Below are positions 1-64,000 of a DNA stretch of 64,000 nt, piece by piece. Position numbers and translations under genes: made by a program. Origin of the DNA: an uncultured Rhodospirillales bacterium (GTDB taxonomy: Bacteria > Pseudomonadota > Alphaproteobacteria > Acetobacterales > Acetobacteraceae); assembly GCA_903835235.1 (NCBI GenBank), contig CAILMF010000015.1:372001-436000 (forward strand), read 5' to 3'. Under the pieces are notes generated by a model. That model was given only the letters and a program-made list of their open reading frames with translations, ran no database searches and was not told the DNA's origin. Within the stretch, counting starts at the first letter, position 1. Each line of letters starts with the position of its first letter.

Positions 1-861
1 ACGCAGCTGCTGGCGCATTCGCTGGATGACGGGCGGACGTTTTCCGCCCCGCGCCGCATGGTGGTGGAGGAAGCGCCGACTAGCCAGCGCTTCGAGAGCT
101 TCGCCGAGGCACCGGATGGCCGGATCTGGGCGGTGTGGCTGGACAAGCGCCGGGCGCCAAGCGAGCGCGCCGCCGGCAATCGCGGCTATACCGCTGGCCT
201 GGCGGTGGCCTTCAGCGACAATGGCGGGCTGATCTTCCAGCAAAGCCGCCTGTCGCATGACAACAGCTGCGAATGCTGCCGGATCGGCCTGGCCTTCGAC
301 CAGCGCGCCAACCCGGTGCTGGCCTGGCGCCAGCTCTTCGGCCGCAACTTCCGGGACCACGCCGCCGCGCGGCTGCGGCGGGACGGCACGCCGGAGGCGG
401 TGCACCGCATTGCCGAGGATAATTGGGCGATCGACGCCTGCCCGCATCATGGCCCGGCCATGGCGGTGGATTCAGCGGGGCGCTGGCACAGCGCCTGGTA
501 CAGCGGCGGCGGCGACCACCAGGGGCTGTTCTACGCCCACAGCACGAATGAGGGCCGTCACTTCGGCACGCCGCGCCGGCTGGGCAACCCCGCGCGGCAG
601 CCAGGGCATCCGCAACTGCTGGCCATGGGCGAGAAGCTGCTGCTGATCTGGCAGGAATTCGACGGCGAGCGGATGCGGGTGATGGCCGAGACCTCCGGCG
701 ATGGCGGCGCCACCTGGACGCCGGCGCGGGAACTCGCCGCCACGGCCGATGCCGCGGACCAGCCGCAGCTGGTCAGCAATGGGCGGCAGGCGTTTCTCTC
801 CTGGCAGACGCGGCTGGAAGGCTGGCGCCTGCTGCCCGTGCCGCTGGGCGGTGGCGCGTGA
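1..861 (+). CDS. Sialidase-like (BNR/Asp-box) beta-propeller protein, 5' end outside window
   Basis: The reading frame is open from base 1, so the gene starts upstream; 286 residues are visible. At least four Asp-box repeats (S/T-x-D/N-x-G-x-T-F/W) can be seen: SLDDGRTF at the very start, FSDNGGLIF, STNEGRHF and TSGDGGATW. This is the signature of sialidase-type propellers, although many such proteins are not sialidases. An insertion carries the cysteine cluster NSCECCRIG and, further on, ACPHHGPA, which suggests metal or disulfide chemistry. The stop codon overlaps the GTG start of the thioredoxin-like gene (GTGA), so the two are translationally coupled and probably act together in the periplasm. 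A glycosidase activity is not demonstrable because the sialidase arginine triad cannot be assigned in this fragment. Confidence 0.8.
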   Translation, partial: TQLLAHSLDDGRTFSAPRRMVVEEAPTSQRFESFAEAPDGRIWAVWLDKRRAPSERAAGNRGYTAGLAVAFSDNGGLIFQQSRLSHDNSCECCRIGLAFDQRANPVLAWRQLFGRNFRDHAAARLRRDGTPEAVHRIAEDNWAIDACPHHGPAMAVDSAGRWHSAWYSGGGDHQGLFYAHSTNEGRHFGTPRRLGNPARQPGHPQLLAMGEKLLLIWQEFDGERMRVMAETSGDGGATWTPARELAATADAADQPQLVSNGRQAFLSWQTRLEGWRLLPVPLGGGA

Positions 862-1358
862 TCCGCGGCTTGCTGCTGGCGCTGCTGCTGGCCGGGCCGG
901 CGCAGGCGGCAGAGTTGGCGCCGTTCGGCCGCGGCAGCTTCGCGGCGCTGAAGGCGGAGGCGGCCGGCGCGCCGCTGGTGGTGCATTTCTGGGCGCTGTC
1001 CTGCGCGCCCTGCCTGGCGGAACTGCCGGGATGGGCGCGGCTGGCGCGCGCCAATCCGGGCATGCGGCTGGTGCTGGTGAATACCGACCCGCCTGAGGCC
1101 GAGCCGCAGGTGAAGCGCATGCTGGACCGCATGGGCGTGGCGCGGCTGCGCAACCTGGCCTTCGCCGACCGCTTCGCCGCCCGGCTGCGGTTTGAGGTGG
1201 ACCCCGCCTGGCAGGGCGAGCTGCCGCGCACCGACCTGGTGGCGGCCGATGGCACCTCACGTGGGGTGTTGGGGATGCTGCCCAGGCCGGAGCTGGAAGC
1301 CTGGCTGCGCGGTGGCTCGGCGCCGGCCGCAGCGCCGGTGGGCGCGCGGCATCACTGA
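858..1358 (+). CDS. TlpA/ResA-like periplasmic thioredoxin-fold protein
   Basis: A 166-residue protein beginning at a GTG that overlaps the stop of the sialidase-like gene. The N-terminus (MIRGLLLALLLAGPAQA) is a signal peptide with an AxA-type cleavage site, so the protein is exported. The mature part has the thioredoxin fold with VVHFWALSCAPCLAELP, where CAPC is the redox pair, and a cis-proline region near GELPRTDLV. TlpA/ResA proteins reduce disulfides or deliver electrons to metal centres and apocytochromes. The partner gene has a CECC cluster, so a role in keeping that cluster reduced or loading a metal is a reasonable inference. The 3' end overlaps the convergent kinase gene by seven bases. 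Confidence 0.85.
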   Translation: MIRGLLLALLLAGPAQAAELAPFGRGSFAALKAEAAGAPLVVHFWALSCAPCLAELPGWARLARANPGMRLVLVNTDPPEAEPQVKRMLDRMGVARLRNLAFADRFAARLRFEVDPAWQGELPRTDLVAADGTSRGVLGMLPRPELEAWLRGGSAPAAAPVGARHH

Positions 1359-1888
1359 ACCGCTGACAGCACCGCTTCGGCCAGGGCGGGGGTGGGCTGG
1401 CTGCTGTCCAGCCGCAGCACCGGGCAGGGCAGGGTGGCCAGCCATTCCTCATGCAGCACGCGGCTGCGCTGGTCGGGGCCGGCGGTGTCGTAGGCTTCGG
1501 CCCATTCCATGAAGATGGCGTGGTCGCCGGCCATGTCCCCGCCGGGGGCGATGCGCGCGCCGAAGCGCGCCTGTTCCCGCGCGCGCAGCCGCGCCATGCG
1601 GAGCGCGGGGTCCAGGGTGACGAAGACGACGGCGTCCAGCAGGGGCACCAGCGGATTGCCCCAGCCGGTCAGCGCGCCGGAAACCACCCAGGACCGGCTG
1701 CGCACCAGCGCGCCATGCAGCAGGTGCAGCCGGTCCGGCATCGGCCGGGTGCGCTGGTAGGGCGGGTCGCTGGCGACCCACAGGAAGTCGTCGGTCTCAA
1801 GGTGCGGGCATTCCAGGCGGGCGGCCACCGCCTGGCCCAAGGTGGATGTGCCGCTGCCGGAAGCGCCCAGGATGTGGATGCGCGGCAT
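1352..1888 (-). CDS. Small P-loop NTPase (adenylate-kinase-like fold)
   Basis: A 178-residue protein starting at ATG 1888 (MPRIHILG). An in-frame extension to 1984 exists but lacks the conserved N-terminal beta strand. The P-loop reads GASGSGTSTLG, so the usual Walker A lysine is a threonine. I have seen this variant in a family of small nucleoside/shikimate-kinase-like proteins, so it may be normal for the family rather than a lesion. A lid-like arginine-rich segment (RMARLRAREQARFG) and an HxxF/WAEAYD segment follow. The substrate is unknown. It is convergent with the thioredoxin gene and overlaps it by seven bases. Confidence 0.7.
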   Translation of the reverse strand: MPRIHILGASGSGTSTLGQAVAARLECPHLETDDFLWVASDPPYQRTRPMPDRLHLLHGALVRSRSWVVSGALTGWGNPLVPLLDAVVFVTLDPALRMARLRAREQARFGARIAPGGDMAGDHAIFMEWAEAYDTAGPDQRSRVLHEEWLATLPCPVLRLDSSQPTPALAEAVLSAVQ

Positions 1889-2027
1889 ATGATGGAAGGT
1901 ACATGCTGCATTGCAGCAAGCAAGCAAAATGCTTGCGATGTCCCAACTGCCAGCGCTGCGGCGGCAGCGCTCCCACCAGACCATGCCGCCGGGGCTCGGC
2001 AGCGCCGCGGCCCGTGGCGGCCAGGCG

Positions 2028-3788
2028 CTACCTGGCCAGCGCGGAAATCTCCGGCTCGTAGCGGCGCAGCACTTCCCGCCGCTTGATCTTCATGGTGGGC
2101 GTCAGCAGCCCGTCCTCCATGGTGAAGGGCTCTGCGAGCTGCCAGCGGCGGATGCGCTCGGCGCCGCCCAGCTTGCGGTTCACCCGGTCCACCGCCTCGC
2201 CGGCCACCTCGCGCATGCCCTCGTTCGCCACCACCAGCGCGACGATGCCGGGCTTGCCCTCGCCGGCCACCACCGCCTGGGCGATCTCGGGTTCGGCCAT
2301 CAGCAGCATTTCCAGCTTGGCCGGGCTGACCATGTCGCCGCCCAGCGTCTTGATGAAGTCCCGCTTGCGGTCGGTGATGACGATGCGGCCTTCCACGAAC
2401 TGGCCGACATCCCCGGTGTGCAGCCAGGGGGTGCGGTCGCCCGGCGTATCGGCGGCGGGCTTCAGGGCGGCCTCGGTGGCGTCGGGGCTGTTCCAGTAGC
2501 CGTCCATCACCAGGTCGCCGCGCACCAGCAACTCGCCATCCGCGGCGAAGCGGGCTTCCACCCCCTGCAACGGCGGGCCGACGGTGCGGCGATGGTTGTC
2601 CCAGGGCAGGTTCACGGAAATCACCGGGCCGGCCTCGGTCTGGCCATAGCCCTGCAAAACCGGCAGGCCCAGCGCCAGGAAGAAGCCGCCGAGGTCCGGG
2701 TCCAGCCGGGCGCCGCCGGAGACCATGGCCACCAGCCGGCCGCCGAAGCGGGTGCGCACCTTGGCGCGGACCAGGCGTTCCAGCAGCGCATCCTCGGCGC
2801 GTTCCAGCAGCGAGAGCGGCGGGCCGTCCATGCGGCGCAGCCCCAGCGCCAGGGTGCGGTCGAACAGCTTCTGCTTCAGCGCACTGGATTGGTCGCGCTG
2901 TGCCAGCATGCGGGCGCGCAATACCTCGAACAGGCGGGGCACGGCGGTGACGATGGCCGGCGCGATTTCCTGGAATTCCTGCGCCACCCGGTCGGCGCCG
3001 CGGGAATAGACCACCTCGATCCCCTCGGACGGGAACAGGTAGCCGACCGTGTGTTCATAGGCGTGGGACATCGGCAGGAAGGAGAGGTAGCACTCGCCCT
3101 CCAGCTTCAGCGGGCGCAGTACCTCGGCCACGCCATCCCGGTTGGCCAGCATGGCGCGGTGCGGCAGCATCACGCCGCGCGGCATGCCCCCGGTGCCGGA
3201 GGTATAGATCAGGCAGGCCAGGCGCCCGGCCGGGATCTGCTCCACCTCGGCCGCCAGCATGGGCAGGTTGCCGGGCGTGGCCAGGGCCTCCGCCCAGAGG
3301 GCGCTGGCCATGCCCGCGGGCGTGGCCGCGGGGCCATCCATGCAGAGCAACAGTTCCAGCGCCCGGGTTTCATGCGCGCCTTCCAGCACCCGTTCGGCCA
3401 GCTTGGGCGTGGAGACGATGGCCGCGCGCGCGCCGGAATCCCGCAGGATATGGGCGTGGTCCGGCACGGTGTTGGTGGTGTAGGTCGGCACGCTGACCGC
3501 GCCGATGGCCATGATGGCGGTATCGGCGATGAGGAATTCCGGCCGGTTTTCGCTGACCAGCAGCACCCGGTCGCCGGGCTCGATGCCCCTGCCGCGCAGG
3601 AAGGCGGCGACGGCGGCGACCTGCTGGGCGAATTCGGCCCAGGGCATCCGCTGCCAGCCGCGCCCGCGCCAGTAGCGCAGCATGGGCGCCCTGGGGTGGC
3701 GGCGGGCCATGTCCAGCATCATGCCGGGCAGGCTGGTCCAACTTGTTGCGGCGCGCGCCTCCGGCTTCGACATCCCCGCCTTTCCCAT
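2028..3788 (-). CDS. Long-chain acyl-CoA synthetase (AMP-forming)
   Basis: A 586-residue enzyme of the ANL superfamily that adenylates a fatty acid and transfers it to CoA. Core motifs are visible in order: the phosphate-binding loop YTSGTGGMPRGVML (usual TSGTTGxPKG, here with T to G and K to R changes), SHAYEHTVGY, the GYGQTEAGP adenine motif, and the HTGDVGQF...DRKRDFIKT hinge with the catalytic region. The length and the extended loop before DRKRDF fit the bacterial FadD15/FAA-type long-chain ligases. The chosen start has a GGGGGGA ribosome site; an alternative is the ATG five codons later (MSKPEARA). It is divergent from the M3 peptidase with only 63 bases between them, so the promoters must overlap. 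Confidence 0.9.
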   Translation of the reverse strand: MGKAGMSKPEARAATSWTSLPGMMLDMARRHPRAPMLRYWRGRGWQRMPWAEFAQQVAAVAAFLRGRGIEPGDRVLLVSENRPEFLIADTAIMAIGAVSVPTYTTNTVPDHAHILRDSGARAAIVSTPKLAERVLEGAHETRALELLLCMDGPAATPAGMASALWAEALATPGNLPMLAAEVEQIPAGRLACLIYTSGTGGMPRGVMLPHRAMLANRDGVAEVLRPLKLEGECYLSFLPMSHAYEHTVGYLFPSEGIEVVYSRGADRVAQEFQEIAPAIVTAVPRLFEVLRARMLAQRDQSSALKQKLFDRTLALGLRRMDGPPLSLLERAEDALLERLVRAKVRTRFGGRLVAMVSGGARLDPDLGGFFLALGLPVLQGYGQTEAGPVISVNLPWDNHRRTVGPPLQGVEARFAADGELLVRGDLVMDGYWNSPDATEAALKPAADTPGDRTPWLHTGDVGQFVEGRIVITDRKRDFIKTLGGDMVSPAKLEMLLMAEPEIAQAVVAGEGKPGIVALVVANEGMREVAGEAVDRVNRKLGGAERIRRWQLAEPFTMEDGLLTPTMKIKRREVLRRYEPEISALAR

Positions 3789-3851
3789 CAGCGTGTTCCC
3801 CCCACCATGCTTCGTGAACCTTGCCACCGGGTGGCTTGGCCACGGGCCGCC

Positions 3852-5741
3852 ATGCCTTATATGCAGGACGTGACCCAGATCGAACCCGTTCCCTACCCCA
3901 CCCTGGCAGCAGCGCAAGGCGCTGTCGGGAGGGAATCCGTCCGCGCGTTGCGCTCCCCGCTTGATTCCACCGGCGGCGAGGCCGAACTGCCGGCCTGGGA
4001 CCTCTCGGACCTGTTCGCCGGCACGGAAGACCCGGCCCTGGCGGCGGCGCTGGACCAGGCCGCCGCCGATTCGCGGGCCTTCCAGGGCAAGTATGCCGGC
4101 ACCCTCGCCGGCGCCTCCGGCGATACCCTGGCCGAGGCGATTGCCGCCTATGAGCGGGTCGAGGAGGTGCTCGGGCGGATCATGAGCTTCGGCTCCCTGA
4201 TCTTCGCCGGCGACGCGCTGAAGCCGGAGAATGGCCGCTTCTACCAAACCCTGCAGGAGCGGGTGACGACCATCTCGTCGGACCTGCTGTTCTTCACGCT
4301 GGAGCTGAACCGGCTGGAGGATGCGGTGCTGGAGAAGAAGTTCTCCTCCAAGGCGCTGGCGCGCTGGCGGCCCTGGCTGCGCGACCTGCGGGTGTTCCGG
4401 CCGCACCAGCTGGCCGATGACCTGGAGAAGCTGCTGCACGAGAAGGAGGTGACCGGGCGCAGCGCCTGGAACCGCCTGTTCGACGAGACCATCGCCACCA
4501 TGACGGTGCCGGTGGCGGGCGAGGAGCTGACCGTCTCGGCGGCGCTGAACCAGCTTTCCGACAGTGACCGGGCGAAGCGGGCGGCGGCGGCCGAGGGTGT
4601 TTCGGAGGCGTTTTCCAGCCGCAGCCGGTTGTTCTCGCTGATCACGAATACCTTGGCCAAGGACAAGGAGATCATCGACAATTGGCGCCACTACCCGCGC
4701 CCCGGCAGCTACCGCAACCGCTCCAACATGGTGGAGGACGAGGTTGTCGACGCGCTGGTGGCGGCTGTCGTGGAGAGCTTCCCGCGGCTGAGCCATCGGT
4801 ACTACGCGATGAAGGCGAAGTGGCTGGGGCTGGAGAAGCTGAAGCACTGGGACCGCAACGCGCCGCTGCCGAACGAGGATGACAGGACCATCCCCTGGCC
4901 GGAGGCGGTGCAGCAGGTGCTGGGCAGCTATGCCAGCTTCAGCCCGCGGCTGGCCGAGGTGGGCAAGCGTTTTTTTGATAGTCCCTGGATCGATGCCGGT
5001 CTGCGCCCGGGCAAGGCCAGCGGCGCCTTTGCCCACCCGACCGTGCCTTCGGCCCACCCCTACCTGCTGCTGAATTACCACGGCAAGGCACGGGACGTGA
5101 TGACGCTGGCGCATGAGCTGGGCCACGGCGTGCACCAGGTGATGGCGGCCGAGCAGGGCTACCTGCTTTCCGGCACGCCGCTGACCCTGGCGGAAACCGC
5201 CAGCGTTTTCGGCGAGATGCTGACCTTCCGTGGGTTGCTGGAGGCGGAAAAGGACCCCAAGCGCCGCCGCCTGCTGCTGGCCGGCAAGGTGGAGGACATG
5301 CTGAACACGGTGGTGCGGCAGATCGCGTTCTACCGGTTCGAGACGCTGCTGCATGACGAACGCCGTAAGGGCGAGATCAGCGCCGACCGGATCGGCGAGA
5401 TCTGGATGCAGGTGCAGACGGAATCGCTCGGCCCGGCCTTCGACTTCACGCCCGATTACAGCGTGTACTGGGCCTATATTCCGCACTTCGTGCACAGCCC
5501 GTTCTACGTCTACGCCTATGCCTTCGGCGATTGTCTGGTGAACGCGCTGTACGGCGTGTTCCAGGAAGGCGGCATCCCCGACTTCGAGCAGAAGTACCTG
5601 GACCTGCTGAAGGCCGGCGGCACGCTGCGCCACAAGGAGCTGTTGGCGCCCTTCGGGCTGGATGCGTCGAACCCTGCCTTCTGGCGCAAGGGGCTGGATG
5701 TGATCGCCGGCTTCATTGACGAGCTTGAGGCCGCCGAGTGA
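3852..5741 (+). CDS. pepF: M3 family oligoendopeptidase F
   Basis: A zinc metallopeptidase of about 629 residues that cleaves short cytoplasmic peptides. The signature LAHELGHGVHQ lies at about residues 419-429, with zinc ligands H421 and H425 and catalytic E422. The third ligand is expected in the downstream TLAETASVFGE segment. The C-terminal YIPHFVHSPFYVYAYAFG block is typical of PepF. The start is uncertain between ATG 3852 and ATG 3861, as neither has a strong ribosome site. The frame is open far upstream, but that part runs antisense to the acyl-CoA synthetase and is not coding. The stop overlaps the GTG start of the ABC1 kinase gene. Confidence 0.9.
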   Translation: MPYMQDVTQIEPVPYPTLAAAQGAVGRESVRALRSPLDSTGGEAELPAWDLSDLFAGTEDPALAAALDQAAADSRAFQGKYAGTLAGASGDTLAEAIAAYERVEEVLGRIMSFGSLIFAGDALKPENGRFYQTLQERVTTISSDLLFFTLELNRLEDAVLEKKFSSKALARWRPWLRDLRVFRPHQLADDLEKLLHEKEVTGRSAWNRLFDETIATMTVPVAGEELTVSAALNQLSDSDRAKRAAAAEGVSEAFSSRSRLFSLITNTLAKDKEIIDNWRHYPRPGSYRNRSNMVEDEVVDALVAAVVESFPRLSHRYYAMKAKWLGLEKLKHWDRNAPLPNEDDRTIPWPEAVQQVLGSYASFSPRLAEVGKRFFDSPWIDAGLRPGKASGAFAHPTVPSAHPYLLLNYHGKARDVMTLAHELGHGVHQVMAAEQGYLLSGTPLTLAETASVFGEMLTFRGLLEAEKDPKRRRLLLAGKVEDMLNTVVRQIAFYRFETLLHDERRKGEISADRIGEIWMQVQTESLGPAFDFTPDYSVYWAYIPHFVHSPFYVYAYAFGDCLVNALYGVFQEGGIPDFEQKYLDLLKAGGTLRHKELLAPFGLDASNPAFWRKGLDVIAGFIDELEAAE

Positions 5742-7102
5742 GCGATTCCGGCAAGAGCACCCTGTTCGGCGAACTCCGCCGCATGGCGCGGACCTCCGGC
5801 GCCGTGGGCGGCATTGCCGCGCGCGTGGCGGGCGAACGCTTCCTCGGCATCAAGACCGACAAGGCCGCGCATGCCGACGACCTGAAGGCGATTTTGGGCG
5901 GGCTGAAGGGCCCGCTGATGAAGGTGGCGCAGTTCCTCTCCTCCGTGCCGGATGCGCTGCCGGAAGAATATGCCGAGCAACTCGCGACCTTGCAGGCCAA
6001 TGCGCCGCCGATGGGCTGGGCCTTCGTGCGCCGGCGCATGCAGGGCGAGTTGGGGCCGGACTGGCAGTCCCGCTTCACCAGCTTCGGCCAGGAAGCCGCC
6101 GCCGCGGCCTCCCTGGGCCAGGTGCACAAGGCGACCTTGCCGAGCGGCCAGGTGGTGGCCTGCAAGCTGCAATACCCTGACATGCATTCGGTGGTGGAAG
6201 CCGACCTGAAGCAGCTGAAGCTGGCCATGGCGATCTATCACCGCATGGACAGCTCGTTGGACCATGACGAGGTCTATGCCGAGCTCAGCGAGCGGCTGCG
6301 CGAGGAACTGGACTATGAGCGGGAGGCGGCGCAGCAGCGGCTGTACGGCGCCATGCTGGCGGATACGCCGCAGGTCTCGGTGCCGCAGCCGGTGCCGGGC
6401 TACTGCACCAAGCGGCTGCTGACCATGACCTGGCTGGAGGGCAGGGCGCTGGCCTCCCGCCTGGCGGAAGACCCGCCGCAGGAGGAGCGCAATGCCTATG
6501 CCGACGCGCTGTTCCGCGCCTGGTACCTGCCGTTCTATCGCTACGGCGTGATCCATGGCGACCCGCATCTGGGCAACTACCAGGTGCGGCCGGACCGGGC
6601 GGGGATCAACCTGCTGGACTTCGGCACCATCCGGGTGTTTCCGCCAACCTTCCCGCGCGGCGTGATCCTGCTGTACGAGGCGGTGCGCGACCACGACGAG
6701 GAAAAGGCCGCCGAGGCCTATCGGATCTGGGGCTTCCGCAACCTGAGCAAGGAAACCATGGCCGTGCTGGGGCTATGGGCCAACTTCCTGTACGAGCCGC
6801 TGGTGCAGGACCGCGTCCGCCCAATTCAGGAAGTGGATGACCCGCAGCTGGGCCGCAAGATCGCGGGGCAGGTGCATGAGGGGCTGAAGCGCACCGGCGG
6901 TGTGCGGGTGCCGCGCGAATTCCCGCTGATGGACCGCGCCGCGGTGGGGCTGGGCAGCGTGTTCCTGCGCAGCCGGGCGCAGCTGAACTGGCATCGGCTG
7001 TTCATGGAGATGGTCGAGGGCTTTTCCGAGGAAGCGTTGGCCGAGCGGCAGCAGGCGGCGTTGCTGGCGGCGGGCGTGCCGGGCAGGGCGGCCGTGGCCT
7101 GA
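5738..7102 (+). CDS. ABC1/AarF (UbiB-type) atypical kinase
   Basis: A 454-residue protein starting at a GTG that overlaps the pepF stop (GTGA), so the two form an operon. ABC1/UbiB motifs can be followed: the KxGQ-type segment GPLMKVAQFLSS (here KVAQ), the alanine-rich nucleotide loop AAAAASLGQVHKA, a lysine in ACKLQYP, the catalytic GDPHLGNY and the metal-binding LLDFGT. Family members act as ATPases that support ubiquinone synthesis or lipid handling rather than as protein kinases. No C-terminal membrane anchor is evident, which sets it apart from UbiB itself and closer to the soluble ABC1 subgroup. The coupling to a peptidase is conserved-looking but unexplained. Confidence 0.88.
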   Translation: MSDSGKSTLFGELRRMARTSGAVGGIAARVAGERFLGIKTDKAAHADDLKAILGGLKGPLMKVAQFLSSVPDALPEEYAEQLATLQANAPPMGWAFVRRRMQGELGPDWQSRFTSFGQEAAAAASLGQVHKATLPSGQVVACKLQYPDMHSVVEADLKQLKLAMAIYHRMDSSLDHDEVYAELSERLREELDYEREAAQQRLYGAMLADTPQVSVPQPVPGYCTKRLLTMTWLEGRALASRLAEDPPQEERNAYADALFRAWYLPFYRYGVIHGDPHLGNYQVRPDRAGINLLDFGTIRVFPPTFPRGVILLYEAVRDHDEEKAAEAYRIWGFRNLSKETMAVLGLWANFLYEPLVQDRVRPIQEVDDPQLGRKIAGQVHEGLKRTGGVRVPREFPLMDRAAVGLGSVFLRSRAQLNWHRLFMEMVEGFSEEALAERQQAALLAAGVPGRAAVA

Positions 7103-7182
7103 AGGCCAGCAGTCCCGGCGCCACTGGCGTCTGGGCGGCGTCGCGGGCAGCATCCTTCCCAACGAATGGGGAGGCAGGCGCG

Positions 7183-8154
7183 ATGCGGCGGCGAGGAATG
7201 CTGGCGGGGCTGGGTGCGGTTGGCTTGGCGTCGGCGGCAAACCGCGCCCAGGCGCAAGGTTGGGCCAGGCGGCCGGTGCGGCTGGTGGTGCCGTTTCCCG
7301 CCGGGGGGCCGCCGGACGTGCTGGGGCGGGCAATGGCGGAGGCGCTTGCGGCGCGCTGGGGCCAGCCGGTGGTCATCGACAACCGCCCTGGCGCCGGCGG
7401 CAACCTGGGCGCCGAGCACGTGGCCCGCAGCGCGCCGGATGGGCACACGCTGCTGCTCTGCGCTTCCTCCCATGTGCAGGGCAGCGCGCTGTTCCACAAC
7501 CTGCCCTTCGACCCGCTGCGGGACTTCAGCGCGGTTGCGATGCTGAGCATCTACGCCCTGGTCGCCATCGTGCATCCCTCGGTGCCCGTGCAGACCCTGG
7601 CGGAGCTGGTGGCGCTGGCGAAGCGGGAGCCGGGGCGGGTGACCTATGGCTCCACCGGGGTCGGCACGCCGACGCACCTGGTGGTGGAGCTGTTTCGGCT
7701 GCGCGCGGGAATCGAGCTGACGCATGTGCCCTATGGCGGTGCGGCGCCGGCGCAGACGGCCATACTGGCGGGCCAGGTGATGGCGATGTTCAACAACCCG
7801 GTGCTGAGCATTCCCGCGATCCGCGACGGTGCGCTGCGTGGCCTGGCCACCACCGGGGCCGCGCGCATGCCGCAGCTGCCGGACCTGCCGACGGTGGCGG
7901 AGAGCGGCTATCCCGGCTTTGAGGCCGGCACCTGGTACGGCGTGCTGGCGCCGGCCGGCCTGCCGGCGCCGCTGGCCGAGAGCCTGGCTGACGATTTCGA
8001 CGCCGTGCTGGCAACGCCGCAGATGCGCGGGCGGCTGGCGACCATGGGCATGCTGCGCCTGGCCGAGGGCCCCGCGCCCTTTGCCGCGCGGCTGGCGGCG
8101 GAACTGGAAAGCTGGAGCCGGGTGATCCGCCAGGCCGGCATCCGGATGGATTGA
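7183..8154 (+). CDS. Bug-type receptor of tripartite tricarboxylate transporters
   Basis: A 323-residue periplasmic binding protein with an export signal at the N-terminus (MRRRGMLAGLGAVGLASAA, ending AQAQ). The diagnostic Bug signatures are present: VRLVVPFPAGGPPDVLGR, the IDNRPGAGGNLGAEHVARSAPDG segment, YGSTGVGTPTHL and HVPYGG. Such receptors bind carboxylates or related small molecules and normally deliver them to TctA/TctB membrane partners. None is present nearby, so it is an orphan receptor of the kind expanded in Acetobacteraceae and Burkholderiales. A GGGGAGG ribosome site precedes the ATG. It is convergent with the phosphorelay operon. Confidence 0.92.
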   Translation: MRRRGMLAGLGAVGLASAANRAQAQGWARRPVRLVVPFPAGGPPDVLGRAMAEALAARWGQPVVIDNRPGAGGNLGAEHVARSAPDGHTLLLCASSHVQGSALFHNLPFDPLRDFSAVAMLSIYALVAIVHPSVPVQTLAELVALAKREPGRVTYGSTGVGTPTHLVVELFRLRAGIELTHVPYGGAAPAQTAILAGQVMAMFNNPVLSIPAIRDGALRGLATTGAARMPQLPDLPTVAESGYPGFEAGTWYGVLAPAGLPAPLAESLADDFDAVLATPQMRGRLATMGMLRLAEGPAPFAARLAAELESWSRVIRQAGIRMD

Positions 8155-8205
8155 GGCCGGGCCGGGGCAGCCACGGCGTCCGGCGCAAGCAGGCCGCGGC
8201 GCGCA

Positions 8206-10755
8206 TCAGCCTTTCAAGGTGCTGAACAGGTCGTCCAGCTCGGCTGCCAGGTCGTCCGGCATCTCCGCGGGCGGGGTTGCCGCCGCCGGGGCGAGCGGCG
8301 CCGCTGCGCCCGGCGCGGCCAGCCCCAGCACCCGCGCCATTTCCGCCTGCAGGCCGTGGCGGTTGATGGGCTTGCTGACATAGCCGTCCATTCCCGCGGC
8401 CAGGTAGCGTTCGCGGTCGCCGACCATGGCATTGGCGGTCAGCGCGATGATCGGCAGCCGGGCCACCGGCCCGGGCAGCGCGCGGATATGGGCGGTGGCG
8501 GTCGGGCCATCCATGCCCGGCATCATCGCGTCCATCAGCACCAGGTCGAAGGGCTGTTCCTGCACCGCGGCCACGGCCTCGGCGCCGTTATGGGCAAACA
8601 GAACCCGATGGTTTCCCGGTTGCAGGAAGGCGCCGATGACCATGCGGTTGATCTCGTCATCCTCGGCGACCAGCACCTGCAGGGCGGGCAACTGGCCCGG
8701 CACGGCCAGGCAGGCCGGCAGCGCCGGCGCGTGCGGGGCCAGCGGCGCGGTCAGCACCAGGGTGAACTCGCTGCCTTCCTCCCAGACGCTCTGCACCAGG
8801 ATTTCGCCATCCATCAGCCGCGCCAATTCCCGGCTGATGGCCAGCCCCAACCCACTGCCGCCGAACTTCCGGGTGGAGGACGCATCGGCCTGGGTGAAGC
8901 GGCTGAACAGGGTGGCCAGCGCCGCCGGCGGAATGCCGATGCCCTGGTCCCGCACGCTGATCCGCAGGCTCTCCCGCCCATCCGGCTCCGGCGTGCTGGA
9001 GATGGTGACGGTGATCTCCCCGGTGTCGGAGAACTTCAGCGCGTTGGAGACCAGGTTCAGCACGATCTGCCGCAGCCGGGTTGGGTCCAGCAGCAGATGC
9101 GGCGGCGGCGGCCCGCGCAGCACCACCTTCAGCGCCAGCCCCTTGGCGGCGGCGCTGGCGCGCAGCAGGTCGGCCACCTCCCGCACCAGGGCGGTGACGT
9201 CGCAGGCCAGCGGCTCCAGCAGGATGCGGCCGGCTTCCAGCTTGGAATAGTCCAGGATGTCGTTGACCACGCTGAGCAGCGCATCGGCCGAGCGGGTCAT
9301 GGTCTCGCACCAGCGGCGCTGTTCCTCGGCCAAGGGCGAATGCCGCAGCAGCTGGATCATGCCGAGCACGCCGTTCATCGGCGTGCGGATCTCGTGGCTC
9401 ATATTGGCCAGGAAGTCCGATTTCGCCCGGTTGGCGGCCTCGGCCGCGGCACGGGCGGCCTCCTGCGCCTCAGCCATGGCGCGCTGGGCGGTCACGTCCG
9501 TGCTGGTCAGCAGCACGCCGCCATCCGGCAGCGGCAGCACCTGGGTTTCCACCGTGCTGCCGTCGCTGCGTCGGCGTTCGCGCAGGCCCTGGGCGCCGCC
9601 GGGCATGGCCCGGCCCAGCCTTCCCAGCATATCCACCACCATGGCGCCGGGCCGGGCCAGCTTGGGCGGCAGGTCCAGCAATTCCTTGGCGCGGTGGTTC
9701 AGCACCTGCACCCGGCCGTCGGTCCCGGCCATCACCACGCCCTGGGTCAAGCGTTCCAGCGTTACCGCCAGGGCGCGGTCGCCGCGCGCCTTGACCTGTT
9801 GCTGGCGCAGCATCAGGGCGGTGCCCAGCAGCATCACCAGGGTGACCAGGCCGCCCGCCAGCAGGCTGCGCTGGCGGTCCAGCTGCCAGCCGGCGAAGGC
9901 GTGCTGCATGTCCAGCCCGACGAAGACCATCAACGGGTAGTTCGCCACCGAGCGGAAGCTGTACAGCCGCGGCACGCCATCGAAGCTGCCGACGCCCTGG
10001 AAGTTGCCCTGCCGCTGGCCCAGCACGCGGGACATCACCGCATCCGGCAGACGCTCGCCCAGGGCATTGGCCAGGAACGGCGCCCGCGCCCGGACCACCC
10101 CATCCTCGCCGACCAGCGCCACGCTGCCCTGGCCGATGCTGAGCGCGCTGTAGAAGCGTGAGAGGTAGGCGGTGTCCATGGACAGTACCAGCACACCCGC
10201 GAAGTCCCCGGCGGCGTTGCGCACCGGACGGGTGAACTGGATGGTCCAGCGCCGGGTGACGCGGCCCAGCACCGGCTTGCTGATGAACAGGTTGTCGCCG
10301 CCGCCGAGGTGGACGCGGAAATGCTCGCGGTCCGAGAGGTCCACCGGCGCCGTGCTGCGCTCCACGCTGGAGGCGCGCATGCGGCCATCGGCGCCGATAT
10401 GCACCAGTTGCACCGCCAGGCCGTCGGCCGGCTGCCAGGCATTGACCCAGGTGAAGAGGTCGAAGCTTTCGGGGGCGCCGGCGTAGGTTACCTGCAAGAA
10501 GCGCAGCAACTGGTCGGCGCCCTCGATGCTGCGGATGATGTTCTGTTCCAGGCTGCGGGCCAGGTTGTCGGCGTCGTTCTGCGCGGCCTGCCCGGCCTGG
10601 CGCCGCACTTCGCCCAGGTGCAGCCAGATGCCGCACCACAGCAGCACCAGCCCCCCGGCCAGCAGCAGCAGCGTGGCCCGCGCCCGGCGGGCCGCCACCG
10701 CTGCCCAGGCCCGCTGCCATGACAGGGTGGGAAGCCGGATGTGAGGCAGTCTCAT
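8206..10755 (-). CDS. Hybrid sensor histidine kinase with periplasmic sensor and receiver domain
   Basis: An 849-residue membrane kinase. Two transmembrane helices (about residues 28-46 and 298-317) enclose a large PDC/dCache-like periplasmic domain. A PAS domain follows (about 330-430, starting LERLTQGVVMAGTDG), then a HisKA domain with SHEIRTPMNG and phosphoacceptor H454. The HATPase domain shows NALKF, DQGIGI and GSGLGLAIS. A C-terminal receiver has LVLMDAMMPGMDG with D742 and a downstream VSKP lysine. The tail is Ala/Pro-rich. The gene is the second of an operon and overlaps the upstream receiver-HPt gene by four bases (ATGA). Phosphate can thus flow H454 to D742 and on to the partner's HPt. 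The stimulus is not inferable from sequence. Confidence 0.93.
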   Translation of the reverse strand: MRLPHIRLPTLSWQRAWAAVAARRARATLLLLAGGLVLLWCGIWLHLGEVRRQAGQAAQNDADNLARSLEQNIIRSIEGADQLLRFLQVTYAGAPESFDLFTWVNAWQPADGLAVQLVHIGADGRMRASSVERSTAPVDLSDREHFRVHLGGGDNLFISKPVLGRVTRRWTIQFTRPVRNAAGDFAGVLVLSMDTAYLSRFYSALSIGQGSVALVGEDGVVRARAPFLANALGERLPDAVMSRVLGQRQGNFQGVGSFDGVPRLYSFRSVANYPLMVFVGLDMQHAFAGWQLDRQRSLLAGGLVTLVMLLGTALMLRQQQVKARGDRALAVTLERLTQGVVMAGTDGRVQVLNHRAKELLDLPPKLARPGAMVVDMLGRLGRAMPGGAQGLRERRRSDGSTVETQVLPLPDGGVLLTSTDVTAQRAMAEAQEAARAAAEAANRAKSDFLANMSHEIRTPMNGVLGMIQLLRHSPLAEEQRRWCETMTRSADALLSVVNDILDYSKLEAGRILLEPLACDVTALVREVADLLRASAAAKGLALKVVLRGPPPPHLLLDPTRLRQIVLNLVSNALKFSDTGEITVTISSTPEPDGRESLRISVRDQGIGIPPAALATLFSRFTQADASSTRKFGGSGLGLAISRELARLMDGEILVQSVWEEGSEFTLVLTAPLAPHAPALPACLAVPGQLPALQVLVAEDDEINRMVIGAFLQPGNHRVLFAHNGAEAVAAVQEQPFDLVLMDAMMPGMDGPTATAHIRALPGPVARLPIIALTANAMVGDRERYLAAGMDGYVSKPINRHGLQAEMARVLGLAAPGAAAPLAPAAATPPAEMPDDLAAELDDLFSTLKG

Positions 10756-11600
10756 GCCGCGCTCGCGCCGCCGGGGCCGGAGAGCCGCGCCTGGAGCGCC
10801 AGGGTGAACTCCTCCACCTGCTGGAGCATGCGGGCGCCCGCCGCCCCGCCGGCGCCGCGCAGCCGCCGGTCCGCCACCAGCTTCATGCCCGCAAGCCCGA
10901 CGCGCAGCAGGCGCATCAGCTCCACCCGCTCGGCCTCGGCGGCGTCGGGGAAGCGCAGCGCCTGGGCCAGCATGTCGTGCAGCTTGCCGGCGACCTGGCC
11001 CAGCAGTTCGTAGCCCAGCGTGCCCGCCTGGCCCTTCAGGATGTGCAGCCGGGCGTGCAGCTCGGCCAGCCGGGCCGGAAACGCTGCCGCGCTGGGCTGC
11101 GCCCCGCTGGCCAGGTCCAGCAGGGCGGCGACTTCGCCGGGCAGCTTCTGCTCATAGCTGGCGGTGAGTTGCTCCAGCACGTTCTCCGGCACCCGCGGCG
11201 GCAGCCGGCCGAGCGTCGCCGCCACCTGCGCCACCACGTTCTGCGGCGAGACCGGCTTGACCAGCCAGCCCGCCACCTTCAGCCGGCGGGCTTCCCAGGC
11301 GTCGTCGGCGTCCTGGTTCGCGGTCAGCATCAGCACCGCGGTTTCGGCCCCCTTGGGCAGCTTGCGCAGGGCGCGCAGGAAGGTCATGCCATCCATCTGC
11401 GGCATCTGGCAGTCGCAGAGGATCAGGTCCGGCGCGTGCCAGCCGACCCATTGCAGCGCCTCATGCCCATTGGCGGTCTGCAATACCTCCTGGCAGCCGG
11501 ACGCCCGGAACATGCTGCGCACGGCGGCCCGCATGGTCGGGTCGTCCTCCAGCATCAGGACGGTGGTATTGGCGAGGCCGATGGCGCCTTCGGTCGACAT
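10752..11600 (-). CDS. Response-regulator receiver protein with C-terminal HPt domain
   Basis: A 282-residue cytoplasmic phosphorelay protein. The N-terminal receiver has the acidic pocket LEDDP (D19, D20), phosphoacceptor D63 in LILCDCQMP and K115 in WLVKPVS. The C-terminal helical domain has LHILKGQAGTLG, the HPt phosphohistidine motif, with H186. There is no DNA-binding domain, so output must be through another regulator. The start ATG 11600 (MSTEGAIG) is preferred over an upstream in-frame extension rich in proline and arginine. It is the first gene of the operon with the hybrid kinase and is divergent from pntAA. Confidence 0.9.
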   Translation of the reverse strand: MSTEGAIGLANTTVLMLEDDPTMRAAVRSMFRASGCQEVLQTANGHEALQWVGWHAPDLILCDCQMPQMDGMTFLRALRKLPKGAETAVLMLTANQDADDAWEARRLKVAGWLVKPVSPQNVVAQVAATLGRLPPRVPENVLEQLTASYEQKLPGEVAALLDLASGAQPSAAAFPARLAELHARLHILKGQAGTLGYELLGQVAGKLHDMLAQALRFPDAAEAERVELMRLLRVGLAGMKLVADRRLRGAGGAAGARMLQQVEEFTLALQARLSGPGGASAA

Positions 11601-11787
11601 GAGGGTCCTTGGGCAGGCTGGGCGGCGGGGTGCCGGCGGGGGTGCCAGCGGGGTGCCAGCGGGGTGCCGGTGTTGCAATTGCGGGAAACCACCCTGAAAA
11701 ACCGGTTAAGCCCTTGGACTCGGGCTGCGCGGCTTGCCCGTGCCGCCCCCTTCGCGCGATAAACGCGCCAGGAATGGGGGCCCCAGC

Positions 11788-12918
11788 ATGCGTTTGGCAG
11801 TACTGAAGGAACGCCGCCCGGCCGAGACCCGCGTAGCGGCGACGCCGGAGACGGTGAAGAAGCTGATCGGCCTGGGGCTGACGGTGGCGGTGGAGAGCGG
11901 CGCCGGCCTGACGGCCGGCATCCCCGACGCGGCCTATGCGGAAGCCGGGGCCAGCGTGACGCCGGACGCCGCCGCTGCCCTGGCCGAGGCCGGGATTGTC
12001 TTCAAGGTGCGGGCACCGCTGGAGGATGAACTGGCGCTGATCCCGCGCGGTGCGCTGCTGGTGGGCCAGCTGAACGCCGATGCCGCGCTGGCCGGGGCCT
12101 TCGCCGCCGCCGGGGTTGATGCCTGCGCCATGGAGATGGCGCCGCGCATCACCCGGGCGCAGAGCATGGATATTCTGTCCTCCCAGGCCAACCTGGCCGG
12201 CTACCGCGCCGTCATCGAGGCCGCTGCCGCCTTCGACCGCGGCTTTCCGATGCTGATGACCGCGGCCGGGACCATCCCCGCCGCCAATGTCTTCGTCATG
12301 GGCGCTGGAGTGGCGGGGTTGCAGGCCATTGCCACGGCGCGGCGGCTCGGCGGGCGGGTTTCCGCCACGGATGTGCGGCCGGCGGCGAAGGAGGAGATCA
12401 AGAGCCTCGGCGCCAGCTATGTCGGCTACGAGGATGAGGAAAGCCGCGCGGCGCAGACCAGCGGCGGCTATGCCAAGGCGATGAGCCCGGAGTTCCTGGC
12501 CAAGCAGGCCGAGGTTGTGGCCACCCACCTGGCCAAGCAGGACATTGTTGTTTGTACCGCGCTGGTGCAGGGCCGCCGGGCGCCGATTTTGGTGAACGAG
12601 GCGATGGTCGCCAGCATGAAGCCGGGCAGCGTGATCGTGGATATCGCCAGCGACGCCGGCGGCAACTGCGCCGCGACCGTGCCGGGCCAGGCGATCACCA
12701 CCGCCAACGGCGTGCAGGTGCTGGGTTGGAACAACTGGCCGGCGCGCATCTCGGGGGCTTCCTCGGCGCTGTATGCGCGCAACCTGCTGACCTTCCTGAC
12801 CACTTTCTGGGACAAGGAGGCGAAGGTGCCGAAGCTGCCGCCGGAGGATGACATCGTGAAGGGCGTGACGCTGACCCGCGGCGGTGCCGTGGTCCACGCC
12901 GCCTTCGCCACCGCCTGA
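11788..12918 (+). CDS. pntAA: NAD(P) transhydrogenase subunit alpha, part 1
   Basis: A 376-residue cytoplasmic NAD(H)-binding subunit (dI) of the proton-translocating transhydrogenase that makes NADPH from NADH at the expense of the proton gradient. The N-terminus MRLAVLKERRPAETRVAATPETV is characteristic of the alanine dehydrogenase/PntA family. The Rossmann loop is VMGAGVAGLQAIATA, followed by SATDVRPAAKEEIKSLGA. YEDEESRAAQTSGGYA is the mobile loop of dI. The membrane part is on a separate gene, as in Rhodospirillum-type three-gene systems. It starts at ATG 11788; the upstream in-frame residues are not conserved-looking. Eleven bases separate it from pntAB. Confidence 0.96.
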   Translation: MRLAVLKERRPAETRVAATPETVKKLIGLGLTVAVESGAGLTAGIPDAAYAEAGASVTPDAAAALAEAGIVFKVRAPLEDELALIPRGALLVGQLNADAALAGAFAAAGVDACAMEMAPRITRAQSMDILSSQANLAGYRAVIEAAAAFDRGFPMLMTAAGTIPAANVFVMGAGVAGLQAIATARRLGGRVSATDVRPAAKEEIKSLGASYVGYEDEESRAAQTSGGYAKAMSPEFLAKQAEVVATHLAKQDIVVCTALVQGRRAPILVNEAMVASMKPGSVIVDIASDAGGNCAATVPGQAITTANGVQVLGWNNWPARISGASSALYARNLLTFLTTFWDKEAKVPKLPPEDDIVKGVTLTRGGAVVHAAFATA

Positions 12919-12929
12919 GGGGACGCCCG

Positions 12930-13325
12930 ATGAACCAGAACGACCTGACCGCCCAGGCGCAGCAACTGATCGACCGGTTGCAGGCCTTCGTCGCCAGTGC
13001 CCAGGCGCCGGCCGGCGTTGAACACGCGGCCACTTTGGTCGAGCCCTTCATGTTCCTGCTGACCATCTTCCTGCTGGCCTGCTTCGTCGGCTACTACGTG
13101 GTCTGGAACGTGACCCCGGCGCTGCACAGCCCGCTGATGGGCGTGACCAACGCCATTTCCTCCGTGATCGTCGTCGGCGCCATCCTGGCCGTGGGCCTGG
13201 GCGACAGTGATCTCGCAAAAGGCTTCGGCCTGGCGGCGGCGGCGCTGGCTTCGGTGAACATCTTCGGCGGGTTCATCGTGACCCGACGAATGCTGGCCAT
13301 GTTCCAAAGCAAGAAGAAGGGTTGA
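12930..13325 (+). CDS. pntAB: NAD(P) transhydrogenase subunit alpha, part 2 (membrane)
   Basis: A 131-residue integral membrane subunit (dII, N-terminal half). About four hydrophobic helices are visible: FMFLLTIFLLACFVGYYVVW, the segment around PLMGVTNAISSVIVVGAIL, GLAAAALASVNIFGGFIV, and a short C-terminal stretch ending in KKKG. The HSPLMGVTNAIS motif is the conserved transhydrogenase proton-channel helix. It lies between pntAA (11-base gap) and pntB (4-base gap), so all three are cotranscribed and probably translationally coupled. Confidence 0.95.
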   Translation: MNQNDLTAQAQQLIDRLQAFVASAQAPAGVEHAATLVEPFMFLLTIFLLACFVGYYVVWNVTPALHSPLMGVTNAISSVIVVGAILAVGLGDSDLAKGFGLAAAALASVNIFGGFIVTRRMLAMFQSKKKG

Positions 13326-13329
13326 GGCC

Positions 13330-14739
13330 GTGAGCAACACCCTTTCCACGCTGGCCTACCTGGTTGCGGCGGTCCTGTTCATCCTGGCGCTGCGCGGGCT
13401 TTCCCACCCCGAGACCAGCAAGCGCGGCAACCAGTTCGGCATGGTCGGCATGGCCATTGCCATCCTGGCCACGCTGGCGCGGCCGGGCATGAGCTATGAC
13501 GGCATCGGGGAAATCCTGGTCGCCATCGCCATCGGTGGCTCGGTCGGCGCGCTGATCGCCAGCCGTATCCAGATGACGGCGCTGCCGCAGCTGGTGGCGG
13601 CCTTCCACAGCCTGGTCGGCATGGCCGCGGTCTGCGTGGCCGCCGCCGCCTTCTACGCGCCGGAGAGCTTCGGCATCGGCCGTGTCGGCGATATCCATGG
13701 CGGGTCACTCGTAGAGATGTCGCTGGGCCTGGCGATTGGTGCCGTGACCTTCTCCGGTTCCGTCATCGCCTTTGCCAAGTTGCAGGCGCTGATGTCCGGC
13801 GCGCCGATCACCTTTGCCGGGCAGCACAAGCTGAACGCGGCGCTTGGCGTGCTGATGCTGGTGCTGGTGGTGGCCTTCGTCGCCACCGGGCTGGAGCCGC
13901 TGTTCTGGGCCATCGCGGTGCTGGCCTTCGCGCTGGGCTTCCTGCTGATCATCCCCATTGGTGGCGCCGACATGCCGGTGGTTGTGAGCATGCTGAACAG
14001 CTATTCCGGCTGGGCGGCGGCGGGCATCGGCTTCACGCTGGGCAACCTGCTGCTGATCATCACCGGCGCGCTGGTGGGCGCTTCCGGCGCCATCCTGTCC
14101 TACATCATGTGCAAGGGCATGAACCGCAGCATCATCAACGTGCTGCTGGGCGGCTTCGGCACCGACAGCGGTGGCGCCGCGGCGGCCGGTGGCGGTGGTG
14201 CGGACCGCGCCCCGGTGAAGTCGGGTTCGCCCGAGGACGCCGCCTACATCATGAAGAACTCGCAGAAGATCATCGTGGTGCCCGGCTACGGCATGGCGGT
14301 GGCCCAGGCGCAGCAGGTGCTGCGGGAGATGGGCGACCTGCTGAAGAAGGAAGGCGTGGAGGTTTCCTACGCCATCCACCCCGTGGCCGGCCGCATGCCC
14401 GGCCACATGAACGTGCTGCTGGCCGAGGCGAACGTGCCCTACGAGGAGGTCAAGGAGCTGGAGGAGATCAACCCCGAATTCGCCGAGGCCGACGTGGCCT
14501 TCGTGATCGGCGCCAACGACGTGACCAACCCGGCGGCCAAGACCGACAAGACCAGCGCGATCTACGGCATGCCGATTTTGGACGTGGAGCGGGCGAAGAC
14601 GGTGTTCTTCATCAAGCGCGGCATGGCCAGCGGCTATGCCGGCGTGGACAATGAGCTGTTCTTCCGGCCGAACACGATGATGCTGTTCGGCGACGCGAAG
14701 AAGGTGACGCAGGAGATCGTGCAGGCGCTGCAAAGGTAG
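13330..14739 (+). CDS. pntB: NAD(P) transhydrogenase subunit beta
   Basis: A 469-residue subunit starting at GTG. The N-terminal two thirds comprise about nine transmembrane helices (dII), including the conserved HSLVGMAAV segment. After a glycine/alanine-rich hinge (near residues 275-292) comes the cytoplasmic NADP(H)-binding dIII domain. Its signatures are IIVVPGYGMAVAQAQ, IHPVAGRMPGHMNVLLAEANVPY, VIGANDVTNPAA and the C-terminal KRGMASGYAGVDNELFF. This completes a functional three-gene transhydrogenase. The stop lies only seven bases from the convergent glycosidase gene. Confidence 0.96.
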   Translation: MSNTLSTLAYLVAAVLFILALRGLSHPETSKRGNQFGMVGMAIAILATLARPGMSYDGIGEILVAIAIGGSVGALIASRIQMTALPQLVAAFHSLVGMAAVCVAAAAFYAPESFGIGRVGDIHGGSLVEMSLGLAIGAVTFSGSVIAFAKLQALMSGAPITFAGQHKLNAALGVLMLVLVVAFVATGLEPLFWAIAVLAFALGFLLIIPIGGADMPVVVSMLNSYSGWAAAGIGFTLGNLLLIITGALVGASGAILSYIMCKGMNRSIINVLLGGFGTDSGGAAAAGGGGADRAPVKSGSPEDAAYIMKNSQKIIVVPGYGMAVAQAQQVLREMGDLLKKEGVEVSYAIHPVAGRMPGHMNVLLAEANVPYEEVKELEEINPEFAEADVAFVIGANDVTNPAAKTDKTSAIYGMPILDVERAKTVFFIKRGMASGYAGVDNELFFRPNTMMLFGDAKKVTQEIVQALQR

Positions 14740-14746
14740 TGGCGGC

Positions 14747-16108
14747 CTACGGTCCGGGAGGCGGTCGATAGGCCGTCCGGACCGTCCAGGGCGGCAGGTC
14801 GATGACCTGCCCATCGAGTTGCACCTCTCGCCGATAGGCGCTGCCATTCAGCAGCAGGGAGCAGTTGGCTCCTATCGCACCCAGCACATCGTTGCCGGCG
14901 CTGCCGATCTGGCGGAAGCAACTGCCTGCCGGCAGGCAGTGGCGCAGCGCCATCATGGTGACTGCGGCCGAGAAAGGCTGGCCGCCGCCTGGCAGGCGCG
15001 TGTCGGTCCATAGGCTTTCCTGCGCGCCTGAAGGGCTGCGCCCGGCGTCCCCCTGGGGCGACCAGCGCAGGGCGACGCTGGCATGGGGCAGCATGCGCAG
15101 CAAAGCCGCTGCCATCAACACGTTCTGCTGTTCCTGTGGCGCTTCCCACGGCGCGGCATACCACTCGGCCCACCAGATCGGCAGATCGCTGCGCTGCCGC
15201 AGCCATTCGCCGACATCGGCGAAGAGACGGGTGGAGGCGAGGCGATCAGCGGCGGCGCCGTCCCTGGCCTCGATGGTGCCATCGACCGCGATGAAATCGG
15301 CGCCGACCTTGTGCGTGTTCCAGAAGTCGAAGGCTTCCATCGCCCGCCGGTCCACCACGCCATAGCCCCCTCGGAGCACCGCCTGGTCCGCTTCTGGCGG
15401 AGGGTGCAACCAAGGTTGGAAGACGATATAAGGGCCACCGACCTGGATGGCCGGCGACACCGACTTCAAGGCCCGATAGACTAGGTTGAAAAGCTCGGTA
15501 TAGCCCTCGTAGTCCCAGCGGTTCTGTTCAGCTAGCCAGAACCCTTTGAATTCATTCCACACCTGATAATGGCGTACATCCGGGTAGCGCAGGGCCACTT
15601 GGCGAGCCAGCTCCGCAAAGTCGGCGAAGTGAGCGCGGTTCGGCGCCACTTCCAACCGACGCCAATCGGTCTGTCCCTGGGCACCGCCCTTCATCCAGTC
15701 GGGCGCGCAGCAGAGCGAGACAACCGGTATTCCCCCGGTTTCCCGTATCATGCTCATCCGACGATCAAGCGTTGACCATTCGTATTGGCCGCGGGCTGGC
15801 TCGGGGTTGAGCAAGCCCCAGCCCATGATGAAAAGATTCTGATAGCGCCCGACATGCGGGACCAACTGGCGGGCGGCCGCGATGGCGGCCTGGTCACCCC
15901 TGCCATCCAGGCTGAACTGGGCGTGGGTCATGCCCAGTTCTAGCCGCGTCGGTTCGCATGACAGGCCTGCCGCCAGCGGCTCCGGGGATTGAGCCTGAGC
16001 CGGCAGCACGAGCAGGGCCAGCAGCCGCACCACCCACTGCCTGAGCAGGTTGCGAGGTGTCGCCTTGTCCGCCGTTCGGATCAGCGCGCCCTCAGTTCCG
16101 GCGTCCAA
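14747..16108 (-). CDS. Secreted TIM-barrel glycoside hydrolase (GH39/GH5-like)
   Basis: About 453 residues counted from a TTG at 16108; a GTG at 16033 or 16030 that would begin right at the signal peptide (VVRLLALLVLPAQA) is an alternative start. The exported part contains RHYQVWNEFKGFW, where E186 follows asparagine as in the acid/base motif of clan GH-A enzymes. LPIWWAEWYA carries E315, the candidate nucleophile. Other barrel-strand features are YQNLFIMGWG and VGGPYIVFQPW. The family is therefore a GH-A glycosidase close to GH39, but the substrate is unknown. It is the last gene of the minus-strand glycan operon and overlaps the upstream sulfotransferase by 28 bases. A role in trimming or editing the surface glycan is likely. 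Confidence 0.75.
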   Translation of the reverse strand: MDAGTEGALIRTADKATPRNLLRQWVVRLLALLVLPAQAQSPEPLAAGLSCEPTRLELGMTHAQFSLDGRGDQAAIAAARQLVPHVGRYQNLFIMGWGLLNPEPARGQYEWSTLDRRMSMIRETGGIPVVSLCCAPDWMKGGAQGQTDWRRLEVAPNRAHFADFAELARQVALRYPDVRHYQVWNEFKGFWLAEQNRWDYEGYTELFNLVYRALKSVSPAIQVGGPYIVFQPWLHPPPEADQAVLRGGYGVVDRRAMEAFDFWNTHKVGADFIAVDGTIEARDGAAADRLASTRLFADVGEWLRQRSDLPIWWAEWYAAPWEAPQEQQNVLMAAALLRMLPHASVALRWSPQGDAGRSPSGAQESLWTDTRLPGGGQPFSAAVTMMALRHCLPAGSCFRQIGSAGNDVLGAIGANCSLLLNGSAYRREVQLDGQVIDLPPWTVRTAYRPPPGP

Positions 16109-17061
16109 CTACGGGCAATCTCCGGGAAGGCCAGGTAGCAGGCCGGATAGACCGGTGCGATCACCTTGGTCAGCTCCGCCACGATCTCCGGGTTACGCTC
16201 CAACGGCTTGCCTTCGAAGGTTTTTTCGTTGAGCGAAGAGAAGAGATCGGGAGTGCAGTCCAGGTTCAGGAATTCGTAAATATCCCGCAGCACGGCATAG
16301 GGCTCCTGGGCGATGCGCTTAAAGTCCAGCAGCAGGATTGATTCCTTGGGAAAGCAACGGAGGTAGTTGTGATAAGTCTGAGCGTAGTTTGAATAGACAA
16401 AGAAAAGATTGGATTTTTCTGCAAGGGTGCGGCGCTGTGCTTCCAGGGAATAGTCTCCCAATTCGTCCAACTCCATCCGGAAATGCGACCAGGCGCGCTC
16501 GATCGGGTTCCGGAGGATGAAGATGATACGGGCATGCGGGCTGATGCGCCGCATATGCGCCACCGCCGCGACCGGCAGGGTGGAATAGGAGGGCGAAACG
16601 TCGAAGGCCAACTGGTTGGAACCGCAATGCGCAAAGTTGGCTGCATACCAGGAATCGTCCACCACCCGGTCGCGATCAAGGTAGAGCGACTGCATTGCTG
16701 CGACATATTCCTCGGTCCAGAACTTCATGTTCTCGACCAAGGGCCGGAATACCGGATCGTCGCGGAATATCTGCCAAGTATACAGTCGCCGATCGAACGG
16801 CCACGGATTTCCTGGATAGATATGGACTTGATCGAAGTAGAAAAGCTCCTTGATGGCTGGTACCCAGCATTGCGGGTGCCAGGGCAACTGGTTCGCCAAC
16901 CAGGTCGTGCCAGCCTTCTGTGCGCCGATGATATAGACATCAGGCCCGCGTGGGACAGCGGGACCCACCAAGGTCACTCGTGCATTGCCCAGGCCCGAAT
17001 TGGTCCGCCAGTAGTTCTCCAAGGCAGCGATGCGGGGATCGATTTCCTGCTCACCGGCCAT
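16081..17061 (-). CDS. PAPS-dependent sulfotransferase
   Basis: A 326-residue cytoplasmic enzyme of the Sulfotransfer_1 type, expected to transfer sulfate from PAPS to a carbohydrate. The 5'-phosphosulfate loop is intact (YIIGAQKAGTTWLANQL, with the donor-binding lysine). The 3'-phosphate site is IIFILRNPIERAWSHFRM, with the usual RNP...S pattern. No signal peptide is seen. It sits in the glycan operon 21 bases after a second, degenerate sulfotransferase and overlaps the glycosidase gene. Base composition in its middle part is clearly less GC-rich than the surrounding genes, consistent with later acquisition. Confidence 0.88.
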   Translation of the reverse strand: MAGEQEIDPRIAALENYWRTNSGLGNARVTLVGPAVPRGPDVYIIGAQKAGTTWLANQLPWHPQCWVPAIKELFYFDQVHIYPGNPWPFDRRLYTWQIFRDDPVFRPLVENMKFWTEEYVAAMQSLYLDRDRVVDDSWYAANFAHCGSNQLAFDVSPSYSTLPVAAVAHMRRISPHARIIFILRNPIERAWSHFRMELDELGDYSLEAQRRTLAEKSNLFFVYSNYAQTYHNYLRCFPKESILLLDFKRIAQEPYAVLRDIYEFLNLDCTPDLFSSLNEKTFEGKPLERNPEIVAELTKVIAPVYPACYLAFPEIARSWTPELRAR

Positions 17062-17082
17062 ATTGCATTGCCATCCGTCGAT

Positions 17083-18012
17083 CTAGCCCCGGGTCAGGCT
17101 GGGTTGCAACCAATCCACCAGCGTGGGGTCCAGTTGGTTAAACTCATCATAGACATAAGCAAGTTGCGCCTGAAGCCAAGTCACCGCGGCTGAGTTGCGC
17201 CCTGGCAACTGGGGAGAGGGCGGAGGCGCCGTATCGAACAGCGCAGGATGCCAGGCAACGCCGAGGAATTCGCACACACGGCGGAGCGCTGCGCCGGGTT
17301 GCTCGACCAGGCGCCGGTAGGTCTCGATGTGAATGCGATCGCCCCCCATGGTGCCACGCCACAGTCGGGTGAGGCGCGCCACGTCGGAATGGCACAGCAA
17401 CTGGCTACCGATACGGGTATGCAGCACCTGCAATATCGCCTGCTCGTCGTTGCTGGCAGCTATCTGCGCCGCATGCGCCAAGGCCCGTTCCACCGGGTCC
17501 CGCAGCAACAGGATGACTCGAACGCCAGGGCAGACCGAGGACAGATGGCGAATGCCGGCTCGCGGCAGGAGCAGGTTGTCCTGGCTCATTTCGCCAGTCA
17601 CTTGATCCGTCCCGGCAAAGCTGAATAGGCCGCGATACCAATCATCGGTGACATGCCCGGCATCCAGGTAGTCCAGCAGGCGATGCGCATCGGCGCGGGC
17701 TTCCGGGCGCCTGCCTCCGTGCTCTCGCCACCAAGCGCGCGCGGCCTGCACCTGGGCGCGGCGGCGCGGAGGTTCGGTAGGCGCCAGGTGCGGCAGGTAC
17801 AGCGAGGCGAAGTAGCTCAGTTCCGTGATCGGCGGTTGCCAGATGGAAGGATGAGCGAACAGCGCATTGGCCAGCCAATCGGCACCAGCATAGCGAGAGC
17901 CGATGATGATGAAATCCGGACCTGAGGCGGGTGCCGTCGGCCGCAGGAACGGCAGGCGTGGCTGGGTCACGAAATCGCGCGCAGCGTCATAGGACGTGCT
18001 TCCTGTCGCCAT
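17083..18012 (-). CDS. Sulfotransferase-like protein with altered PAPS loop
   Basis: A 309-residue homologue of the neighbouring sulfotransferase in layout. The first donor loop reads FIIIGSRYAGADWLANAL where the active paralogue has IIGAQKAGTTWLANQL. The lysine that contacts the transferred sulfate is a tyrosine and the GTT triplet is GAD. The 3'-phosphate motif is better kept: VILLLRDPVERALAHA. The flanking HVTDDWYRGLF block also aligns with VVDDSWYAANF of the neighbour. The fold is therefore retained but catalysis is doubtful. It could be a glycan-binding or accessory subunit, or use a different donor geometry. It starts at ATG 18012, 89 bases after the methyltransferase stop, the largest gap in the operon. 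Confidence 0.75.
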   Translation of the reverse strand: MATGSTSYDAARDFVTQPRLPFLRPTAPASGPDFIIIGSRYAGADWLANALFAHPSIWQPPITELSYFASLYLPHLAPTEPPRRRAQVQAARAWWREHGGRRPEARADAHRLLDYLDAGHVTDDWYRGLFSFAGTDQVTGEMSQDNLLLPRAGIRHLSSVCPGVRVILLLRDPVERALAHAAQIAASNDEQAILQVLHTRIGSQLLCHSDVARLTRLWRGTMGGDRIHIETYRRLVEQPGAALRRVCEFLGVAWHPALFDTAPPPSPQLPGRNSAAVTWLQAQLAYVYDEFNQLDPTLVDWLQPSLTRG

Positions 18013-18101
18013 CTATCGCGCCTCCATCGCGTTCCGCATTCTTAGCCACCCGCCTATGCCGCGCCGGGTGCTGCCGGAACTTGCCATCTGACGTTTCCGG
18101 G

Positions 18102-18869
18102 TCAACCATCAGAAATATACCCGACCCGATCCTGCACCATACGGGAAGGATCACGTTGGTATAAATATATATCTCGATTGTAGGAAGAACCAAGGGCGCA
18201 CCGGGGGCGATGATTGGCCCAAAGATATGATTCCGGATGCACGATCGAAACCGGCGCCGGATATCGCCACAGCCTGGGCGCCGAGCGGTAGCGCCAGGGG
18301 GAGACGAAGAGCACCGCATTCTGCCGGTACCACCATGGTATCCGATGGTCGCGCCACAAGGCCGGCCGCAGGGCATCCACGCCGCGATAGCCATGGGCGG
18401 CGAACAGTTCGACCCAGAACTCCAGCCAAGTCTCGGCAATATGGCTGGTGCCGCCCTGATAGGGCAAGGCTGCCGAAAACAACACGGCTGCCCCATGCTG
18501 CACCAGGGAAGCCACCAGGGCTGGGGCAGTCTCGATCGGCAGGTGCTCCGCGACTTCCAGGCAGATCACCAAGCCAAAACGGCGCCCCAGCGCGAAGGGT
18601 TGCCGCAGGTCGTGCTCGATGAAGCGGTCGGCGGGCAGCAACCGCGCGGAAGCCGGCACATGCGGCCCATCCAGCCCCAGGGTGTGACGGGCACCGAGCG
18701 CCTCCGCCACCTTCAGCCACACCCCGGTGCCGCAGCCGACATCAAGCACGTCCCGCAGGCCTACCAGCCGGCGCGTCAGGCCGAGCATCGCCTCCGCGGC
18801 GGCGCGGCTTCCATCAACCTGGTCTTGGTAGAATCGAACATCGTACGGTTCGCCTGCGGAAGATGACAT
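18102..18869 (-). CDS. SAM-dependent class I methyltransferase
   Basis: A 255-residue protein starting at ATG 18869 (MSSSAGEPYD). The SAM-binding motif VLDVGCGTGVWL is at about residues 41-52. It is followed by an acidic residue in LGLDGPHV and by GLVICLEVAEHLP (motif IV and post-motif). This is the pattern of small-molecule and sugar O-methyltransferases of the UbiE/UbiG-like group. The C-terminal half (HRIPWWYRQNAVLFVSP, YLWANHRP) resembles glycan-cluster methyltransferases. It lies in the minus-strand glycan operon 17 bases downstream of a glycosyltransferase, so methylation of a sugar in the surface glycan is the likely role. Confidence 0.82.
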   Translation of the reverse strand: MSSSAGEPYDVRFYQDQVDGSRAAAEAMLGLTRRLVGLRDVLDVGCGTGVWLKVAEALGARHTLGLDGPHVPASARLLPADRFIEHDLRQPFALGRRFGLVICLEVAEHLPIETAPALVASLVQHGAAVLFSAALPYQGGTSHIAETWLEFWVELFAAHGYRGVDALRPALWRDHRIPWWYRQNAVLFVSPWRYRSAPRLWRYPAPVSIVHPESYLWANHRPRCALGSSYNRDIYLYQRDPSRMVQDRVGYISDG

Positions 18870-18886
18870 CGTCGCTGGACGCCGCT

Positions 18887-21178
18887 TCAGGTGACGTGCC
18901 GGGCTTGGCGATATTCGCCCATGACCGACCAGATGATCGCCCAACCGGGGTCGTTGGCCTGTTCGAAGGATGCAACCCGCCGGCGTGCCGCCTGCTGCAA
19001 CGTGCCGGTATCCTGCAACGCCCGGCGGAGCAGTTGCACCGAAGCGAATGTCCCGCCCGCCTCGGTCTGTTCCTGCACCTGTGTGGCGCGGGCACGCGCC
19101 ATTCCGGTGAACAGCCGAATTGTCGGCAGGCCCGAACGCGCGAAGGTCTCGATCAGGGCGGCATGATTGGCGCCGCTGGAAATATCCACCACCACCGCCG
19201 GGGCCGTGGCGTGGTTCCAGACGTCCCGGAAGTAGCTTCCGTGGTCGCGCAGCCGTATGCCGGGCAACCGAGGCGCCGGCTTTGCGGTAGCCGCTACCAG
19301 CAGGTCCATTTCCCCGACGCCGTACAGGCCGGCCTGTTCGCGCACCAAGGCCAGCAAGGGGTCGTCCGCCTCGTCCGCCAGCACCAGAACACCGTCGCGC
19401 CGGGCCCGTTCCAGGGCCCAAATGGCATAGGCTTGGTGGCCCTTGAACAGCATCGGCACCCGCAGGTGTTCTACCTTGGCGTTGCGCCGGGCCGCGCTGA
19501 CCGCGGGATGGTCGTCCCGCGACAGCACATGCAGCCGTTCCATGGCCTGGGCGAGGTTCTGCACCACCGCCGCGAAGTCGGCTGCCGGCCGTGCCTGGGT
19601 GAAGGCCTCGAAGGAGATGAAGGCCGGCATGGCCAGGCGGCGCGGCACGGCTTCCCCGGCCGGTGGCGCGCCAGCAAACCACAGCGCAGCATGTCCTTCC
19701 GCGGCCAATTCGGCAAAGCTGCGGCAGCGGATGTTCGGCCGCTGCAGCGCCGGGCCCAGCTTGGCCGCATGGCTGGCGTGCAGCCCTGGCAGCAGCACGG
19801 GCTCGCCGATCTGGCCCAGGCGGTAGATGGCATCGACATCGGCCGTGCCGTCCCATGCGCCGCCCAGGACGAAGTGGACCGGGCCCTGCCAGCCCAGGTA
19901 GCGGGCAACGTCGCAGGCATGGTCGAAGACCAGGGAGCCTGTACGCAGTTCGGCGACGTCAAGCACCACGCAGGCGCCCGGTTCCAACTGCCAGTACCGC
20001 TCGATGGTGCTGTCGAGGCTGTCGGCGACGGTACGGGCGGACGCGAGGGAGGCGACGACCGACGCCCGCTCCAACTCGACGATCCGCTCCGGGTTGGCCA
20101 CCACCTGCTTGCAGGCCCACATGCAGGCCTCGAAGTCCGGCAAGTGGTGGAAGTCGTGCGTGGGCTCGTAGCCCTCGTAGGCGTGGGCATGGGCGATCAG
20201 CGCCTTGCCCAGGTTCAGTGCCTCGCCGACCTTGATCTTGAGCCCGGTCGAGAAGGTCATCGGGGCCAAAACGACATCCACCTCCCGGTAGAAGTCGGCC
20301 ATGACCGGGACGCGCCCTATCAGCTTCACGAAGGGCGGCAGCGGATCATGCTTCAGGTCTTCGCAGCAACTGCCGGCGATGTGGATCTCCATCGGCAGCA
20401 GGGTCCGTTCCACGTAGTGGCGCGCGACTTGCAGGAAGCTACGTATATTGGTCAGATTGACGTTGTTCCGCGCCCCCACGATGCCGAAGCGCAGGATCCC
20501 GTTCGGCGGCACCGAGCGATTCAGCGGTCGGATCGTCTCCAGGTAAGGGACCGTGACCAAGCGACGCGAGGTGAGGGTGCGGAAGTATTCCTCTTCGTGC
20601 CGCTTGATGGCCCAGACCACGTCCGCGCGGTCGAGCGCGATCTTCTCCTGGTCTTCGGTAGTGTAGAAGAACTCGGGCGCCAGCCCGTTCTCCTCCAGCA
20701 GTTCGCGCCGGCCGGCGAAGCGGTCATGTGTGTCGAGCACCTTCAGTGTGGCGCGCGGCGCGAATTCCAGGGCCTTGCTGAGCCAGGTGTAGTTCACCAG
20801 CAGCACATCGAAGGACTGGGTCGAGAACAGCCAGTGCAGCATGTCGCCGATGGCCGGATCCCACCACTCGTCGATGCTGTGGTAGCGTCCGCCATCCGCC
20901 GGCGGCATGTGCAGCGGCTTGGTGACGGGCACCGTGTACAGCGCGTCCCAGCATTCCTGCATCACTCGGTTGGCCTGCAGCGGCGGGTTGCGCCGCCAGT
21001 CGCCTTCCGAGGCGTAGTGAACGTAGTGTACCTCGGCGCCGCGTGCCTTCAGGTCGGCGCAGACGAAATAGCCCCGCTTGCGGTTGCCATAGTCCAGTGG
21101 TTCGGTGGGCATCGGCGCCAGCACCAACACCTTCAGCCCGGCCCAACTGCCGGGACGCAGCGGCACAGGTTCAGTCAT
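18887..21178 (-). CDS. GT-B glycosyltransferase with long uncharacterised C-terminal half
   Basis: A 763-residue protein. The first 400 residues form a GT1/GT4-like GT-B enzyme: the N-terminal Rossmann strand GLKVLVLAPMPTEPLDYGN, then the inter-domain FGIVGARNNVNL and the nucleotide-sugar site PMTFSTGLKIKVGEALNLGKALI. The remaining 360 residues have scattered Rossmann-like strands (VLVLADEADDPL, VVVDISSGANHAALIETF) but no motif I can name. It could be a second, degenerate GT-B domain. The gene overlaps the upstream GT2 gene by eight bases. It is a cytoplasmic enzyme that probably adds one sugar of the island's glycan. Confidence 0.82.
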   Translation of the reverse strand: MTEPVPLRPGSWAGLKVLVLAPMPTEPLDYGNRKRGYFVCADLKARGAEVHYVHYASEGDWRRNPPLQANRVMQECWDALYTVPVTKPLHMPPADGGRYHSIDEWWDPAIGDMLHWLFSTQSFDVLLVNYTWLSKALEFAPRATLKVLDTHDRFAGRRELLEENGLAPEFFYTTEDQEKIALDRADVVWAIKRHEEEYFRTLTSRRLVTVPYLETIRPLNRSVPPNGILRFGIVGARNNVNLTNIRSFLQVARHYVERTLLPMEIHIAGSCCEDLKHDPLPPFVKLIGRVPVMADFYREVDVVLAPMTFSTGLKIKVGEALNLGKALIAHAHAYEGYEPTHDFHHLPDFEACMWACKQVVANPERIVELERASVVASLASARTVADSLDSTIERYWQLEPGACVVLDVAELRTGSLVFDHACDVARYLGWQGPVHFVLGGAWDGTADVDAIYRLGQIGEPVLLPGLHASHAAKLGPALQRPNIRCRSFAELAAEGHAALWFAGAPPAGEAVPRRLAMPAFISFEAFTQARPAADFAAVVQNLAQAMERLHVLSRDDHPAVSAARRNAKVEHLRVPMLFKGHQAYAIWALERARRDGVLVLADEADDPLLALVREQAGLYGVGEMDLLVAATAKPAPRLPGIRLRDHGSYFRDVWNHATAPAVVVDISSGANHAALIETFARSGLPTIRLFTGMARARATQVQEQTEAGGTFASVQLLRRALQDTGTLQQAARRRVASFEQANDPGWAIIWSVMGEYRQARHVT

Positions 21179-22238
21179 CGCGTTCGCCCAGGCCGCTGAG
21201 CAGCGCGATCAAGGCGCCGTATATCGACGACATCTGCCAATTTAGGTCACCAGCCGAGGCTTGTTCGATGGTGAGCGCGCGCAGCGTGCGCAGGTGCGGC
21301 GGCTGATGCGCGAGGAACACCTTCACGTCCCGCCAGCGATTTTCGCAGCCATCGCGCATCACGGCCGGGGAACGCACGTAGTCCGAAACCGCCTGCCAGG
21401 CGATGCGACGACGGAACCACTCCTGATGCAGGCGCGACGGATCGACGCAATGGTCTACCCCGGCATGCGGCGCGTAGCCGATGCGCCCGCCGGCCGCCTC
21501 CAGCCGCTCCGCCAACTCGGTCTCGTCGTTGGACATCAGCGAGATGCCGGAGCCGATGCGCCCCAGCGCCGGGCTGAAACCGCCGACCTCGCGCAGCTTG
21601 TCGACGCGATAGGAGACATTGGCGCCCGCCACCCATTCGCCGGCACCCAGGAAGCGGGTGTCGCCGCCATTCTCCACCACCGACAGGTAGCCGAGCAGAT
21701 TGTCGGAAAGCCACTCGGGGCGCTCGCCCAGGAAGCGAGGCCGTACCCGCCCGCCAATGCCGTAGGCGGCCTCGCCGAGCGTCTCGTAGGCTTCCAGCAA
21801 TTTCACCAGCCAGTTCGGGTCGGCGAAAGCGTCGTCGTCCAGGTAGGCGATGAGAGGCGCGCGCGCCATGCGCATCGCAACATTGCGGGCGTTGGAAAGC
21901 CCTGGCGTCGCCTCATAGTGCCAGATGAGGTTGCCGATCTGCGCGTATTTGGCGGCTTCCTCCGCCGAACGCCCGGGGTCGGGGGAGTTGTCAACCACGA
22001 CGATCTCGAACTCCGCCGCCGGCAACTCCTGGCGGGCGAGCGAGGCGATCGAGTCCACCAGATAGGCGTAGCGGTCGTAGGTGCAGATCGCCACGGTGAT
22101 CCGCGGCCCTGCGGGCGGCGGGGGCGGCGGCGGTGCCTTGGGGCTGTCTTCAGAGGCGGCCGCGGCGGCCGGCGGGAGCGGGGCGGTGCCCTTCGCGCGT
22201 GCGGGCGCGACGTCCCGCCGCTTGGTCGGCGTCTTCAT
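21171..22238 (-). CDS. Family 2 glycosyltransferase
   Basis: A 355-residue GT-A fold enzyme. A 45-residue Ala/Pro/Lys-rich leader with a run of seven prolines precedes the catalytic domain. That domain shows ITVAICTYDRYAYLVDSI, FEIVVVDNSPDP, the divalent-metal motif IAYLDDDAFADP and the GAGEWVAGANVSYRV acceptor region. A conserved HxxR-type stretch (VDHCVDPSRLHQEWFRRR) follows. It is the second gene of the minus-strand glycan operon, 31 bases after the coiled-coil/beta protein and overlapping the next glycosyltransferase. No transmembrane helices are evident, so it acts at the cytoplasmic face. Confidence 0.9.
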   Translation of the reverse strand: MKTPTKRRDVAPARAKGTAPLPPAAAAASEDSPKAPPPPPPPAGPRITVAICTYDRYAYLVDSIASLARQELPAAEFEIVVVDNSPDPGRSAEEAAKYAQIGNLIWHYEATPGLSNARNVAMRMARAPLIAYLDDDAFADPNWLVKLLEAYETLGEAAYGIGGRVRPRFLGERPEWLSDNLLGYLSVVENGGDTRFLGAGEWVAGANVSYRVDKLREVGGFSPALGRIGSGISLMSNDETELAERLEAAGGRIGYAPHAGVDHCVDPSRLHQEWFRRRIAWQAVSDYVRSPAVMRDGCENRWRDVKVFLAHQPPHLRTLRALTIEQASAGDLNWQMSSIYGALIALLSGLGERDD

Positions 22239-22269
22239 ACGGGTTCCGATCGACGAAGCGAGGTTGAGG

Positions 22270-22884
22270 TCAGACAGGGATCACTTCGATGCGATTGACC
22301 GCCAGACCAAGGATGCGGTTGTCGCTCTCTCCGTTGTTGGACGGCGAGAACATCCTGGGCGAATGGATCACCACCTCGGTGGGGCCGGCATGTTGCGCCG
22401 GCGGCACGGGACCGACGACCAGGCATTCGCCAGTGGGGTCGTAGATCGCGGCATAGGTGGTGCCATCCACCTCCACCGAAACGGGGGCGTCCTGCGGGTT
22501 GGTCCCGAAGGAACTGATGCCGATCCGCACCTCGACCGATGCGCTGCGGTTCAGCCAGAACAGCAGGCGGGATTCATGCGACGGCCCGGTCCAGCGATAG
22601 GCTGCGTTCTGGCCGCCATACTCCAGGTCATGGAAGCCCGTGCCGTAGTCGATGAAGTCGCGCGCGGAGACGCGGCAGGAGGAGGAGAGGGCCGGAGCCT
22701 GGACTTCGCCGAAGCGGGAAAGCAGCGTGTCACGATGGCGCTCGAGGCCTTCCAGCACGCTCACCGCCGTACGGAGATTGAGCAGCGATTCTTCGAGCAC
22801 GCGGATCCGCCTGAGGGCGTCCTCAAGGACCTTGTTGTCTGCCTCTGCATTGACCGTCTGGCGCGCACGCGTGCTAACGTTCAT
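22270..22884 (-). CDS. Coiled-coil plus beta-sandwich protein, glycan operon leader gene
   Basis: A 204-residue protein that I cannot assign to a family. The start is ATG 22884 (MNVSTRARQ), set by a GAGGG ribosome site; a longer in-frame reading is less likely. Residues 10-55 are a heptad-rich helix (LEDALRRIRVLEESLLNLRTAVSVLEGL). The rest is predicted beta-rich with FHDLEYGGQNAAYRWTGP and LLFWLNRSASVEVRIG. Similar RWTG-containing beta domains accompany polysaccharide-modifying enzymes, so a glycan-recognition or chain-length role is possible. It is the first gene of the seven-gene minus-strand operon and lies downstream of the AT-rich divergent promoter region. Confidence 0.65.
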   Translation of the reverse strand: MNVSTRARQTVNAEADNKVLEDALRRIRVLEESLLNLRTAVSVLEGLERHRDTLLSRFGEVQAPALSSSCRVSARDFIDYGTGFHDLEYGGQNAAYRWTGPSHESRLLFWLNRSASVEVRIGISSFGTNPQDAPVSVEVDGTTYAAIYDPTGECLVVGPVPPAQHAGPTEVVIHSPRMFSPSNNGESDNRILGLAVNRIEVIPV

Positions 22885-23214
22885 GAAAAACCCTCGTTTG
22901 GCGGTTGCCGTGCCCGGGGCATTTCCTCCGACGGCCGTGCATGCCTGGAGGCTCAGCCTATTGCCGCGTGTAACAAGGCTGCGGCATGGAATCAAGCCGC
23001 TACAAATGTATGTTATGCGTATAATGAATAAAGCTCACCTCCTGATACGCATCAGGAAGCGATTGTCATATATATAGAACGTATAAATGTTGGCATGGAT
23101 GTTGCGGATGCCTCCCCACAATGAGCGCGTGAATTTCCACAAGCCGATGCGGCCGGTTGCAAAAATTGAAATCCAAGGTACATATTCGGCTTGATATACG
23201 TTAGGAGATAGTAC
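22885..23214. promoter_or_regulatory. AT-rich divergent intergenic region of the glycan island
   Basis: This 330-base gap separates the two outward-transcribed arms of the island. It is strikingly AT-rich compared with the rest of the window, especially between about 22995 and 23095. It contains TATAAT at 23020-23025, TATAAA at 23082-23087, and a small perfect stem TCCTGAT/ATCAGGA with a 4-base loop at 23040-23057. Promoters for both arms must be here, but no -35/-10 pair with good spacing could be fixed. The right-arm gene has a clear AGGAG ribosome site at about 23203. Confidence 0.45.
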
Positions 23215-24993
23215 GTGGTCAGTGCTGTCGGCGCGAAGCTTCAAGTCGGCGATGGAGATTTCCTTGTTGCGAGCCTGATCGAGCGTTGCCCAAAATCCAT
23301 GATGTCTCGCGAACTCGTGAAGAACGCGCTCGAAGCCGCGAGCCGGGCACGGGGCGAACGCTTGGTGGAGATTTCCGCCATCGATATCGACGGGGTTCCC
23401 AAGCTCTGCATCTGGAATACAGGCGAAGGGCTCAGCGCGACCGATCTGTTCAAGATGTGCGACATCGCTTCTTCCATCGGGAAGGAGAAGGGCCTCCAGC
23501 ACAATTTCGGCATGGGGGCCAAGGTCGCATCGTTGCCCTCCAACCAGTTGGGCATGCGCTATCGTTCCTGTCGTCGCGGCAAAGTGCATGAGGTCGTCAT
23601 CGGCAAGCGTGACGGCGTCTATGGCCGGTTGGCCGCGGCGAAGCCGGGCAGTGGCATCTTCGCCGTGGTTTCCGATGTCACCCTGGCGGCAAGCCAGGAG
23701 CGTCGCCTCAGCCAGGACTGGACCGAGGTGGTCCTGCTGGGCAACAGCCCGGAACAGGATACCGTCGCGGATCCCTACGGCGCCGACCCGGAGGTCGAGG
23801 CCGATTGGCTGGCAGCCGAACTCTATGCCCGTTTCTTCCGTCTGCGCGGCGATGTCGAACTGCGTATCCTGAACGGAGGGCCCAAGCGTGGCGCCCTGCA
23901 GCGCTTCGCCACGCTGGAGGAACGCGGTCCGCGCGACTTCGCCGGCTATGAATGCGTCACCGACCCGGATGGCTTCCGCATCCACTATCTCTACGACGTG
24001 GTGTCCTCCACCAACGCGTGGGTGAATGAATCCGGCTACGGAGCTATGCAGGAAGCCAAGAGCATGGCTGGCCTGGTCTACGACGACGAAATTTACGCGC
24101 TTGCCTACAGTTGGGACTGGACCCGCCAGGCACCGGATTTCGGCATCCCGTTCGGGGCCCGCCAGATTTCCGTGTTCGTCGAACTGCCGGGCGACTATCC
24201 GCTCATCATCGATGGCTATCGGCAATTCCTGCGGCACCGGCACGGCGCCCAGGAACAGGTTGGCCTGCGCGAGTTCATCGACCGGGTGCGGGACCATCGG
24301 CCGCAATGGTTGATCGACCTGATGCGCGAGATGGCGCCGGATTCCAACATCTCGGCGGATGTCCGGCAGGAACTGCAGAAGGCCCTGCGGAGCCTGGGCG
24401 TACGTCGCCCAGGGCTGGACCCGGAGGCGCCGCCGCCCCCACCGGCACCCGCCCCGGCCGCCACGCCGCCCCAGCACGCGGAAGCCGAGCCGGAGACGGC
24501 AGTGCAGCAGGAAGCGCCCCCCGCGGCGGAGCCGCCCGCCCAGCCAGAAGCCGCGCCCCGGAAGGAACTGGCCGACGACGAGGTGATGCTGGCGCCGGAC
24601 ATCTTCTTCCTGCGCGACGACACCGAGGTGGGCGAGCGCAACTTCGTGGGCCGTGCCGCCCGATACTACGAGGAAACCAACGCGCTTTACATCAACCTGA
24701 CCTATCCGGTGGCAAGGGAAATCCATGCCGCGTTAACCGCGGCGCTGGACCATCCCACGTCTCCCGAGACGCGCGACGTGATCCGCATCCATGTCCAGCG
24801 GGTGCTGGCGCTGCGGGTCGGGATGGTGGTGGTCTATGCGCTGTCTAAGCGAAGCGAACCGCATGCCTGGCCCGACTGGGCGGTGACCGGAGCGATTACG
24901 CCGGAGGCATTGACCATCGCCGCGGATGACTTCCACCGCCTGATCCCGGCCATGGCCGAGGCCGTCCGCAAGGAACTCACCGGCGAGGCTTAG
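23215..24993 (+). CDS. GHKL-type (Hsp90/MORC-like) ATPase domain protein of unknown role
   Basis: A 592-residue protein starting at GTG 23215 behind an AGGAG site. Residues 15-110 carry a Bergerat ATP fold: N-box MSRELVKNALEAA (E33, N37), G1-like box IWNTGEGL (N68 where the canonical DxGxG has aspartate) and G2-like NFGMGAKVASLPSN. A transducer-like region follows to about residue 390. Then come a 60-residue Pro/Ala/Glu linker (405-455) and a C-terminal helical domain (FVGRAARYYEETNALYIN...). The layout resembles Hsp90, MutL or MORC proteins more than histidine kinases, since no HisKA domain is present. It starts the plus-strand arm of the glycan island, 144 bases before the dual glycosyltransferase. 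Its function is unknown. Confidence 0.75.
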   Translation: MVSAVGAKLQVGDGDFLVASLIERCPKSMMSRELVKNALEAASRARGERLVEISAIDIDGVPKLCIWNTGEGLSATDLFKMCDIASSIGKEKGLQHNFGMGAKVASLPSNQLGMRYRSCRRGKVHEVVIGKRDGVYGRLAAAKPGSGIFAVVSDVTLAASQERRLSQDWTEVVLLGNSPEQDTVADPYGADPEVEADWLAAELYARFFRLRGDVELRILNGGPKRGALQRFATLEERGPRDFAGYECVTDPDGFRIHYLYDVVSSTNAWVNESGYGAMQEAKSMAGLVYDDEIYALAYSWDWTRQAPDFGIPFGARQISVFVELPGDYPLIIDGYRQFLRHRHGAQEQVGLREFIDRVRDHRPQWLIDLMREMAPDSNISADVRQELQKALRSLGVRRPGLDPEAPPPPPAPAPAATPPQHAEAEPETAVQQEAPPAAEPPAQPEAAPRKELADDEVMLAPDIFFLRDDTEVGERNFVGRAARYYEETNALYINLTYPVAREIHAALTAALDHPTSPETRDVIRIHVQRVLALRVGMVVVYALSKRSEPHAWPDWAVTGAITPEALTIAADDFHRLIPAMAEAVRKELTGEA

Positions 24994-25137
24994 AACCCAG
25001 GGCATACCGCAGCGCTGGCGCTTGACGCTGTGGCCCGACAGGGCCGAAATGCTACGCGCGGCGGCCCCTATTGCACAGCCCGGCGCCGCGCCGTTCCGCT
25101 GGTGCCTGGCCCGCCCGGATATGGAGTTTGATAGCGC

Positions 25138-27690
25138 ATGTCGTCAGGGGTCTCGAACCGCATGAGGCCGCCGGAACGGCCCGCCAGGGCGCCCGGCCCG
25201 CCGCCCATTGCCTCTCACATCCTGCTGACCCTTGACCAGGCGACATCCACGCGGATCAGCGGCTGGGCCTATGCCCCCGCGGAACCCGACCGGCATGTCA
25301 GGCTGAGCCTCTACAACGGCCCGGCGCATCTGGTCAGCTTCCACGCCGCTACCTTTCGCGAAGACCTGCGGGACGCGGGCATGGGCAATGGCGAACATGG
25401 CTTCAGCCTGGTAATCCCACGCCACATCGCCGAGCGCCCGGTGCTCGACCTGCGCCTGGTCGATGAGGACAGCGGCACCGAACTGGCGACGGTTTCCGTC
25501 ACCGGTGGAGAGGAGCGCTTCGAGGCGCTCAGCGATGCCCTGCTCGGCAACCTGCCGCATTTCCTCTCCGCCATCGAGGACAAGACCGAGCGCCTCCGGT
25601 CGGCGCAGCAGCATCTGGCACTGCTGATGTCGGCGACCGTCGCCACCTATGGGCAGACCCGCGCGCTGCTGGAAGAAGCCGCGGTGGCATGCCATGCCAT
25701 GGAGGCCGAGAACCCGGTGCCGCCGCCGGAAGCGGTGCCTTTCGACCGCATCGTCAGGAGTGTCGTCGGGCGCTATCCGGTCCTCAGCCTGCCGCGCTGC
25801 GACAACCCCCAGGTCTCGATCGTCATCCCGGTCTTCAACAACTTCGAATACACCTACAACTGCGTGAAGTCGCTGCTGACCACGCAGAGCCGGGCGACCT
25901 TCGAAGTCATCATCGTCGATGACCAATCTAGCGACGAGACGCTGCTGGCCCCCATGCTGCTCGCGGGCGCTACGGTGCTGCGCAACGAACGCAACCAGGG
26001 CTTCGTCCTGGGATGCAACCGTGGCGCGGCCGCGGCGAGGGGCGAGTACGTCTTCTTCCTGAATAACGACACCGAGGTCCACGACTTCGCGCTCGATGCC
26101 CTGCTGGATGTCTTCCGCCTGCATGCCAGGGTCGGCATTGCCGGTTCCAAGCTGCTGTTCGGCGACGGCACGCTGCAGGATGCCGGTGGGATCGTCTGGC
26201 GCCTGGGCGATGGCTGGAACTACGGTCGCGGCCAGGACCCCGGCGACCCGCGATTCAACTACCTGCGCGACGCCGACTACCTTTCCGGCGCCGCCCTGAT
26301 GATTCCGAAGGCGCTGTGCGACGAAATCGGTGGCTTCAACCCCGAACTTGCGCCGGGGTACTACGAGGATACCGACATGGCGTTCCGCGCGCGGGCCCTG
26401 GGCTACCGCACGGTCTACCAGCCCCGCAGCGTCGTTACGCATTTCGAGGGCGCCTCCTCCGGCACCGACGTGACGCAGGGCATGAAGCAGTACCAGCTGG
26501 TGAACGCCCGCAAGTTCCTTGCCATCTGGAAGCAGGAACTCCTCGGCCATGCACTCAGCGGCCAGGAACCGGATCGGGAGAAGGATCGCAAGGCCCGTTT
26601 CCGCGTGCTGTTCGTGGACGCCACGACGCCGACGCCGAGGGAAGACGCCGGGTCCAACGCGGCGCTGAGCCATATGCGGGCCCTGCAGGCCCTGGGCGCC
26701 AAGGTCACCTTCGTGCCGTCGGATAACATGGCGCATCTGGGGCAGGTGAGTGCCGACCTGCAGGACCTCGGCATAGAGTTCCTGCATCACCCGTACTTCT
26801 GGTCGGTCGAGGAGGCGCTGCGCAAGCGGGCGCACGAGTTTGACGTCATCTACCTGCATCGCTACGATGTTGCTTTCCGCTACATGGCAACCTGCCGTGC
26901 CTTCGCGCCCCGGGCGCGCATCCTTTACAACGTGGCGGACCTACACTTCCTGCGGCTGGAGCGGGAAAGGAAAGTGGGTGCCGCCAGCGCCAGGACCGAG
27001 GCGGAGGTGGCGATGGTCCGCAATCAGGAACTCGGCTGCATCCGCTTGGCCCACCGCGTCATCGTCCACTCCGAGGTGGAAGCCGCCATACTTGCCCGCG
27101 AAGGGGTTTCGCATGTCAGCGTCATCCCCTGGGTGATGGAAGGCAGGCCGGGGCCGCTGCCGCCGGAGCGGCGAGGCCGGACCGTCGGCTTCCTCGGCGG
27201 CTTCGGCCATCCCCCAAATGCGGATGCCGTCGCCTGGTTCGTCGAGGAGATCTGGCCGCTGGTCCGCGCCGAGGTGCCGGACGCCGAATTCCTGATCTTC
27301 GGTTCCCGGATGCCTGCGGAGATCCAGGCGCTGAGCAGCCTGCCCGGGGTGACGCCGGTGGGTTTCGTCCCGGAGGTGGCCGACGCCTTCGCGCGCATGC
27401 GGGTGAGCGTGGCGCCGCTGCGCTACGGCGCAGGACTGAAGGGCAAGGTCGGCGAGAGCCTGGCCCATGGCGTGCCCTGCATCGGCACCAGCGTGGCCTT
27501 CGAGGGTTTTGGCCAGAACTTCCGGGAGGCCTGCGTGGCCGACGACGCCAAGGGAATGGCGGCGAAGCTGGTGCGCCTGCTGACCCATAACGGCGCCCTG
27601 GCGGGCATCGCCGCCAGAAGCAAGGCCTATGCGGTCGAGCATCTCTCGGCAAACGCGGTGCAGTCGCTGATCGCGGCGGCGATCAGCTAA
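25138..27690 (+). CDS. Two-enzyme glycosyltransferase: beta domain, GT2 and GT4-like domains
   Basis: An 850-residue protein. Residues 25-120 form a beta-rich domain with the pattern R-x-DL...G-x-G...GF (FREDLRDAGMGNGEHGFSL), seen at the front of glycan-modifying proteins. A helical/coiled segment (about 135-190) follows. The GT2 domain (about 222-460) has VSIVIPVFNNFEYTYN, VIIVDDQSSD, metal-binding FFLNNDTEV and GYYEDTDMAFRARALGY. The GT4-like domain (about 490-850) has VLFVDATTPTPREDAGSN, IVHSEVEAAIL, VGFLGGFGHPPNADAV and PLRYGAGLKGKVGESLAHGVP. Two successive sugar additions by one polypeptide are implied. A GGAG site lies 11 bases before the ATG. Confidence 0.9.
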   Translation: MSSGVSNRMRPPERPARAPGPPPIASHILLTLDQATSTRISGWAYAPAEPDRHVRLSLYNGPAHLVSFHAATFREDLRDAGMGNGEHGFSLVIPRHIAERPVLDLRLVDEDSGTELATVSVTGGEERFEALSDALLGNLPHFLSAIEDKTERLRSAQQHLALLMSATVATYGQTRALLEEAAVACHAMEAENPVPPPEAVPFDRIVRSVVGRYPVLSLPRCDNPQVSIVIPVFNNFEYTYNCVKSLLTTQSRATFEVIIVDDQSSDETLLAPMLLAGATVLRNERNQGFVLGCNRGAAAARGEYVFFLNNDTEVHDFALDALLDVFRLHARVGIAGSKLLFGDGTLQDAGGIVWRLGDGWNYGRGQDPGDPRFNYLRDADYLSGAALMIPKALCDEIGGFNPELAPGYYEDTDMAFRARALGYRTVYQPRSVVTHFEGASSGTDVTQGMKQYQLVNARKFLAIWKQELLGHALSGQEPDREKDRKARFRVLFVDATTPTPREDAGSNAALSHMRALQALGAKVTFVPSDNMAHLGQVSADLQDLGIEFLHHPYFWSVEEALRKRAHEFDVIYLHRYDVAFRYMATCRAFAPRARILYNVADLHFLRLERERKVGAASARTEAEVAMVRNQELGCIRLAHRVIVHSEVEAAILAREGVSHVSVIPWVMEGRPGPLPPERRGRTVGFLGGFGHPPNADAVAWFVEEIWPLVRAEVPDAEFLIFGSRMPAEIQALSSLPGVTPVGFVPEVADAFARMRVSVAPLRYGAGLKGKVGESLAHGVPCIGTSVAFEGFGQNFREACVADDAKGMAAKLVRLLTHNGALAGIAARSKAYAVEHLSANAVQSLIAAAIS

Positions 27691-27790
27691 AGAAGCCGTT
27701 CAAGCGAGGGCCCGAGAGCCGTTCTGGTGCGCTCTCCGGAACGAATTGAACCCTGGCGTGCTGGCTACCGCTCCACCAACCGTTCCAACC

Positions 27791-27990
27791 GTAAGCGCGG
27801 CGACGAGGCCCTTGCCGCATAGCTGACGGTCAGTCCTTGTCGCCGGCAGCCCAGTGCCAAGGCATCAACTCGTCGATTCGGCTCTCCGGCCAGCCATTGG
27901 CCAGCCGCGTCAGCACATCGGTGAAGTATCGCTGCGGGTCGACGCCGTTCAGCTTGCAGGTCTCCATTAGCAGGCTGCGGAAATTCGATT
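27791..27990 (-). pseudogene. IS66 family remnant: end of element plus last codons of tnpC
   Basis: On the minus strand, about 50 codons read SLLMETCKLNGVDPQRYFTD then VLTRLANGWPESRIDEL and MPWHWAAGDKD before a TGA at 27830. This is the C-terminal domain of IS66-type TnpC transposases. Outside the stop, the sequence ends with GTAAGCG on the plus strand at 27791, the terminal bases typical of IS66 elements. Everything upstream of this tail is gone, so it is a dead fragment left in the glycan island. Confidence 0.75.
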
Positions 27991-28115
27991 TTCGGCCCCG
28001 GATACCGCAACATTGCTTCGCAGCACCGACGCGGAGCGACAGGAAGTTTCAGGCAAAGGCCCGGACGGATTCCATTGCGACCTTTGTTGCCCCTCCGTGG
28101 TCGAATTTCCGCAGC
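27974..28115. repeat. 142-base segment bounded by perfect 15-base inverted repeats
   Basis: GCTGCGGAAATTCGA at 27974-27988 is the exact reverse complement of TCGAATTTCCGCAGC at 28101-28115. The similarity extends weakly outward to a TA dinucleotide on each side. There is no open reading frame inside. The left repeat lies at the break of the IS66 tnpC fragment, so the segment may be a miniature or solo inserted element. The alternative is that it consists of two ends of a vanished insertion sequence. Confidence 0.5.
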
Positions 28116-28120
28116 ATGTT

Positions 28121-28166
28121 AGAGCAATATCCGGTCTGATGATTCTATCAGAACGGATATTGCTAT
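28121..28166. repeat. Palindromic intergenic repeat, copy 1
   Basis: Arms AGCAATATCCGGTCTGAT (28123-28140) and ATCAGAACGGATATTGCT (28147-28164) match at 17 of 18 positions around a 6-base spacer. The left 21 bases are 19/21 identical to the left arm of a second copy at 36835. Both copies lie next to IS66 remnants in this window. It immediately precedes the left edge of the IS630 remnant. Confidence 0.7.
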
Positions 28167-28220
28167 AGTGTCCTGATCGAGAAGTTCCTATGAATTTGTT
28201 CGAGATCGTAAGAGCTTGCG

Positions 28221-29247
28221 ATGGGCAGGGCAGCAGCAGCGATTGAGTTGACGGCCGTTGAGCGTCGGGAACTGGCATCGCTGGCGCGGGCGCGCAAGAC
28301 TGGTCAGGCGATGGCGCGGCGGGCGCGGATTGTGTTGGCCGCGGCGGCGGGGCTGGAGAACAAGGCAATCTGCACCGAGGTCGGCGCGGACGCCAACACG
28401 GTCTCGAAATGGCGCCGCCGCTTTGCGGCCCATCGCCTCGATGGGCTGCTGGATGGTTGGAAGCACTGTTTCCAACCGCCCTGGAACACCGCGAAAGATC
28501 GGTGATGACAGCGTCGCTGAAACCATCCGCCTGACCCTGGAGACGACGCCACCCGGTGCCACGCACTGGTCGCTGCGCGCCATGGCCAAGGCGGTGGGCT
28601 ATGCGCCGTCCACCATCCATCGCATCTGGCGGGCCTTCGGGCTGCAGCCGCACCGGAGCGAGACCTTCAAGCTCTCGACCGACCCGCTGTTCGTCGAGAA
28701 GGTGCGCGACATCGTCGGCCTCTACCTGACCCCGCCCGAGCGGGCCCTGGTGCTCTGCGTGGATGAGAAGTCGCAGATCCAGGCGCTGGACCGCACCCAA
28801 CCGCTGCTGCCGATGCGCCCGGGCCAGGTCGAGCGGCGCACCCACGACTACACCCGCCACGGCACCACTTCGCTGTTCGCCGCGCTGGACGTGGCCACCG
28901 GCGCGGTGATCGGCCGCTGCTACCCGAAGCACCGCTCCAGCGAGTTCAGGAAGTTCCTCGACCAGGTCGAGGCCAATGTCCCGGCTGACCTCGACGTCCA
29001 CCTGGTCATGGACAACTACGCCACCCACAAGACCAAGCCGGTCCGGGACTGGCTGGCCAAGCGACCGCGCTGGCATGTCCATTTCACGCCAACCAGCGCC
29101 TCCTGGATCAACCAGGTCGAGCGCTTCTTCGCCCTGATCACCGAAAAGCAGATCATGCGCGGCGTCCACCGCTCAACACAGGCCTTGGAGCGCGACATCC
29201 GCGCCTTCATCGACGCCCACAACGCCGATCCCAAGCCTATAACTTAG
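28221..29247 (+). pseudogene. IS630 family transposase, frameshifted and 3'-truncated
   Basis: The N-terminal helix-turn-helix part is read in one frame from ATG 28221 ([38 protein letters not shown]). The catalytic part continues in another frame ([19 protein letters not shown] onwards). DDE residues are present in [24 protein letters not shown] and [10 protein letters not shown]. The frames separate at about 28455-28477, where a small hairpin has replaced the expected few codons. The 3' end is lost after [11 protein letters not shown], where sequence switches abruptly to an IS481-type fragment. It is therefore very probably inactive. Confidence 0.85.
28455..28477. repeat. Small perfect hairpin at the IS630 frameshift point
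   Basis: GGTTGGAA (28455-28462) and TTCCAACC (28470-28477) flank a 7-base loop, exactly where the transposase frame is lost. Compared with the protein expected in this family (LLDEPRPGTPRK), the DNA has a net surplus of about 16 bases here. This is consistent with a local palindromic insertion. Confidence 0.6.
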
Positions 29248-29368
29248 CCAAACACCTCAAGGCACTGCGATGGCACAAACCTTCCAGGCCATCTGCGACG
29301 CCTGGACCAAAGATCCATCAGGCTTCAAGATTAACCCGCACCACCTCATCCCGGGACCACACAGTTAG
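29238..29368 (+). pseudogene. IS481-like transposase C-terminal fragment
   Basis: Read from 29238, the sequence gives [15 protein letters not shown], then after a one-base frameshift FQAICDAWTKDPSGFKINP and HHLIPGPHS before a TAG at 29366-29368. This is the conserved C-terminus of IS481-type integrase-core transposases ([10 protein letters not shown]...INPHHLIPG). It is joined directly to the broken end of the IS630 transposase, so two elements have recombined or one has deleted into the other. Confidence 0.65.
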
Positions 29369-29370
29369 TA

Positions 29371-29582
29371 CATCCTGTGTCCCCATCCGTGTCAATGTCG
29401 GAAAGATCCCGCAGACCGAAGCATTCTATATCGAGAGGGGCGCCGCGAAACCGCTTGAATCTGGTCGCATTCCGACCGATCGACCGATCAGGCGGCAGGA
29501 CTGGAGCAGTGGCGAGGTCAGCGTCGAATTTGGAGTTGTCAAGCTATTTTCGAATCTGGATACTCATGTCGCGAAGTTGTGA
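29371..29582 (+). pseudogene. C-terminal remnant of an unidentified coding sequence
   Basis: Directly after the IS481 fragment, one frame is open for about 70 codons to a TGA at 29580. It reads PIRVNVGKIPQTEAFYIERG and later RRQDWSSGEVSVEFGVV and KLFSNLDTHVAKL. The composition looks like real protein (balanced charges, hydrophobic clusters) and there is no start codon, as expected of a gene whose front was removed by the insertion elements. I do not recognise the family. It may be the lost 3' part of another glycan-island gene. Confidence 0.35.
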
Positions 29583-29679
29583 AGGCTTGCAGCTTAACCA
29601 ACCGGCTGCAATGATAAATCGTTAGAAACGCGCCCGCCCGCGGCAACGGCGCGCCGGTAATTTAGGAGCGCGCTCTCTC

Positions 29680-30894
29680 ATGGTTGGCATCGACTACCTT
29701 CGGTCCATGGCCGCCCGTCAGTGGCTTCAGGCACGCGCGCAGGAACCGGTCCACCGCGACGACAACGTCTTCGCCCTGCTGTTCCGCCTGCGCGTCGCCG
29801 AACGTCTCGGCGATGTCCAGGCCATGACCGAGTTGCTGCCCCGCCTCGTCCCCTGGGCCGCCCAGTTGCCGGCGGCTGGCAAACTGGTTGAGGTGGTCCG
29901 GGAGACGCTGCAGAAGCTGCCGGCGACCCTGCCGGAAGCCAAGGGGGCGGCCTACGGCCGAGCCCTGATGGACGCCGGCCGGATCCAGGAGGCCTGGGAG
30001 TATTGGCAACGCCAGGAGCACCCGAGCCTGGCGGAGGAGCGCAGGGTCAGGCTGGCTACCCTGGCGTGGCGGCTGGGCGAGTTCGAGGCGGCGATCGATA
30101 ATCTGCGGGCGCAGGGCAGCGAGAGCAGGCTGTCCCGCAACTCGGCCGAAATGATCCGCCGCTACGAGGAGAGCTTGGCCGAGGCGGGCAAAGTGCACGC
30201 GATGGAGATCCATCAGTTGCCGCTGCCCGCCGTGCGCCAACTGGCCGCCCGCATGCGGGAGAAGCCTGCTGCAGCGACACCGGATCTCGCGGCGCTGGCG
30301 CAGGCATGGGGCGAGTTCTCCGGCGACTGGTCGATGGCCGTCAGTTTGCTTTCAGAAGCGGAGGCGGCGGCGATCGCCTCGCCAGTGCTGGGCGCGCGGC
30401 TGGCTCCATTGGTTTCCTCGAAGGAATTCGCCTCAGCCAAGGTTGCGCCAAAGGCTTTGGAAGCCCTGCTGGCCGCCTGCCGTGCGGCAGGCGCAATGGC
30501 GGCCGTGGCCACGCTGGAGGCACGACTGGCCAGCGCCGTGCCCGCCCCCAGCCCGGCCCTGGCGCCATCTGCCGAGCCGTCAAAACCCGCCGCGGAGACG
30601 AAGCTGGAGATGGCGTCCGTCGTCGCCGCCATCCTGGCCAAGCCACCGGCGCCTGCGCCAGTGGAGGCGAAACCGGCCGCGCCTGTCGCGGAAGCGGACC
30701 GTGCGCCGGCCGACAATGCGAAGGCGCAGTCGGTCCCGAGCAAGTCCAAGTCCGCCCCGGCGAAGCCCGATGGCGCGCCCGCCGCCCCGGCCAAGCCGGC
30801 CAGAGCCAAGGCCGCGTCGGCGTCCGACAAGCCCAAGGCAACCGCCCCGGGCAAGCCCAAGCCCGCGGCTGCCCGACGCCCGGGCGGCAAGTAG
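29680..30894 (+). CDS. Helical-repeat (TPR-like) protein with Ala/Lys/Pro-rich tail
   Basis: A 404-residue protein with an AGGAG site slightly far (about 13 bases) from the ATG. Residues 1-290 are almost all helical with TPR-like pairs (LFRLRVAERLGDVQAMTEL, YGRALMDAGRIQEAWEYW, RLATLAWRLGEFEAAIDNL). Residues 290-404 are a low-complexity tail rich in alanine, lysine and proline (SKSKSAPAKPDGAPAAPAKP) resembling histone-H1-like or cell-wall-binding tails. There is no signal peptide. It sits between IS wreckage and the giant glycosyltransferase, 95 bases upstream of it. A scaffold for glycan enzymes is plausible, but nothing in the sequence proves it. Confidence 0.7.
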   Translation: MVGIDYLRSMAARQWLQARAQEPVHRDDNVFALLFRLRVAERLGDVQAMTELLPRLVPWAAQLPAAGKLVEVVRETLQKLPATLPEAKGAAYGRALMDAGRIQEAWEYWQRQEHPSLAEERRVRLATLAWRLGEFEAAIDNLRAQGSESRLSRNSAEMIRRYEESLAEAGKVHAMEIHQLPLPAVRQLAARMREKPAAATPDLAALAQAWGEFSGDWSMAVSLLSEAEAAAIASPVLGARLAPLVSSKEFASAKVAPKALEALLAACRAAGAMAAVATLEARLASAVPAPSPALAPSAEPSKPAAETKLEMASVVAAILAKPPAPAPVEAKPAAPVAEADRAPADNAKAQSVPSKSKSAPAKPDGAPAAPAKPARAKAASASDKPKATAPGKPKPAAARRPGGK

Positions 30895-30989
30895 CCATCC
30901 CTTCGGCCGCGGCCATCGCCCGGCATTGTGCGAAGCTGGTGGGTTGACTAAGCCGACGCCAGGGTAACCGCGCCGAGAGGCTCCGCCAG

Positions 30990-33900
30990 ATGCCATCGAC
31001 ACTCGCTCCGGCCGGCTTGCTGGCAGGGCAGCCGCAGCGGGTTCGCGTGGGCTTGCGAAACGAAACTGCCACCCCCTGGTCGCGCGAAGGCGCTGGTGCG
31101 ATCAGCCTGCACGCCCAGCTGGTGCAGCCCGGCGCCTGGCAGCCGCTGGACCATGCCATTGACATCCAGCAGATGGCCGATATCCCGGCCCTTGGCAGCG
31201 GCGACGCGGTGGCCGAGCTGCCGCCGCTGCCGGCCGGCGCCTACGAGTTGCTCACCCGCATCCGATTCGGCGAGGCGGCCTGCGGCATCGCCACGACGCC
31301 CCTGTTGGTGTTGCCCGCCGCCGACTACGCCCAGGGCCGTGTCGAACTGGCCGAGGACTTGCCGCCGCTGCCGGCCGGTGCCCGCGTCACCCTGCCAGTG
31401 CGGCTGACCAACCTCTCCGCCGTCGCCTGGTTGCGCTGGCCGCACCGGTTGCAGCTCTGGGCCCGGCTGGGGGAGGAGCGCGGCGTCACCCCGGTAATGG
31501 TGGATATCGAGCCGGGCGGCGAGGCCATCATCGGCATCGATCTCGTGCTGCCGCCGACGCCCGGCCGGCACCGGTTGCGGCTCTCGCTCACCCGGCCGCG
31601 TACGCTCGTCTTCGCCGAGCATGCAAGCTTCCAGGCCGCGCCGCCGATGCTGGAGCTGCGCCCGCCGGGCCAGATGGAACTCGCCCCGCGCTTTCAGCCG
31701 CGCGACCCGGTGCAACTGTTGCTGCTGGCCGGGCAGGAAGCGCTGGGCGTGGTCGGCCAGCCGGTGGCGGTGAAGCTGGTACTGCAGAACGAGGGCCCCG
31801 GCGCCGTCGACCTGCGTGGCCTTGCCCTCGCCCGGCGAGGCGCCGAGGCGACGGAGCGGCGCGAGGTGCTGGAGGCCAGCATCGCTCCTGGAGGGCGGCG
31901 CGCCTTCGAGGTCATCCTGCCCCCGCCAGCCCAGCCGGCGCAGGAGGAACTGACCGTCACCGCCCTGGTGCGGTTGCGCTTCGGCGAGGAGCAGGAGGTG
32001 GCGCTGGGCGGTCTGCCGCTGCGGGTGCAGCCGGCGCTGCTGCCGCTCGCCTTGGCCGTGACCGCGTTGCAGCAGGACCATCCGCCGCTGCTGGGAGAGG
32101 AGGAGCAGCCCGCCGCCTTCCGCTTCCTGAACGAGGGCGACGCGGCGATCCAGGGCAAGGGAGTGGACGCCTTCAGTGTCAGCCAGCGTTGGACTCGCCT
32201 GGATGAGAAGCGCCCCGCGCAGTATCGCGGCGGCCAACGGGTGCCGCTGGAAATCGACAGCGGTGCGGCGGCGGTAGTGGCCCTGGCCCTGGCGCCGCCG
32301 CCCGATACCGGCCTCTACAAGCTGGAAATCGTGGTCTTCCGCCAGCCGGAGGACACCTGCCCGCGCGAGGAAGCGCGTTGCGAGGTGGGCGAGTACCGCG
32401 TCAGCCGGGTGCGCGAACTGGCCTTCGCCGAGGAAAAGCTGCGCCGCCGCGCGCTGGCCGCCGCCGCCGAGCAGAGCGGGCGCCTGGCCTACCGCGCCTG
32501 GTGCGAGACCGCCGATAGCCTTGCCGGCACGGCGCTGGAACGCGCCCTGGCGCTGCCTGTAGCTTGGCCGCACCGCCCGTTGGTCTCCGTGCTGCTGCTG
32601 GCCGAGGGCTCGACGCCGGAGGCGATTGGGTGCACGGCCGAATCGCTGCTGGCCCAGGTCTATCCGCATTGGGAACTGCGGGTCGCGCATGGTCGCGGCG
32701 GCAAGCTCGCCTTGCCAGCCGACTCGCGCATCCTGCCCTGCGCAGCTTCGGCCAGGGGGCCGGCGGCGCTGCTGCGCCATGCTGCCGGCAAGGCGGAGGG
32801 CGAATGGCTGCTCTGGCTGCGCCCTGGCGACCGGCTGGCCCCGGCGGCGCTGCTGCTGCTGCTGGCGGAGGCGCTGCGTCGCCCCGCCCTGCGGGCCGTC
32901 TATTCCGACCGCGACGCGCTGGGCGAGGATGGCGGGCGCTGTGCCCCGGCGCCGCTGGCGGATTTCGACCCGGATTTCGCACTGGGCGCCGACGGCCTTC
33001 TGCATGGCGCGCTGGTGGCGGCGGATTCCTTCCACACCGCCCTGGCGGCGCTGCCGGCGAACAGCCCCCTGCCGGCGCTGGATTGGCAACTGCGCCTGAT
33101 GGAAGCCTTGCCGGAACAGGCCATCGGACACCTGCGCCATGCCCTGCTGCACCTGGGCGCGCCGCTGGAATTACCGCCCGCCGAATGGTCCACAGCGGCG
33201 GCGCTGGTGGCGGCGCACCTGGCCCGGCGAGGCCAGCCGGCGCGGGTGATGCGCGCGCATGACGCGCCCTGCTTCCGCCTGGAATTCCCGCTGCCGGCCC
33301 CTGCGCCGCGCGCCAGCATCCTCATCCCCACGCGCGACGGCCTGGCGCTGCTGGCCGCCTGCATTGGAAGCATCCTGGAACGCACCGACTACCCGGACTA
33401 TGAGATCATTGTTGTCGACAATGGCTCCACCGACCCGGCGACGCTCGCCTACCTGGCGGAGCTCGAGGCGCGCTGCCAGGCGCGCATCCTGCGCGACCCA
33501 GGCGACTTCAACTGGGCGCGCGCCAACAACGACGCGGCCCGTCTAGCCACGGGCGACGTCCTCTGCCTGCTCAACAATGACACCGAGGTGTTGGACCGCG
33601 GCTGGCTGCGCGAGCTGGTGGCGCAGGCCTGCCGGCGAGAGATCGGCGTGGTGGGCCCGGCGCTGTGGTACCCGAACGGCCTGCTTCAGCATGGCGGCGT
33701 GATGTTTGACGCCATGGACGGCCGCCCGGTGCACATGCTGTTGCAGGTGGAACGCGCCGCGGTGCCTTCCCGCATGCGGCTGGCGCGGCGCTGCAGCGCC
33801 GTCACCGGCGCCTGCCTGGTGGTGCGGCGTGAGGTCTACGAGGCGGTCGGCGGCATGGACCAGGTTCATCTGCCGATCGGTTACAACGACATCGATTTCT

Positions 33901-35000
33901 GCCTGCGCGTCCGCCACCAACTGGGCCTGGCCACGCTGTGGACGCCCTTCGCGGAACTGCTGCACAAGGAAAGCGCCTCTCGCGGCACGCCGCGCACCCA
34001 GCAGGACCGCGACCGTCACCAGCGCGAATTGGCGGTGTTTCGGGGCCGCTGGCGCGACGCCGCCACCGCCGACCCCTTCGCCGACGCCACGCTGCTGCCC
34101 ATGGTGGGGGAACGCGCGCCGCCGCCGCCCGGCGTTGCCACGCGCTACAACCGCGCCCGGCTGCCGCGCCGGCGTCCGCTGCTGTTCCTGCATCTGCCGC
34201 GCAGCGCCGGGGTGACGCTGCGCGACACGCTGCGTCGCGATTCGCATGGGCTGGCGGTGGCGGACCTCTCGCCGCGCCTGCTGCTGGGCGAAGCGGGCGA
34301 GGAACTCCGCGCCCTGCTGGCGCCGCTGGACGTGTTGGTGGCGCGCTGCGGCCCCGGCTTCGGCGCCGCGCTGGGCTGGGGCGCGGTGCCGGCGGTGGTG
34401 CTGCGCGACCCGGTGGCGCGCGTTGCCTCCCAGGCACGCTTCCTGCGGGAGGATGCCTGTTCCCCGCTGCGCGACGCCGGCCTGGCCGAGGCCACGCTGG
34501 AGGTGCTGCTGAAGAAGGGCGTGCTGCGCGGCAACCTGGCGGTGCACCGGCTACTGGGCGAGGCGCCGGAGCCGGTAGACTGGGCCGAGGTGGACGGCAT
34601 CGGCGCCGAATACGCCGGCTTCCATCTGCCCCCGGCGCTGTGGCGGCGCGACCCCGCGGCGCTGCTGGCCGCGCCGGACAGGGCGCCTGACGACGACATG
34701 GCACTGGTGGACCGCGCCATGGCGCTGCTGGAGCGCGACTTCGCCTTCGTCGGCCAGCAGGATGCCCTGGCCGAACACCTGGGCGCGCTGCTGGAGGCGC
34801 TGGGTGGCGAGGCGCCGCGCGTGCGGCTGCACCTCAACCGGGGCGGCGAGCTTTGCGCCGCCCCGACCCCTGGCGAGGCCGCGCTGCTGGTCGAGTGGAA
34901 CCGTCTGGACATCGCGCTGCTGGAACGCGTTCGGGCGCTGCCGGGCGGGATGCTGCTGCGGCCGGAACGCCTGGCTACCCGGCCTCGTGACGGTGCTTGA
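30990..35000 (+). CDS. Giant fusion: beta-sandwich repeats, two GT2 modules and a sulfotransferase-like domain
   Basis: A 1336-residue protein without signal peptide. Residues 1-470 contain three or four immunoglobulin-like beta modules (LAGQPQRVRVGLRNETATPW, ARVTLPVRLTNLSAVAWLRW, GQPVAVKLVLQNEGPGAVDL). Residues 525-740 resemble a GT2 domain with weak motifs (PLVSVLLLAEGSTPEAIG, AVYSDRDALGEDGG). Residues 770-1010 are a full GT2 domain: ASILIPTRDGLALL, IIVVDNGSTDP, metal motif LLNNDTEV and LPIGYNDIDFCLRVR. Residues 1055-1280 have a sulfotransferase pattern, with donor loop LLFLHLPRSAGVTLRDTL (usual HIPKTAGT, here R for K) and VVLRDPVARVASQARF. It probably extends and sulfates the same glycan. 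It starts at ATG 30990 behind GAGAGG. Confidence 0.85.
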   Translation: MPSTLAPAGLLAGQPQRVRVGLRNETATPWSREGAGAISLHAQLVQPGAWQPLDHAIDIQQMADIPALGSGDAVAELPPLPAGAYELLTRIRFGEAACGIATTPLLVLPAADYAQGRVELAEDLPPLPAGARVTLPVRLTNLSAVAWLRWPHRLQLWARLGEERGVTPVMVDIEPGGEAIIGIDLVLPPTPGRHRLRLSLTRPRTLVFAEHASFQAAPPMLELRPPGQMELAPRFQPRDPVQLLLLAGQEALGVVGQPVAVKLVLQNEGPGAVDLRGLALARRGAEATERREVLEASIAPGGRRAFEVILPPPAQPAQEELTVTALVRLRFGEEQEVALGGLPLRVQPALLPLALAVTALQQDHPPLLGEEEQPAAFRFLNEGDAAIQGKGVDAFSVSQRWTRLDEKRPAQYRGGQRVPLEIDSGAAAVVALALAPPPDTGLYKLEIVVFRQPEDTCPREEARCEVGEYRVSRVRELAFAEEKLRRRALAAAAEQSGRLAYRAWCETADSLAGTALERALALPVAWPHRPLVSVLLLAEGSTPEAIGCTAESLLAQVYPHWELRVAHGRGGKLALPADSRILPCAASARGPAALLRHAAGKAEGEWLLWLRPGDRLAPAALLLLLAEALRRPALRAVYSDRDALGEDGGRCAPAPLADFDPDFALGADGLLHGALVAADSFHTALAALPANSPLPALDWQLRLMEALPEQAIGHLRHALLHLGAPLELPPAEWSTAAALVAAHLARRGQPARVMRAHDAPCFRLEFPLPAPAPRASILIPTRDGLALLAACIGSILERTDYPDYEIIVVDNGSTDPATLAYLAELEARCQARILRDPGDFNWARANNDAARLATGDVLCLLNNDTEVLDRGWLRELVAQACRREIGVVGPALWYPNGLLQHGGVMFDAMDGRPVHMLLQVERAAVPSRMRLARRCSAVTGACLVVRREVYEAVGGMDQVHLPIGYNDIDFCLRVRHQLGLATLWTPFAELLHKESASRGTPRTQQDRDRHQRELAVFRGRWRDAATADPFADATLLPMVGERAPPPPGVATRYNRARLPRRRPLLFLHLPRSAGVTLRDTLRRDSHGLAVADLSPRLLLGEAGEELRALLAPLDVLVARCGPGFGAALGWGAVPAVVLRDPVARVASQARFLREDACSPLRDAGLAEATLEVLLKKGVLRGNLAVHRLLGEAPEPVDWAEVDGIGAEYAGFHLPPALWRRDPAALLAAPDRAPDDDMALVDRAMALLERDFAFVGQQDALAEHLGALLEALGGEAPRVRLHLNRGGELCAAPTPGEAALLVEWNRLDIALLERVRALPGGMLLRPERLATRPRDGA

Positions 35001-35150
35001 GCCAGGCCGAGAGCGCCGCAGGACCGCGTCGAAGCTGATGCGGGGGGGCGAGGAGCAGGTAGCCGAAGACGCCGTACAGGCCCGCCGTGGCGGCGAGGAA
35101 TTGCCTCTTCCAGCCCGGCCGGCGCCGCGCGAAGCGGTCCACCCCACATC
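34975..35150 (-). pseudogene. Possible C-terminal remnant of a membrane-associated protein
   Basis: On the minus strand, one frame reads VDRFARRRPGWKRQFLAATA then GLYGVFGYLLLAPPHQLRRG and AALSAWLKHRHEAG to a TAG at 34975. The hydrophobic stretch followed by a basic tail resembles the end of a glycosyltransferase or membrane protein. No convincing start or upstream domain exists, and the 3' end overlaps the giant fusion gene by 26 bases. It may be a decayed gene or chance coding potential in GC-rich DNA. Confidence 0.25.
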
Positions 35151-35348
35151 CACTAAGGGGGAAGACACGCTGGACAACAGCGCCATGGCCGTCACCAACC
35201 TTCCCGGGAGCTGGCCCGCCGCGACCTCGCCGATCGGCTTCTTCCGCGCGACGGCGTCACGAGGCCAGGGGATGTGCTTCCCTGCCAAGCGTAGTGTGTG
35301 TGCCGTCTGACGCAGCGGCGCGCACGTTCAAGCCGGTACGATTTTATT

Positions 35349-35370
35349 CGGGTCGGTTCAAACCGACCCG
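35349..35370. promoter_or_regulatory. Perfect palindrome in the leader of the sulfotransferase gene
   Basis: CGGGTCGGTT and AACCGACCCG are exact inverted repeats separated by two bases, ending 19 bases before the ATG at 35390. The two-base centre favours a protein-binding operator over a transcribed hairpin, although an mRNA stem near the ribosome site is also possible. The stretch 35001-35389 is otherwise without a gene that I can support. Confidence 0.5.
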
Positions 35371-35389
35371 CTACGCAGGAAAAGGCTCG

Positions 35390-36580
35390 ATGGACATCTG
35401 GTTACATGTCGGTACCGGCAAGACCGGAACATCTGCGGTGCAGGTGGCGCTTTCCCGGCATCGGGCCGCGCTGGCGCAGGCTGGGCTGGTCTATCCGGAG
35501 GGCATCGACGATGAACGCATGGCCCTCGCCGGCGGCATCACCTCTGGCAACGCCAAGCGGATGGGTTGGTTGATGACACCAAGCCTCCAAGTGCCGGCTT
35601 ACGACCCTTCGGCCGTGCTGCATTGGCTCGACAGCGCGCTGGCGCAGGCTGCCGGGCGGACGTTGCTGCTCTCCTCCGAAGCCCTGCAATGCCCCGACCC
35701 CGAGGCGGCCGCTCCGGTGATGCAGCGCTTGCGCGCGGTCGGACGCGTGCGGGTGCTCTACCTGGTTCGCCATGCCCTGGACCACGCTGTCGCAAGCTAC
35801 GCGCAGGCACTCAAGGTGGGTGAAACGCCGGAGCGTGGCACCGATCTCGCCAGCTTTGTGGCCCAGGCGGAGGCACCGTTCCGCGATCAACTGGCGACGT
35901 GGGAAACCATTCTCGGTGGCACCGAGGGAATGCTTTGCCTGCTCTACGAGAGCGAGTGTTTGGGCGCGGGTCTCACACATAATCTGCTGCGCCACATCGC
36001 CCCCGCCTTCGCGGCCGCGCTGCCGCGGGACGCAGCGCCGGAAGCGGTGAACCGCAGCCCGACCGGGATCGAACTCGCCATCTATGAGAAGCTGGCGCGA
36101 GTGGCGCCAGAGGCGGCTAGGTGGCTCACCCGGGCAGTGATGAACGCACCGCCGGCCATGCCGGCCCAGGTGGTCGTGCCGGATGTCGCCTTCGAAAGTT
36201 TCGCGCGGCTGAACCAGCCTGTGGTGGATGCGGTGAATCACCGCTACTTCGCTGGGCAGCCCGTTTTGCGGCTGACCTCCGGGCGCATCCCGGTTGGGCC
36301 GGTCACGCCTTGGCCCCAGGAGGCGATGGTGGAGACCAGCGTCGCCCTGTTGCGCGCCCTGGCACAACCCCCCGCCACGCCGCCGCCGCCGCCGGCAATG
36401 CCGGCCAGGGTGGAGCCTGCCGGGTTGGAGCAGCGTGCCCGGCACCTGGCCCGGGTTGGCAAACTGACGGAAGCCATCACTGTGCTCGACGCTGCCCTGG
36501 ACGAGACCGGCCCAGACGGCCAGGCCCTGAGACAGTTGCGGGATCACCTGCGACGCAGGGCTCGACGTCTGACGGGCTGA
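35390..36580 (+). CDS. Sulfotransferase-type P-loop protein with C-terminal TPR-like segment
   Basis: A 396-residue protein starting at ATG 35390 behind AGGAAAAGG; the long in-frame extension upstream is low-quality sequence. The donor loop is IWLHVGTGKTGTSAVQVAL, with K and GT residues in the sulfotransferase position. VRVLYLVRHALDHAVASYAQ fits the 3'-phosphate site. A proline-rich linker (PPATPPPPPAMPA) at about 325-340 leads to a short TPR-like pair (LARVGKLTEAITVLDAAL). Proteins of this type are usual in Acetobacteraceae and rhizobial surface-glycan loci. It closes the island before the IS66 remnant. Confidence 0.8.
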   Translation: MDIWLHVGTGKTGTSAVQVALSRHRAALAQAGLVYPEGIDDERMALAGGITSGNAKRMGWLMTPSLQVPAYDPSAVLHWLDSALAQAAGRTLLLSSEALQCPDPEAAAPVMQRLRAVGRVRVLYLVRHALDHAVASYAQALKVGETPERGTDLASFVAQAEAPFRDQLATWETILGGTEGMLCLLYESECLGAGLTHNLLRHIAPAFAAALPRDAAPEAVNRSPTGIELAIYEKLARVAPEAARWLTRAVMNAPPAMPAQVVVPDVAFESFARLNQPVVDAVNHRYFAGQPVLRLTSGRIPVGPVTPWPQEAMVETSVALLRALAQPPATPPPPPAMPARVEPAGLEQRARHLARVGKLTEAITVLDAALDETGPDGQALRQLRDHLRRRARRLTG

Positions 36581-36834
36581 GTGGCGATTTGGACGCGTAT
36601 CCGAAATCAGCTTCGCTGGGCTGGATGGGCGGGTGGCAACTTTCTTCGGACGAGTTGCCAGACCATGGACGAACCACGTGGTGCGCTTCTGAGGTGGTCC
36701 CGGTTTGGTGGACAGCAGGCCCATCGCAAGCGCGGCGAGGCGGCCCGTCTTCAGCCGAGGGGTGGTAATGTGCTGGTTCGGTGCGGAACAGGGAGCTTCG
36801 AGCCGGCATCATGGTCGACGTTACTGATGACGCT

Positions 36835-36882
36835 AGAGCGATATCCGTTCTGATGGAAACATCATAACGGATTTCTTGCTCT
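36835..36882. repeat. Palindromic intergenic repeat, copy 2
   Basis: The left arm AGAGCGATATCCGTTCTGATG (two segments: 36835-36840 and 36841-36855) pairs with CATCATAACGG and TTGCTCT in 36860-36882 around a GAAA spacer, with a few mismatches. The left arm is 19/21 identical to copy 1 at 28121. The region 36581-36834 before it holds no gene I can support. Confidence 0.65.
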
Positions 36883-36900
36883 GCAACCTATTGAAGCTAC

Positions 36901-36945
36901 AGCACGAAATCCGCTCACGCTGAATCAGCGTGAGCGGATGGTGCT
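36901..36945. repeat. Palindromic repeat with 15-base perfect arms
   Basis: ATCCGCTCACGCTGA (36909-36923) and TCAGCGTGAGCGGAT (36925-36939) are exact inverted repeats around one base. The outer bases AGCAC (36901-36905) and GTGCT (36941-36945) extend the stem. It shares the ATCCG start of its arm with copy 2, only 19 bases away. The apparent start of the IS66 tnpA remnant lies inside its right arm. Confidence 0.7.
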
Positions 36946-37460
36946 GCAGGGGCGGCGGGTATTGCCGGATAGAGGTGCCGACGGGTCCTGGCCGGCGGCA
37001 GAGGTGACCGAGGTTGCGCGGCGGCGCCAGATTCGCCCACGGCAGGTGTTCGCGTGGCGGCGCGAGATGCGCGTGGGTGCGCCGGCGCGGTTGGACTTCG
37101 CGCCTATCGTGCCGGCGCTGACACCGCCAACGCCGGAGCCGACCGCCATGGTGGCCTGCTCGTTGCCGGCCATCGCACTCAAGCTCGCCGGCGCGGTGCC
37201 GCGCACGGCGCCCGGCATCGACGCGGCAATGGTGACGATGCTGCTGCGGGAAATCCGGGCGTCGGCGGCATGATTGCGCCACCGGCGGGCGCTTGGATTC
37301 TGCTGGCGGCGACGCCGGTTGCTCCCCGCAAGCTTAACTTCCACAGCCCCCGAGGCCTGCATCGCCATGGTGCTCGACCGTCTTGGCCAAGGGGCATCTC
37401 GCCAGCGGGGTCGATGACCGGCTGCCGTGGAACCTCACCCCGGACGGTCAACCCGTGGGG
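36938..37460 (+). pseudogene. Internally deleted IS66 element (tnpA-tnpB start-tnpC end)
   Basis: Bases 36938-37273 encode a 5'-truncated TnpA (EVTEVARRRQIRPRQVFAWR, ending in MLLREIRASAA). Its TGA overlaps an ATG at 37270 that begins TnpB (MIAPPAGAWILLAATPV). After 17 codons the TnpB homology stops at about 37320. From about 37350 the sequence matches the far end of TnpC (MVLDRL, then after a one-base shift AKGHLASGVDDRLPWNLTPD). About two kilobases expected in an intact IS66 are therefore missing from the middle. The remnant cannot transpose by itself. Confidence 0.65.
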
Positions 37461-37505
37461 GAATGGCTGACGCGCACGGAGGGCTGCGCCATCAGGAGGG
37501 GGGAC

Positions 37506-38666
37506 TCAGCCGCGCCGCCAGCGCCCCAGCGCCCGCAGCCCCCACCCCGCGCACAGCCCCCAGAAGGCGCCGCTGACGCCCAGCAGGCTCAGCCCGGCGG
37601 CGGTGACCAGGAAGCAGACCACCGCCGGCTCGCGCTCCTCCGGCACCGCCAATGCGGCGTGCAGCGCACCGCCGAAGGCCGGCAGCAGCGCCAGCCCCGC
37701 CACCGCCTGCACCAGCACCGGCGGTGCCACGCCCACCAGCGCCACCGCGCCGCCGGCCAGCAGGCCGAACACCACGTAGACGCAGCCCGCCACCACCGCG
37801 GCCGGCCAACGCCGGGTCGGGTCCGGCTGTGCTTCCGGCCCCGCGCACAGGGCGGCGGTGATGGCGGCCAGGTTCACCGCATGCCCGCCCAGCGGCGCCG
37901 CCAGCAGGCTGAACGCCCCGGTGACGCTGAACAGCGGCCCCGCCGAGGGCCGGTAGCCATTCGCCGCCAGCACGGCCATGCCCGGGATGTTCTGGCTGGC
38001 CATGGTCACCAGGAACAGCGGCAGCCCCACCCCCAGCAGCGCCGCGGGCGAGAATACCGGCCAGACCCATACCGGCGCCGGCACCAGGGCGGCGCCCATC
38101 CCGGCGGGCATGGGCTGCGCCAGCACCACCAGCAGCAGCGCCACCAGCACCGCCGCCGGCACCGCCAGCAGCCGGTTGACCCGCCCCATCACCAGCCAGG
38201 CCGCCACCACAGCCAGGCCCTGCCCGGGCAGTTCCGCCACCGCCCGCACCGGCGCCAGGCACAGCCCCAGCAGCACGCCGGCCAGCAGGGCCGAGGCCAG
38301 GGCAGGCGGGATCGCCGCCACCGCGCGCCCCAGCGGCCGCCACAGCCCCGCCAAGACCAGCAGCGCACCGCAGAGCAGGAAGGCGCCGACAGCTTCCGGG
38401 AAGCCGCCGGCGGGCATGGCGGTGCTGGCCAGCAGCGCGGCGCCGGGGGTGGACCAGGCCACGCTGATCGGCAGGCGGCGCCAGAGGGACAGCGCCACCC
38501 CCGCCAGGCCCATGGCGATGCTGACCGCCATCAGCCCCGAGGCCTGCTGGAGCTGGTTGGCGCCCATGGCGGCATAGCCGGCCAGGACCACGGTGAAGGA
38601 GGAAGCGAAGCCGACGAAGCCAGCAAGCAGCCCGGCGGCAACGGCCTGAAGGGAAAAAGCACGCAT
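37506..38666 (-). CDS. benE: BenE-type benzoate/H+ symporter family protein
   Basis: A 386-residue membrane protein with about twelve hydrophobic helices, starting at ATG 38666 (MRAFSLQAVAAGLLAGFVGF). BenE family blocks are visible: LPISVAWSTPGAALL, LGVGLPLFLVTMASQNIPGMAVLAANGY and the glycine-rich FSLLAAPLGGHAVNLAAITAALCAGPEA. The family is thought to import benzoate with protons, but substrates of most members are untested, and no benzoate degradation genes are nearby. It is divergent from the small periplasmic protein gene, with about 107 bases between the starts. Confidence 0.9.
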   Translation of the reverse strand: MRAFSLQAVAAGLLAGFVGFASSFTVVLAGYAAMGANQLQQASGLMAVSIAMGLAGVALSLWRRLPISVAWSTPGAALLASTAMPAGGFPEAVGAFLLCGALLVLAGLWRPLGRAVAAIPPALASALLAGVLLGLCLAPVRAVAELPGQGLAVVAAWLVMGRVNRLLAVPAAVLVALLLVVLAQPMPAGMGAALVPAPVWVWPVFSPAALLGVGLPLFLVTMASQNIPGMAVLAANGYRPSAGPLFSVTGAFSLLAAPLGGHAVNLAAITAALCAGPEAQPDPTRRWPAAVVAGCVYVVFGLLAGGAVALVGVAPPVLVQAVAGLALLPAFGGALHAALAVPEEREPAVVCFLVTAAGLSLLGVSGAFWGLCAGWGLRALGRWRRG

Positions 38667-38773
38667 CTCGCGGTTGGACCATGCAGGGGGCGCCCGGGCA
38701 ATCCGCGTTAACGGCGCGCTATGGCGGGCAGGGCCATACCCGGCGGCAGACTCCCTGCAAGGATGCCAATGCC

Positions 38774-39028
38774 ATGACGATCCGCCCGACACTCGCCGCG
38801 CTGCTGCTGGCTGGGCTGGCGTTCAGCCCCATGGCGCAGGCCGCCTGCACCGACGCGCAGGCCGAAGCCAAGATGACCGAACTCAGCAATGCGCTGGGGC
38901 CGCTGGCCATGCGCAACCCGGCGGAAGCGCAGAAGATCACCGAGGAAATGATGTCCGCCCTTGGCGCGCCGACCTCGGACGCCACCTGCACGCTGTATGA
39001 CCGCCTGCTGGCGCGCGCCAGGCTCTGA
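38774..39028 (+). CDS. Small exported two-cysteine protein, unknown function
   Basis: An 84-residue protein starting at ATG 38774. The first 23 residues (MTIRPTLAALLLAGLAFSPMAQA) are a clear signal peptide with an AQA cleavage site. The mature part begins with CTDAQAEAKMTELSNALGPL and has a second cysteine near DATCTLYDRLL, so one disulfide is likely. The middle is predicted helical. I do not recognise a family. It lies 72 bases upstream of the MgtA-like ATPase on the same strand and might share its transcript. Confidence 0.65.
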   Translation: MTIRPTLAALLLAGLAFSPMAQAACTDAQAEAKMTELSNALGPLAMRNPAEAQKITEEMMSALGAPTSDATCTLYDRLLARARL

Positions 39029-39100
39029 TATCGCCGGGGCCGCCGCCCACTTTGCGGTGGCCCATTGCGCCGGCTGGGCAACCCGGCGCAGCGTCGGGGC

Positions 39101-41566
39101 ATGACCTCAACCGCCACCGACCGCTTCTGGAACCGCCCGGCCGAGCAACTGCTGGCGGAACTGGGCAGCTCGCCCGCCGGCCTGGGTGCCGAAGCCGCCG
39201 CCACGGCGCTGCGCCGGCACGGCCCCAATACGGTCGCCGACGCGCCGCGGCTGGACCTGCTGGCCAAGGTCGGGCGTCGCCTGATCGAGCCGCTGGTGGC
39301 CATTCTGCTGGTCGCCGCCGCCATTTCCGGCCTGACCGGGGATGTCGCGGGCTTCCTGATCATCCTCACCATGGTCACGGTTTCCGTCGCCATGGACGTG
39401 GTGCAGGAACAGCGCGCCGAGCAGGCCGCCGCCCGGCTGCGCGACAGCGTCGCGGTGCGCGCGACCGTGCTGCGCGAGGGCAAGGCGCTCTCGGTTCCGG
39501 TGGAACAGGTGGTGCCCGGCGATATCGTGGAGCTTTCCGCCGGCAGCCTGGTGCCAGCGGATGGCCTGGTGCTGGCGGCGCAATCCGCCCAGGCCAATGA
39601 AGCCCTGCTGACCGGGGAGGCCTACCCCGCCAGCAAGCGCCCCGGCGCCACCACCGGCACCACCCCGGCCGAGGCGCCGGGCGCGCTGTTCGCCGGCACC
39701 GCCCTGGTCAGTGGCAGCGCGACCATGCTGGTGGTCGCGACTGGGCACGCTACGCGGTTGGGCGGCGTCGCTGCCGCGTTGGCTCAGCGCCGGCCGCCAA
39801 CAGCATTCGAGAAAGGCCTCCGCGGTCTTGGTATCCTGATCCTGCGGCTGACCGTCTTCCTGGTGTTGTTCGTGCTGCTGGCGCATCTGGCCTTCCATCG
39901 GCCGCCGCTGGAAAGCTTCATGTTCGCCATTGCGCTCGCGGTCGGCCTTACGCCGGAATTGCTGCCGATGGTCACCACCGTGACGCTCTCGCGCGGGGCC
40001 ATGCGGATGGCGCGCAAGAAGGTGGTGGTGAAGCGCCTGGCCGCGATCCACGACCTCGGCGCCATGGACGTGTTGTGCACCGACAAGACCGGTACGTTGA
40101 CCGAGGCGCGCATCACCCTGGCCGAGACCAGCGACGACCGGACGCGTCAGTTAGCCGCGGTCAACGCGCTGCTGGCCGCCGGGCAGCCGACCCCGCTGGA
40201 CGAGGCCATCATCAGCGCGGCCGGACGCGAGGCGGCGGAGCACTACCGCAAACTCGGCGAATGCGCCTTCAGCTTCGAGCGCCGGCGCAGCTCCGTGCTG
40301 GTGGAGCATGAGGGCAAGCGCCTGCTGGTGGTGAAGGGCGCGCCGGAAGCCGTGCTGGCCGTATGTGCCGCGCCGCCGGCGGGCGCGCACGCCGAAGCCG
40401 AGCGCCGCGGCGCCGAGGGGCTGCGCCTGCTCGGCGTGGCCTGCCGCGAAGTTGGCGCCGAAGAGGATTGTTCCACGCCGGATTGCGAGAAGGGGCTGGC
40501 CTTCGTCGGCTTCTGCGCCTTCCTCGACCCGCCGAAGGAAAGCGCTGGGGTGGCGGTGCAGCGCCTGGCGGGCCTCGGCGTGCGGGTGAAGGTCATCTCC
40601 GGCGATGCCGCGCCGGTGGTGCGCCATTTGGTCGCCGCGCTGGCGCTGCCCTGCCAGGGGCTGCTGACCGGCGACGAGATCGACGCGCTGGAAGGCCCCG
40701 CCCTGGCGGACCGGGTGGACGACGTGGACATGTTCGCCCGCGTCAGCCCGGACCAGAAGCGGCGCGTCATCCTGGCGCTGAAGGCGCGCGGGCATACGGT
40801 TGGCTTCATCGGCGATGGCATCAACGACGCGCCGGCGATCCATGCCGCCGATGCCGGGCTTTCGGTGGAGGGCGCCACCGATGTGGCCCGGGCCGCGGCC
40901 GACCTGATTCTGCTGGCGCCGGATTTGGGCGTGCTGGCCGATGGCGTGGAGGAAGGCCGGCGCACCTATGCCAATGTGATGAAGTATGTGCGGATGGGCA
41001 CGTCTTCCAACTTCGGCAACATGCTGAGCATGGCCGTGGCCAGCCTGTTCATCCCCTTCCTGCCGCTGCTGCCGGCGCAGATCCTGCTGAACAACCTGCT
41101 CTACGACCTCAGCGAGGTCGGCATTCCCTTCGACAATGTGGATGAGGCCGACCTGGCGCGGCCGCATGGCTGGAACATGCGGGAGGTGCTGCGCTTCACC
41201 CTGGTGATGGGGCCGCTCTCCTCGGTCTTCGACCTGGCCACTTTCGCCATCCTGGTCCTGGGCTTCAACGCCACGCCGGAGGAGTTCCGCACTGCCTGGT
41301 TCGTCGAGAGCATGGCGACGCAGATACTGGTGATCTTCCTGATCCGCACCGCCGGGCCGGCCTGGCGCGCGGCGCGGCCGCATTGGGCGCTGACCGCTAC
41401 CTCGCTGGGCGCGCTGGCGGTGGCGCTGGCCCTGGCGCTGGGGCCGTTGGCGCCGGTGCTGGGCTTCACCGTCATGCCCGGCGCGCTGCTGGGCAGCATC
41501 GGTGGGTTGGTGGTGCTGTACCTGGCGCTGGCGGAGGGGCTGAAGCGGCTGGCCGTGCCGCGGTAG
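39101..41566 (+). CDS. P-type ATPase, MgtA-like (P3B) magnesium transporter
   Basis: An 821-residue membrane ATPase starting at ATG 39101. It has the cation-ATPase N-terminal region (GPNTVADAPRLDLL), the actuator motif LLTGEAYP, phosphorylation motif CTDKTGTLT (D328), nucleotide-binding KGAPEAVL and hinge GDGINDAPAI. Membrane motif VGLTPELLPMVTTVTLSRGA and the C-terminal NNLLYDLSEVGIPFDNVDE are typical of MgtA/MgtB. The family imports magnesium driven by ATP. It is somewhat shorter than the enterobacterial proteins (about 900 residues), mostly at the N-terminus. No leader resembling a magnesium riboswitch was recognised. Confidence 0.9.
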   Translation: MTSTATDRFWNRPAEQLLAELGSSPAGLGAEAAATALRRHGPNTVADAPRLDLLAKVGRRLIEPLVAILLVAAAISGLTGDVAGFLIILTMVTVSVAMDVVQEQRAEQAAARLRDSVAVRATVLREGKALSVPVEQVVPGDIVELSAGSLVPADGLVLAAQSAQANEALLTGEAYPASKRPGATTGTTPAEAPGALFAGTALVSGSATMLVVATGHATRLGGVAAALAQRRPPTAFEKGLRGLGILILRLTVFLVLFVLLAHLAFHRPPLESFMFAIALAVGLTPELLPMVTTVTLSRGAMRMARKKVVVKRLAAIHDLGAMDVLCTDKTGTLTEARITLAETSDDRTRQLAAVNALLAAGQPTPLDEAIISAAGREAAEHYRKLGECAFSFERRRSSVLVEHEGKRLLVVKGAPEAVLAVCAAPPAGAHAEAERRGAEGLRLLGVACREVGAEEDCSTPDCEKGLAFVGFCAFLDPPKESAGVAVQRLAGLGVRVKVISGDAAPVVRHLVAALALPCQGLLTGDEIDALEGPALADRVDDVDMFARVSPDQKRRVILALKARGHTVGFIGDGINDAPAIHAADAGLSVEGATDVARAAADLILLAPDLGVLADGVEEGRRTYANVMKYVRMGTSSNFGNMLSMAVASLFIPFLPLLPAQILLNNLLYDLSEVGIPFDNVDEADLARPHGWNMREVLRFTLVMGPLSSVFDLATFAILVLGFNATPEEFRTAWFVESMATQILVIFLIRTAGPAWRAARPHWALTATSLGALAVALALALGPLAPVLGFTVMPGALLGSIGGLVVLYLALAEGLKRLAVPR

Positions 41567-41631
41567 AGGCGGCTTGTCGCCACGCTCGCCCCGCGCGAGA
41601 CTGTGGCCAAACCAACCGAGGAAACGCGCCC

Positions 41632-42837
41632 ATGGATTTGCGCTTCACGCCTGAGGAAGTCGCCTTCCGCGAGGAAGTCCGCACCTTCATCGCCGAAAAC
41701 CTGCCGCGCGAAACGCGCGAGCGCATGCGGCTGGGCTACCGGCCGAAGAAGCAGGAGATCATCGACTGGATGCGGATTCTCAACCGCAAGGGTTGGGCTG
41801 CCTTCAACTGGCCGCAGGAATATGGCGGCACCGGCTGGAGCGCGATCCAGCGGATGATCTTCCTGGAGGAAAACCTGGCGGCGCCGGCGCCGGAGCTGCT
41901 CTCCTTCAACATCACCATGATCGGGCCGGTGCTGATCCAGTTCGGTACGCAGGCGCAGAAGGACCACTTCCTGCCGCGGGCGAAGAACCTGGACGACTGG
42001 TGGTGCCAGGGCTTCAGCGAGCCGGGCGCCGGGTCGGACCTCGCCAGCCTGCGCACGCGGGCGGAGAAGGACGGCGACCACTACGTGGTCAACGGCCAGA
42101 AGATCTGGACCAGCACGGCGCATAATGCCGATTGGTGCTTCTGCCTGGTGCGCACCAACCCCAACGCCGCCAAGCGGCAGGAAGGCATCAGCTTCCTGCT
42201 GATCGACATGAAGACGCCGGGTGTGGAAGTGCGCCCGATCATCAGCATCGACGGCAGCCACCACCTGAACGAGGTGTTCTTCACCGACGTCCGCGTGCCC
42301 GTGGAAAACCTGGTGGGCGAGGAGAACAAGGGCTGGTCGGTGGCCAAGTACCTGCTGGGCAATGAGCGTACCGGCATCGCCCGGCTTGGCTCCAGCAAGG
42401 CCGCCATTCGCCGCAGCAAGGAAGTGGCGAAGGAAGTGCGCATGAAGGGCCGGCCGCTGATCGAGGACCAGGCGTTCCGCACCCGCGTGGCGCAGTTGGA
42501 GGTGGACGCCAAGGCGCTGGAGATCACCCAGCTACGCGTCGTCTCCGCCTACGCCAAGGCCGGCGGCAACAAGCCGGACCCGGTTTCCTCGGTGCTGAAG
42601 GTGAAGGGGACGGAGCTGCTGCAGAATTCTTCGGAACTGCTGATGGATGTCGGCGGGCCGCAGGCCATGGCGGTGTGGCAGGCCGAGTTGGCGGCGCTGA
42701 CCAACGAGCCGGAGATCGGGCCGGAATGGGCGCCGCAGATGGCGCCGGCCTACCTGATGCTGCGCGCCGCCAGCATCTATGGCGGCACCAACGAGATCCA
42801 GAAGAACATCCTCAACAAAGCCGTGCTGGGGCTGTAG
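41632..42837 (+). CDS. Acyl-CoA dehydrogenase (first of pair)
   Basis: A 401-residue flavoprotein, starting at ATG 41632 behind GAGGAAA. Family features include WPQEYGGTGWS, WWCQGFSEPGAGSDLASLRTRA (FAD/substrate loop), GQKIWTSTAHNADWCF and the C-terminal AASIYGGTNEIQKNILNKAVLGL. It belongs to the group often found in pairs in degradation of branched, steroid or aromatic side chains (FadE-like). The neighbouring gene, four bases away, encodes the second member, so a heteromeric enzyme is likely. The catalytic base should be assigned by alignment, as these pairs often place it in only one subunit. Confidence 0.9.
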   Translation: MDLRFTPEEVAFREEVRTFIAENLPRETRERMRLGYRPKKQEIIDWMRILNRKGWAAFNWPQEYGGTGWSAIQRMIFLEENLAAPAPELLSFNITMIGPVLIQFGTQAQKDHFLPRAKNLDDWWCQGFSEPGAGSDLASLRTRAEKDGDHYVVNGQKIWTSTAHNADWCFCLVRTNPNAAKRQEGISFLLIDMKTPGVEVRPIISIDGSHHLNEVFFTDVRVPVENLVGEENKGWSVAKYLLGNERTGIARLGSSKAAIRRSKEVAKEVRMKGRPLIEDQAFRTRVAQLEVDAKALEITQLRVVSAYAKAGGNKPDPVSSVLKVKGTELLQNSSELLMDVGGPQAMAVWQAELAALTNEPEIGPEWAPQMAPAYLMLRAASIYGGTNEIQKNILNKAVLGL

Positions 42838-42841
42838 CACC

Positions 42842-43978
42842 ATGGATTTCGACCTGACCGAAGACCAGCGCCTGCTGACCGAGAGCGTCAGCCGCCTGCT
42901 GGGCGACACCTACGCCTTCGAGCAGCGCAAGCAGCTGCTGAAGACCCCCACGGGCTGGAGCGAGACGCTCTGGGCGCAGTATGCCGAACTCGGCCTGCTG
43001 GGCCTGCCGTTCAGCGAGGACCATGGCGGCTTCGGCGGCAGCGCGGTTGACGTGATGCTGCTGATGCAGGCTTTCGGCAAGCACCTGGTGCTGGAGCCGT
43101 ATCTCTCCACCGTCGTGCTCGGTGGCACCGCATTGCGCCTGGCCGGCAGCGCCGACCAGCAGGACGAGATCCTGCCCGGCATCGCCGCCGGCGAGCGTCG
43201 CCTGGCCTTCGCGCATTACGAACGCCAGTCGCGCTACGACATGACGGATGTGCTGACCACGGCGAAGGCCAGCGCGGATGGCTTCGTGCTGGAAGGCGCC
43301 AAGGCCACGGTGCTGCATGGCGACAGCGCGGATACGCTGATCGTCAGCGCCCGCACCGCGGGTGGGCGGGACGACGAGGCTGGGCTGAGCCTGTTCCTGG
43401 TGGACGCCAACAGCCCCGGCGTTGCCAAGCGCGGTTACACGCTGCGCGATGGCTCGCGCGCCGCGGAACTGTCCTTCTCGGGCGTGCAGGTGCCGCGCGA
43501 CGCCTTGCTGGGCGAGCAGGACAACGCGCTGCCCGTCATCCGTCGCGTGGTGGAAGCCGGCATCGCCGCCGGCGCTGCCGAGGTGGTCGGCGCCATGGAA
43601 GCCATGCAGGCGATGACGCTGGACTACTTGAAGACCCGCGTGCAGTTCGGCCGCGCGATCGGTGAGAACCAGGCGCTGCAGCACCGCGCGGCGGAGATGA
43701 TGATCGCGCTGGAACAGGGCCGCTCCATGGCCATGCTGGCGGCGATGATGGTGGACGAGCCCAACGCCGCCGAGCGTGAGCGCAACATCAGCATGGCCAA
43801 GGTGGGCGTCGGCCAGGCCGGGCGCTTCGTCAGCCAGAATGCGGTGCAGCTGCATGGCGGCATCGGCATGACCGAGGAATACGCCGTCGGCCACTTCTTC
43901 CGCCGCGTCATGGTGTTCGAGCACCTATACGGCGACACCGCGTACCACCTGGACCTGCTGGCCGACCAGGTGGCGTAA
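42842..43978 (+). CDS. Acyl-CoA dehydrogenase (second of pair)
   Basis: A 378-residue partner of the upstream dehydrogenase, starting at ATG 42842. It shows FAHYERQSRYDMTDV in the mid domain in place of the usual SEPxAGSD loop, and the C-terminal FVSQNAVQLHGGIGMTEEYAVGHFFRR block. The divergent flavin loop fits the auxiliary subunit type of alpha2beta2 dehydrogenases. The two genes end at a strong double inverted repeat, so they form a two-gene operon. Confidence 0.9.
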   Translation: MDFDLTEDQRLLTESVSRLLGDTYAFEQRKQLLKTPTGWSETLWAQYAELGLLGLPFSEDHGGFGGSAVDVMLLMQAFGKHLVLEPYLSTVVLGGTALRLAGSADQQDEILPGIAAGERRLAFAHYERQSRYDMTDVLTTAKASADGFVLEGAKATVLHGDSADTLIVSARTAGGRDDEAGLSLFLVDANSPGVAKRGYTLRDGSRAAELSFSGVQVPRDALLGEQDNALPVIRRVVEAGIAAGAAEVVGAMEAMQAMTLDYLKTRVQFGRAIGENQALQHRAAEMMIALEQGRSMAMLAAMMVDEPNAAERERNISMAKVGVGQAGRFVSQNAVQLHGGIGMTEEYAVGHFFRRVMVFEHLYGDTAYHLDLLADQVA

Positions 43979-43985
43979 GGCGTTC

Positions 43986-44055
43986 GGCGCCGGGGAGGGC
44001 GACCCCCCCGGCGCCAGTCAGGTTACGTCGCCCGGATGTGCCATCCGGGCGACGT
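43986..44055. terminator. Two inverted repeats between convergent genes
   Basis: The first stem is GGCGCCGGGG (43986-43995) with CCCCGGCGCC (44006-44015). The second is a perfect 14-base pair of arms, ACGTCGCCCGGATG (44025-44038) and CATCCGGGCGACGT (44042-44055), with a TGC loop. They fill the gap between the acyl-CoA dehydrogenase operon and the convergent binding-protein gene. There is no clear U-tract, so they may act as a bidirectional Rho-dependent or structural terminator. Confidence 0.6.
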
Positions 44056-44066
44056 CTGCACGCGGC

Positions 44067-45659
44067 TCAGCCCTTCTTGACGTTCCAGAACACCGGGAAG
44101 CCGCGCAGCACGCCGGTGATGTTGGTGCGGTAGGCGGTCTGCTGCACGAACTGGCCGAGCGGAATGCTCGGTACATCCTGCATGGCCTGCACCTGCATCT
44201 CGCGGCAGATCACCTGCTGCGCCGCCAGGTTCGGCGCCGCGAACCAGGCGGTGCGCAGCTCCTCCAGCCTGGCGCTGGTGCACCAGCCCGGCCAGGCCGA
44301 GGGCTCCGCGCCATTGCCGCGCACCGCGTAGTGGTTGGCGGGGTCCAGGTGGTCCACGCCTTCCCAGCCGGTGCTGAAGCAGCTCCAGCCGCCCTGGTCC
44401 ACCGGACCCTTGTTGTTGCGGCGTTGCAGCATGGTGCCCCAGTCGGTCGCGATGTAGTCGATGTTCATGCCGATCTTCTTGAACATGTCGGCGGCGACAT
44501 CGCCGATGGCCTTGAACTGCGGGTAGTCGGTGGCCACCAGCATGGCGACCTTCTCGCCGGCATAGCCGGCCTCGGCCAGCATGCGCTTGACCTTGTCGTG
44601 GTCGCGCGGACCCTTGAAGGGGTCGAGGCCGGCTTCACTGGCCATCGGCGTGCCGGGGCAGAAGATGCCGTGCGGCGTGTGATAATCCCTAGGGTCGGTG
44701 CCGACGATGGCCTGCATCATCGCCGCCTGGTCGATGGCGTGCAGCACGGCGCGGCGGACACCGGGGTTGTTGAACGGCGGCTGCAGGTGGTTCAGCCGCA
44801 TCATGTTGACGGCGCCGCTGAAGTTGATGGTGTCCAGCTTGATCCGGCGGTCGCGGCGCAGCAGCGGCATCAGGTCATGCGCCGGGTTTTCCCACCATTC
44901 CTGCTCGCCCTGCTGCAGGGCGGAAGCCTTGGTCGAGGCATCCGGGATGGTGGTCCATTCGACCCGGTCGAAGTGGACGATCTTCGGGCCGCTGTTCCAG
45001 TCCGGTGTGCCGCCCTGGCGCGGCACGTACTTGTCGAACTTCCGGTAAACCGCGCGGGCGCCGGCCACACGCTCGCTGGCCACCCAGGTGAAGGGGCCGC
45101 TGCCGATCATGTCGGTCAGCTGCTTGAACGGATCGGTATTGGCGAAGCGCTCCGGCATCATCGCCGGCATCGGCGAGGTGATTTTCCCCAGCGCATCCGG
45201 CAGCAGCGGGAAGGGCCGGTTCAGGCGGAAGACGATGGTGCGGTCGTCCGGCGCGGACAACTCGTCGGTCGCGGCGATCAGCGCGCCGCCCAGGGCATCC
45301 CGCTTGGCCCAGCGCTTGATGCTGGCGACGCAGTCCCGCGCGGTGACCTTCTCGCCGTCGTGCCAGAGCAGGCCGGGGCGCAGCGTCAGCGTCCACAGCT
45401 TGCCGTCATTGGCGACGACATGGCCTTCCACCATCTGCGGCGTGGCCTTGAAGTGCCCGTCCATGCCGTAGAGCGTGTCGTAGATCATGTGGCCATGGCC
45501 GCGGGTGACGTAGGCCGTGGTGCCATGCGGGTCGAGGTAGCTGAGGTCGATCTGCGGTACGAACTTCAGCACACCCGCGCCCTGGGCACGGCCGAGGCCA
45601 GGTGCGGCCAGCGCGGCGGCGCCCACGGCGCCGGCGGCAAGGAAATCGCGACGCTTCAT
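44067..45659 (-). CDS. ABC transporter family 5 solute-binding protein (peptide/nickel type)
   Basis: A 530-residue periplasmic protein with a Tat-type signal (MKRRDFLAAGAVGAAALAAPGLG, twin arginine). The family 5 pattern is seen in LDPHGTTAYVTRGHGHMIYDTL, LRPGLLWHDGEKVTARDCVASIKRW and FNNPGVRRAVLHAIDQAAMM. These proteins bind peptides, opines, glycosides or nickel complexes. Neither permease nor ATPase genes lie next to it, so it is an orphan receptor. It is convergent with the acyl-CoA dehydrogenase pair. Confidence 0.92.
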   Translation of the reverse strand: MKRRDFLAAGAVGAAALAAPGLGRAQGAGVLKFVPQIDLSYLDPHGTTAYVTRGHGHMIYDTLYGMDGHFKATPQMVEGHVVANDGKLWTLTLRPGLLWHDGEKVTARDCVASIKRWAKRDALGGALIAATDELSAPDDRTIVFRLNRPFPLLPDALGKITSPMPAMMPERFANTDPFKQLTDMIGSGPFTWVASERVAGARAVYRKFDKYVPRQGGTPDWNSGPKIVHFDRVEWTTIPDASTKASALQQGEQEWWENPAHDLMPLLRRDRRIKLDTINFSGAVNMMRLNHLQPPFNNPGVRRAVLHAIDQAAMMQAIVGTDPRDYHTPHGIFCPGTPMASEAGLDPFKGPRDHDKVKRMLAEAGYAGEKVAMLVATDYPQFKAIGDVAADMFKKIGMNIDYIATDWGTMLQRRNNKGPVDQGGWSCFSTGWEGVDHLDPANHYAVRGNGAEPSAWPGWCTSARLEELRTAWFAAPNLAAQQVICREMQVQAMQDVPSIPLGQFVQQTAYRTNITGVLRGFPVFWNVKKG

Positions 45660-45962
45660 GCTGAAACCCCTTTTGTTGCGATGGTCATGGCAGTCTCCTG
45701 GTTGGAATGGCCGCCGGCGCCCCTGTTGCCCGCAGCCTAAAGCAGCTTTCGGGGCGGGCGCCAGCGGATGTTCCGCCGGGCGTGCCTTTGGGGTTCGGCG
45801 CGGGCTGGCCTCTCATCGTCGCCGGGGGAATCACCGGCGGCGTGGATCAGCCGCTCGAACAACAGCAGGGGGCTGTCAGGCGCTGCTGCCTGCGCCTGGC
45901 AGCCCCTGGCCGTGGTGCGGCGCTTCGCGGTATGCCGGCGCCCTCAGCAGCGGGAAGCCAGC

Positions 45963-47189
45963 ATGCCCTCCACGCGGCCCGGCCACGGCAAGCCCCGCAA
46001 CCTCGCCCTGATCACCCTGGCGCAGGTGCTCGCCCTGTCCATCTGGTTCTCCGGTACCGCCGCCGGGCCCGGCATGGCGCGGGAGGCGGCGCTGCCCCTG
46101 GGGTTCCAGGCCTTGCTGACCAGTGCGGTACAGGCTGGCTTCGTCGCGGGAACGCTGGTCAGCGCGGTGCTGGGCCTGGCCGACCGGTTGGACCCGCGGC
46201 GCTTCTTCGCGGCGGCCACGCTGGTTGGGGCGCTGGCCAATGCCGGCATCCTGCTGCTGCCGGTCGGCGCCGACGCCGTGGTGGTCGCCCGCTTTGCCAC
46301 GGGGTTCGCCCTGGCCGGCGTCTATCCCGTGGGGATGAAGCTGGCCGCCGGCTGGGCCGACCGCAACGATGCGGGCCTGGTCGTCGGCCTGCTGGTGGGC
46401 GGGCTGACGCTGGGTTCGGCCTCGCCGCACCTGGTCAATGCCCTGGGCGAGCTGGACTGGCGGCTGACGCTGGCCATCGCCTCCGCTGCCGCCGTGGCCG
46501 GCGCGGCGCTGATGGCCGGCGTGCAGCTTGGCCCGCGCCATGCCCCGGCGTCGCGCTTCCGCCCGGCCGCGGCGCTGCGGCTATGGCAGAACCGCGGTAC
46601 GCGGCTGGCGACGCTCGGCTATCTCGGTCACATGTGGGAGCTCTATGCGATGTGGACCTGGGTGGGGCTGTACCTGGCCGCCAGCTTCGCCGCCTGGCGC
46701 GGCACCAGCCCCGACCCGGCGGAAGCGGCCTTCTCCAGCTTTGCCGTGCTGGCGGCGGGGGCCCTGGGCTGCGTGGCCGCGGGGCTGCTGGCCGACCGCC
46801 TCGGCCGGGTGCGCGTGACGGTGGCGGCGATGGCGGTCTCCGGCGGCTGCTGCCTGCTGGCGGGGCCGGTCTTCGGCCTACATCCGGCGCTGACCCTGGG
46901 GGTCTGCCTGGTCTGGGGCGTGGCGGTGGTGGCGGACAGCGCGCAGTTCTCGGCCAGCATCGCGGAACTGGCCGACCCCGGGCTGACCGGCACCATGCTG
47001 ACGGTGCAGACCAGCCTCGGCTTCACCCTGACGCTGATCACCATCCACCTGATGCCGCTGCTGGTCGACGCCATCGGCTGGGGCGGCGCCTTTGCCGCCC
47101 TGGCGGTGGGGCCGGCGCTGGGCTGCGTGGCCTTCCTGCGCCTGGGCCGCAGCGCGGAGGGCGCCAGGCTGGCCGGCGGCAGGGGCTGA
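45963..47189 (+). CDS. Major facilitator superfamily transporter
   Basis: A 408-residue inner-membrane protein with about twelve helices, starting at ATG 45963 (MPSTRPGHGKPRN) behind GGGAAG; the longer in-frame reading upstream is not membrane-like. Features are the helix 1 start LALITLAQVLALSIWFSGTAAGPGM, the helix 4 region FALAGVYPVGMKLAAGWADR and the motif-A-like GLLADRLGRVRVTVAAM between helices 8 and 9. The sequence suggests the CynX/NimT-like or nitrate/sugar branches, but no substrate can be given. It is convergent with the AEC transporter, with three bases between the stops. Confidence 0.85.
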   Translation: MPSTRPGHGKPRNLALITLAQVLALSIWFSGTAAGPGMAREAALPLGFQALLTSAVQAGFVAGTLVSAVLGLADRLDPRRFFAAATLVGALANAGILLLPVGADAVVVARFATGFALAGVYPVGMKLAAGWADRNDAGLVVGLLVGGLTLGSASPHLVNALGELDWRLTLAIASAAAVAGAALMAGVQLGPRHAPASRFRPAAALRLWQNRGTRLATLGYLGHMWELYAMWTWVGLYLAASFAAWRGTSPDPAEAAFSSFAVLAAGALGCVAAGLLADRLGRVRVTVAAMAVSGGCCLLAGPVFGLHPALTLGVCLVWGVAVVADSAQFSASIAELADPGLTGTMLTVQTSLGFTLTLITIHLMPLLVDAIGWGGAFAALAVGPALGCVAFLRLGRSAEGARLAGGRG

Positions 47190-47192
47190 GCG

Positions 47193-48137
47193 CTACGGCA
47201 CCGCTACCGGCGCGCTGAGCAGCCAGGCGGTGGCCGGGAACAGCAGGGCCGCCATCAGCGTGGAAACCAGCACGCCCGCGCTGACCTCCTCGGCCGCGGC
47301 GTCGTTGCGCTGGGCCAGCACGAAGGCATTGGTCGCCGTGGGCATGGCGGCCAGCAGCGTGCCGGAGACGACCCAGAAGCTGTCCAGCTCCAGCACCTGG
47401 CTGAGCACCAGCCACACCAGCGCGGGGTAGGCCACCAGCTTGGCCAGGGTCAGCCCGGCCGCCATGGCCAGCACCCGCCCCTGGGCGCGCATCTGCCCCA
47501 ACGTGCCGCCCAGCGCGAACAGCGCAGTGGGGCCGGCGGCATTGCCGAGGAAGGTCAGGAAGCGCTCCACCGGCAGCGGCAGCGTTACCGCGTACCAGGC
47601 CAGCGCGCAGCCGCCGACGATGGAGAGGATGACGGGGTTGCGGGTCAGCCCCAGCAGGCCGAGGCCCATGGTGCGCAGCCCGGCGCGGCCCTTGCCCGGG
47701 GCCATCAGAACGCTGCCGAGGGCCACGATGACCGCGACCTCCGCCATGATGCTCATGGCCACCGGGCCGGCGACCCGCTCGCCCAGGATGGGCAGCAGCA
47801 GCGGTGGCGCCAGGTAGCCGACATTGCCCATGGCCGCCGCGGCGCCCAGCGCGGCGGATTGCTGGCGGCCGTGACCGCGCAGCAGCGCAAAAGCCATGGA
47901 GAGGCCGAATATGCCGAGGCAGGCGCCCAGGTAGCCCTGGAACCATTCGGGCTGGAAGCTTTCCGCCAACGGCTGGCTGCCCACCAGGCGCAGCAGCATG
48001 GCCGGCAGCGCCACGTTGAAGCTGAAGGTGCCGATCGCCACGACCACGGCCGCCGAGACCAGCTTCAGCCGGGCAGCGAGGAGGCCCACCGCCACCACGG
48101 CGAAGATGGGCAGGCAGAGCGAGAGGAAACCGATCAT
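47193..48137 (-). CDS. AEC family (auxin efflux carrier-like) transporter
   Basis: A 314-residue membrane protein with about ten helices. The start ATG 48137 (MIGFLSLCLPIFAVVAVG) gives the usual family N-terminus; an ATG pair 13 codons upstream is possible. Conserved features are FSFNVALPAMLLRLV, AAAMGNVGYLAPPLLLPILG and the C-terminal SGTLLAAMPTATNAFVLAQRNDAAAEEVSAGVLVSTL. AEC proteins move organic acids such as malate or malonate across the inner membrane. It is divergent from the TAXI-TRAP operon, about 75 bases away. Confidence 0.88.
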   Translation of the reverse strand: MIGFLSLCLPIFAVVAVGLLAARLKLVSAAVVVAIGTFSFNVALPAMLLRLVGSQPLAESFQPEWFQGYLGACLGIFGLSMAFALLRGHGRQQSAALGAAAAMGNVGYLAPPLLLPILGERVAGPVAMSIMAEVAVIVALGSVLMAPGKGRAGLRTMGLGLLGLTRNPVILSIVGGCALAWYAVTLPLPVERFLTFLGNAAGPTALFALGGTLGQMRAQGRVLAMAAGLTLAKLVAYPALVWLVLSQVLELDSFWVVSGTLLAAMPTATNAFVLAQRNDAAAEEVSAGVLVSTLMAALLFPATAWLLSAPVAVP

Positions 48138-48212
48138 GCAAGCCTTGTTGCGGGGCAGCGCGAAGCTGTCCATCATTCCCCGCAGATTTACCGGAACAGG
48201 GAGCCGAGGCCC

Positions 48213-49199
48213 ATGAGCCTATTGATGACCCGTCGGGCGGCGCTTGGCGTCGCCCTGGCCGCGCCCTTCGTGCGCGTGGCCTCGGCGCAGCAGACCTTCG
48301 AGTGGGTCGCGGGCTCGGTTGGCGGCGGCTGGTACACCATGGCGGCCGGGCTTTCCGCCCTGATCAAGGACGAGAACCCGGAGCTGCAGATACGCGTCAC
48401 CCCCGGCGGCGGCCTGGCCAACAGCACCCGCGTCAACAACAACCAGTCGCCGGTGGGCTGGGGGATCGACGCCTTCGCCGCGTCTGCCCGCAAGGGCGAA
48501 GACCCCTATACGAGCAAGCACGAGAACCTGCGCTGCCTCGGCACCGGCTACAGCCCGACCGAGCACCACTTCCTGCGCCACACCGGCGCCGGCCCGGCCG
48601 ACATGCGGGCGATCTTGACGCAGAAGGGCCTGAAGGTCGGGGTGCCGCAGCGCTCCTCCACCGACGAAATGACGATGCAGCGGATCCTGAAGTTCTACGG
48701 CAGCAGCCCGGAGAAGATCCGCGACGAGGGCGGCCGCTACCAGACCGGCAGCTACGCCGACATCGCCAGCGCCTATACCGATGGCCAGGTGGACTACCTC
48801 TACGCCGCCCTGGCGCGGCCGGCGGCGATCTTCACGGAAGTGGCGCAGGGCCGGCGCGGTGGGTCGCTGGTTGAATTCCCGGCCGATGTGCGCCGCCACC
48901 TGGCGGATACCTACGCCTATGCCCAGGGCGTGCTGCCGGCGGGCACCTATCCGCAGCTGCAATCCGGCCCGGTCAACGTGACCAGCATGGACAGCGTCAT
49001 CATGGTGCATGCCTCCCTGCCGGAGGACGTGGCCTACAAGATCACCAGGACGCTGATCCGCAACAAGGGCCAGCGCCTGGTGGCGATCCACGCCAGCATG
49101 GGCGCCTGGGACCCGACGGTGAGCTGGAAATATACCGGCCTGCCGCTGCACCCCGGCGCCGCCAAGGCGTTCCGCGAAGCCGCGGGCATGCCGGCCTGA
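48213..49199 (+). CDS. TAXI family TRAP transporter solute-binding protein
   Basis: A 328-residue exported protein with signal MSLLMTRRAALGVALAAPFVRVASA. The TAXI signature is FEWVAGSVGGGWYTMAAGLSALIKD, with TPGGGLANSTRVNNNQSPVGWG for ligand contacts. The C-terminal KITRTLIRNKGQRL and HPGAAKAFREAAGMPA also fit. It supplies substrate (typically dicarboxylates or glutamate-like compounds) to the fused TRAP permease encoded 87 bases downstream. Between the two genes lies a strong hairpin that may favour higher levels of the binding protein mRNA. Confidence 0.93.
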   Translation: MSLLMTRRAALGVALAAPFVRVASAQQTFEWVAGSVGGGWYTMAAGLSALIKDENPELQIRVTPGGGLANSTRVNNNQSPVGWGIDAFAASARKGEDPYTSKHENLRCLGTGYSPTEHHFLRHTGAGPADMRAILTQKGLKVGVPQRSSTDEMTMQRILKFYGSSPEKIRDEGGRYQTGSYADIASAYTDGQVDYLYAALARPAAIFTEVAQGRRGGSLVEFPADVRRHLADTYAYAQGVLPAGTYPQLQSGPVNVTSMDSVIMVHASLPEDVAYKITRTLIRNKGQRLVAIHASMGAWDPTVSWKYTGLPLHPGAAKAFREAAGMPA

Positions 49200-49211
49200 T
49201 GCCATGGCCCC

Positions 49212-49236
49212 GCGCCGCCCCGCTGCGGGGTGGCGC
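49212..49236 (+). promoter_or_regulatory. Intercistronic hairpin in the TRAP operon
   Basis: GCGCCGCCCC (49212-49221) pairs with GGGGTGGCGC (49227-49236), with one G-U pair and a GCTGC loop. It lies just after the binding-protein stop and has no U-tract. This position is typical for stems that protect the upstream message or attenuate the permease gene. Confidence 0.5.
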
Positions 49237-49286
49237 CGTGGCCCGCCACTTGCTGCGCCTGGGACCTGCATCAAGGACGACGCGGC

Positions 49287-51188
49287 ATGCGTGACCTTCC
49301 GCGCTGGTTGAAGCTGACCACCACGCTGTGGCTGGCCGCGGCGGCGGCGGTGCACCTGTATTTCGGCGGCTTCGGCTTTCCCGACCCGATCCGGATGCGC
49401 GGCTTCCATCTGCTGGTCTTCGTGCCGCCGCTGTTCCTGCTCTACCCCGCCTTTCCCGGCCGTTCCCCCATGGGGCGGCCCAGCCTGTTGGACTGGCTGT
49501 GGTGCCTGGCCGCCGCGGCGCCGCATGCCTGGGTGATGTGGCAATGGACCGCGGTTGCCGACCGCATGGAATACGTGGACCCCTTCACGCCGGTGATGCT
49601 GGTGCTGGGCATCACCGCGGTGGTCACGCTGCTGGAAGCCACGCGCCGGGCGGTGGAAGCCGGGCTGATGTGGATGATCCTGGCCTCCATCGCCTACATG
49701 GCCTTTGGCCACTACCTGCCGGGCCTGCTCAATGCCCGGCCGTTCAGCCTGGCGGAGATTGTCGAGGCGAGTTGGCTGGTGCCGACGGCGGGTGGTGTCT
49801 ATGGGCCGCTGACCGGGATTGTCGCGACCACCATCGCCGTCTTCATCCTGTTCGGTGCCTTCATGCAGGGCAGCGGGACGGGCCGGCTGTTCCACAACCT
49901 GGGCGCGGCGGCGGCGGGGCGGTTCACCGGTGGGCCGGCCAAGGTGGCGGTCATCACCTCCGGCCTGTTCGGCACCATGAGCGGGTCTTCCGTCTCCAAC
50001 GTCATCACGACAGGCGCCATGACGATCCCGCTGATGCAGCGGATCGGCTATCGCCCCGCCCTGGCCGCGGGCATTGAGAGTGCCGCCAGCGTCGGCGGCG
50101 CGCTGATGCCGCCGGTGATGGGCGCCGCCGCCTTCGTGATGGCCGAGATCACCGCGATTCCCTACAGCGAGATCGTCGTCGCGGCGGCGCTCGGCGCGGT
50201 GCTGTACTACTACGCCATCGTGGTGGCGGTGCATTTCGAGGCCAAGCGCGCCGGCATCGCCCCGATGCCCGCCGAGGCCATTCCCGGCTGGCGGGAGGTG
50301 CTGGCCGACGCCCACCTGGTGCTGCCGATCGGCGTGCTGGTCTGGTTCATGAGCGAGGGGTGGTCGGGCAATTACGCGGCCTTCTGGTCCACCATCGCCA
50401 TGGTCGCCGTCTCCCTGCTGCGGCGGCGCACCCGCATGGGCTGGCGCACCATCCTGGAAAGCCTGGCCAGCGCTGGCCACACCATGGCGCCGCTGGCGGT
50501 TTCCATCGCGGGGTCGGGCATCGTGGTCTCGGCGCTGACCACCACCGGGCTGGTGGTGGCGCTGGGCGGCATCATCAAGGTGATGGCGGCCGGCAGTTTC
50601 CCGTTGCTGCTGCTGCTGCTGGCGGCCACCGTGCTGGTGCTGGGCATGGGGATACCCACCACGCCCAGCTACATCATCGCCGCCGCCATCGGCGTGCCGC
50701 AGATACTGGAACTGGGCCAGGTGGCGCTGGGCGTGCCGCAGGCGGCGCTGGTGCTGCCGGCGCATCTTTTTATTTTTTACTTCGCGGTATTGGCGGATGC
50801 CTCGCCCCCGGTGGCGGCGGCGGCCTTCGCGGCGGCGGCCATCGCCAAGGCCTCGCCGCTGGTGTCCAGCCTGCATGCCACGCGGCTGGGCATTGCCGGC
50901 TTCACCGTGGGCTTCGCCTTTCTGTACGACCCCGCGATCATGTGGCGCGGAAGCTGGTACGAGATCGCGCTGGTGGTGGCGATCCAGGCCTCGGCGCTGG
51001 CGGCCATCGCGGCCGGGTATGCCGGCTACCTCTGGGCGCCGCTGGGCTGGCTGCCGCGCCTGGTGCTGGGCGCTGCCGGCCTGTTCGCGGCGTTCTACCA
51101 TGCGGTGCCGGACCTGGTGCGCCTGGCCGTGGCCGGCGGCGCGCTGGTCGGCATCGCCCTGCTGCAACAACTCCGGAGTAAAGCCTGA
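49287..51188 (+). CDS. TRAP transporter permease, fused 4TM/12TM type
   Basis: A 633-residue membrane protein from ATG 49287 behind AAGGA. The N-terminal part corresponds to the small DctQ-like subunit and the rest to DctM, with more than fourteen hydrophobic segments. TRAP signatures are GGVYGPLTGIVATTIAVFILFGAFMQGSG, FGTMSGSSVSNVITTGAMTIPLM, ESAASVGGALMPPVMGAAAFVMAE and the C-terminal MGIPTTPSYIIAAAI. Such fused permeases pair with TAXI receptors. The stop overlaps the ATG of the amino-acid binding protein (TGATG), so all three genes are coupled. Confidence 0.93.
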   Translation: MRDLPRWLKLTTTLWLAAAAAVHLYFGGFGFPDPIRMRGFHLLVFVPPLFLLYPAFPGRSPMGRPSLLDWLWCLAAAAPHAWVMWQWTAVADRMEYVDPFTPVMLVLGITAVVTLLEATRRAVEAGLMWMILASIAYMAFGHYLPGLLNARPFSLAEIVEASWLVPTAGGVYGPLTGIVATTIAVFILFGAFMQGSGTGRLFHNLGAAAAGRFTGGPAKVAVITSGLFGTMSGSSVSNVITTGAMTIPLMQRIGYRPALAAGIESAASVGGALMPPVMGAAAFVMAEITAIPYSEIVVAAALGAVLYYYAIVVAVHFEAKRAGIAPMPAEAIPGWREVLADAHLVLPIGVLVWFMSEGWSGNYAAFWSTIAMVAVSLLRRRTRMGWRTILESLASAGHTMAPLAVSIAGSGIVVSALTTTGLVVALGGIIKVMAAGSFPLLLLLLAATVLVLGMGIPTTPSYIIAAAIGVPQILELGQVALGVPQAALVLPAHLFIFYFAVLADASPPVAAAAFAAAAIAKASPLVSSLHATRLGIAGFTVGFAFLYDPAIMWRGSWYEIALVVAIQASALAAIAAGYAGYLWAPLGWLPRLVLGAAGLFAAFYHAVPDLVRLAVAGGALVGIALLQQLRSKA

Positions 51189-52207
51189 TGCTGCGCTGCC
51201 TTCTGGGACTGCTGCTGCTGGCGGCACCGGCTTTTGCGCAACCTGCCTCGCCCGGTGCCACGCTGGCGGCGGTGCGGGCGCGCGGCACGCTGAACTGCGG
51301 CATCTCCACCGGCGACCCCGCCTGGAGCCAGCCGGATTCCCGCGGTGTGTGGCAGGGCGTGGATGCCGATATCTGCCGCGCGGTCGCGGCCGCCGTGCTG
51401 GGCAATGGCAGCCGCGTGGCCTGGGCGCACCTGACCGGGCAAAACCGCTTCCCCGCGCTGTCCGGCGGGCAGGTGGAGATGCTGGCGCGCACGACCACCT
51501 GGACCTTCCTGCGGGATTCCATGCTGGGCATCAACTTCACCGCGCCCTACTTCTTCGACGGCCAGGGCTTCCTGGTGAAGGTCTCCAGCGGCGTCGAGCA
51601 TGCCGCGCAGCTGGAGGGCGCCTCGGTCTGCTTCGTCAGCGCCAGCACGCATGAGCTGAACCTGCAGGACTGGGCGCGCAGCACCGGCATTCGCTTCCAG
51701 CCGGTGATCTTCGCCGACAAGGACGAGGCCCGCCGCGCCTATGAGAGCGGCCGGTGCGACGCCTATACCGCCGATGCCAGCCAGATCGCGGCGGTGCGCG
51801 CGGCCTTCCCCAACCCGGCCGAGCACCGCCTGCTGCCGGAGCTGATCAGCAAGGAACCCTACGCCATCAGCGTGCGCCAGGGCGACGACCAGTGGTTCGA
51901 TATCGTGCGCTTCGTGGTCTTCGCGCTGATCGAGGCCGAGGAGCTCGGCATTACCCAGGCCAATGCCGACCGCATGCTGGCCGAGAGCCCCAGCCCCGCC
52001 GTGCAGCGCCTGCTGGGCAAGAGCGGCGACCTTGGCCCGAGCGTTGGCCTGGAGCGCGCCTGGTTGCTGAACGCTATCAAGGCCGTGGGCAATTATGGCG
52101 AGATCTATGAGCGCCACCTGGGGGAGGGCAGCCAGGTGAGGCTGCCACGCGGCTACAATAGGCTGTGGAACCGCGGCGGGCTGCTGTGGAGCCCGCCGAT
52201 CCGATAG
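51188..52207 (+). CDS. Amino-acid ABC transporter-type solute-binding protein (AapJ/BztA-like)
   Basis: A 339-residue family 3 binding protein with signal MLRCLLGLLLLAAPAFA. AapJ-like features include TLAAVRARGTLNCGISTGDPAWSQPD, WQGVDADICRAVAAAVLG, TWTFLRDSMLGINFTAPYFFDGQGF and the C-terminal GYNRLWNRGGLLWSPPIR. In the general amino-acid system, AapJ works with AapQ, AapM and AapP. Here it is coupled instead to a TRAP permease by a TGATG overlap, and no Aap partners are present. Whether it shares substrates with the TRAP system is unknown. Confidence 0.92.
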   Translation: MLRCLLGLLLLAAPAFAQPASPGATLAAVRARGTLNCGISTGDPAWSQPDSRGVWQGVDADICRAVAAAVLGNGSRVAWAHLTGQNRFPALSGGQVEMLARTTTWTFLRDSMLGINFTAPYFFDGQGFLVKVSSGVEHAAQLEGASVCFVSASTHELNLQDWARSTGIRFQPVIFADKDEARRAYESGRCDAYTADASQIAAVRAAFPNPAEHRLLPELISKEPYAISVRQGDDQWFDIVRFVVFALIEAEELGITQANADRMLAESPSPAVQRLLGKSGDLGPSVGLERAWLLNAIKAVGNYGEIYERHLGEGSQVRLPRGYNRLWNRGGLLWSPPIR

Positions 52208-52271
52208 GCGCCCGATCGTCCGAGGCGCTTGCGCCGAACGGCGTGAATCGGCCGCCCAGACAAAGGCCAGC

Positions 52272-53516
52272 TTACTCCCGCTCGTACAGCAGCCGCGCGC
52301 GGATGGTGCCGGGCAGGGCGCGAAGCTCCGCCAGGATGTCCTCGGCGGCATGGGTGGCGCCGCTGTCCACCACCACGTAGCCGATGGCGCTGTCGGTTTG
52401 CAGGTACTGCGCGGCGATGTTGATGCCGCGCCGCGCGAAGACCTCGTTCATCTTGCCCAGCAGGCCCGGCGTATTGGCGTGCACATGCATGAAGCGCGCG
52501 CCGGAGGCCTGGATGGGCAGTTGCACCTGGGGGAAGTTCACCGCGCCCAGCGTGGCGCCGGTATCGCTGTAGTCCACCAGCTTGCGGGCCACTTCCTCGC
52601 CGATGCGGGACTGCGCTTCCGCCGTGCTGCCACCGATATGCGGCGTCAGGATGACGTTGCGGACGCCCTGCAGCGGGCTGACGAAGGCATCGCCGTTGCG
52701 GGCGGGTTCTTCCGGGAAAACGTCCACCGCCGCGCCGAGCAGCCGGCCTGCGGTGATGGCCTCGGCCAGCGCCGCCTGGTCCAGGATGGTGCCGCGGGCG
52801 TTGTTGATCAGGATGGCACCCGGCTTCATCTGCGCGATCTGCGCGGCGCCGATCATGCCCTTTGTGCTGGCGGTCTCGGGCACGTGCAGCGTGACCACAT
52901 CGGCCTCCCCCAGCAGCTCCGCCAGGGTGGCGCAGGGGCGGGCATTGCCGTGCGGCAGCTTCACCGTGTGGTCGTAGTAGATCACCCGCATGCCGAAGGC
53001 TTCCGCCAGCACCGAAAGCTGGCTGCCGATATTGCCGTAGCCGACGATGCCGAGCGTGCGGCCGCGCACCTCGAAGCTGTTGGCGGCGGACTTGTCCCAG
53101 CCGCCCTGGTGCGCGCTGCGGGATTTGTCCGGCAGGCTGCGCAACAGCATCACCGCTTCCGCCATGGTCAGTTCGGCCACGCTGCGGGTGTTGCTGAAGG
53201 GCGCGTTGAACACGGGGATGCCGCGGCGCTTGGCGGCGGCCAGGTCCACCTGGTTGGTGCCGATGCAGAAGCACCCCACGGCCATCAGCCGGTCGGCGGC
53301 TTCCAGCGCGGCGGCGTCCAGTTCGGTGCGGCTGCGGATGCCCAGGATATGGACGCCCTGGAGCGCGTCGCGCAGCGCCTGGCCGTCCAGCGCCTTGGGG
53401 ATGCGCGTGATGCTGGCGTAGTCGGCGGCGCCGAACAGACCGACGGCACTGTCGGAGACGCCTTCCAGCAGCAGCACGCGGATCTTGTCTTTGGGCAGGG
53501 AGATGCGGTCTGACAT
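52272..53516 (-). CDS. serA: D-3-phosphoglycerate dehydrogenase with C-terminal ACT domain
   Basis: A 414-residue cytoplasmic enzyme, first step of serine synthesis from 3-phosphoglycerate. The type is that of E. coli SerA: GCFCIGTNQVDL early substrate loop, NAD-binding GIVGYGNIGSQLSVLAEA, and the active-site ILINNARGTILDQ, VDVFPEEP and LTPHIGGSTAEAQ, where the histidine is the general acid/base. The last 80 residues (ARFMHVHANTPGLLGKMNEVF...) are a single ACT domain for serine feedback. It lies downstream of fusA, separated by a rho-independent terminator. Confidence 0.96.
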   Translation of the reverse strand: MSDRISLPKDKIRVLLLEGVSDSAVGLFGAADYASITRIPKALDGQALRDALQGVHILGIRSRTELDAAALEAADRLMAVGCFCIGTNQVDLAAAKRRGIPVFNAPFSNTRSVAELTMAEAVMLLRSLPDKSRSAHQGGWDKSAANSFEVRGRTLGIVGYGNIGSQLSVLAEAFGMRVIYYDHTVKLPHGNARPCATLAELLGEADVVTLHVPETASTKGMIGAAQIAQMKPGAILINNARGTILDQAALAEAITAGRLLGAAVDVFPEEPARNGDAFVSPLQGVRNVILTPHIGGSTAEAQSRIGEEVARKLVDYSDTGATLGAVNFPQVQLPIQASGARFMHVHANTPGLLGKMNEVFARRGINIAAQYLQTDSAIGYVVVDSGATHAAEDILAELRALPGTIRARLLYERE

Positions 53517-53527
53517 GGTTGGCCCTT

Positions 53528-53565
53528 CAAACGAAAACGGCGCGGAAGGTTGCCCCTCCGCGCCG
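53528..53565 (-). terminator. Rho-independent terminator of fusA upstream of serA
   Basis: Read on the minus strand, CGGCGCGGA and TCCGCGCCG (53565-53557 and 53546-53538) form a 9-base perfect stem with a loop of ten bases, followed by GTTTTCGTTT. It ends 12 bases before the serA start, so it may double as an attenuator-like leader structure. Confidence 0.75.
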
Positions 53566-53642
53566 CGATTTTCCGGGCGCCCGATTCAGGCTTTTCGGCC
53601 GGCGGGCCTCAAGCCATCGGGCGCCTGAACAGCGCGAAGTGG

Positions 53643-55724
53643 TTACGCGCTGGCCTTCATGATCTCGTCGGCGACGTTGCGCGGCACCGGGTCGTAGTGG
53701 TGGAACTGCATCGAGAAGCTGGCGCGGCCCTTGGTCATGCCGCGCAGGTTGCTGATGTAGCCGAACATTTCCTTCAGCGGCACGTGCGCGCGCACGATGA
53801 CCGAGGTGCCGGCCATGTCCTGGCTCTGGATCACGCCGCGGCGACGGTTGAGATCGCCCACCACGTCACCGACGTGGTCCTGCGGGGTGGTCACTTCCAC
53901 GTCCATGATCGGCTCCAGGATGACCGGGCCGGCCTTCTTCATGCCTTCGCGGAAGCAGGCCTTGCCGGCGATTTCGAAGGCCAGGGCGCTGGAGTCGACG
54001 TCGTGGTACTTGCCGTCCACCAGGCTGAACTTGAAGTCCACGGTGGGGAAGCCGGCGAGCACGCCAGTATCGGCCTGCACCTTGATGCCCTTGTCCACCG
54101 CCGGGATGTATTCCTTCGGCACCGAACCACCGACCACGGCATTGACGAACTCGATGCCGCTGTTCCGCTCGCGCGGCTCGAAGGTGATCTTCACCTCGGC
54201 GTACTGGCCCGAACCGCCCGACTGCTTCTTGTGGGTATAGGTCTCGGTGTGCGGCTTGGTGATCGTCTCGCGGTAGGCAACCTGCGGCGCGCCGATGTTG
54301 CAGTCCACGCCGTATTCGCGGCGCAGGCGGTCGACGATGATCTCCAGGTGCAGCTCGCCCATGCCCGAGAGGATGGTCTGGCCGGTTTCCTGGTCCGTCT
54401 TCACCCGCAGGCTGGGGTCTTCGCCGGCCAGCTTGCCGAGGCCGAGCGACATCTTTTCCACGGCGTCCTTGGTCTTCGGCTCGACCGAGATGTCGATGAC
54501 CGGCACCGGGAAGGCCATGCGCTCCAGCACCACCGGGTCGTCGTTCGACGCCAGGGTGTCACCGGTGCCGGTGTCCTTCAGGCCAACGAAGGCGGCGATG
54601 TCGCCGGCGATGACTTCCTTGATTTCGTCGCGCTTGTCGGCGTGCATCTGGAACATGCGGCCGATACGCTCACGATGGCCCTTGGTGGTGTTCATCACCA
54701 TATCGCCCTGGCGCAGCGTGCCGCGATAGACGCGCACGAAGGTCAGGTTGCCGTACTTGTCGTTGATGATCTTGAACGCCAGGCCGGCGAAGGGCGCGTC
54801 CGGGTCGGCCGGAATGTTCGCGCGGTCGGCGGTTTCGTCCTGGCCTTCTTCCGGGGCAACCTTGATGCCGGGGATGTCGATCGGGGAGGGCAGGTAGTCG
54901 ATCACCGCGTCCAGCAGCGGCTGCACGCCCTTGTTCTTGAAAGCGGTGCCGCACATCACGGCGCGGAACTCGCCGGAGATGGTGCCCTTCTTGATGCAGC
55001 GCTTCAGCGTCTCGATCGAGACGTCGCCCTTCTCGAAGTATTCTTCCATCGCCACTTCGTCGATGCCGACGGCGGTGTCCAGCAGGATCTGGCGGTATTC
55101 CTTCGCCTTCTCCATCAGGTCGTCGGGGATCGGCGCGTCATGATAGGCGGCGCCGAGGTCGTCGCCTTCCCAGATGATCGCCTTCATCTCCACCAGGTCG
55201 ACCACGCCGAGGAACTTGTCCTCGATGCCGATAGGCAGCTGCAGCGTGACCCAGTTGATGCCGAGCTTCTCGGTGAGCGTCGCCGCCGCCTTGTAGAAAT
55301 CGGCGCCGGTGCGGTCGAGCTTGTTGATGAAGATGATGCGCGGGACGTTGTAGCGGTCGGCCAGGCGCCAGTTGGTCTCGGACTGCGGCTGCACGCCGGC
55401 CACGCCCTCGATGATGAAGATGGCGCCGTCGAGCACGCGCAGGCTGCGGTTCACCTCGATGTTGAAGTCGATGTGGCCGGGGGTGTCGATGATGTTGATG
55501 CGGTGGTCGTTCCACACCGCGGTCACGGCGGCGGAGGTGATGGTGATGCCGCGCTCACGCTCCTGCGCCATGTAGTCGGTGGTGGTGTTGCCGTCGTGCA
55601 CTTCGCCGATGCGGTGCGACTTGCCGGTGTAGTAGAGAATCCGCTCGGTCGTCGTGGTCTTGCCGGCATCGATATGCGCGGTGATGCCGATGTTGCGGAT
55701 CTTATCGAGCGAGGTGTGCGCCAC
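53643..55724 (-). CDS. fusA: Translation elongation factor G
   Basis: A 693-residue GTPase that moves tRNAs and mRNA through the ribosome. The start is taken as GTG 55724 because GGAGG lies eight bases before it; an ATG four codons upstream overlaps that ribosome site. G-motifs are [19 protein letters not shown], the switch region [31 protein letters not shown]. Domain IV shows [18 protein letters not shown] and domain [23 protein letters not shown]. Length and motifs are canonical EF-G1. It is not in a str operon (no rpsL, rpsG or tuf nearby). A 219-base gap upstream must hold its promoter. Confidence 0.97.
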
Positions 55725-55943
55725 GGTGGCCTCCATACGCAAAAACGGGCCCGGCCGGGGTGCCACCCCGTTCCGCCCGCCCAAGTGTTCCTGGGAATCG
55801 CTGTTATCGCGGCGGACACATGCTCAATCTGCCGGGTTTTTGCAAGCGCGAAGGCTGGCACCCCCGATCCGGCCCCGGCGCCCGGCCGGCTCAACCCGGG
55901 CAGGAGCCAGCGGGGAGGGCGGCTTTCGCCCCGCCGCGGCGCT

Positions 55944-57134
55944 TCAGCCGCGCAGCAGCCCCGGCTCCGCGTCAACGCCTGCGCTGCCGGGGAAGGCTTC
56001 CGCCACGGCGGCCGCGGGCAAGCGCAGATGGTCGCGCAGCAGGGCCTTGGCCAGCGCCCGCAGGTCGCGCGTCGGCGCCAGGTCGCGGTTCTGAAACAGA
56101 CGCTCCGGAGCCAGGCCGGGCCAATCGGCCAGGACGCGCCCACCGGCCACCGCCCCGCCCAGCAGGAAGGCGCAGCCGGCGGTGCCATGGTCGGTGCCCC
56201 GGGTGCCGTTGACCCGGACGGTGCGGCCAAACTCGGTGACCACGAGCACCGCGGTGCGCTGCCAGGCGGCCCCCAGCTGGGTCCGCAGCGCGGCCAGCCC
56301 GCCATCAAGCTGGCCAAGCCGCCCCTGCAACCGGGCGGCCTGGAAGGCGTGGGTATCCCAGCCCACCAATTCCAGCGCGGCGATGCGCGGCCCGTTCGGC
56401 TGCGCCAGCAACCGCCCGGCGCTGGCGGCCAGGGCCGGGAAGCCGAAGCGGTCGCCGGGCGGAGCCTCGGTGCCCGCCAGCACGGCGGCGGAAAAGCCGC
56501 GAGCGCGCAGCCCCTCCAGCATGGCCGGCCCCAGCAGGGGGTCGTGCCGGCTCAGCGCGGCCAGTTCCGACCAGACCGATGCCTCCGGCCGCGAGGCGCC
56601 GGTGGGGAAGAAGCCGCCAACCCCCGCCGGACCGCGCAGCAGCAGGGGCACGTCGATGCCGACGGCCAAGGCGCGACGGCTGGCGCCGGGGGGCTCGGGG
56701 GCCAGGGATTGCAGCGCGCGGTTCAGCCAGCCGCTGGCCATGCGGTGGTCGGCCCCGGCCTCCAGCAGGTCCTGCGCCTCAAAATGGCTGCGGCTGCGCC
56801 AGGGGCCGGCGACGGCGTGCACCACCAGCGCTTCGCCGGCCTGGTACATGCGGTGCAGCTGTTCCAGCTGGGGATGCAGGCCGAAAAAGCCGCCGAGGTC
56901 CAGGGCGCCGCCATCCTGGCCAGGTTCGCCCAGCGCCAGGTCGCCGCGGTGCCTGATGTAGTCGGGGTCGCCATAGGGCGGCGCCGCGGCAAGCCCGTCC
57001 AGGGCGCCGCGCAGCAACACCACCACCAGTCGCGCCTCCGGGTCCGGGGCCGCGACTTCGGCGAAGGCGAGGCGGTTGCCGCCCAGCATCAGGCTGCCGG
57101 CAAGCCCCAGCAGGGCGCGACGCGATGCGATCAT
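55944..57134 (-). CDS. DUF1501 family Tat-exported protein
   Basis: A 396-residue protein with a twin-arginine start (MIASRRALLGLAGSLMLGG). DUF1501 features are RLVVVLLRGALDGLAAAPPYGD, HRMYQAGEALVVHAVAGPWRSRSHFEAQDLLE, GWDTHAFQ and VVTEFGRTVRVNGTRGTDHGTA with metal-binding-type His/Asp. The family is related to alkaline-phosphatase/sulfatase folds and lacks an assigned function. Its ATG overlaps the stop of the DUF1800 gene (ATGA), the usual partner. A GC hairpin lies after its stop at about 55910-55935. Confidence 0.9.
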   Translation of the reverse strand: MIASRRALLGLAGSLMLGGNRLAFAEVAAPDPEARLVVVLLRGALDGLAAAPPYGDPDYIRHRGDLALGEPGQDGGALDLGGFFGLHPQLEQLHRMYQAGEALVVHAVAGPWRSRSHFEAQDLLEAGADHRMASGWLNRALQSLAPEPPGASRRALAVGIDVPLLLRGPAGVGGFFPTGASRPEASVWSELAALSRHDPLLGPAMLEGLRARGFSAAVLAGTEAPPGDRFGFPALAASAGRLLAQPNGPRIAALELVGWDTHAFQAARLQGRLGQLDGGLAALRTQLGAAWQRTAVLVVTEFGRTVRVNGTRGTDHGTAGCAFLLGGAVAGGRVLADWPGLAPERLFQNRDLAPTRDLRALAKALLRDHLRLPAAAVAEAFPGSAGVDAEPGLLRG

Positions 57135-58459
57135 CGGCGCTGGAACTCCGGCGAAGCCAGCAGCAGCGTCAGGGCTTCCCGTTCGCTGCCGGCCTGGGCG
57201 ATGGCGGTGAGCGTCTCTGCGCGGGCCGAGGGGCCAAGCGTGGCGGCGGCCATGTCGCGCGCCGGGCCGGGGCCGCTCGCCACCGTGCGCCCGGCCAGCG
57301 CCCAGGCGAATTCGGCGCGGCGCATCAGGGCCTCGGGCGCGACCCAGGCGGCGGCTTCGTCGGGCCAGCCATTCGGCCCCGGCGCGGCCCAGAGCGGTTG
57401 GCCCAGCTGGTTGAAGCCGGCCAGCGCCGCTGCCCCGCTGGCCGGTCCGGCGCCGACCGCCCGGAGCGCCGCGATGACATAATCCTGCGGCGAGCGCAGC
57501 TTGGTCAGCGGTGCCCAGGCTTCCGGCAGGCGCACCAGGGCGCGGGCCACGGCCGCCAGGTCGCCGCCGGTGTCCCGCAGGACAGCGGCCAGGGCCGCGA
57601 CGCAGTGCGGGGGCGGCGCGTCGGCAATGAAGTGTCGCGCCAGCTTGGTCGCCAGGTGGGTACAGGTTGCGGGGTGGGTGGCCAGCCACTGGAGTGCGGC
57701 CAGGCCGCCGGCCAGCCCTTCCTCAAAGCGTTGCCCCATGACCAGCTTGGCGCCTGGCTGGTGCCGGAAGGGCCGGAACATGAAGGCACCGCCGGGTTCC
57801 TCGGCCTGGTCGAGCCGGCCGATGGACCAACCGGTCAGGACCTTGGCGAATTCGGTGACATCGGCCTGGGTGTAGCCAGCCGCCGGGCTGACCGTATGCA
57901 GCTCCAGGATTTCGCGGGCCAGGTTCTCGTTCAGGCCGGTGCCGGGCCGGGCCGCGGCCGGGCTGGCCGGGCCGGCCGAATTGGTGTTGTCCAGGTAGGC
58001 CAGCATGGCGGGGTGCTGGACCACCGCGCGAAGCATGCCGGCAAAGCTGCCCGTGACATGCGGCCGGATCGCCTCTCGGACATAGGCGCCCATCAGCGGC
58101 CCGACCATGGCGGCCCGGCGTGAGCAGGTGAAGTGGTTGGCCCAGAACTGGACCAGGCGTTCCAGGAAAGGCTCCGGCGTGGTCAGCAGCCGCTCCGCCT
58201 GGGCGATGGCCTCGGCGCGGAACAGCCGGGTGGCGTTGTCCGGCTGAGCTTCTCCGCGGGCCTGCGCTTCCCGGTCGGCCCGGAAGGCGGCCAGCCCCTG
58301 CCGCGTGCTGGGCGGCGCGTCGAAGCCGGCCGGCAGGGGCGGCCGCGCTTCGGCGGTGAGTTGCTGGTCCAGCCATGCCACCGGGTCGGCGGGCAGGGCT
58401 TCACCCAGGCGCAGGCCCAGGCCAAACCTTATCGCAGCGGTGTGGGAGCGCGGCTCCAT
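57131..58459 (-). CDS. DUF1800 family protein
   Basis: A 442-residue, largely helical protein starting at ATG 58459 (MEPRSHTAAIRFGLGL). DUF1800 markers are LVQFWANHFTCSRRAAMVGPLMGAYVREAIRPH, PAMLAYLDNTNSAG, NENLAREILELHTV and YTQADVTEFAKVLTGWSIGR. No signal peptide is obvious, although its partner is a Tat substrate, so it may be carried along with that protein. The pair is conserved across bacteria with no agreed function. It is downstream of the enoyl-CoA hydratase gene by 68 bases containing a CCCGGCC/GGCCGGG stem. Confidence 0.9.
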   Translation of the reverse strand: MEPRSHTAAIRFGLGLRLGEALPADPVAWLDQQLTAEARPPLPAGFDAPPSTRQGLAAFRADREAQARGEAQPDNATRLFRAEAIAQAERLLTTPEPFLERLVQFWANHFTCSRRAAMVGPLMGAYVREAIRPHVTGSFAGMLRAVVQHPAMLAYLDNTNSAGPASPAAARPGTGLNENLAREILELHTVSPAAGYTQADVTEFAKVLTGWSIGRLDQAEEPGGAFMFRPFRHQPGAKLVMGQRFEEGLAGGLAALQWLATHPATCTHLATKLARHFIADAPPPHCVAALAAVLRDTGGDLAAVARALVRLPEAWAPLTKLRSPQDYVIAALRAVGAGPASGAAALAGFNQLGQPLWAAPGPNGWPDEAAAWVAPEALMRRAEFAWALAGRTVASGPGPARDMAAATLGPSARAETLTAIAQAGSEREALTLLLASPEFQRR

Positions 58460-58527
58460 GACGTCAGTGTAGCGCGCGCTCCCACCCGAGGGGCAACAGC
58501 TATTCCCGGCCGTGGCCGGGGTCTCGC

Positions 58528-59322
58528 TCAGCGGCCGGTGAAGTTCGGGGCGCGCTTCTCCAGGAAGGCACGCAGCGCTTCCTTGTGGTCCTCGGTCTCG
58601 CGCGTGCGCATCATGCCGATGGCCTCGGCGTCCAGCGCCTCCGCCAACGTGCCTTCCTCGGCGATCTTCATGTTGCGCTTCATGTAGCGCCACGCCACGC
58701 GGGGGCCGTTGCCGAGCTGACGGGCCAGCTTCATGGTTTCCTCGCGCAGCTGTTCGTCCGGCACCAGGCGATTGACCAGGCCCAGCTTGTCCATCTGCGC
58801 CGCGTCCAGCTTGGCGCTGGTGAAATAGAGCTCCCGCGCCTTGGCGACGCCGACCAGCCTGGCCAGGAAGTAGTGGCCGCCGAAATCGCCGGAAAAACCC
58901 ATGTTGGCGAAGGCGGTGGTCATCCGCGCGCTGCTGCCGGCCACGCGCATGTCGCAGGCCAGTGCCAGGGACATGCCGGCGCCGGCCGCCACGCCGTTCA
59001 GCATGGCGATGGTGGGCTTGGGCATTTCGTGCAGCAGGCGGGAGCATTCCATCCGGGCGCGCAGCTCGTCGGCGCCGGCTTCCGGCGTGGCCGGCGGCGG
59101 CTTGGCGCCGGTGGCGCGGGCCTTCATGTCGCCGCCGGCCGAGAAGCCGCGGCCGGCACCGGTCAGCACCACGCAGCCGACCTCGCCATCCTGCGCCGCG
59201 TCGGCCAGCGCCTTGACCATGTCCCACATCATGTTGCCGCCGAGCGCATTCAGCGCCTCCGGGCGGTTCATCGTCATGACCAGCACGCCGCCATCGCGTT
59301 CCAGCAAAAGTTCGGGTTCCAT
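58528..59322 (-). CDS. Enoyl-CoA hydratase/isomerase family protein
   Basis: A 264-residue crotonase-fold enzyme from ATG 59322 behind AGGGG. Features are VLVMTMNRPEALNAL, the first oxyanion-hole segment GRGFSAGGDMKA and the second NGVAAGAGMSLALACDMRVA. The residue after the second block is in FSGDFGGHYFL, where ordinary hydratases have a catalytic glutamate. The aspartate here suggests a variant chemistry such as isomerase or hydrolase. It is divergent from the zinc alcohol dehydrogenase with 100 bases between. Confidence 0.88.
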   Translation of the reverse strand: MEPELLLERDGGVLVMTMNRPEALNALGGNMMWDMVKALADAAQDGEVGCVVLTGAGRGFSAGGDMKARATGAKPPPATPEAGADELRARMECSRLLHEMPKPTIAMLNGVAAGAGMSLALACDMRVAGSSARMTTAFANMGFSGDFGGHYFLARLVGVAKARELYFTSAKLDAAQMDKLGLVNRLVPDEQLREETMKLARQLGNGPRVAWRYMKRNMKIAEEGTLAEALDAEAIGMMRTRETEDHKEALRAFLEKRAPNFTGR

Positions 59323-59422
59323 TGCCCCTGCGTCCCTCCGTTGCGGGGCGTAGCCTACAGGGGTTAGTCTGCACCGCAACAGGGCGGCGCCATGGTTGTC
59401 CGGCGACCGCGGGGGGAAAACC

Positions 59423-60508
59423 ATGAAGGCCGCCGTACTGCACGCCGCGAACCAGCCGCTGACCATCGAGGACGTGACGCTGGACAAGCCGAAGGGGCAT
59501 GAGGTCCTGGTCCGCACGGTCTTCGCCGGGCTGTGCCATTCCGACCTGCATTTCATCGAAGGACTCTACCCGCACCCGCTGCCGACGGTGCCGGGGCATG
59601 AGGTGGCCGGCGTGGTCGAGCAGGTCGGCGACCAGGTGACCTACCTGAAGCCGGGCGACCACGTGATCGGCTGCCTTTCGGTGTTCTGCGGCCATTGCAG
59701 CCAATGCACCACCGGCCGGCCGGCGCTGTGCGAGAATACGCAAGTAAAACTGCCGCCCGGGGCCTCCACCCGGCTGAGCTGGAAGGGCGGCGAGCGGATG
59801 CACCAGTTCCTGAACCTGTCGGCCTTCGCCGAGCAGATGCTGGTGCATGAGAACGCGCTGGTGAAGATTGACGAGGAAGTGCCGCTGGACCGGGCCGCGC
59901 TGGTCGGCTGCGGCGTCATCACCGGCGTGGGGGCGGTGTTCAACACCGCGCGGATCGAGGCTGGCAGCACGGTGGCGGTGATAGGCTGCGGCGGTGTCGG
60001 CCTGGCGGCGGTGAACGGCGCGGCGCTGGCCGGGGCGGAGCGGATCATCGCGCTGGACCGGTTGCAGTCCAAACTGGACCTGGCCAGGCAGATGGGCGCG
60101 ACCGACACCATTCTGGTGGGCAACGAAGACCCGGTGGCGATGGTGCGGGAGCTGACCAAGGGCGGCGTGCACTACAGCTTCGAGGCGCTGGGGCTGAAGC
60201 GCACCGCGGAACAGGCCTTCGAGATGCTGCGCCCGGGCGGCACGGCGACGATCATCGGCATGGTGCCGTTCGGCGTGAAGATCGAGCTGCACGGCTTCGA
60301 CTTCCTGCGGGAGCGGAAGATCCAGGGATCTTCCATGGGCAGCAACCGCTTCCGCGTGGACATGCCGCGGCTGCTGGGGCTGTGGCGGCAGGGGCGGCTG
60401 AAGCTGGACCACCTGATTTCCAGCCACATCAAGCTGGAGGAGATCAACCAGGGCTTCGCCAACCTGAAGGGCGGCGAAGTGGTGCGGCAGATGATCCACT
60501 TTGGGTAG
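59423..60508 (+). CDS. Zinc-dependent class III-like alcohol dehydrogenase
   Basis: A 361-residue medium-chain dehydrogenase starting at ATG 59423 behind GGGGGGAAAA. Catalytic zinc ligands are in GLCHSD (Cys) and VPGHEVAG (His, Glu) plus VGCGVITG (Cys). The structural zinc has four cysteines in CGHCSQCTTGRPALC. The NAD-binding loop is VAVIGCGGVGLAAVNGAAL, followed by IIALDRLQSKL. It resembles the NDMA-dependent/long-chain alcohol dehydrogenase subgroup. Its substrate is unknown, but the divergent crotonase gene hints at lipid or terpenoid alcohol catabolism. Confidence 0.9.
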   Translation: MKAAVLHAANQPLTIEDVTLDKPKGHEVLVRTVFAGLCHSDLHFIEGLYPHPLPTVPGHEVAGVVEQVGDQVTYLKPGDHVIGCLSVFCGHCSQCTTGRPALCENTQVKLPPGASTRLSWKGGERMHQFLNLSAFAEQMLVHENALVKIDEEVPLDRAALVGCGVITGVGAVFNTARIEAGSTVAVIGCGGVGLAAVNGAALAGAERIIALDRLQSKLDLARQMGATDTILVGNEDPVAMVRELTKGGVHYSFEALGLKRTAEQAFEMLRPGGTATIIGMVPFGVKIELHGFDFLRERKIQGSSMGSNRFRVDMPRLLGLWRQGRLKLDHLISSHIKLEEINQGFANLKGGEVVRQMIHFG

Positions 60509-60620
60509 GGGCTGATCGCCCCGCCGCATTGCTGCGCTTGCACATCGGCGCGGCGATGGCTATCTGAAGGGTTCACCGCTGCCCGGAGTCCAGGCGGCGC
60601 CAAACGTTCACGGAGCCGTC

Positions 60621-61016
60621 ATGGCACGCGTCACCGTCGAGGACTGCATTGTTCAGGTCCCGAACCGCTTCGAACTGGTTCTGCTGGCGGCCCAGCGCGC
60701 CCGCAACATCAGCCGCGGCGAGGAACTTACCGTCGACCGCGACAACGACAAGAACCCGGTCATCGCCCTGCGCGAGATCGCCGAGCAGACCATTGAGCTG
60801 CCGGGCCTGGAGCAGGACCTGATCAAGTCGCTCCAGCGCGTCTCGGAGCCGGAGCCGGCGGAGGAGGAGGTGCTCGACCTCATCGCCACCGACGAGAACA
60901 TCTTCGGCGTCATGGATGTCAACGAGGACCTGCCCGCCGAGGGCCAGGGCTTGGACGACCTCTCGGCCGACGATATCGAGGCGGCGATTGCCGCCGAGCT
61001 GGGCGGCAAGCGCTAG
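60621..61016 (+). CDS. rpoZ: RNA polymerase omega subunit
   Basis: A 131-residue protein with the omega signature [33 protein letters not shown] and [12 protein letters not shown]. It stabilises the beta' subunit in RNA polymerase. The acidic C-terminal extension ([14 protein letters not shown]) is common in alphaproteobacteria. The gene is followed by rsh after 12 bases, the usual rpoZ-rsh arrangement linking polymerase and ppGpp signalling. Confidence 0.97.
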
Positions 61017-61028
61017 GGGCCAAAAGCC

Positions 61029-63329
61029 ATGACAGCGCGCGACGCCGGGCCTCCTTTCGCCCCGGTGCCGCGCGCACCGGAAGGCGGCGCTGCGGCTCCG
61101 ACCGTGGTGTCGCCGCCGCCGGGGCTGAGCGAGCTGCCGGCGCTGATCAAGGCCGTCGCCAGCTACGACCCCAGGGCCGACCTGGACCTGATCGACCGCG
61201 CCGGTCGCTTTGCCTGCGAGCAGCATCGCGAGCAGAAGCGCGACGACGGCACGCCCTACATCACGCACCCCATCGCCGTCGCCCATATCCTGGCGGGATA
61301 TCGGCTGGACGCGGCTTCCATCGCCACGGCGCTGCTGCACGATACCGTCGAGGATACCGGCTGCTGCCTCGGTGATATCGAGCAGCGCTTCGGCAAGGAT
61401 GTTGCCCGGCTGGTCGATGGCGTGACCAAGCTGGCCGCGATTGAGCTGAAGTCCAAGCAGACCAAGCAGGCGGAAAACCTGCGCAAGCTGGTGCTGGCGC
61501 TGTCCGAGGACATCCGCGTCCTGCTGGTAAAGCTGGCCGACCGGCTGCACAACATGCGCACCCTCGCCGGCGTGCCGCAGCGCGAACGCCGTGCCCGCAC
61601 CGCCCGCGAGACGCTGGAGATCTTCGCGCCGCTGGCCGAGCGCATCGGCATGGATGCGCTGAAGAACGAGCTGGAGACGCTGGCCTTCCGCAGCATGAAC
61701 CCGGAAGCCTGGCAGACCATCGCGGCGCGCCTGACCTATCTGCGCGGCCAGGGCGCCGACCTGATCAAGGAAATCGAAGCCGACCTGAAGAAGGTGCTGG
61801 CCGCCCATGAAGTTCCGCTGGTGGATGTCATGGGGCGGGAAAAGTCGCCCTATTCCATCTGGCTCAAGATGCAGAAGAAGAACGTGGCGTTCGAGCAGCT
61901 CTCGGATGTCATGGCGTTCCGGATCATTCTGCCGGAGCGGCAGAAGGGTAACTGCTATTCGGCGCTGGGCGCGGTGCATGACGCGTATCGGGTGGTTCCC
62001 GGGCGGTTCAAGGACTACATCAGCACGCCGAAGACCAATGGTTATCAGTCCTTGCACACCGGCGTTACTGTGCCGGAGCGGCGGAACGCGAAAATTGAAG
62101 TGCAAATCCGCACCCTGGACATGCACGAGGTGGCCGAGAACGGGGTTGCCGCCCACTGGATCTACAAGCAGGGCACCGATGCGGGGTTGACGCGCAAGCG
62201 CTACCCCTGGGTGCGCGCGCTGCTGGATATTCTGGAGGACGCGGAAGGCCAGCCGCAGGACTTCCTGGAACACACCAAGCTGGAGCTGCACCGCGACCAG
62301 GTATTCTGCTTCACGCCCAAGGGCGACCTGATCGAGCTGCCGCGCGGGGCCACGCCGGTCGACTTCGCCTACGAGGTCCATTCGGTGGTCGGCGATACCT
62401 GCGTCGGCGCCAAGGTGAACAGCAAGATCGTGCCGCTCAGGCACCAGCTGGAAAACGGCGACCAGGTGGAAATCATCACCGCGCGGGGCGGCACGCCCAA
62501 CCCGGGCTGGGAACGCTTTGTCGTCACCGGCAAGGCGCGGGCCCGCATCCGCCGCTTCGTCCACGCCAGGCTGAAGGAGGAGCACGAGCAATCCGGCCGC
62601 TCCGCCATTGCCAAGGCGTTCCGCCAGGAAGGGCTGGAGTTCAGCGAAAAGCTGCTGGAGCCTGCGCTGAAGGTGCTGAAGCAATCGCAGCTTGAGGACC
62701 TCTACATTGCCGTCGGTGCCGGCACGGTCGGCCCGCGCGACGTGGTCCATGCCGCGGTACCGGAACTGCGCAGCCCGCCCCGCGCGGTGGACCCCATTGC
62801 CCTGGCACGCCCGCGCGGTCGGCTGGGCGCGGGCCCGTCGCTTTCGCGGCTGGACCGCACCGCGGCCAGGCCGGCGCCGAGCATGCCGATCAGCGGCCTG
62901 CTGTCGGGCATGTCGATCCATTATGCCGGCTGCTGCCATCCACTGCCGGGCGAGCGGATCGTCGGGATCGTCACCACCGGGAAGGGCGTCACCATCCACG
63001 CGACCGAATGCCATACGCTGGCCAGCTTCGCGGCCACCCCGGAGCGCTTCCTCGATGTCGATTGGGATGAGACGGCGACGAGCGGGGAGCGGCATGTCGC
63101 GCGCGTCAACGTGGTTGTGGAGAATGCGCATTCCGCGCTTGGTGGCCTGGCGACGGTGGTGGCCAAGCAGGATGGCGTCGTGAGCGGCCTGCGGGTCGTG
63201 CGGCGCGATCCCGACGAGGTCGAGGTTGCCGTCGACATGGAAGTCAGCGACCTGCGTCACCTCACCACCATCATCGCGGCACTGCGCGCGCATTCGGGCG
63301 TCGCCAGGGTGGAGCGGACCCGCTCATGA
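61029..63329 (+). CDS. rsh: Bifunctional (p)ppGpp synthetase/hydrolase
   Basis: A 766-residue RelA/SpoT homologue controlling the stringent response. The hydrolase domain has [21 protein letters not shown] (metal-binding HD) and [12 protein letters not shown], so it should be active. The synthetase domain has [20 protein letters not shown] and [25 protein letters not shown] ([24 protein letters not shown]), a zinc-finger/CC-type region with [11 protein letters not shown], and a C-terminal ACT domain follow. The N-terminal 30 residues are a Pro/Ala-rich extension. The stop overlaps the acpS start (ATGA). Confidence 0.97.
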
Positions 63330-63736
63330 TCCTCGGCCTCGGCAACGACCTCTGCGATATCAGGCGCATCGAGCAGGTGATGGCCCGCCACGGCGAGCGC
63401 TTCATCGAGCGGGTCTTCACCGATGTTGAGCGCGCCAAGGCGGAACGCCGGACGGAGAAGATCCGGGCGGCGACCTACGCCAAGCGCTTTGCGGCGAAGG
63501 AAGCGGCGAGCAAGGCGCTGGGCACCGGGTTTCGCGACGGCGTGTTCATGAAGGACCTCGGCGTGGTCAACCTGCGCTCCGGCCAGCCAACCATGGTGAT
63601 GACCGGCGGCGCCTTGCTGCGCCTGGCCAAGATAACCCCGGCGGGCATGCGCGCTGTCGTGCACCTGACGATGACCGACGAATACCCCTATGCCAGCGCC
63701 ATTGTCATGATCAGTGCGGTTCCGGTCGAGGCGTGA
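63326..63736 (+). CDS. acpS: Holo-[acyl-carrier-protein] synthase
   Basis: A 136-residue enzyme that attaches phosphopantetheine from CoA to acyl carrier protein. The conserved motifs are [15 protein letters not shown] (magnesium-binding aspartate) and [19 protein letters not shown] (glutamate and lysine). It starts at ATG 63326 within the rsh stop, so it is translationally coupled. The order rpoZ-rsh-acpS is typical for alphaproteobacteria. Confidence 0.96.
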
Positions 63737-63784
63737 CGCGATGGGTGCAGGCGTCCATTCAGGAAGCAATGAGCGGAGGAACAG

Positions 63785-63994
63785 GTGACCAGCGATTACA
63801 TGCAGCAACAAGCTGAGATGCTGGCCCAGCACCTGCGCTTGACCGATGGCAAATCTGGCTATGTCGAAGCCTCGGCGGAGGGCTTTGACGTCTTCATCCG
63901 CAAGAAGTGGCCGGGCAAGCTGTTGGCGAGTTGGGATGGCATGCCGGTGGAGTGGCATTTGAACGTCGGCACGCACAAGGCCGCGCGGCGGTAG
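63785..63994 (+). CDS. Small conserved-type hypothetical protein
   Basis: A 69-residue protein starting at GTG 63785 behind a good GGAGG site. It is soluble and rich in charged residues: helix MQQQAEMLAQHLRLTDG, then beta-like GYVEASAEGFDVFIRKKW and WHLNVGTH. No family is recognised. It follows acpS by 48 bases and may be on the same transcript. Confidence 0.6.
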   Translation: MTSDYMQQQAEMLAQHLRLTDGKSGYVEASAEGFDVFIRKKWPGKLLASWDGMPVEWHLNVGTHKAARR

Positions 63995-64000
63995 AGCGCC

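Follow-up and report, generated by a model that had tools for sequence, protein, structure and literature searches.

The locus considered here, within a window of 64,000 nucleotides (the whole stretch of DNA that was analysed), raises the question of whether one polypeptide can join the extension of a glycan chain to its sulfation. A sequence-only reading had described a single protein of 1336 residues with Ig-like repeats, a weak and then a complete GT2 domain and a C-terminal sulfotransferase-like domain, and had proposed that the fusion would couple the two reactions, some of its modules perhaps being structural.

The fusion gene and its orthologues

The reading frame is present as described, at 30990..35000 on the forward strand, and runs from an ATG through 1336 codons without an internal stop. 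Judged from its sequence it is a real gene and not a chance frame, since a full-length orthologue of 1335 aa with 48% identity occurs in a congener (G015) and third-codon-position G+C is 0.85–0.89 across all four parts of the gene. The search for the same domain order in other genomes that the sequence-only reading had suggested found it at full length in G015, in a member of another genus (G401), where a co-linear copy lies in a 1407-aa frame, and in a second congener (G106), whose copy is divided between two contigs. A missed frameshift had been named as the way in which the architecture could prove false. Nothing was found in favour of separate genes fused through assembly or frameshift error, except that the relatives include two or more metagenome-assembled genomes; assemblies from two further species, in which the order is identical and the alignment co-linear, argue against it. 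We rejected frameshift and mis-assembly because the G015 and G401 orthologues are co-linear, and regard an artefact as exceedingly improbable. All four parts of the gene look constrained between G015 and G106, with NG86 dN/dS of 0.13–0.31 and a minimum in the second GT2 domain, GT-A2 (for the first, GT-A1, the value is based on the 182 codons of it that G106 has).

The combination of GT2 and sulfotransferase is rare, being found in 4 genomes in the sampled searches, and its component families are already known. The genome draws were samples that overlapped one another, and the best few candidates per genome were scored (2 in the whole-query search, 6 with the Ig-array profile, 8 for homologues of the neighbouring gene, 10 in the sulfotransferase-frame search and 6 or 9 in the other genome searches), so the absences reported here are valid to that depth. 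The open-licence literature yielded no described GT2-sulfotransferase fusion and no protein of the same domain order, in line with the initial impression that no characterised protein has such an architecture.

N-terminal repeats and tandem GT2 modules

Profile-profile comparison divides residues 9–473 into four mutually related repeats, encoded, like all parts of the fusion, on the forward strand. Repeat 1 (residues 9–110; 31014..31319) matches repeat 4 at 86.1%, repeat 2 at 31.2% and repeat 3 at 5.7%; repeat 2 (residues 112–222; 31323..31655) matches repeat 4 at 95.4% and repeat 3 at 89.0%, and repeat 3 (residues 228–348; 31671..32033) matches repeat 4 at 71.7%. Repeat 4 (residues 350–473; 32037..32408) is related to the others by these same matches, and each repeat is probably a beta-sandwich. 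The Ig-like Pfam model N_BRCA1_IG (PF16158) gives 13.3 bits in the 1336-aa copy, which does not pass the cut-off of 28, with a weak stretch under the cut-off in repeat 2 (residues 165–209). On the N-terminal part of G401 it reaches 29.3 bits for the whole protein, with no single stretch passing E 0.1; the best one, at 435–514 of the G401 frame, is not significant alone. The repeats claimed at the outset therefore stand as four related units, and they are probably Ig-like by virtue of this model, whose whole-protein cut-off is passed in G401 only. A PDB search with the Ig part gave no convincing match and a search of the plasmid collection none, and across 249 genomes, with the best 6 candidates per genome scored, the Ig-array profile matched the 3 fusions only.

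Residues 528–1040 correspond to a tandem GT2 protein common in Acetobacteraceae. The first module, GT-A1 (residues 528–768; 32571..33293), was undetected in a Pfam search of the 1336-aa protein, and an HMM built from canonical first domains of tandem GT2 proteins finds it with an i-E of 2.1e-19 over residues 530–773 (profile match 100%), so that what had been read as a weak first GT2 is a homologue of those domains. It is degenerate, carrying LRPGD where canonical first domains have [LM]D[HQ]DD, and hence lacks the DxD metal-site motif. Such loss is not peculiar to the fusion: D-x-D-D is absent from the first domain in 16 of 27 compared tandem proteins of the same family, and all 27 have N-[NSD]-D in the second domain. 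This set comprises one locus per best-scoring genome, fusions excluded, and is biased towards the query for that reason; one member, L008, has a stop within the matched stretch. The second module, GT-A2 (residues 769–1040; 33294..34109), is the complete GT2 domain originally recognised, with PF00535 at residues 776–892 (E 6e-22; 78.8 against a cut-off of 23.3 bits). Its motifs VDNGS (809), LNNDT (861) and YNDID (965), which we take to be the nucleotide, DxD-like and general-base motifs, respectively, are the same as in the tandem family.

The predicted sulfotransferase fold and its substituted residues

The C-terminal domain (ST; residues 1052–1336; 34143..34997) has no match in Pfam or NCBIfam in the 1336-aa copy; PF03567, with a cut-off of 22 bits, is silent there and gives 18.6 bits in G015 and 17.3 in G106. 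A search of the fusion's own genome with PF03567 was also without a match, as were the control genomes, so that this search says nothing either way. When the fusion rows by themselves were run against the PDB with hmmsearch, no sulfotransferase came up. Clear bacterial sulfotransferases were aligned first, and their profile then reached heparan sulfate 2-O-sulfotransferase, HS2ST (3f5f, E 1.2e-9), and HS6ST (5t03, E 8.7e-8) in the PDB. Against these bacterial sulfotransferases the domain aligns with an hhalign probability of 99.3% over 221 columns. An early AF2 model from 3 rows was unusable (pLDDT 40.3). The model from 20 rows has a pLDDT of 79.7 and a pTM of 0.82, and depends on its alignment because 17 of the rows are canonical sulfotransferases from viral contigs. 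Its best match among PDB structures is HS2ST, the relative named beforehand (Z 14.7, rmsd 4.0, 229 aligned), followed by HS6ST (Z 12.4), and unrelated P-loop folds in the same table reach a Z of about 8; Foldseek returned one match at E <= 0.001, with a TM of 0.46. A P-loop sulfotransferase fold is supported, as a prediction, by the model and likewise by the profile, which bears out the original domain assignment. No match came from viral contigs scanned with the ST alignment of the fusion itself, or from the plasmid collection searched with the ST part of G015.

Alignment with relatives reveals which residues have been replaced. The lysine of the PAPS loop is present in G015 and G106, is Gly in G401 and is Arg1071 in the 1336-aa copy (34200..34202), the arginine that had already been pointed out in the donor loop. 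The lysine occurs in 6/6 bacterial relatives, chosen by a filter admitting K or R at this position, and in 17/17 viral-contig relatives by construction, as the search pattern contained PKTA. At the catalytic position, in a GH motif that aligns to HS2ST in the bacterial profile and whose histidine is presumably His142 in HS2ST numbering, G015 and G106 have His, G401 has Asn and the 1336-aa copy has Arg1119 (34344..34346). This histidine lay outside the search pattern and is found in 6/6 bacterial and 17/17 viral-contig relatives; its loss had gone unremarked in the sequence-only reading. Gly1074 of the P-loop is retained, as is the 3'-phosphate site, Arg1139 and Ser1147 (34404..34430), the Arg and Ser of which recur in 17/17 viral-contig relatives; G401 keeps the Arg and has Ala for the Ser. 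Of the two nucleotide-site motifs first proposed, the 3'-phosphate site is upheld and the PAPS loop carries Arg for Lys.

These substitutions bear directly on the proposed coupling. Were the domain still active in the 1336-aa copy, Arg1071 would hold the PAPS phosphate and another group would act as the base; in the loop, Arg may do part of the work of Lys, some other side chain may serve as the base, and the retained Gly1074, Arg1139 and Ser1147, the modelled sulfotransferase fold and the 50% identity to the congener domain in which the motifs are intact are all compatible with an enzyme that couples extension to sulfation. Both catalytic residues are gone together, however, with Lys and His both present in the 6 bacterial relatives and His in the 17 from viral contigs, and the His142-to-Ala mutant of HS2ST reportedly seemed to fold and still bound both PAPS and heparin, yet had <1% activity (PMC6094399). 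We consider activity of this copy distinctly improbable; its ST domain is probably inactive as a sulfotransferase, to judge from the residues lost. Coupling is still plausible in G015 and G106 because Lys and His are both present there, and their ST domains are probably working PAPS-dependent sulfotransferases. Should the enzymes be active in these congeners, the presence of GT2 and sulfotransferase in a single polypeptide would indicate directly which sugar in a bacterial surface glycan carries the sulfate.

A domain that has lost its catalytic residues might simply be decaying, and with it perhaps the whole gene, under relaxed selection and with no present role. Between the 1336-aa copy and G015 the ST domain does have the highest NG86 dN/dS (0.77 vs 0.43–0.69 elsewhere), a comparison so near saturation that it carries no weight either way, and a transposase gene lies near the 1336-aa copy and a transposase-like gene, identified by eye, near that of G015. 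Against decay, the 1336 codons contain no stop or frameshift, third-position G+C in the ST part is 0.89, the GT-A2 motifs are intact, and the G401 copy, though more distant and missing these two residues as well, is full length. Relaxed selection is in our view an unlikely account. With the loop lysine and the catalytic histidine lost and the fold kept, persistence as a pseudo-sulfotransferase is most likely; in G401 the loss of both was probably a separate event. That species of one genus carry this gene in forms with and without the catalytic residues offers a natural experiment on how a module becomes a pseudo-enzyme or scaffold.

Proposed function, neighbourhood and known systems

The reading that we favour, with somewhat better than even confidence, is of a tandem-GT2 enzyme with one active GT2, flanked by Ig-like repeats and a pseudo-sulfotransferase, the ST domain probably working in the two congeners. 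The activities, acceptors, localisation and roles of repeats and dead domains that we infer are as follows. The fusion would be a tandem-GT2 glycosyltransferase acting on surface glycan, soluble and probably located in the cytosol (mean hydropathy in a 19-residue window never exceeds 1.54), that gained four Ig-like repeats at its N-terminal end and an HS2ST-like domain at its C-terminal end. GT-A2 is most likely the sole catalytic domain and would take a single sugar from its nucleotide-sugar donor and attach it to a glycan that is lipid-linked or still growing; GT-A1 would be a retained but catalytically dead GT-A fold acting as scaffold or acceptor clamp, and the repeats a spacer or docking array. 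In G015 and G106 the ST domain would sulfate the newly added sugar or cap the chain. In the 1336-aa copy the pseudo-sulfotransferase would hold the glycan and perhaps PAP(S), and sulfation, if any, would be provided in trans by stand-alone sulfotransferases of the island. The suspicion that some modules are structural is supported. The dead domain could also be a reader that retains a pocket for PAP(S) and/or glycan and controls GT-A2 in response to sulfate-donor supply or the sulfation state of the chain, having arisen separately in two lineages while the congeners keep the active sulfating form; we hold this to be unlikely.

The island around the fusion contains genes for a glycosyltransferase, a methyltransferase and two Sulfotransfer_3 proteins (16081–17061 and 17083–18012, reverse strand; PF13469, E 1.7e-19 and 8.4e-15). 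Adjacent to the fusion, at 35390..36580 on the forward strand, lies a gene for a stand-alone P-loop, sulfotransferase-like protein of 396 aa from its ATG (the frame opens with GTG at 35087), which has the P-loop Lys and a weak Sulfotransfer_1 match (E 0.12). Homologues occur in 6/200 family genomes, its own included, with alignments beginning at about the same ATG. As G015 and G106 have no homologue at E <= 1e-15, it is suggestive, from this one case, that the neighbour compensates for the lost sulfotransferase activity; beside the G401 fusion no similar P-loop gene was seen by eye among the listed frames of at least 250 aa. The neighbourhood is not conserved: a glycan island surrounds the 1336-aa copy, glycosyltransferase genes lie some kb off in G401, and the neighbours in G106 are housekeeping-like by eye.

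Among the closest known proteins are the tandem GT2-GT2 proteins of the same family, co-linear with residues about 499–1035. The whole fusion as query matches 220/249 family genomes at E <= 1e-10, among the matches listed mostly through this part, and a degenerate first domain is commonly shared with the fusion. The 27 compared tandem proteins lack its C-terminal sulfotransferase, as at most 59 residues follow their matched region. With HS2ST (3f5f, 4ndz) and bacterial sulfotransferases of the Sulfotransfer_2 type the fusion shares the fold, the P-loop Gly and the 3'-phosphate Arg and Ser, whereas the 1336-aa copy lacks the loop Lys and the catalytic His, is fused to GT2 and gives no PF03567 match. 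The same sulfotransferase class is joined to a methyltransferase instead of GT2 at three loci of the family, L151 and L155 (assigned by Pfam) and L152 (by eye, from its likeness to L151). Two GT2 models had no match in 8 long sulfotransferase frames, read from 9 listed non-fusion frames of at least 632 aa with the G216 frame omitted; in L153, L156 and L158 the long stretch ahead of the sulfotransferase resembles an untranslated frame. A parallel in design is ORF6 of the Klebsiella pneumoniae O7 system, which likewise combines, on one chain, two GT2 modules with a module that modifies and terminates the glycan (PMC11231755). There the modifier is an N-terminal methyltransferase-kinase set apart by a coiled coil, and both GT2 modules are reportedly required (PMC11231755), whereas the fusion has a sulfotransferase fold at its C-terminus as the modifier, and of its GT2 modules GT-A1 is without DxD.

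The fusion and its relatives

The open reading frame at 30990-35000 (+) is intact and its product of 1336 residues joins probably Ig-like repeats (9-473), two GT2-type domains, GT-A1 (528-768) and GT-A2 (769-1040), and a sulfotransferase-fold domain (1052-1336), a real, rare combination of known domain families. The window's own genome holds no second copy, its two further matches spanning the GT2 part only. Among 249 family genomes, full-length matches came from the window genome and the congener G015 (48% identity over query 11-1329; 1335 aa; C-terminal locus in the Acetobacteraceae MAG record CANBNK010000132.1). In a second congener, G106 (C-terminal locus in the Rhodospirillales MAG record CAIMOR010000113.1), the fusion is split between two contigs, with query 10-567 on one and 586-1332 on the other, and both pieces run up to a contig end. 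A sulfotransferase profile (A2) matched 3/6 genus genomes and, at E ≤ 1e-6, eight of the 249 family genomes; three of these matches were the fusions (E < 1e-140), and the remaining five were weak and covered other sulfotransferase frames only in part. The Ig-part profile matched 3/249. At E ≤ 1e-8 five of 395 order genomes were matched, including the same three fusions; here G401, from another genus, scored E 2.4e-69 and the fifth match was a 281-aa sulfotransferase frame (E 4.9e-9). The same threshold applied to 385 class genomes returned the own genome as the sole match. From these sampled searches, whose draws overlap and in which the best few candidates per genome were scored, four genomes are known here to carry the fusion, three in one genus and one in a second. 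The G401 protein (L052:556-4779) aligns with the window fusion end to end at 37% identity, in a 1407-aa frame whose true start may be further inside.

The N-terminal profile, cut in four, matches itself (repeats 2-4 95.4%, 2-3 89.0%, 1-4 86.1%, and more weakly 3-4 71.7%, 1-2 31.2% and 1-3 5.7%), whereas 12 control comparisons with the other three domains all gave ≤ 2.2%. On the G401 N-terminal part the Ig-like family PF16158 reached 29.3 bits against a whole-protein cut-off of 28, and NPCBM_assoc came near its cut-off with 20.1 against 24.4 bits, both without any single stretch significant by itself; PF16158 scored 13.3 bits on the window copy.

Residues about 499-1035 are a tandem GT2 protein of a kind that is common across the family. 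The sequence-only reading had singled out a weak first GT2, and GT-A1 is indeed degenerate, lacking D-x-D-D, but this is not peculiar to the fusion. Within 27 tandem GT2 proteins compared (loci from the best-scoring genomes, fusions excluded), the first-domain D-x-D-D is present in 11 and absent from 16, so that proteins of this type commonly have a weak first GT2, and the second-domain N-[NSD]-D is found in all 27. All three fusions compared fall in the first-domain-degenerate group, with LRPGD (window copy), LAPGD (G015) and LDPRD (G401), and GT-A1 is recognised in each of them by an HMM built from canonical first domains (i-E 2.1e-19, 5.1e-32 and 5.4e-37, respectively). The second domain carries [VI]DNGS, LNNDT and YNDID in the window copy and G015, and VDNGS, LNDDV and FNDAD in G401.

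Glycan island and other sulfotransferases

The glycan island spans about 14.7 to 36.6 kb, with a GH39-like gene (glycoside hydrolase family 39; 14747-16108, -) at its edge. Two adjoining Sulfotransfer_3 genes (16081-17061 and 17083-18012, both -) score over the Pfam cut-off, and the island therefore encodes recognised stand-alone sulfotransferases besides the fusion. It also holds a methyltransferase (within 18102-19856, -), a GT4 (18887-21178, -), a GT2 (21171-22238, -), a GT2-GT4 fusion with both domains in one protein (25138-27690, +) and an IS630-like DDE_3 transposase (28258-29247, +). Directly before the fusion lies a 404-aa protein with an Ala/Pro/Lys-rich tail (29680-30894, +) and no family match at the thresholds applied, and directly after it a P-loop sulfotransferase-like protein (35390-36580, +) with HVGTGKTGTS and weak Sulfotransfer_1 likeness. 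The latter is patchy, with homologues in six of 200 family genomes searched; none was found there in G015 or G106, whose fused sulfotransferase appears intact. About 6 kb downstream of the G401 fusion are GT2/GT4 and methyltransferase genes; by eye, a transposase-like gene lies near that of G015 and seemingly housekeeping genes near that of G106. Because these neighbourhoods differ, the substrate is not fixed by context alone.

A canonical sulfotransferase profile has matches in 76/249 family genomes, and of the nine long non-fusion sulfotransferase frames eight were read, none of which matches the GT2 models at E ≤ 0.01; fusion to GT2 is a rare state among the sulfotransferases of this sample. 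Methyltransferase domains occur in the L151 and L155 frames, and sulfotransferase-methyltransferase fusions are seen elsewhere in the family at L151 3914-6880, L152 (judged by eye) and L155 2787-4430 (FkbM type in L155). A frame of 707 residues (L154 888-3008, -) in G161, a further congener where no copy of the fusion was found, has a sulfotransferase (HIAKTAGTS) and a later half that is SAM-dependent methyltransferase-like by eye, with no Pfam match. Relatives of these sulfotransferases are also encoded at 54 viral-contig loci (L060-L113); the GH motif is retained in the 17 that were aligned, and a start like LYFLHIPKTAGKF is common to many.

Sulfotransferase fold and active site

In profile-profile comparison the C-terminal part matches, at 99.3% over 221 columns, six other bacterial sulfotransferases, four of which (L054, L055, L057 and L058) pass the PF03567 cut-off; the profile of these sulfotransferases finds heparan sulfate 2-O- and 6-O-sulfotransferase (HS2ST, E 1.2e-9; HS6ST, E 8.7e-8) in the PDB. 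AlphaFold2 modelled residues 1052-1336 with pLDDT 79.7 and pTM 0.82 from an alignment including 17 viral-contig sulfotransferases; the three fusion rows alone gave pLDDT 40.3. The top structural matches of the model are HS2ST (Z 14.7 and 14.4) and HS6ST (12.4), followed by NDST and 3-O-sulfotransferases (Z about 10) and by unrelated P-loop folds from Z about 8 down; Foldseek also places HS2ST first (E 9.9e-4, TM 0.46). Since its best matches are HS2ST and HS6ST, the P-loop sulfotransferase fold proposed by the sequence-only reading survives the prediction, with the reservation that the alignment itself carries fold information.

The most interesting side of the finding, absent from that reading, is the intact versus lost catalytic pair. 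The loop Lys and catalytic His are both conserved in all six bacterial relatives, G015 and G106, and are replaced by Arg1071 and Arg1119 in the window copy and by Gly and Asn in G401. All 17 viral-contig relatives have the Lys, but their search pattern demanded it, and all 17 have the His, which was not demanded. The 3'-phosphate Arg is kept in fusions, bacterial and viral-contig relatives alike, and the Ser1147 position in all compared but G401 (Ala). Judged by these residues, the domain looks intact in two congeners and has lost both catalytic residues, yet been retained, in the window copy and another genus, i.e. the same double loss in two lineages. Since the domains of G015 and G106, with both residues intact, are nearer the window copy (49-50% identity) than is that of G401 (40%), separate losses would be the simplest reading.

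NG86 dN/dS between G015 and G106 (Ig part 0.31, GT-A1 0.27, GT-A2 0.13, sulfotransferase 0.25) is compatible with function of all parts in this intact pair. Between the window copy and G015, a comparison near saturation, the values are 0.69, 0.67, 0.43 and 0.77, highest in the sulfotransferase, which may fit looser or changed constraint on that domain; as evidence, these ratios are weak. The HS2ST His142-to-Ala mutant is reported to have been seemingly folded and to have bound PAPS and heparin, with <1% activity (PMC6094399), and as described there it is a precedent for a sulfotransferase domain that folds and binds but is inactive.
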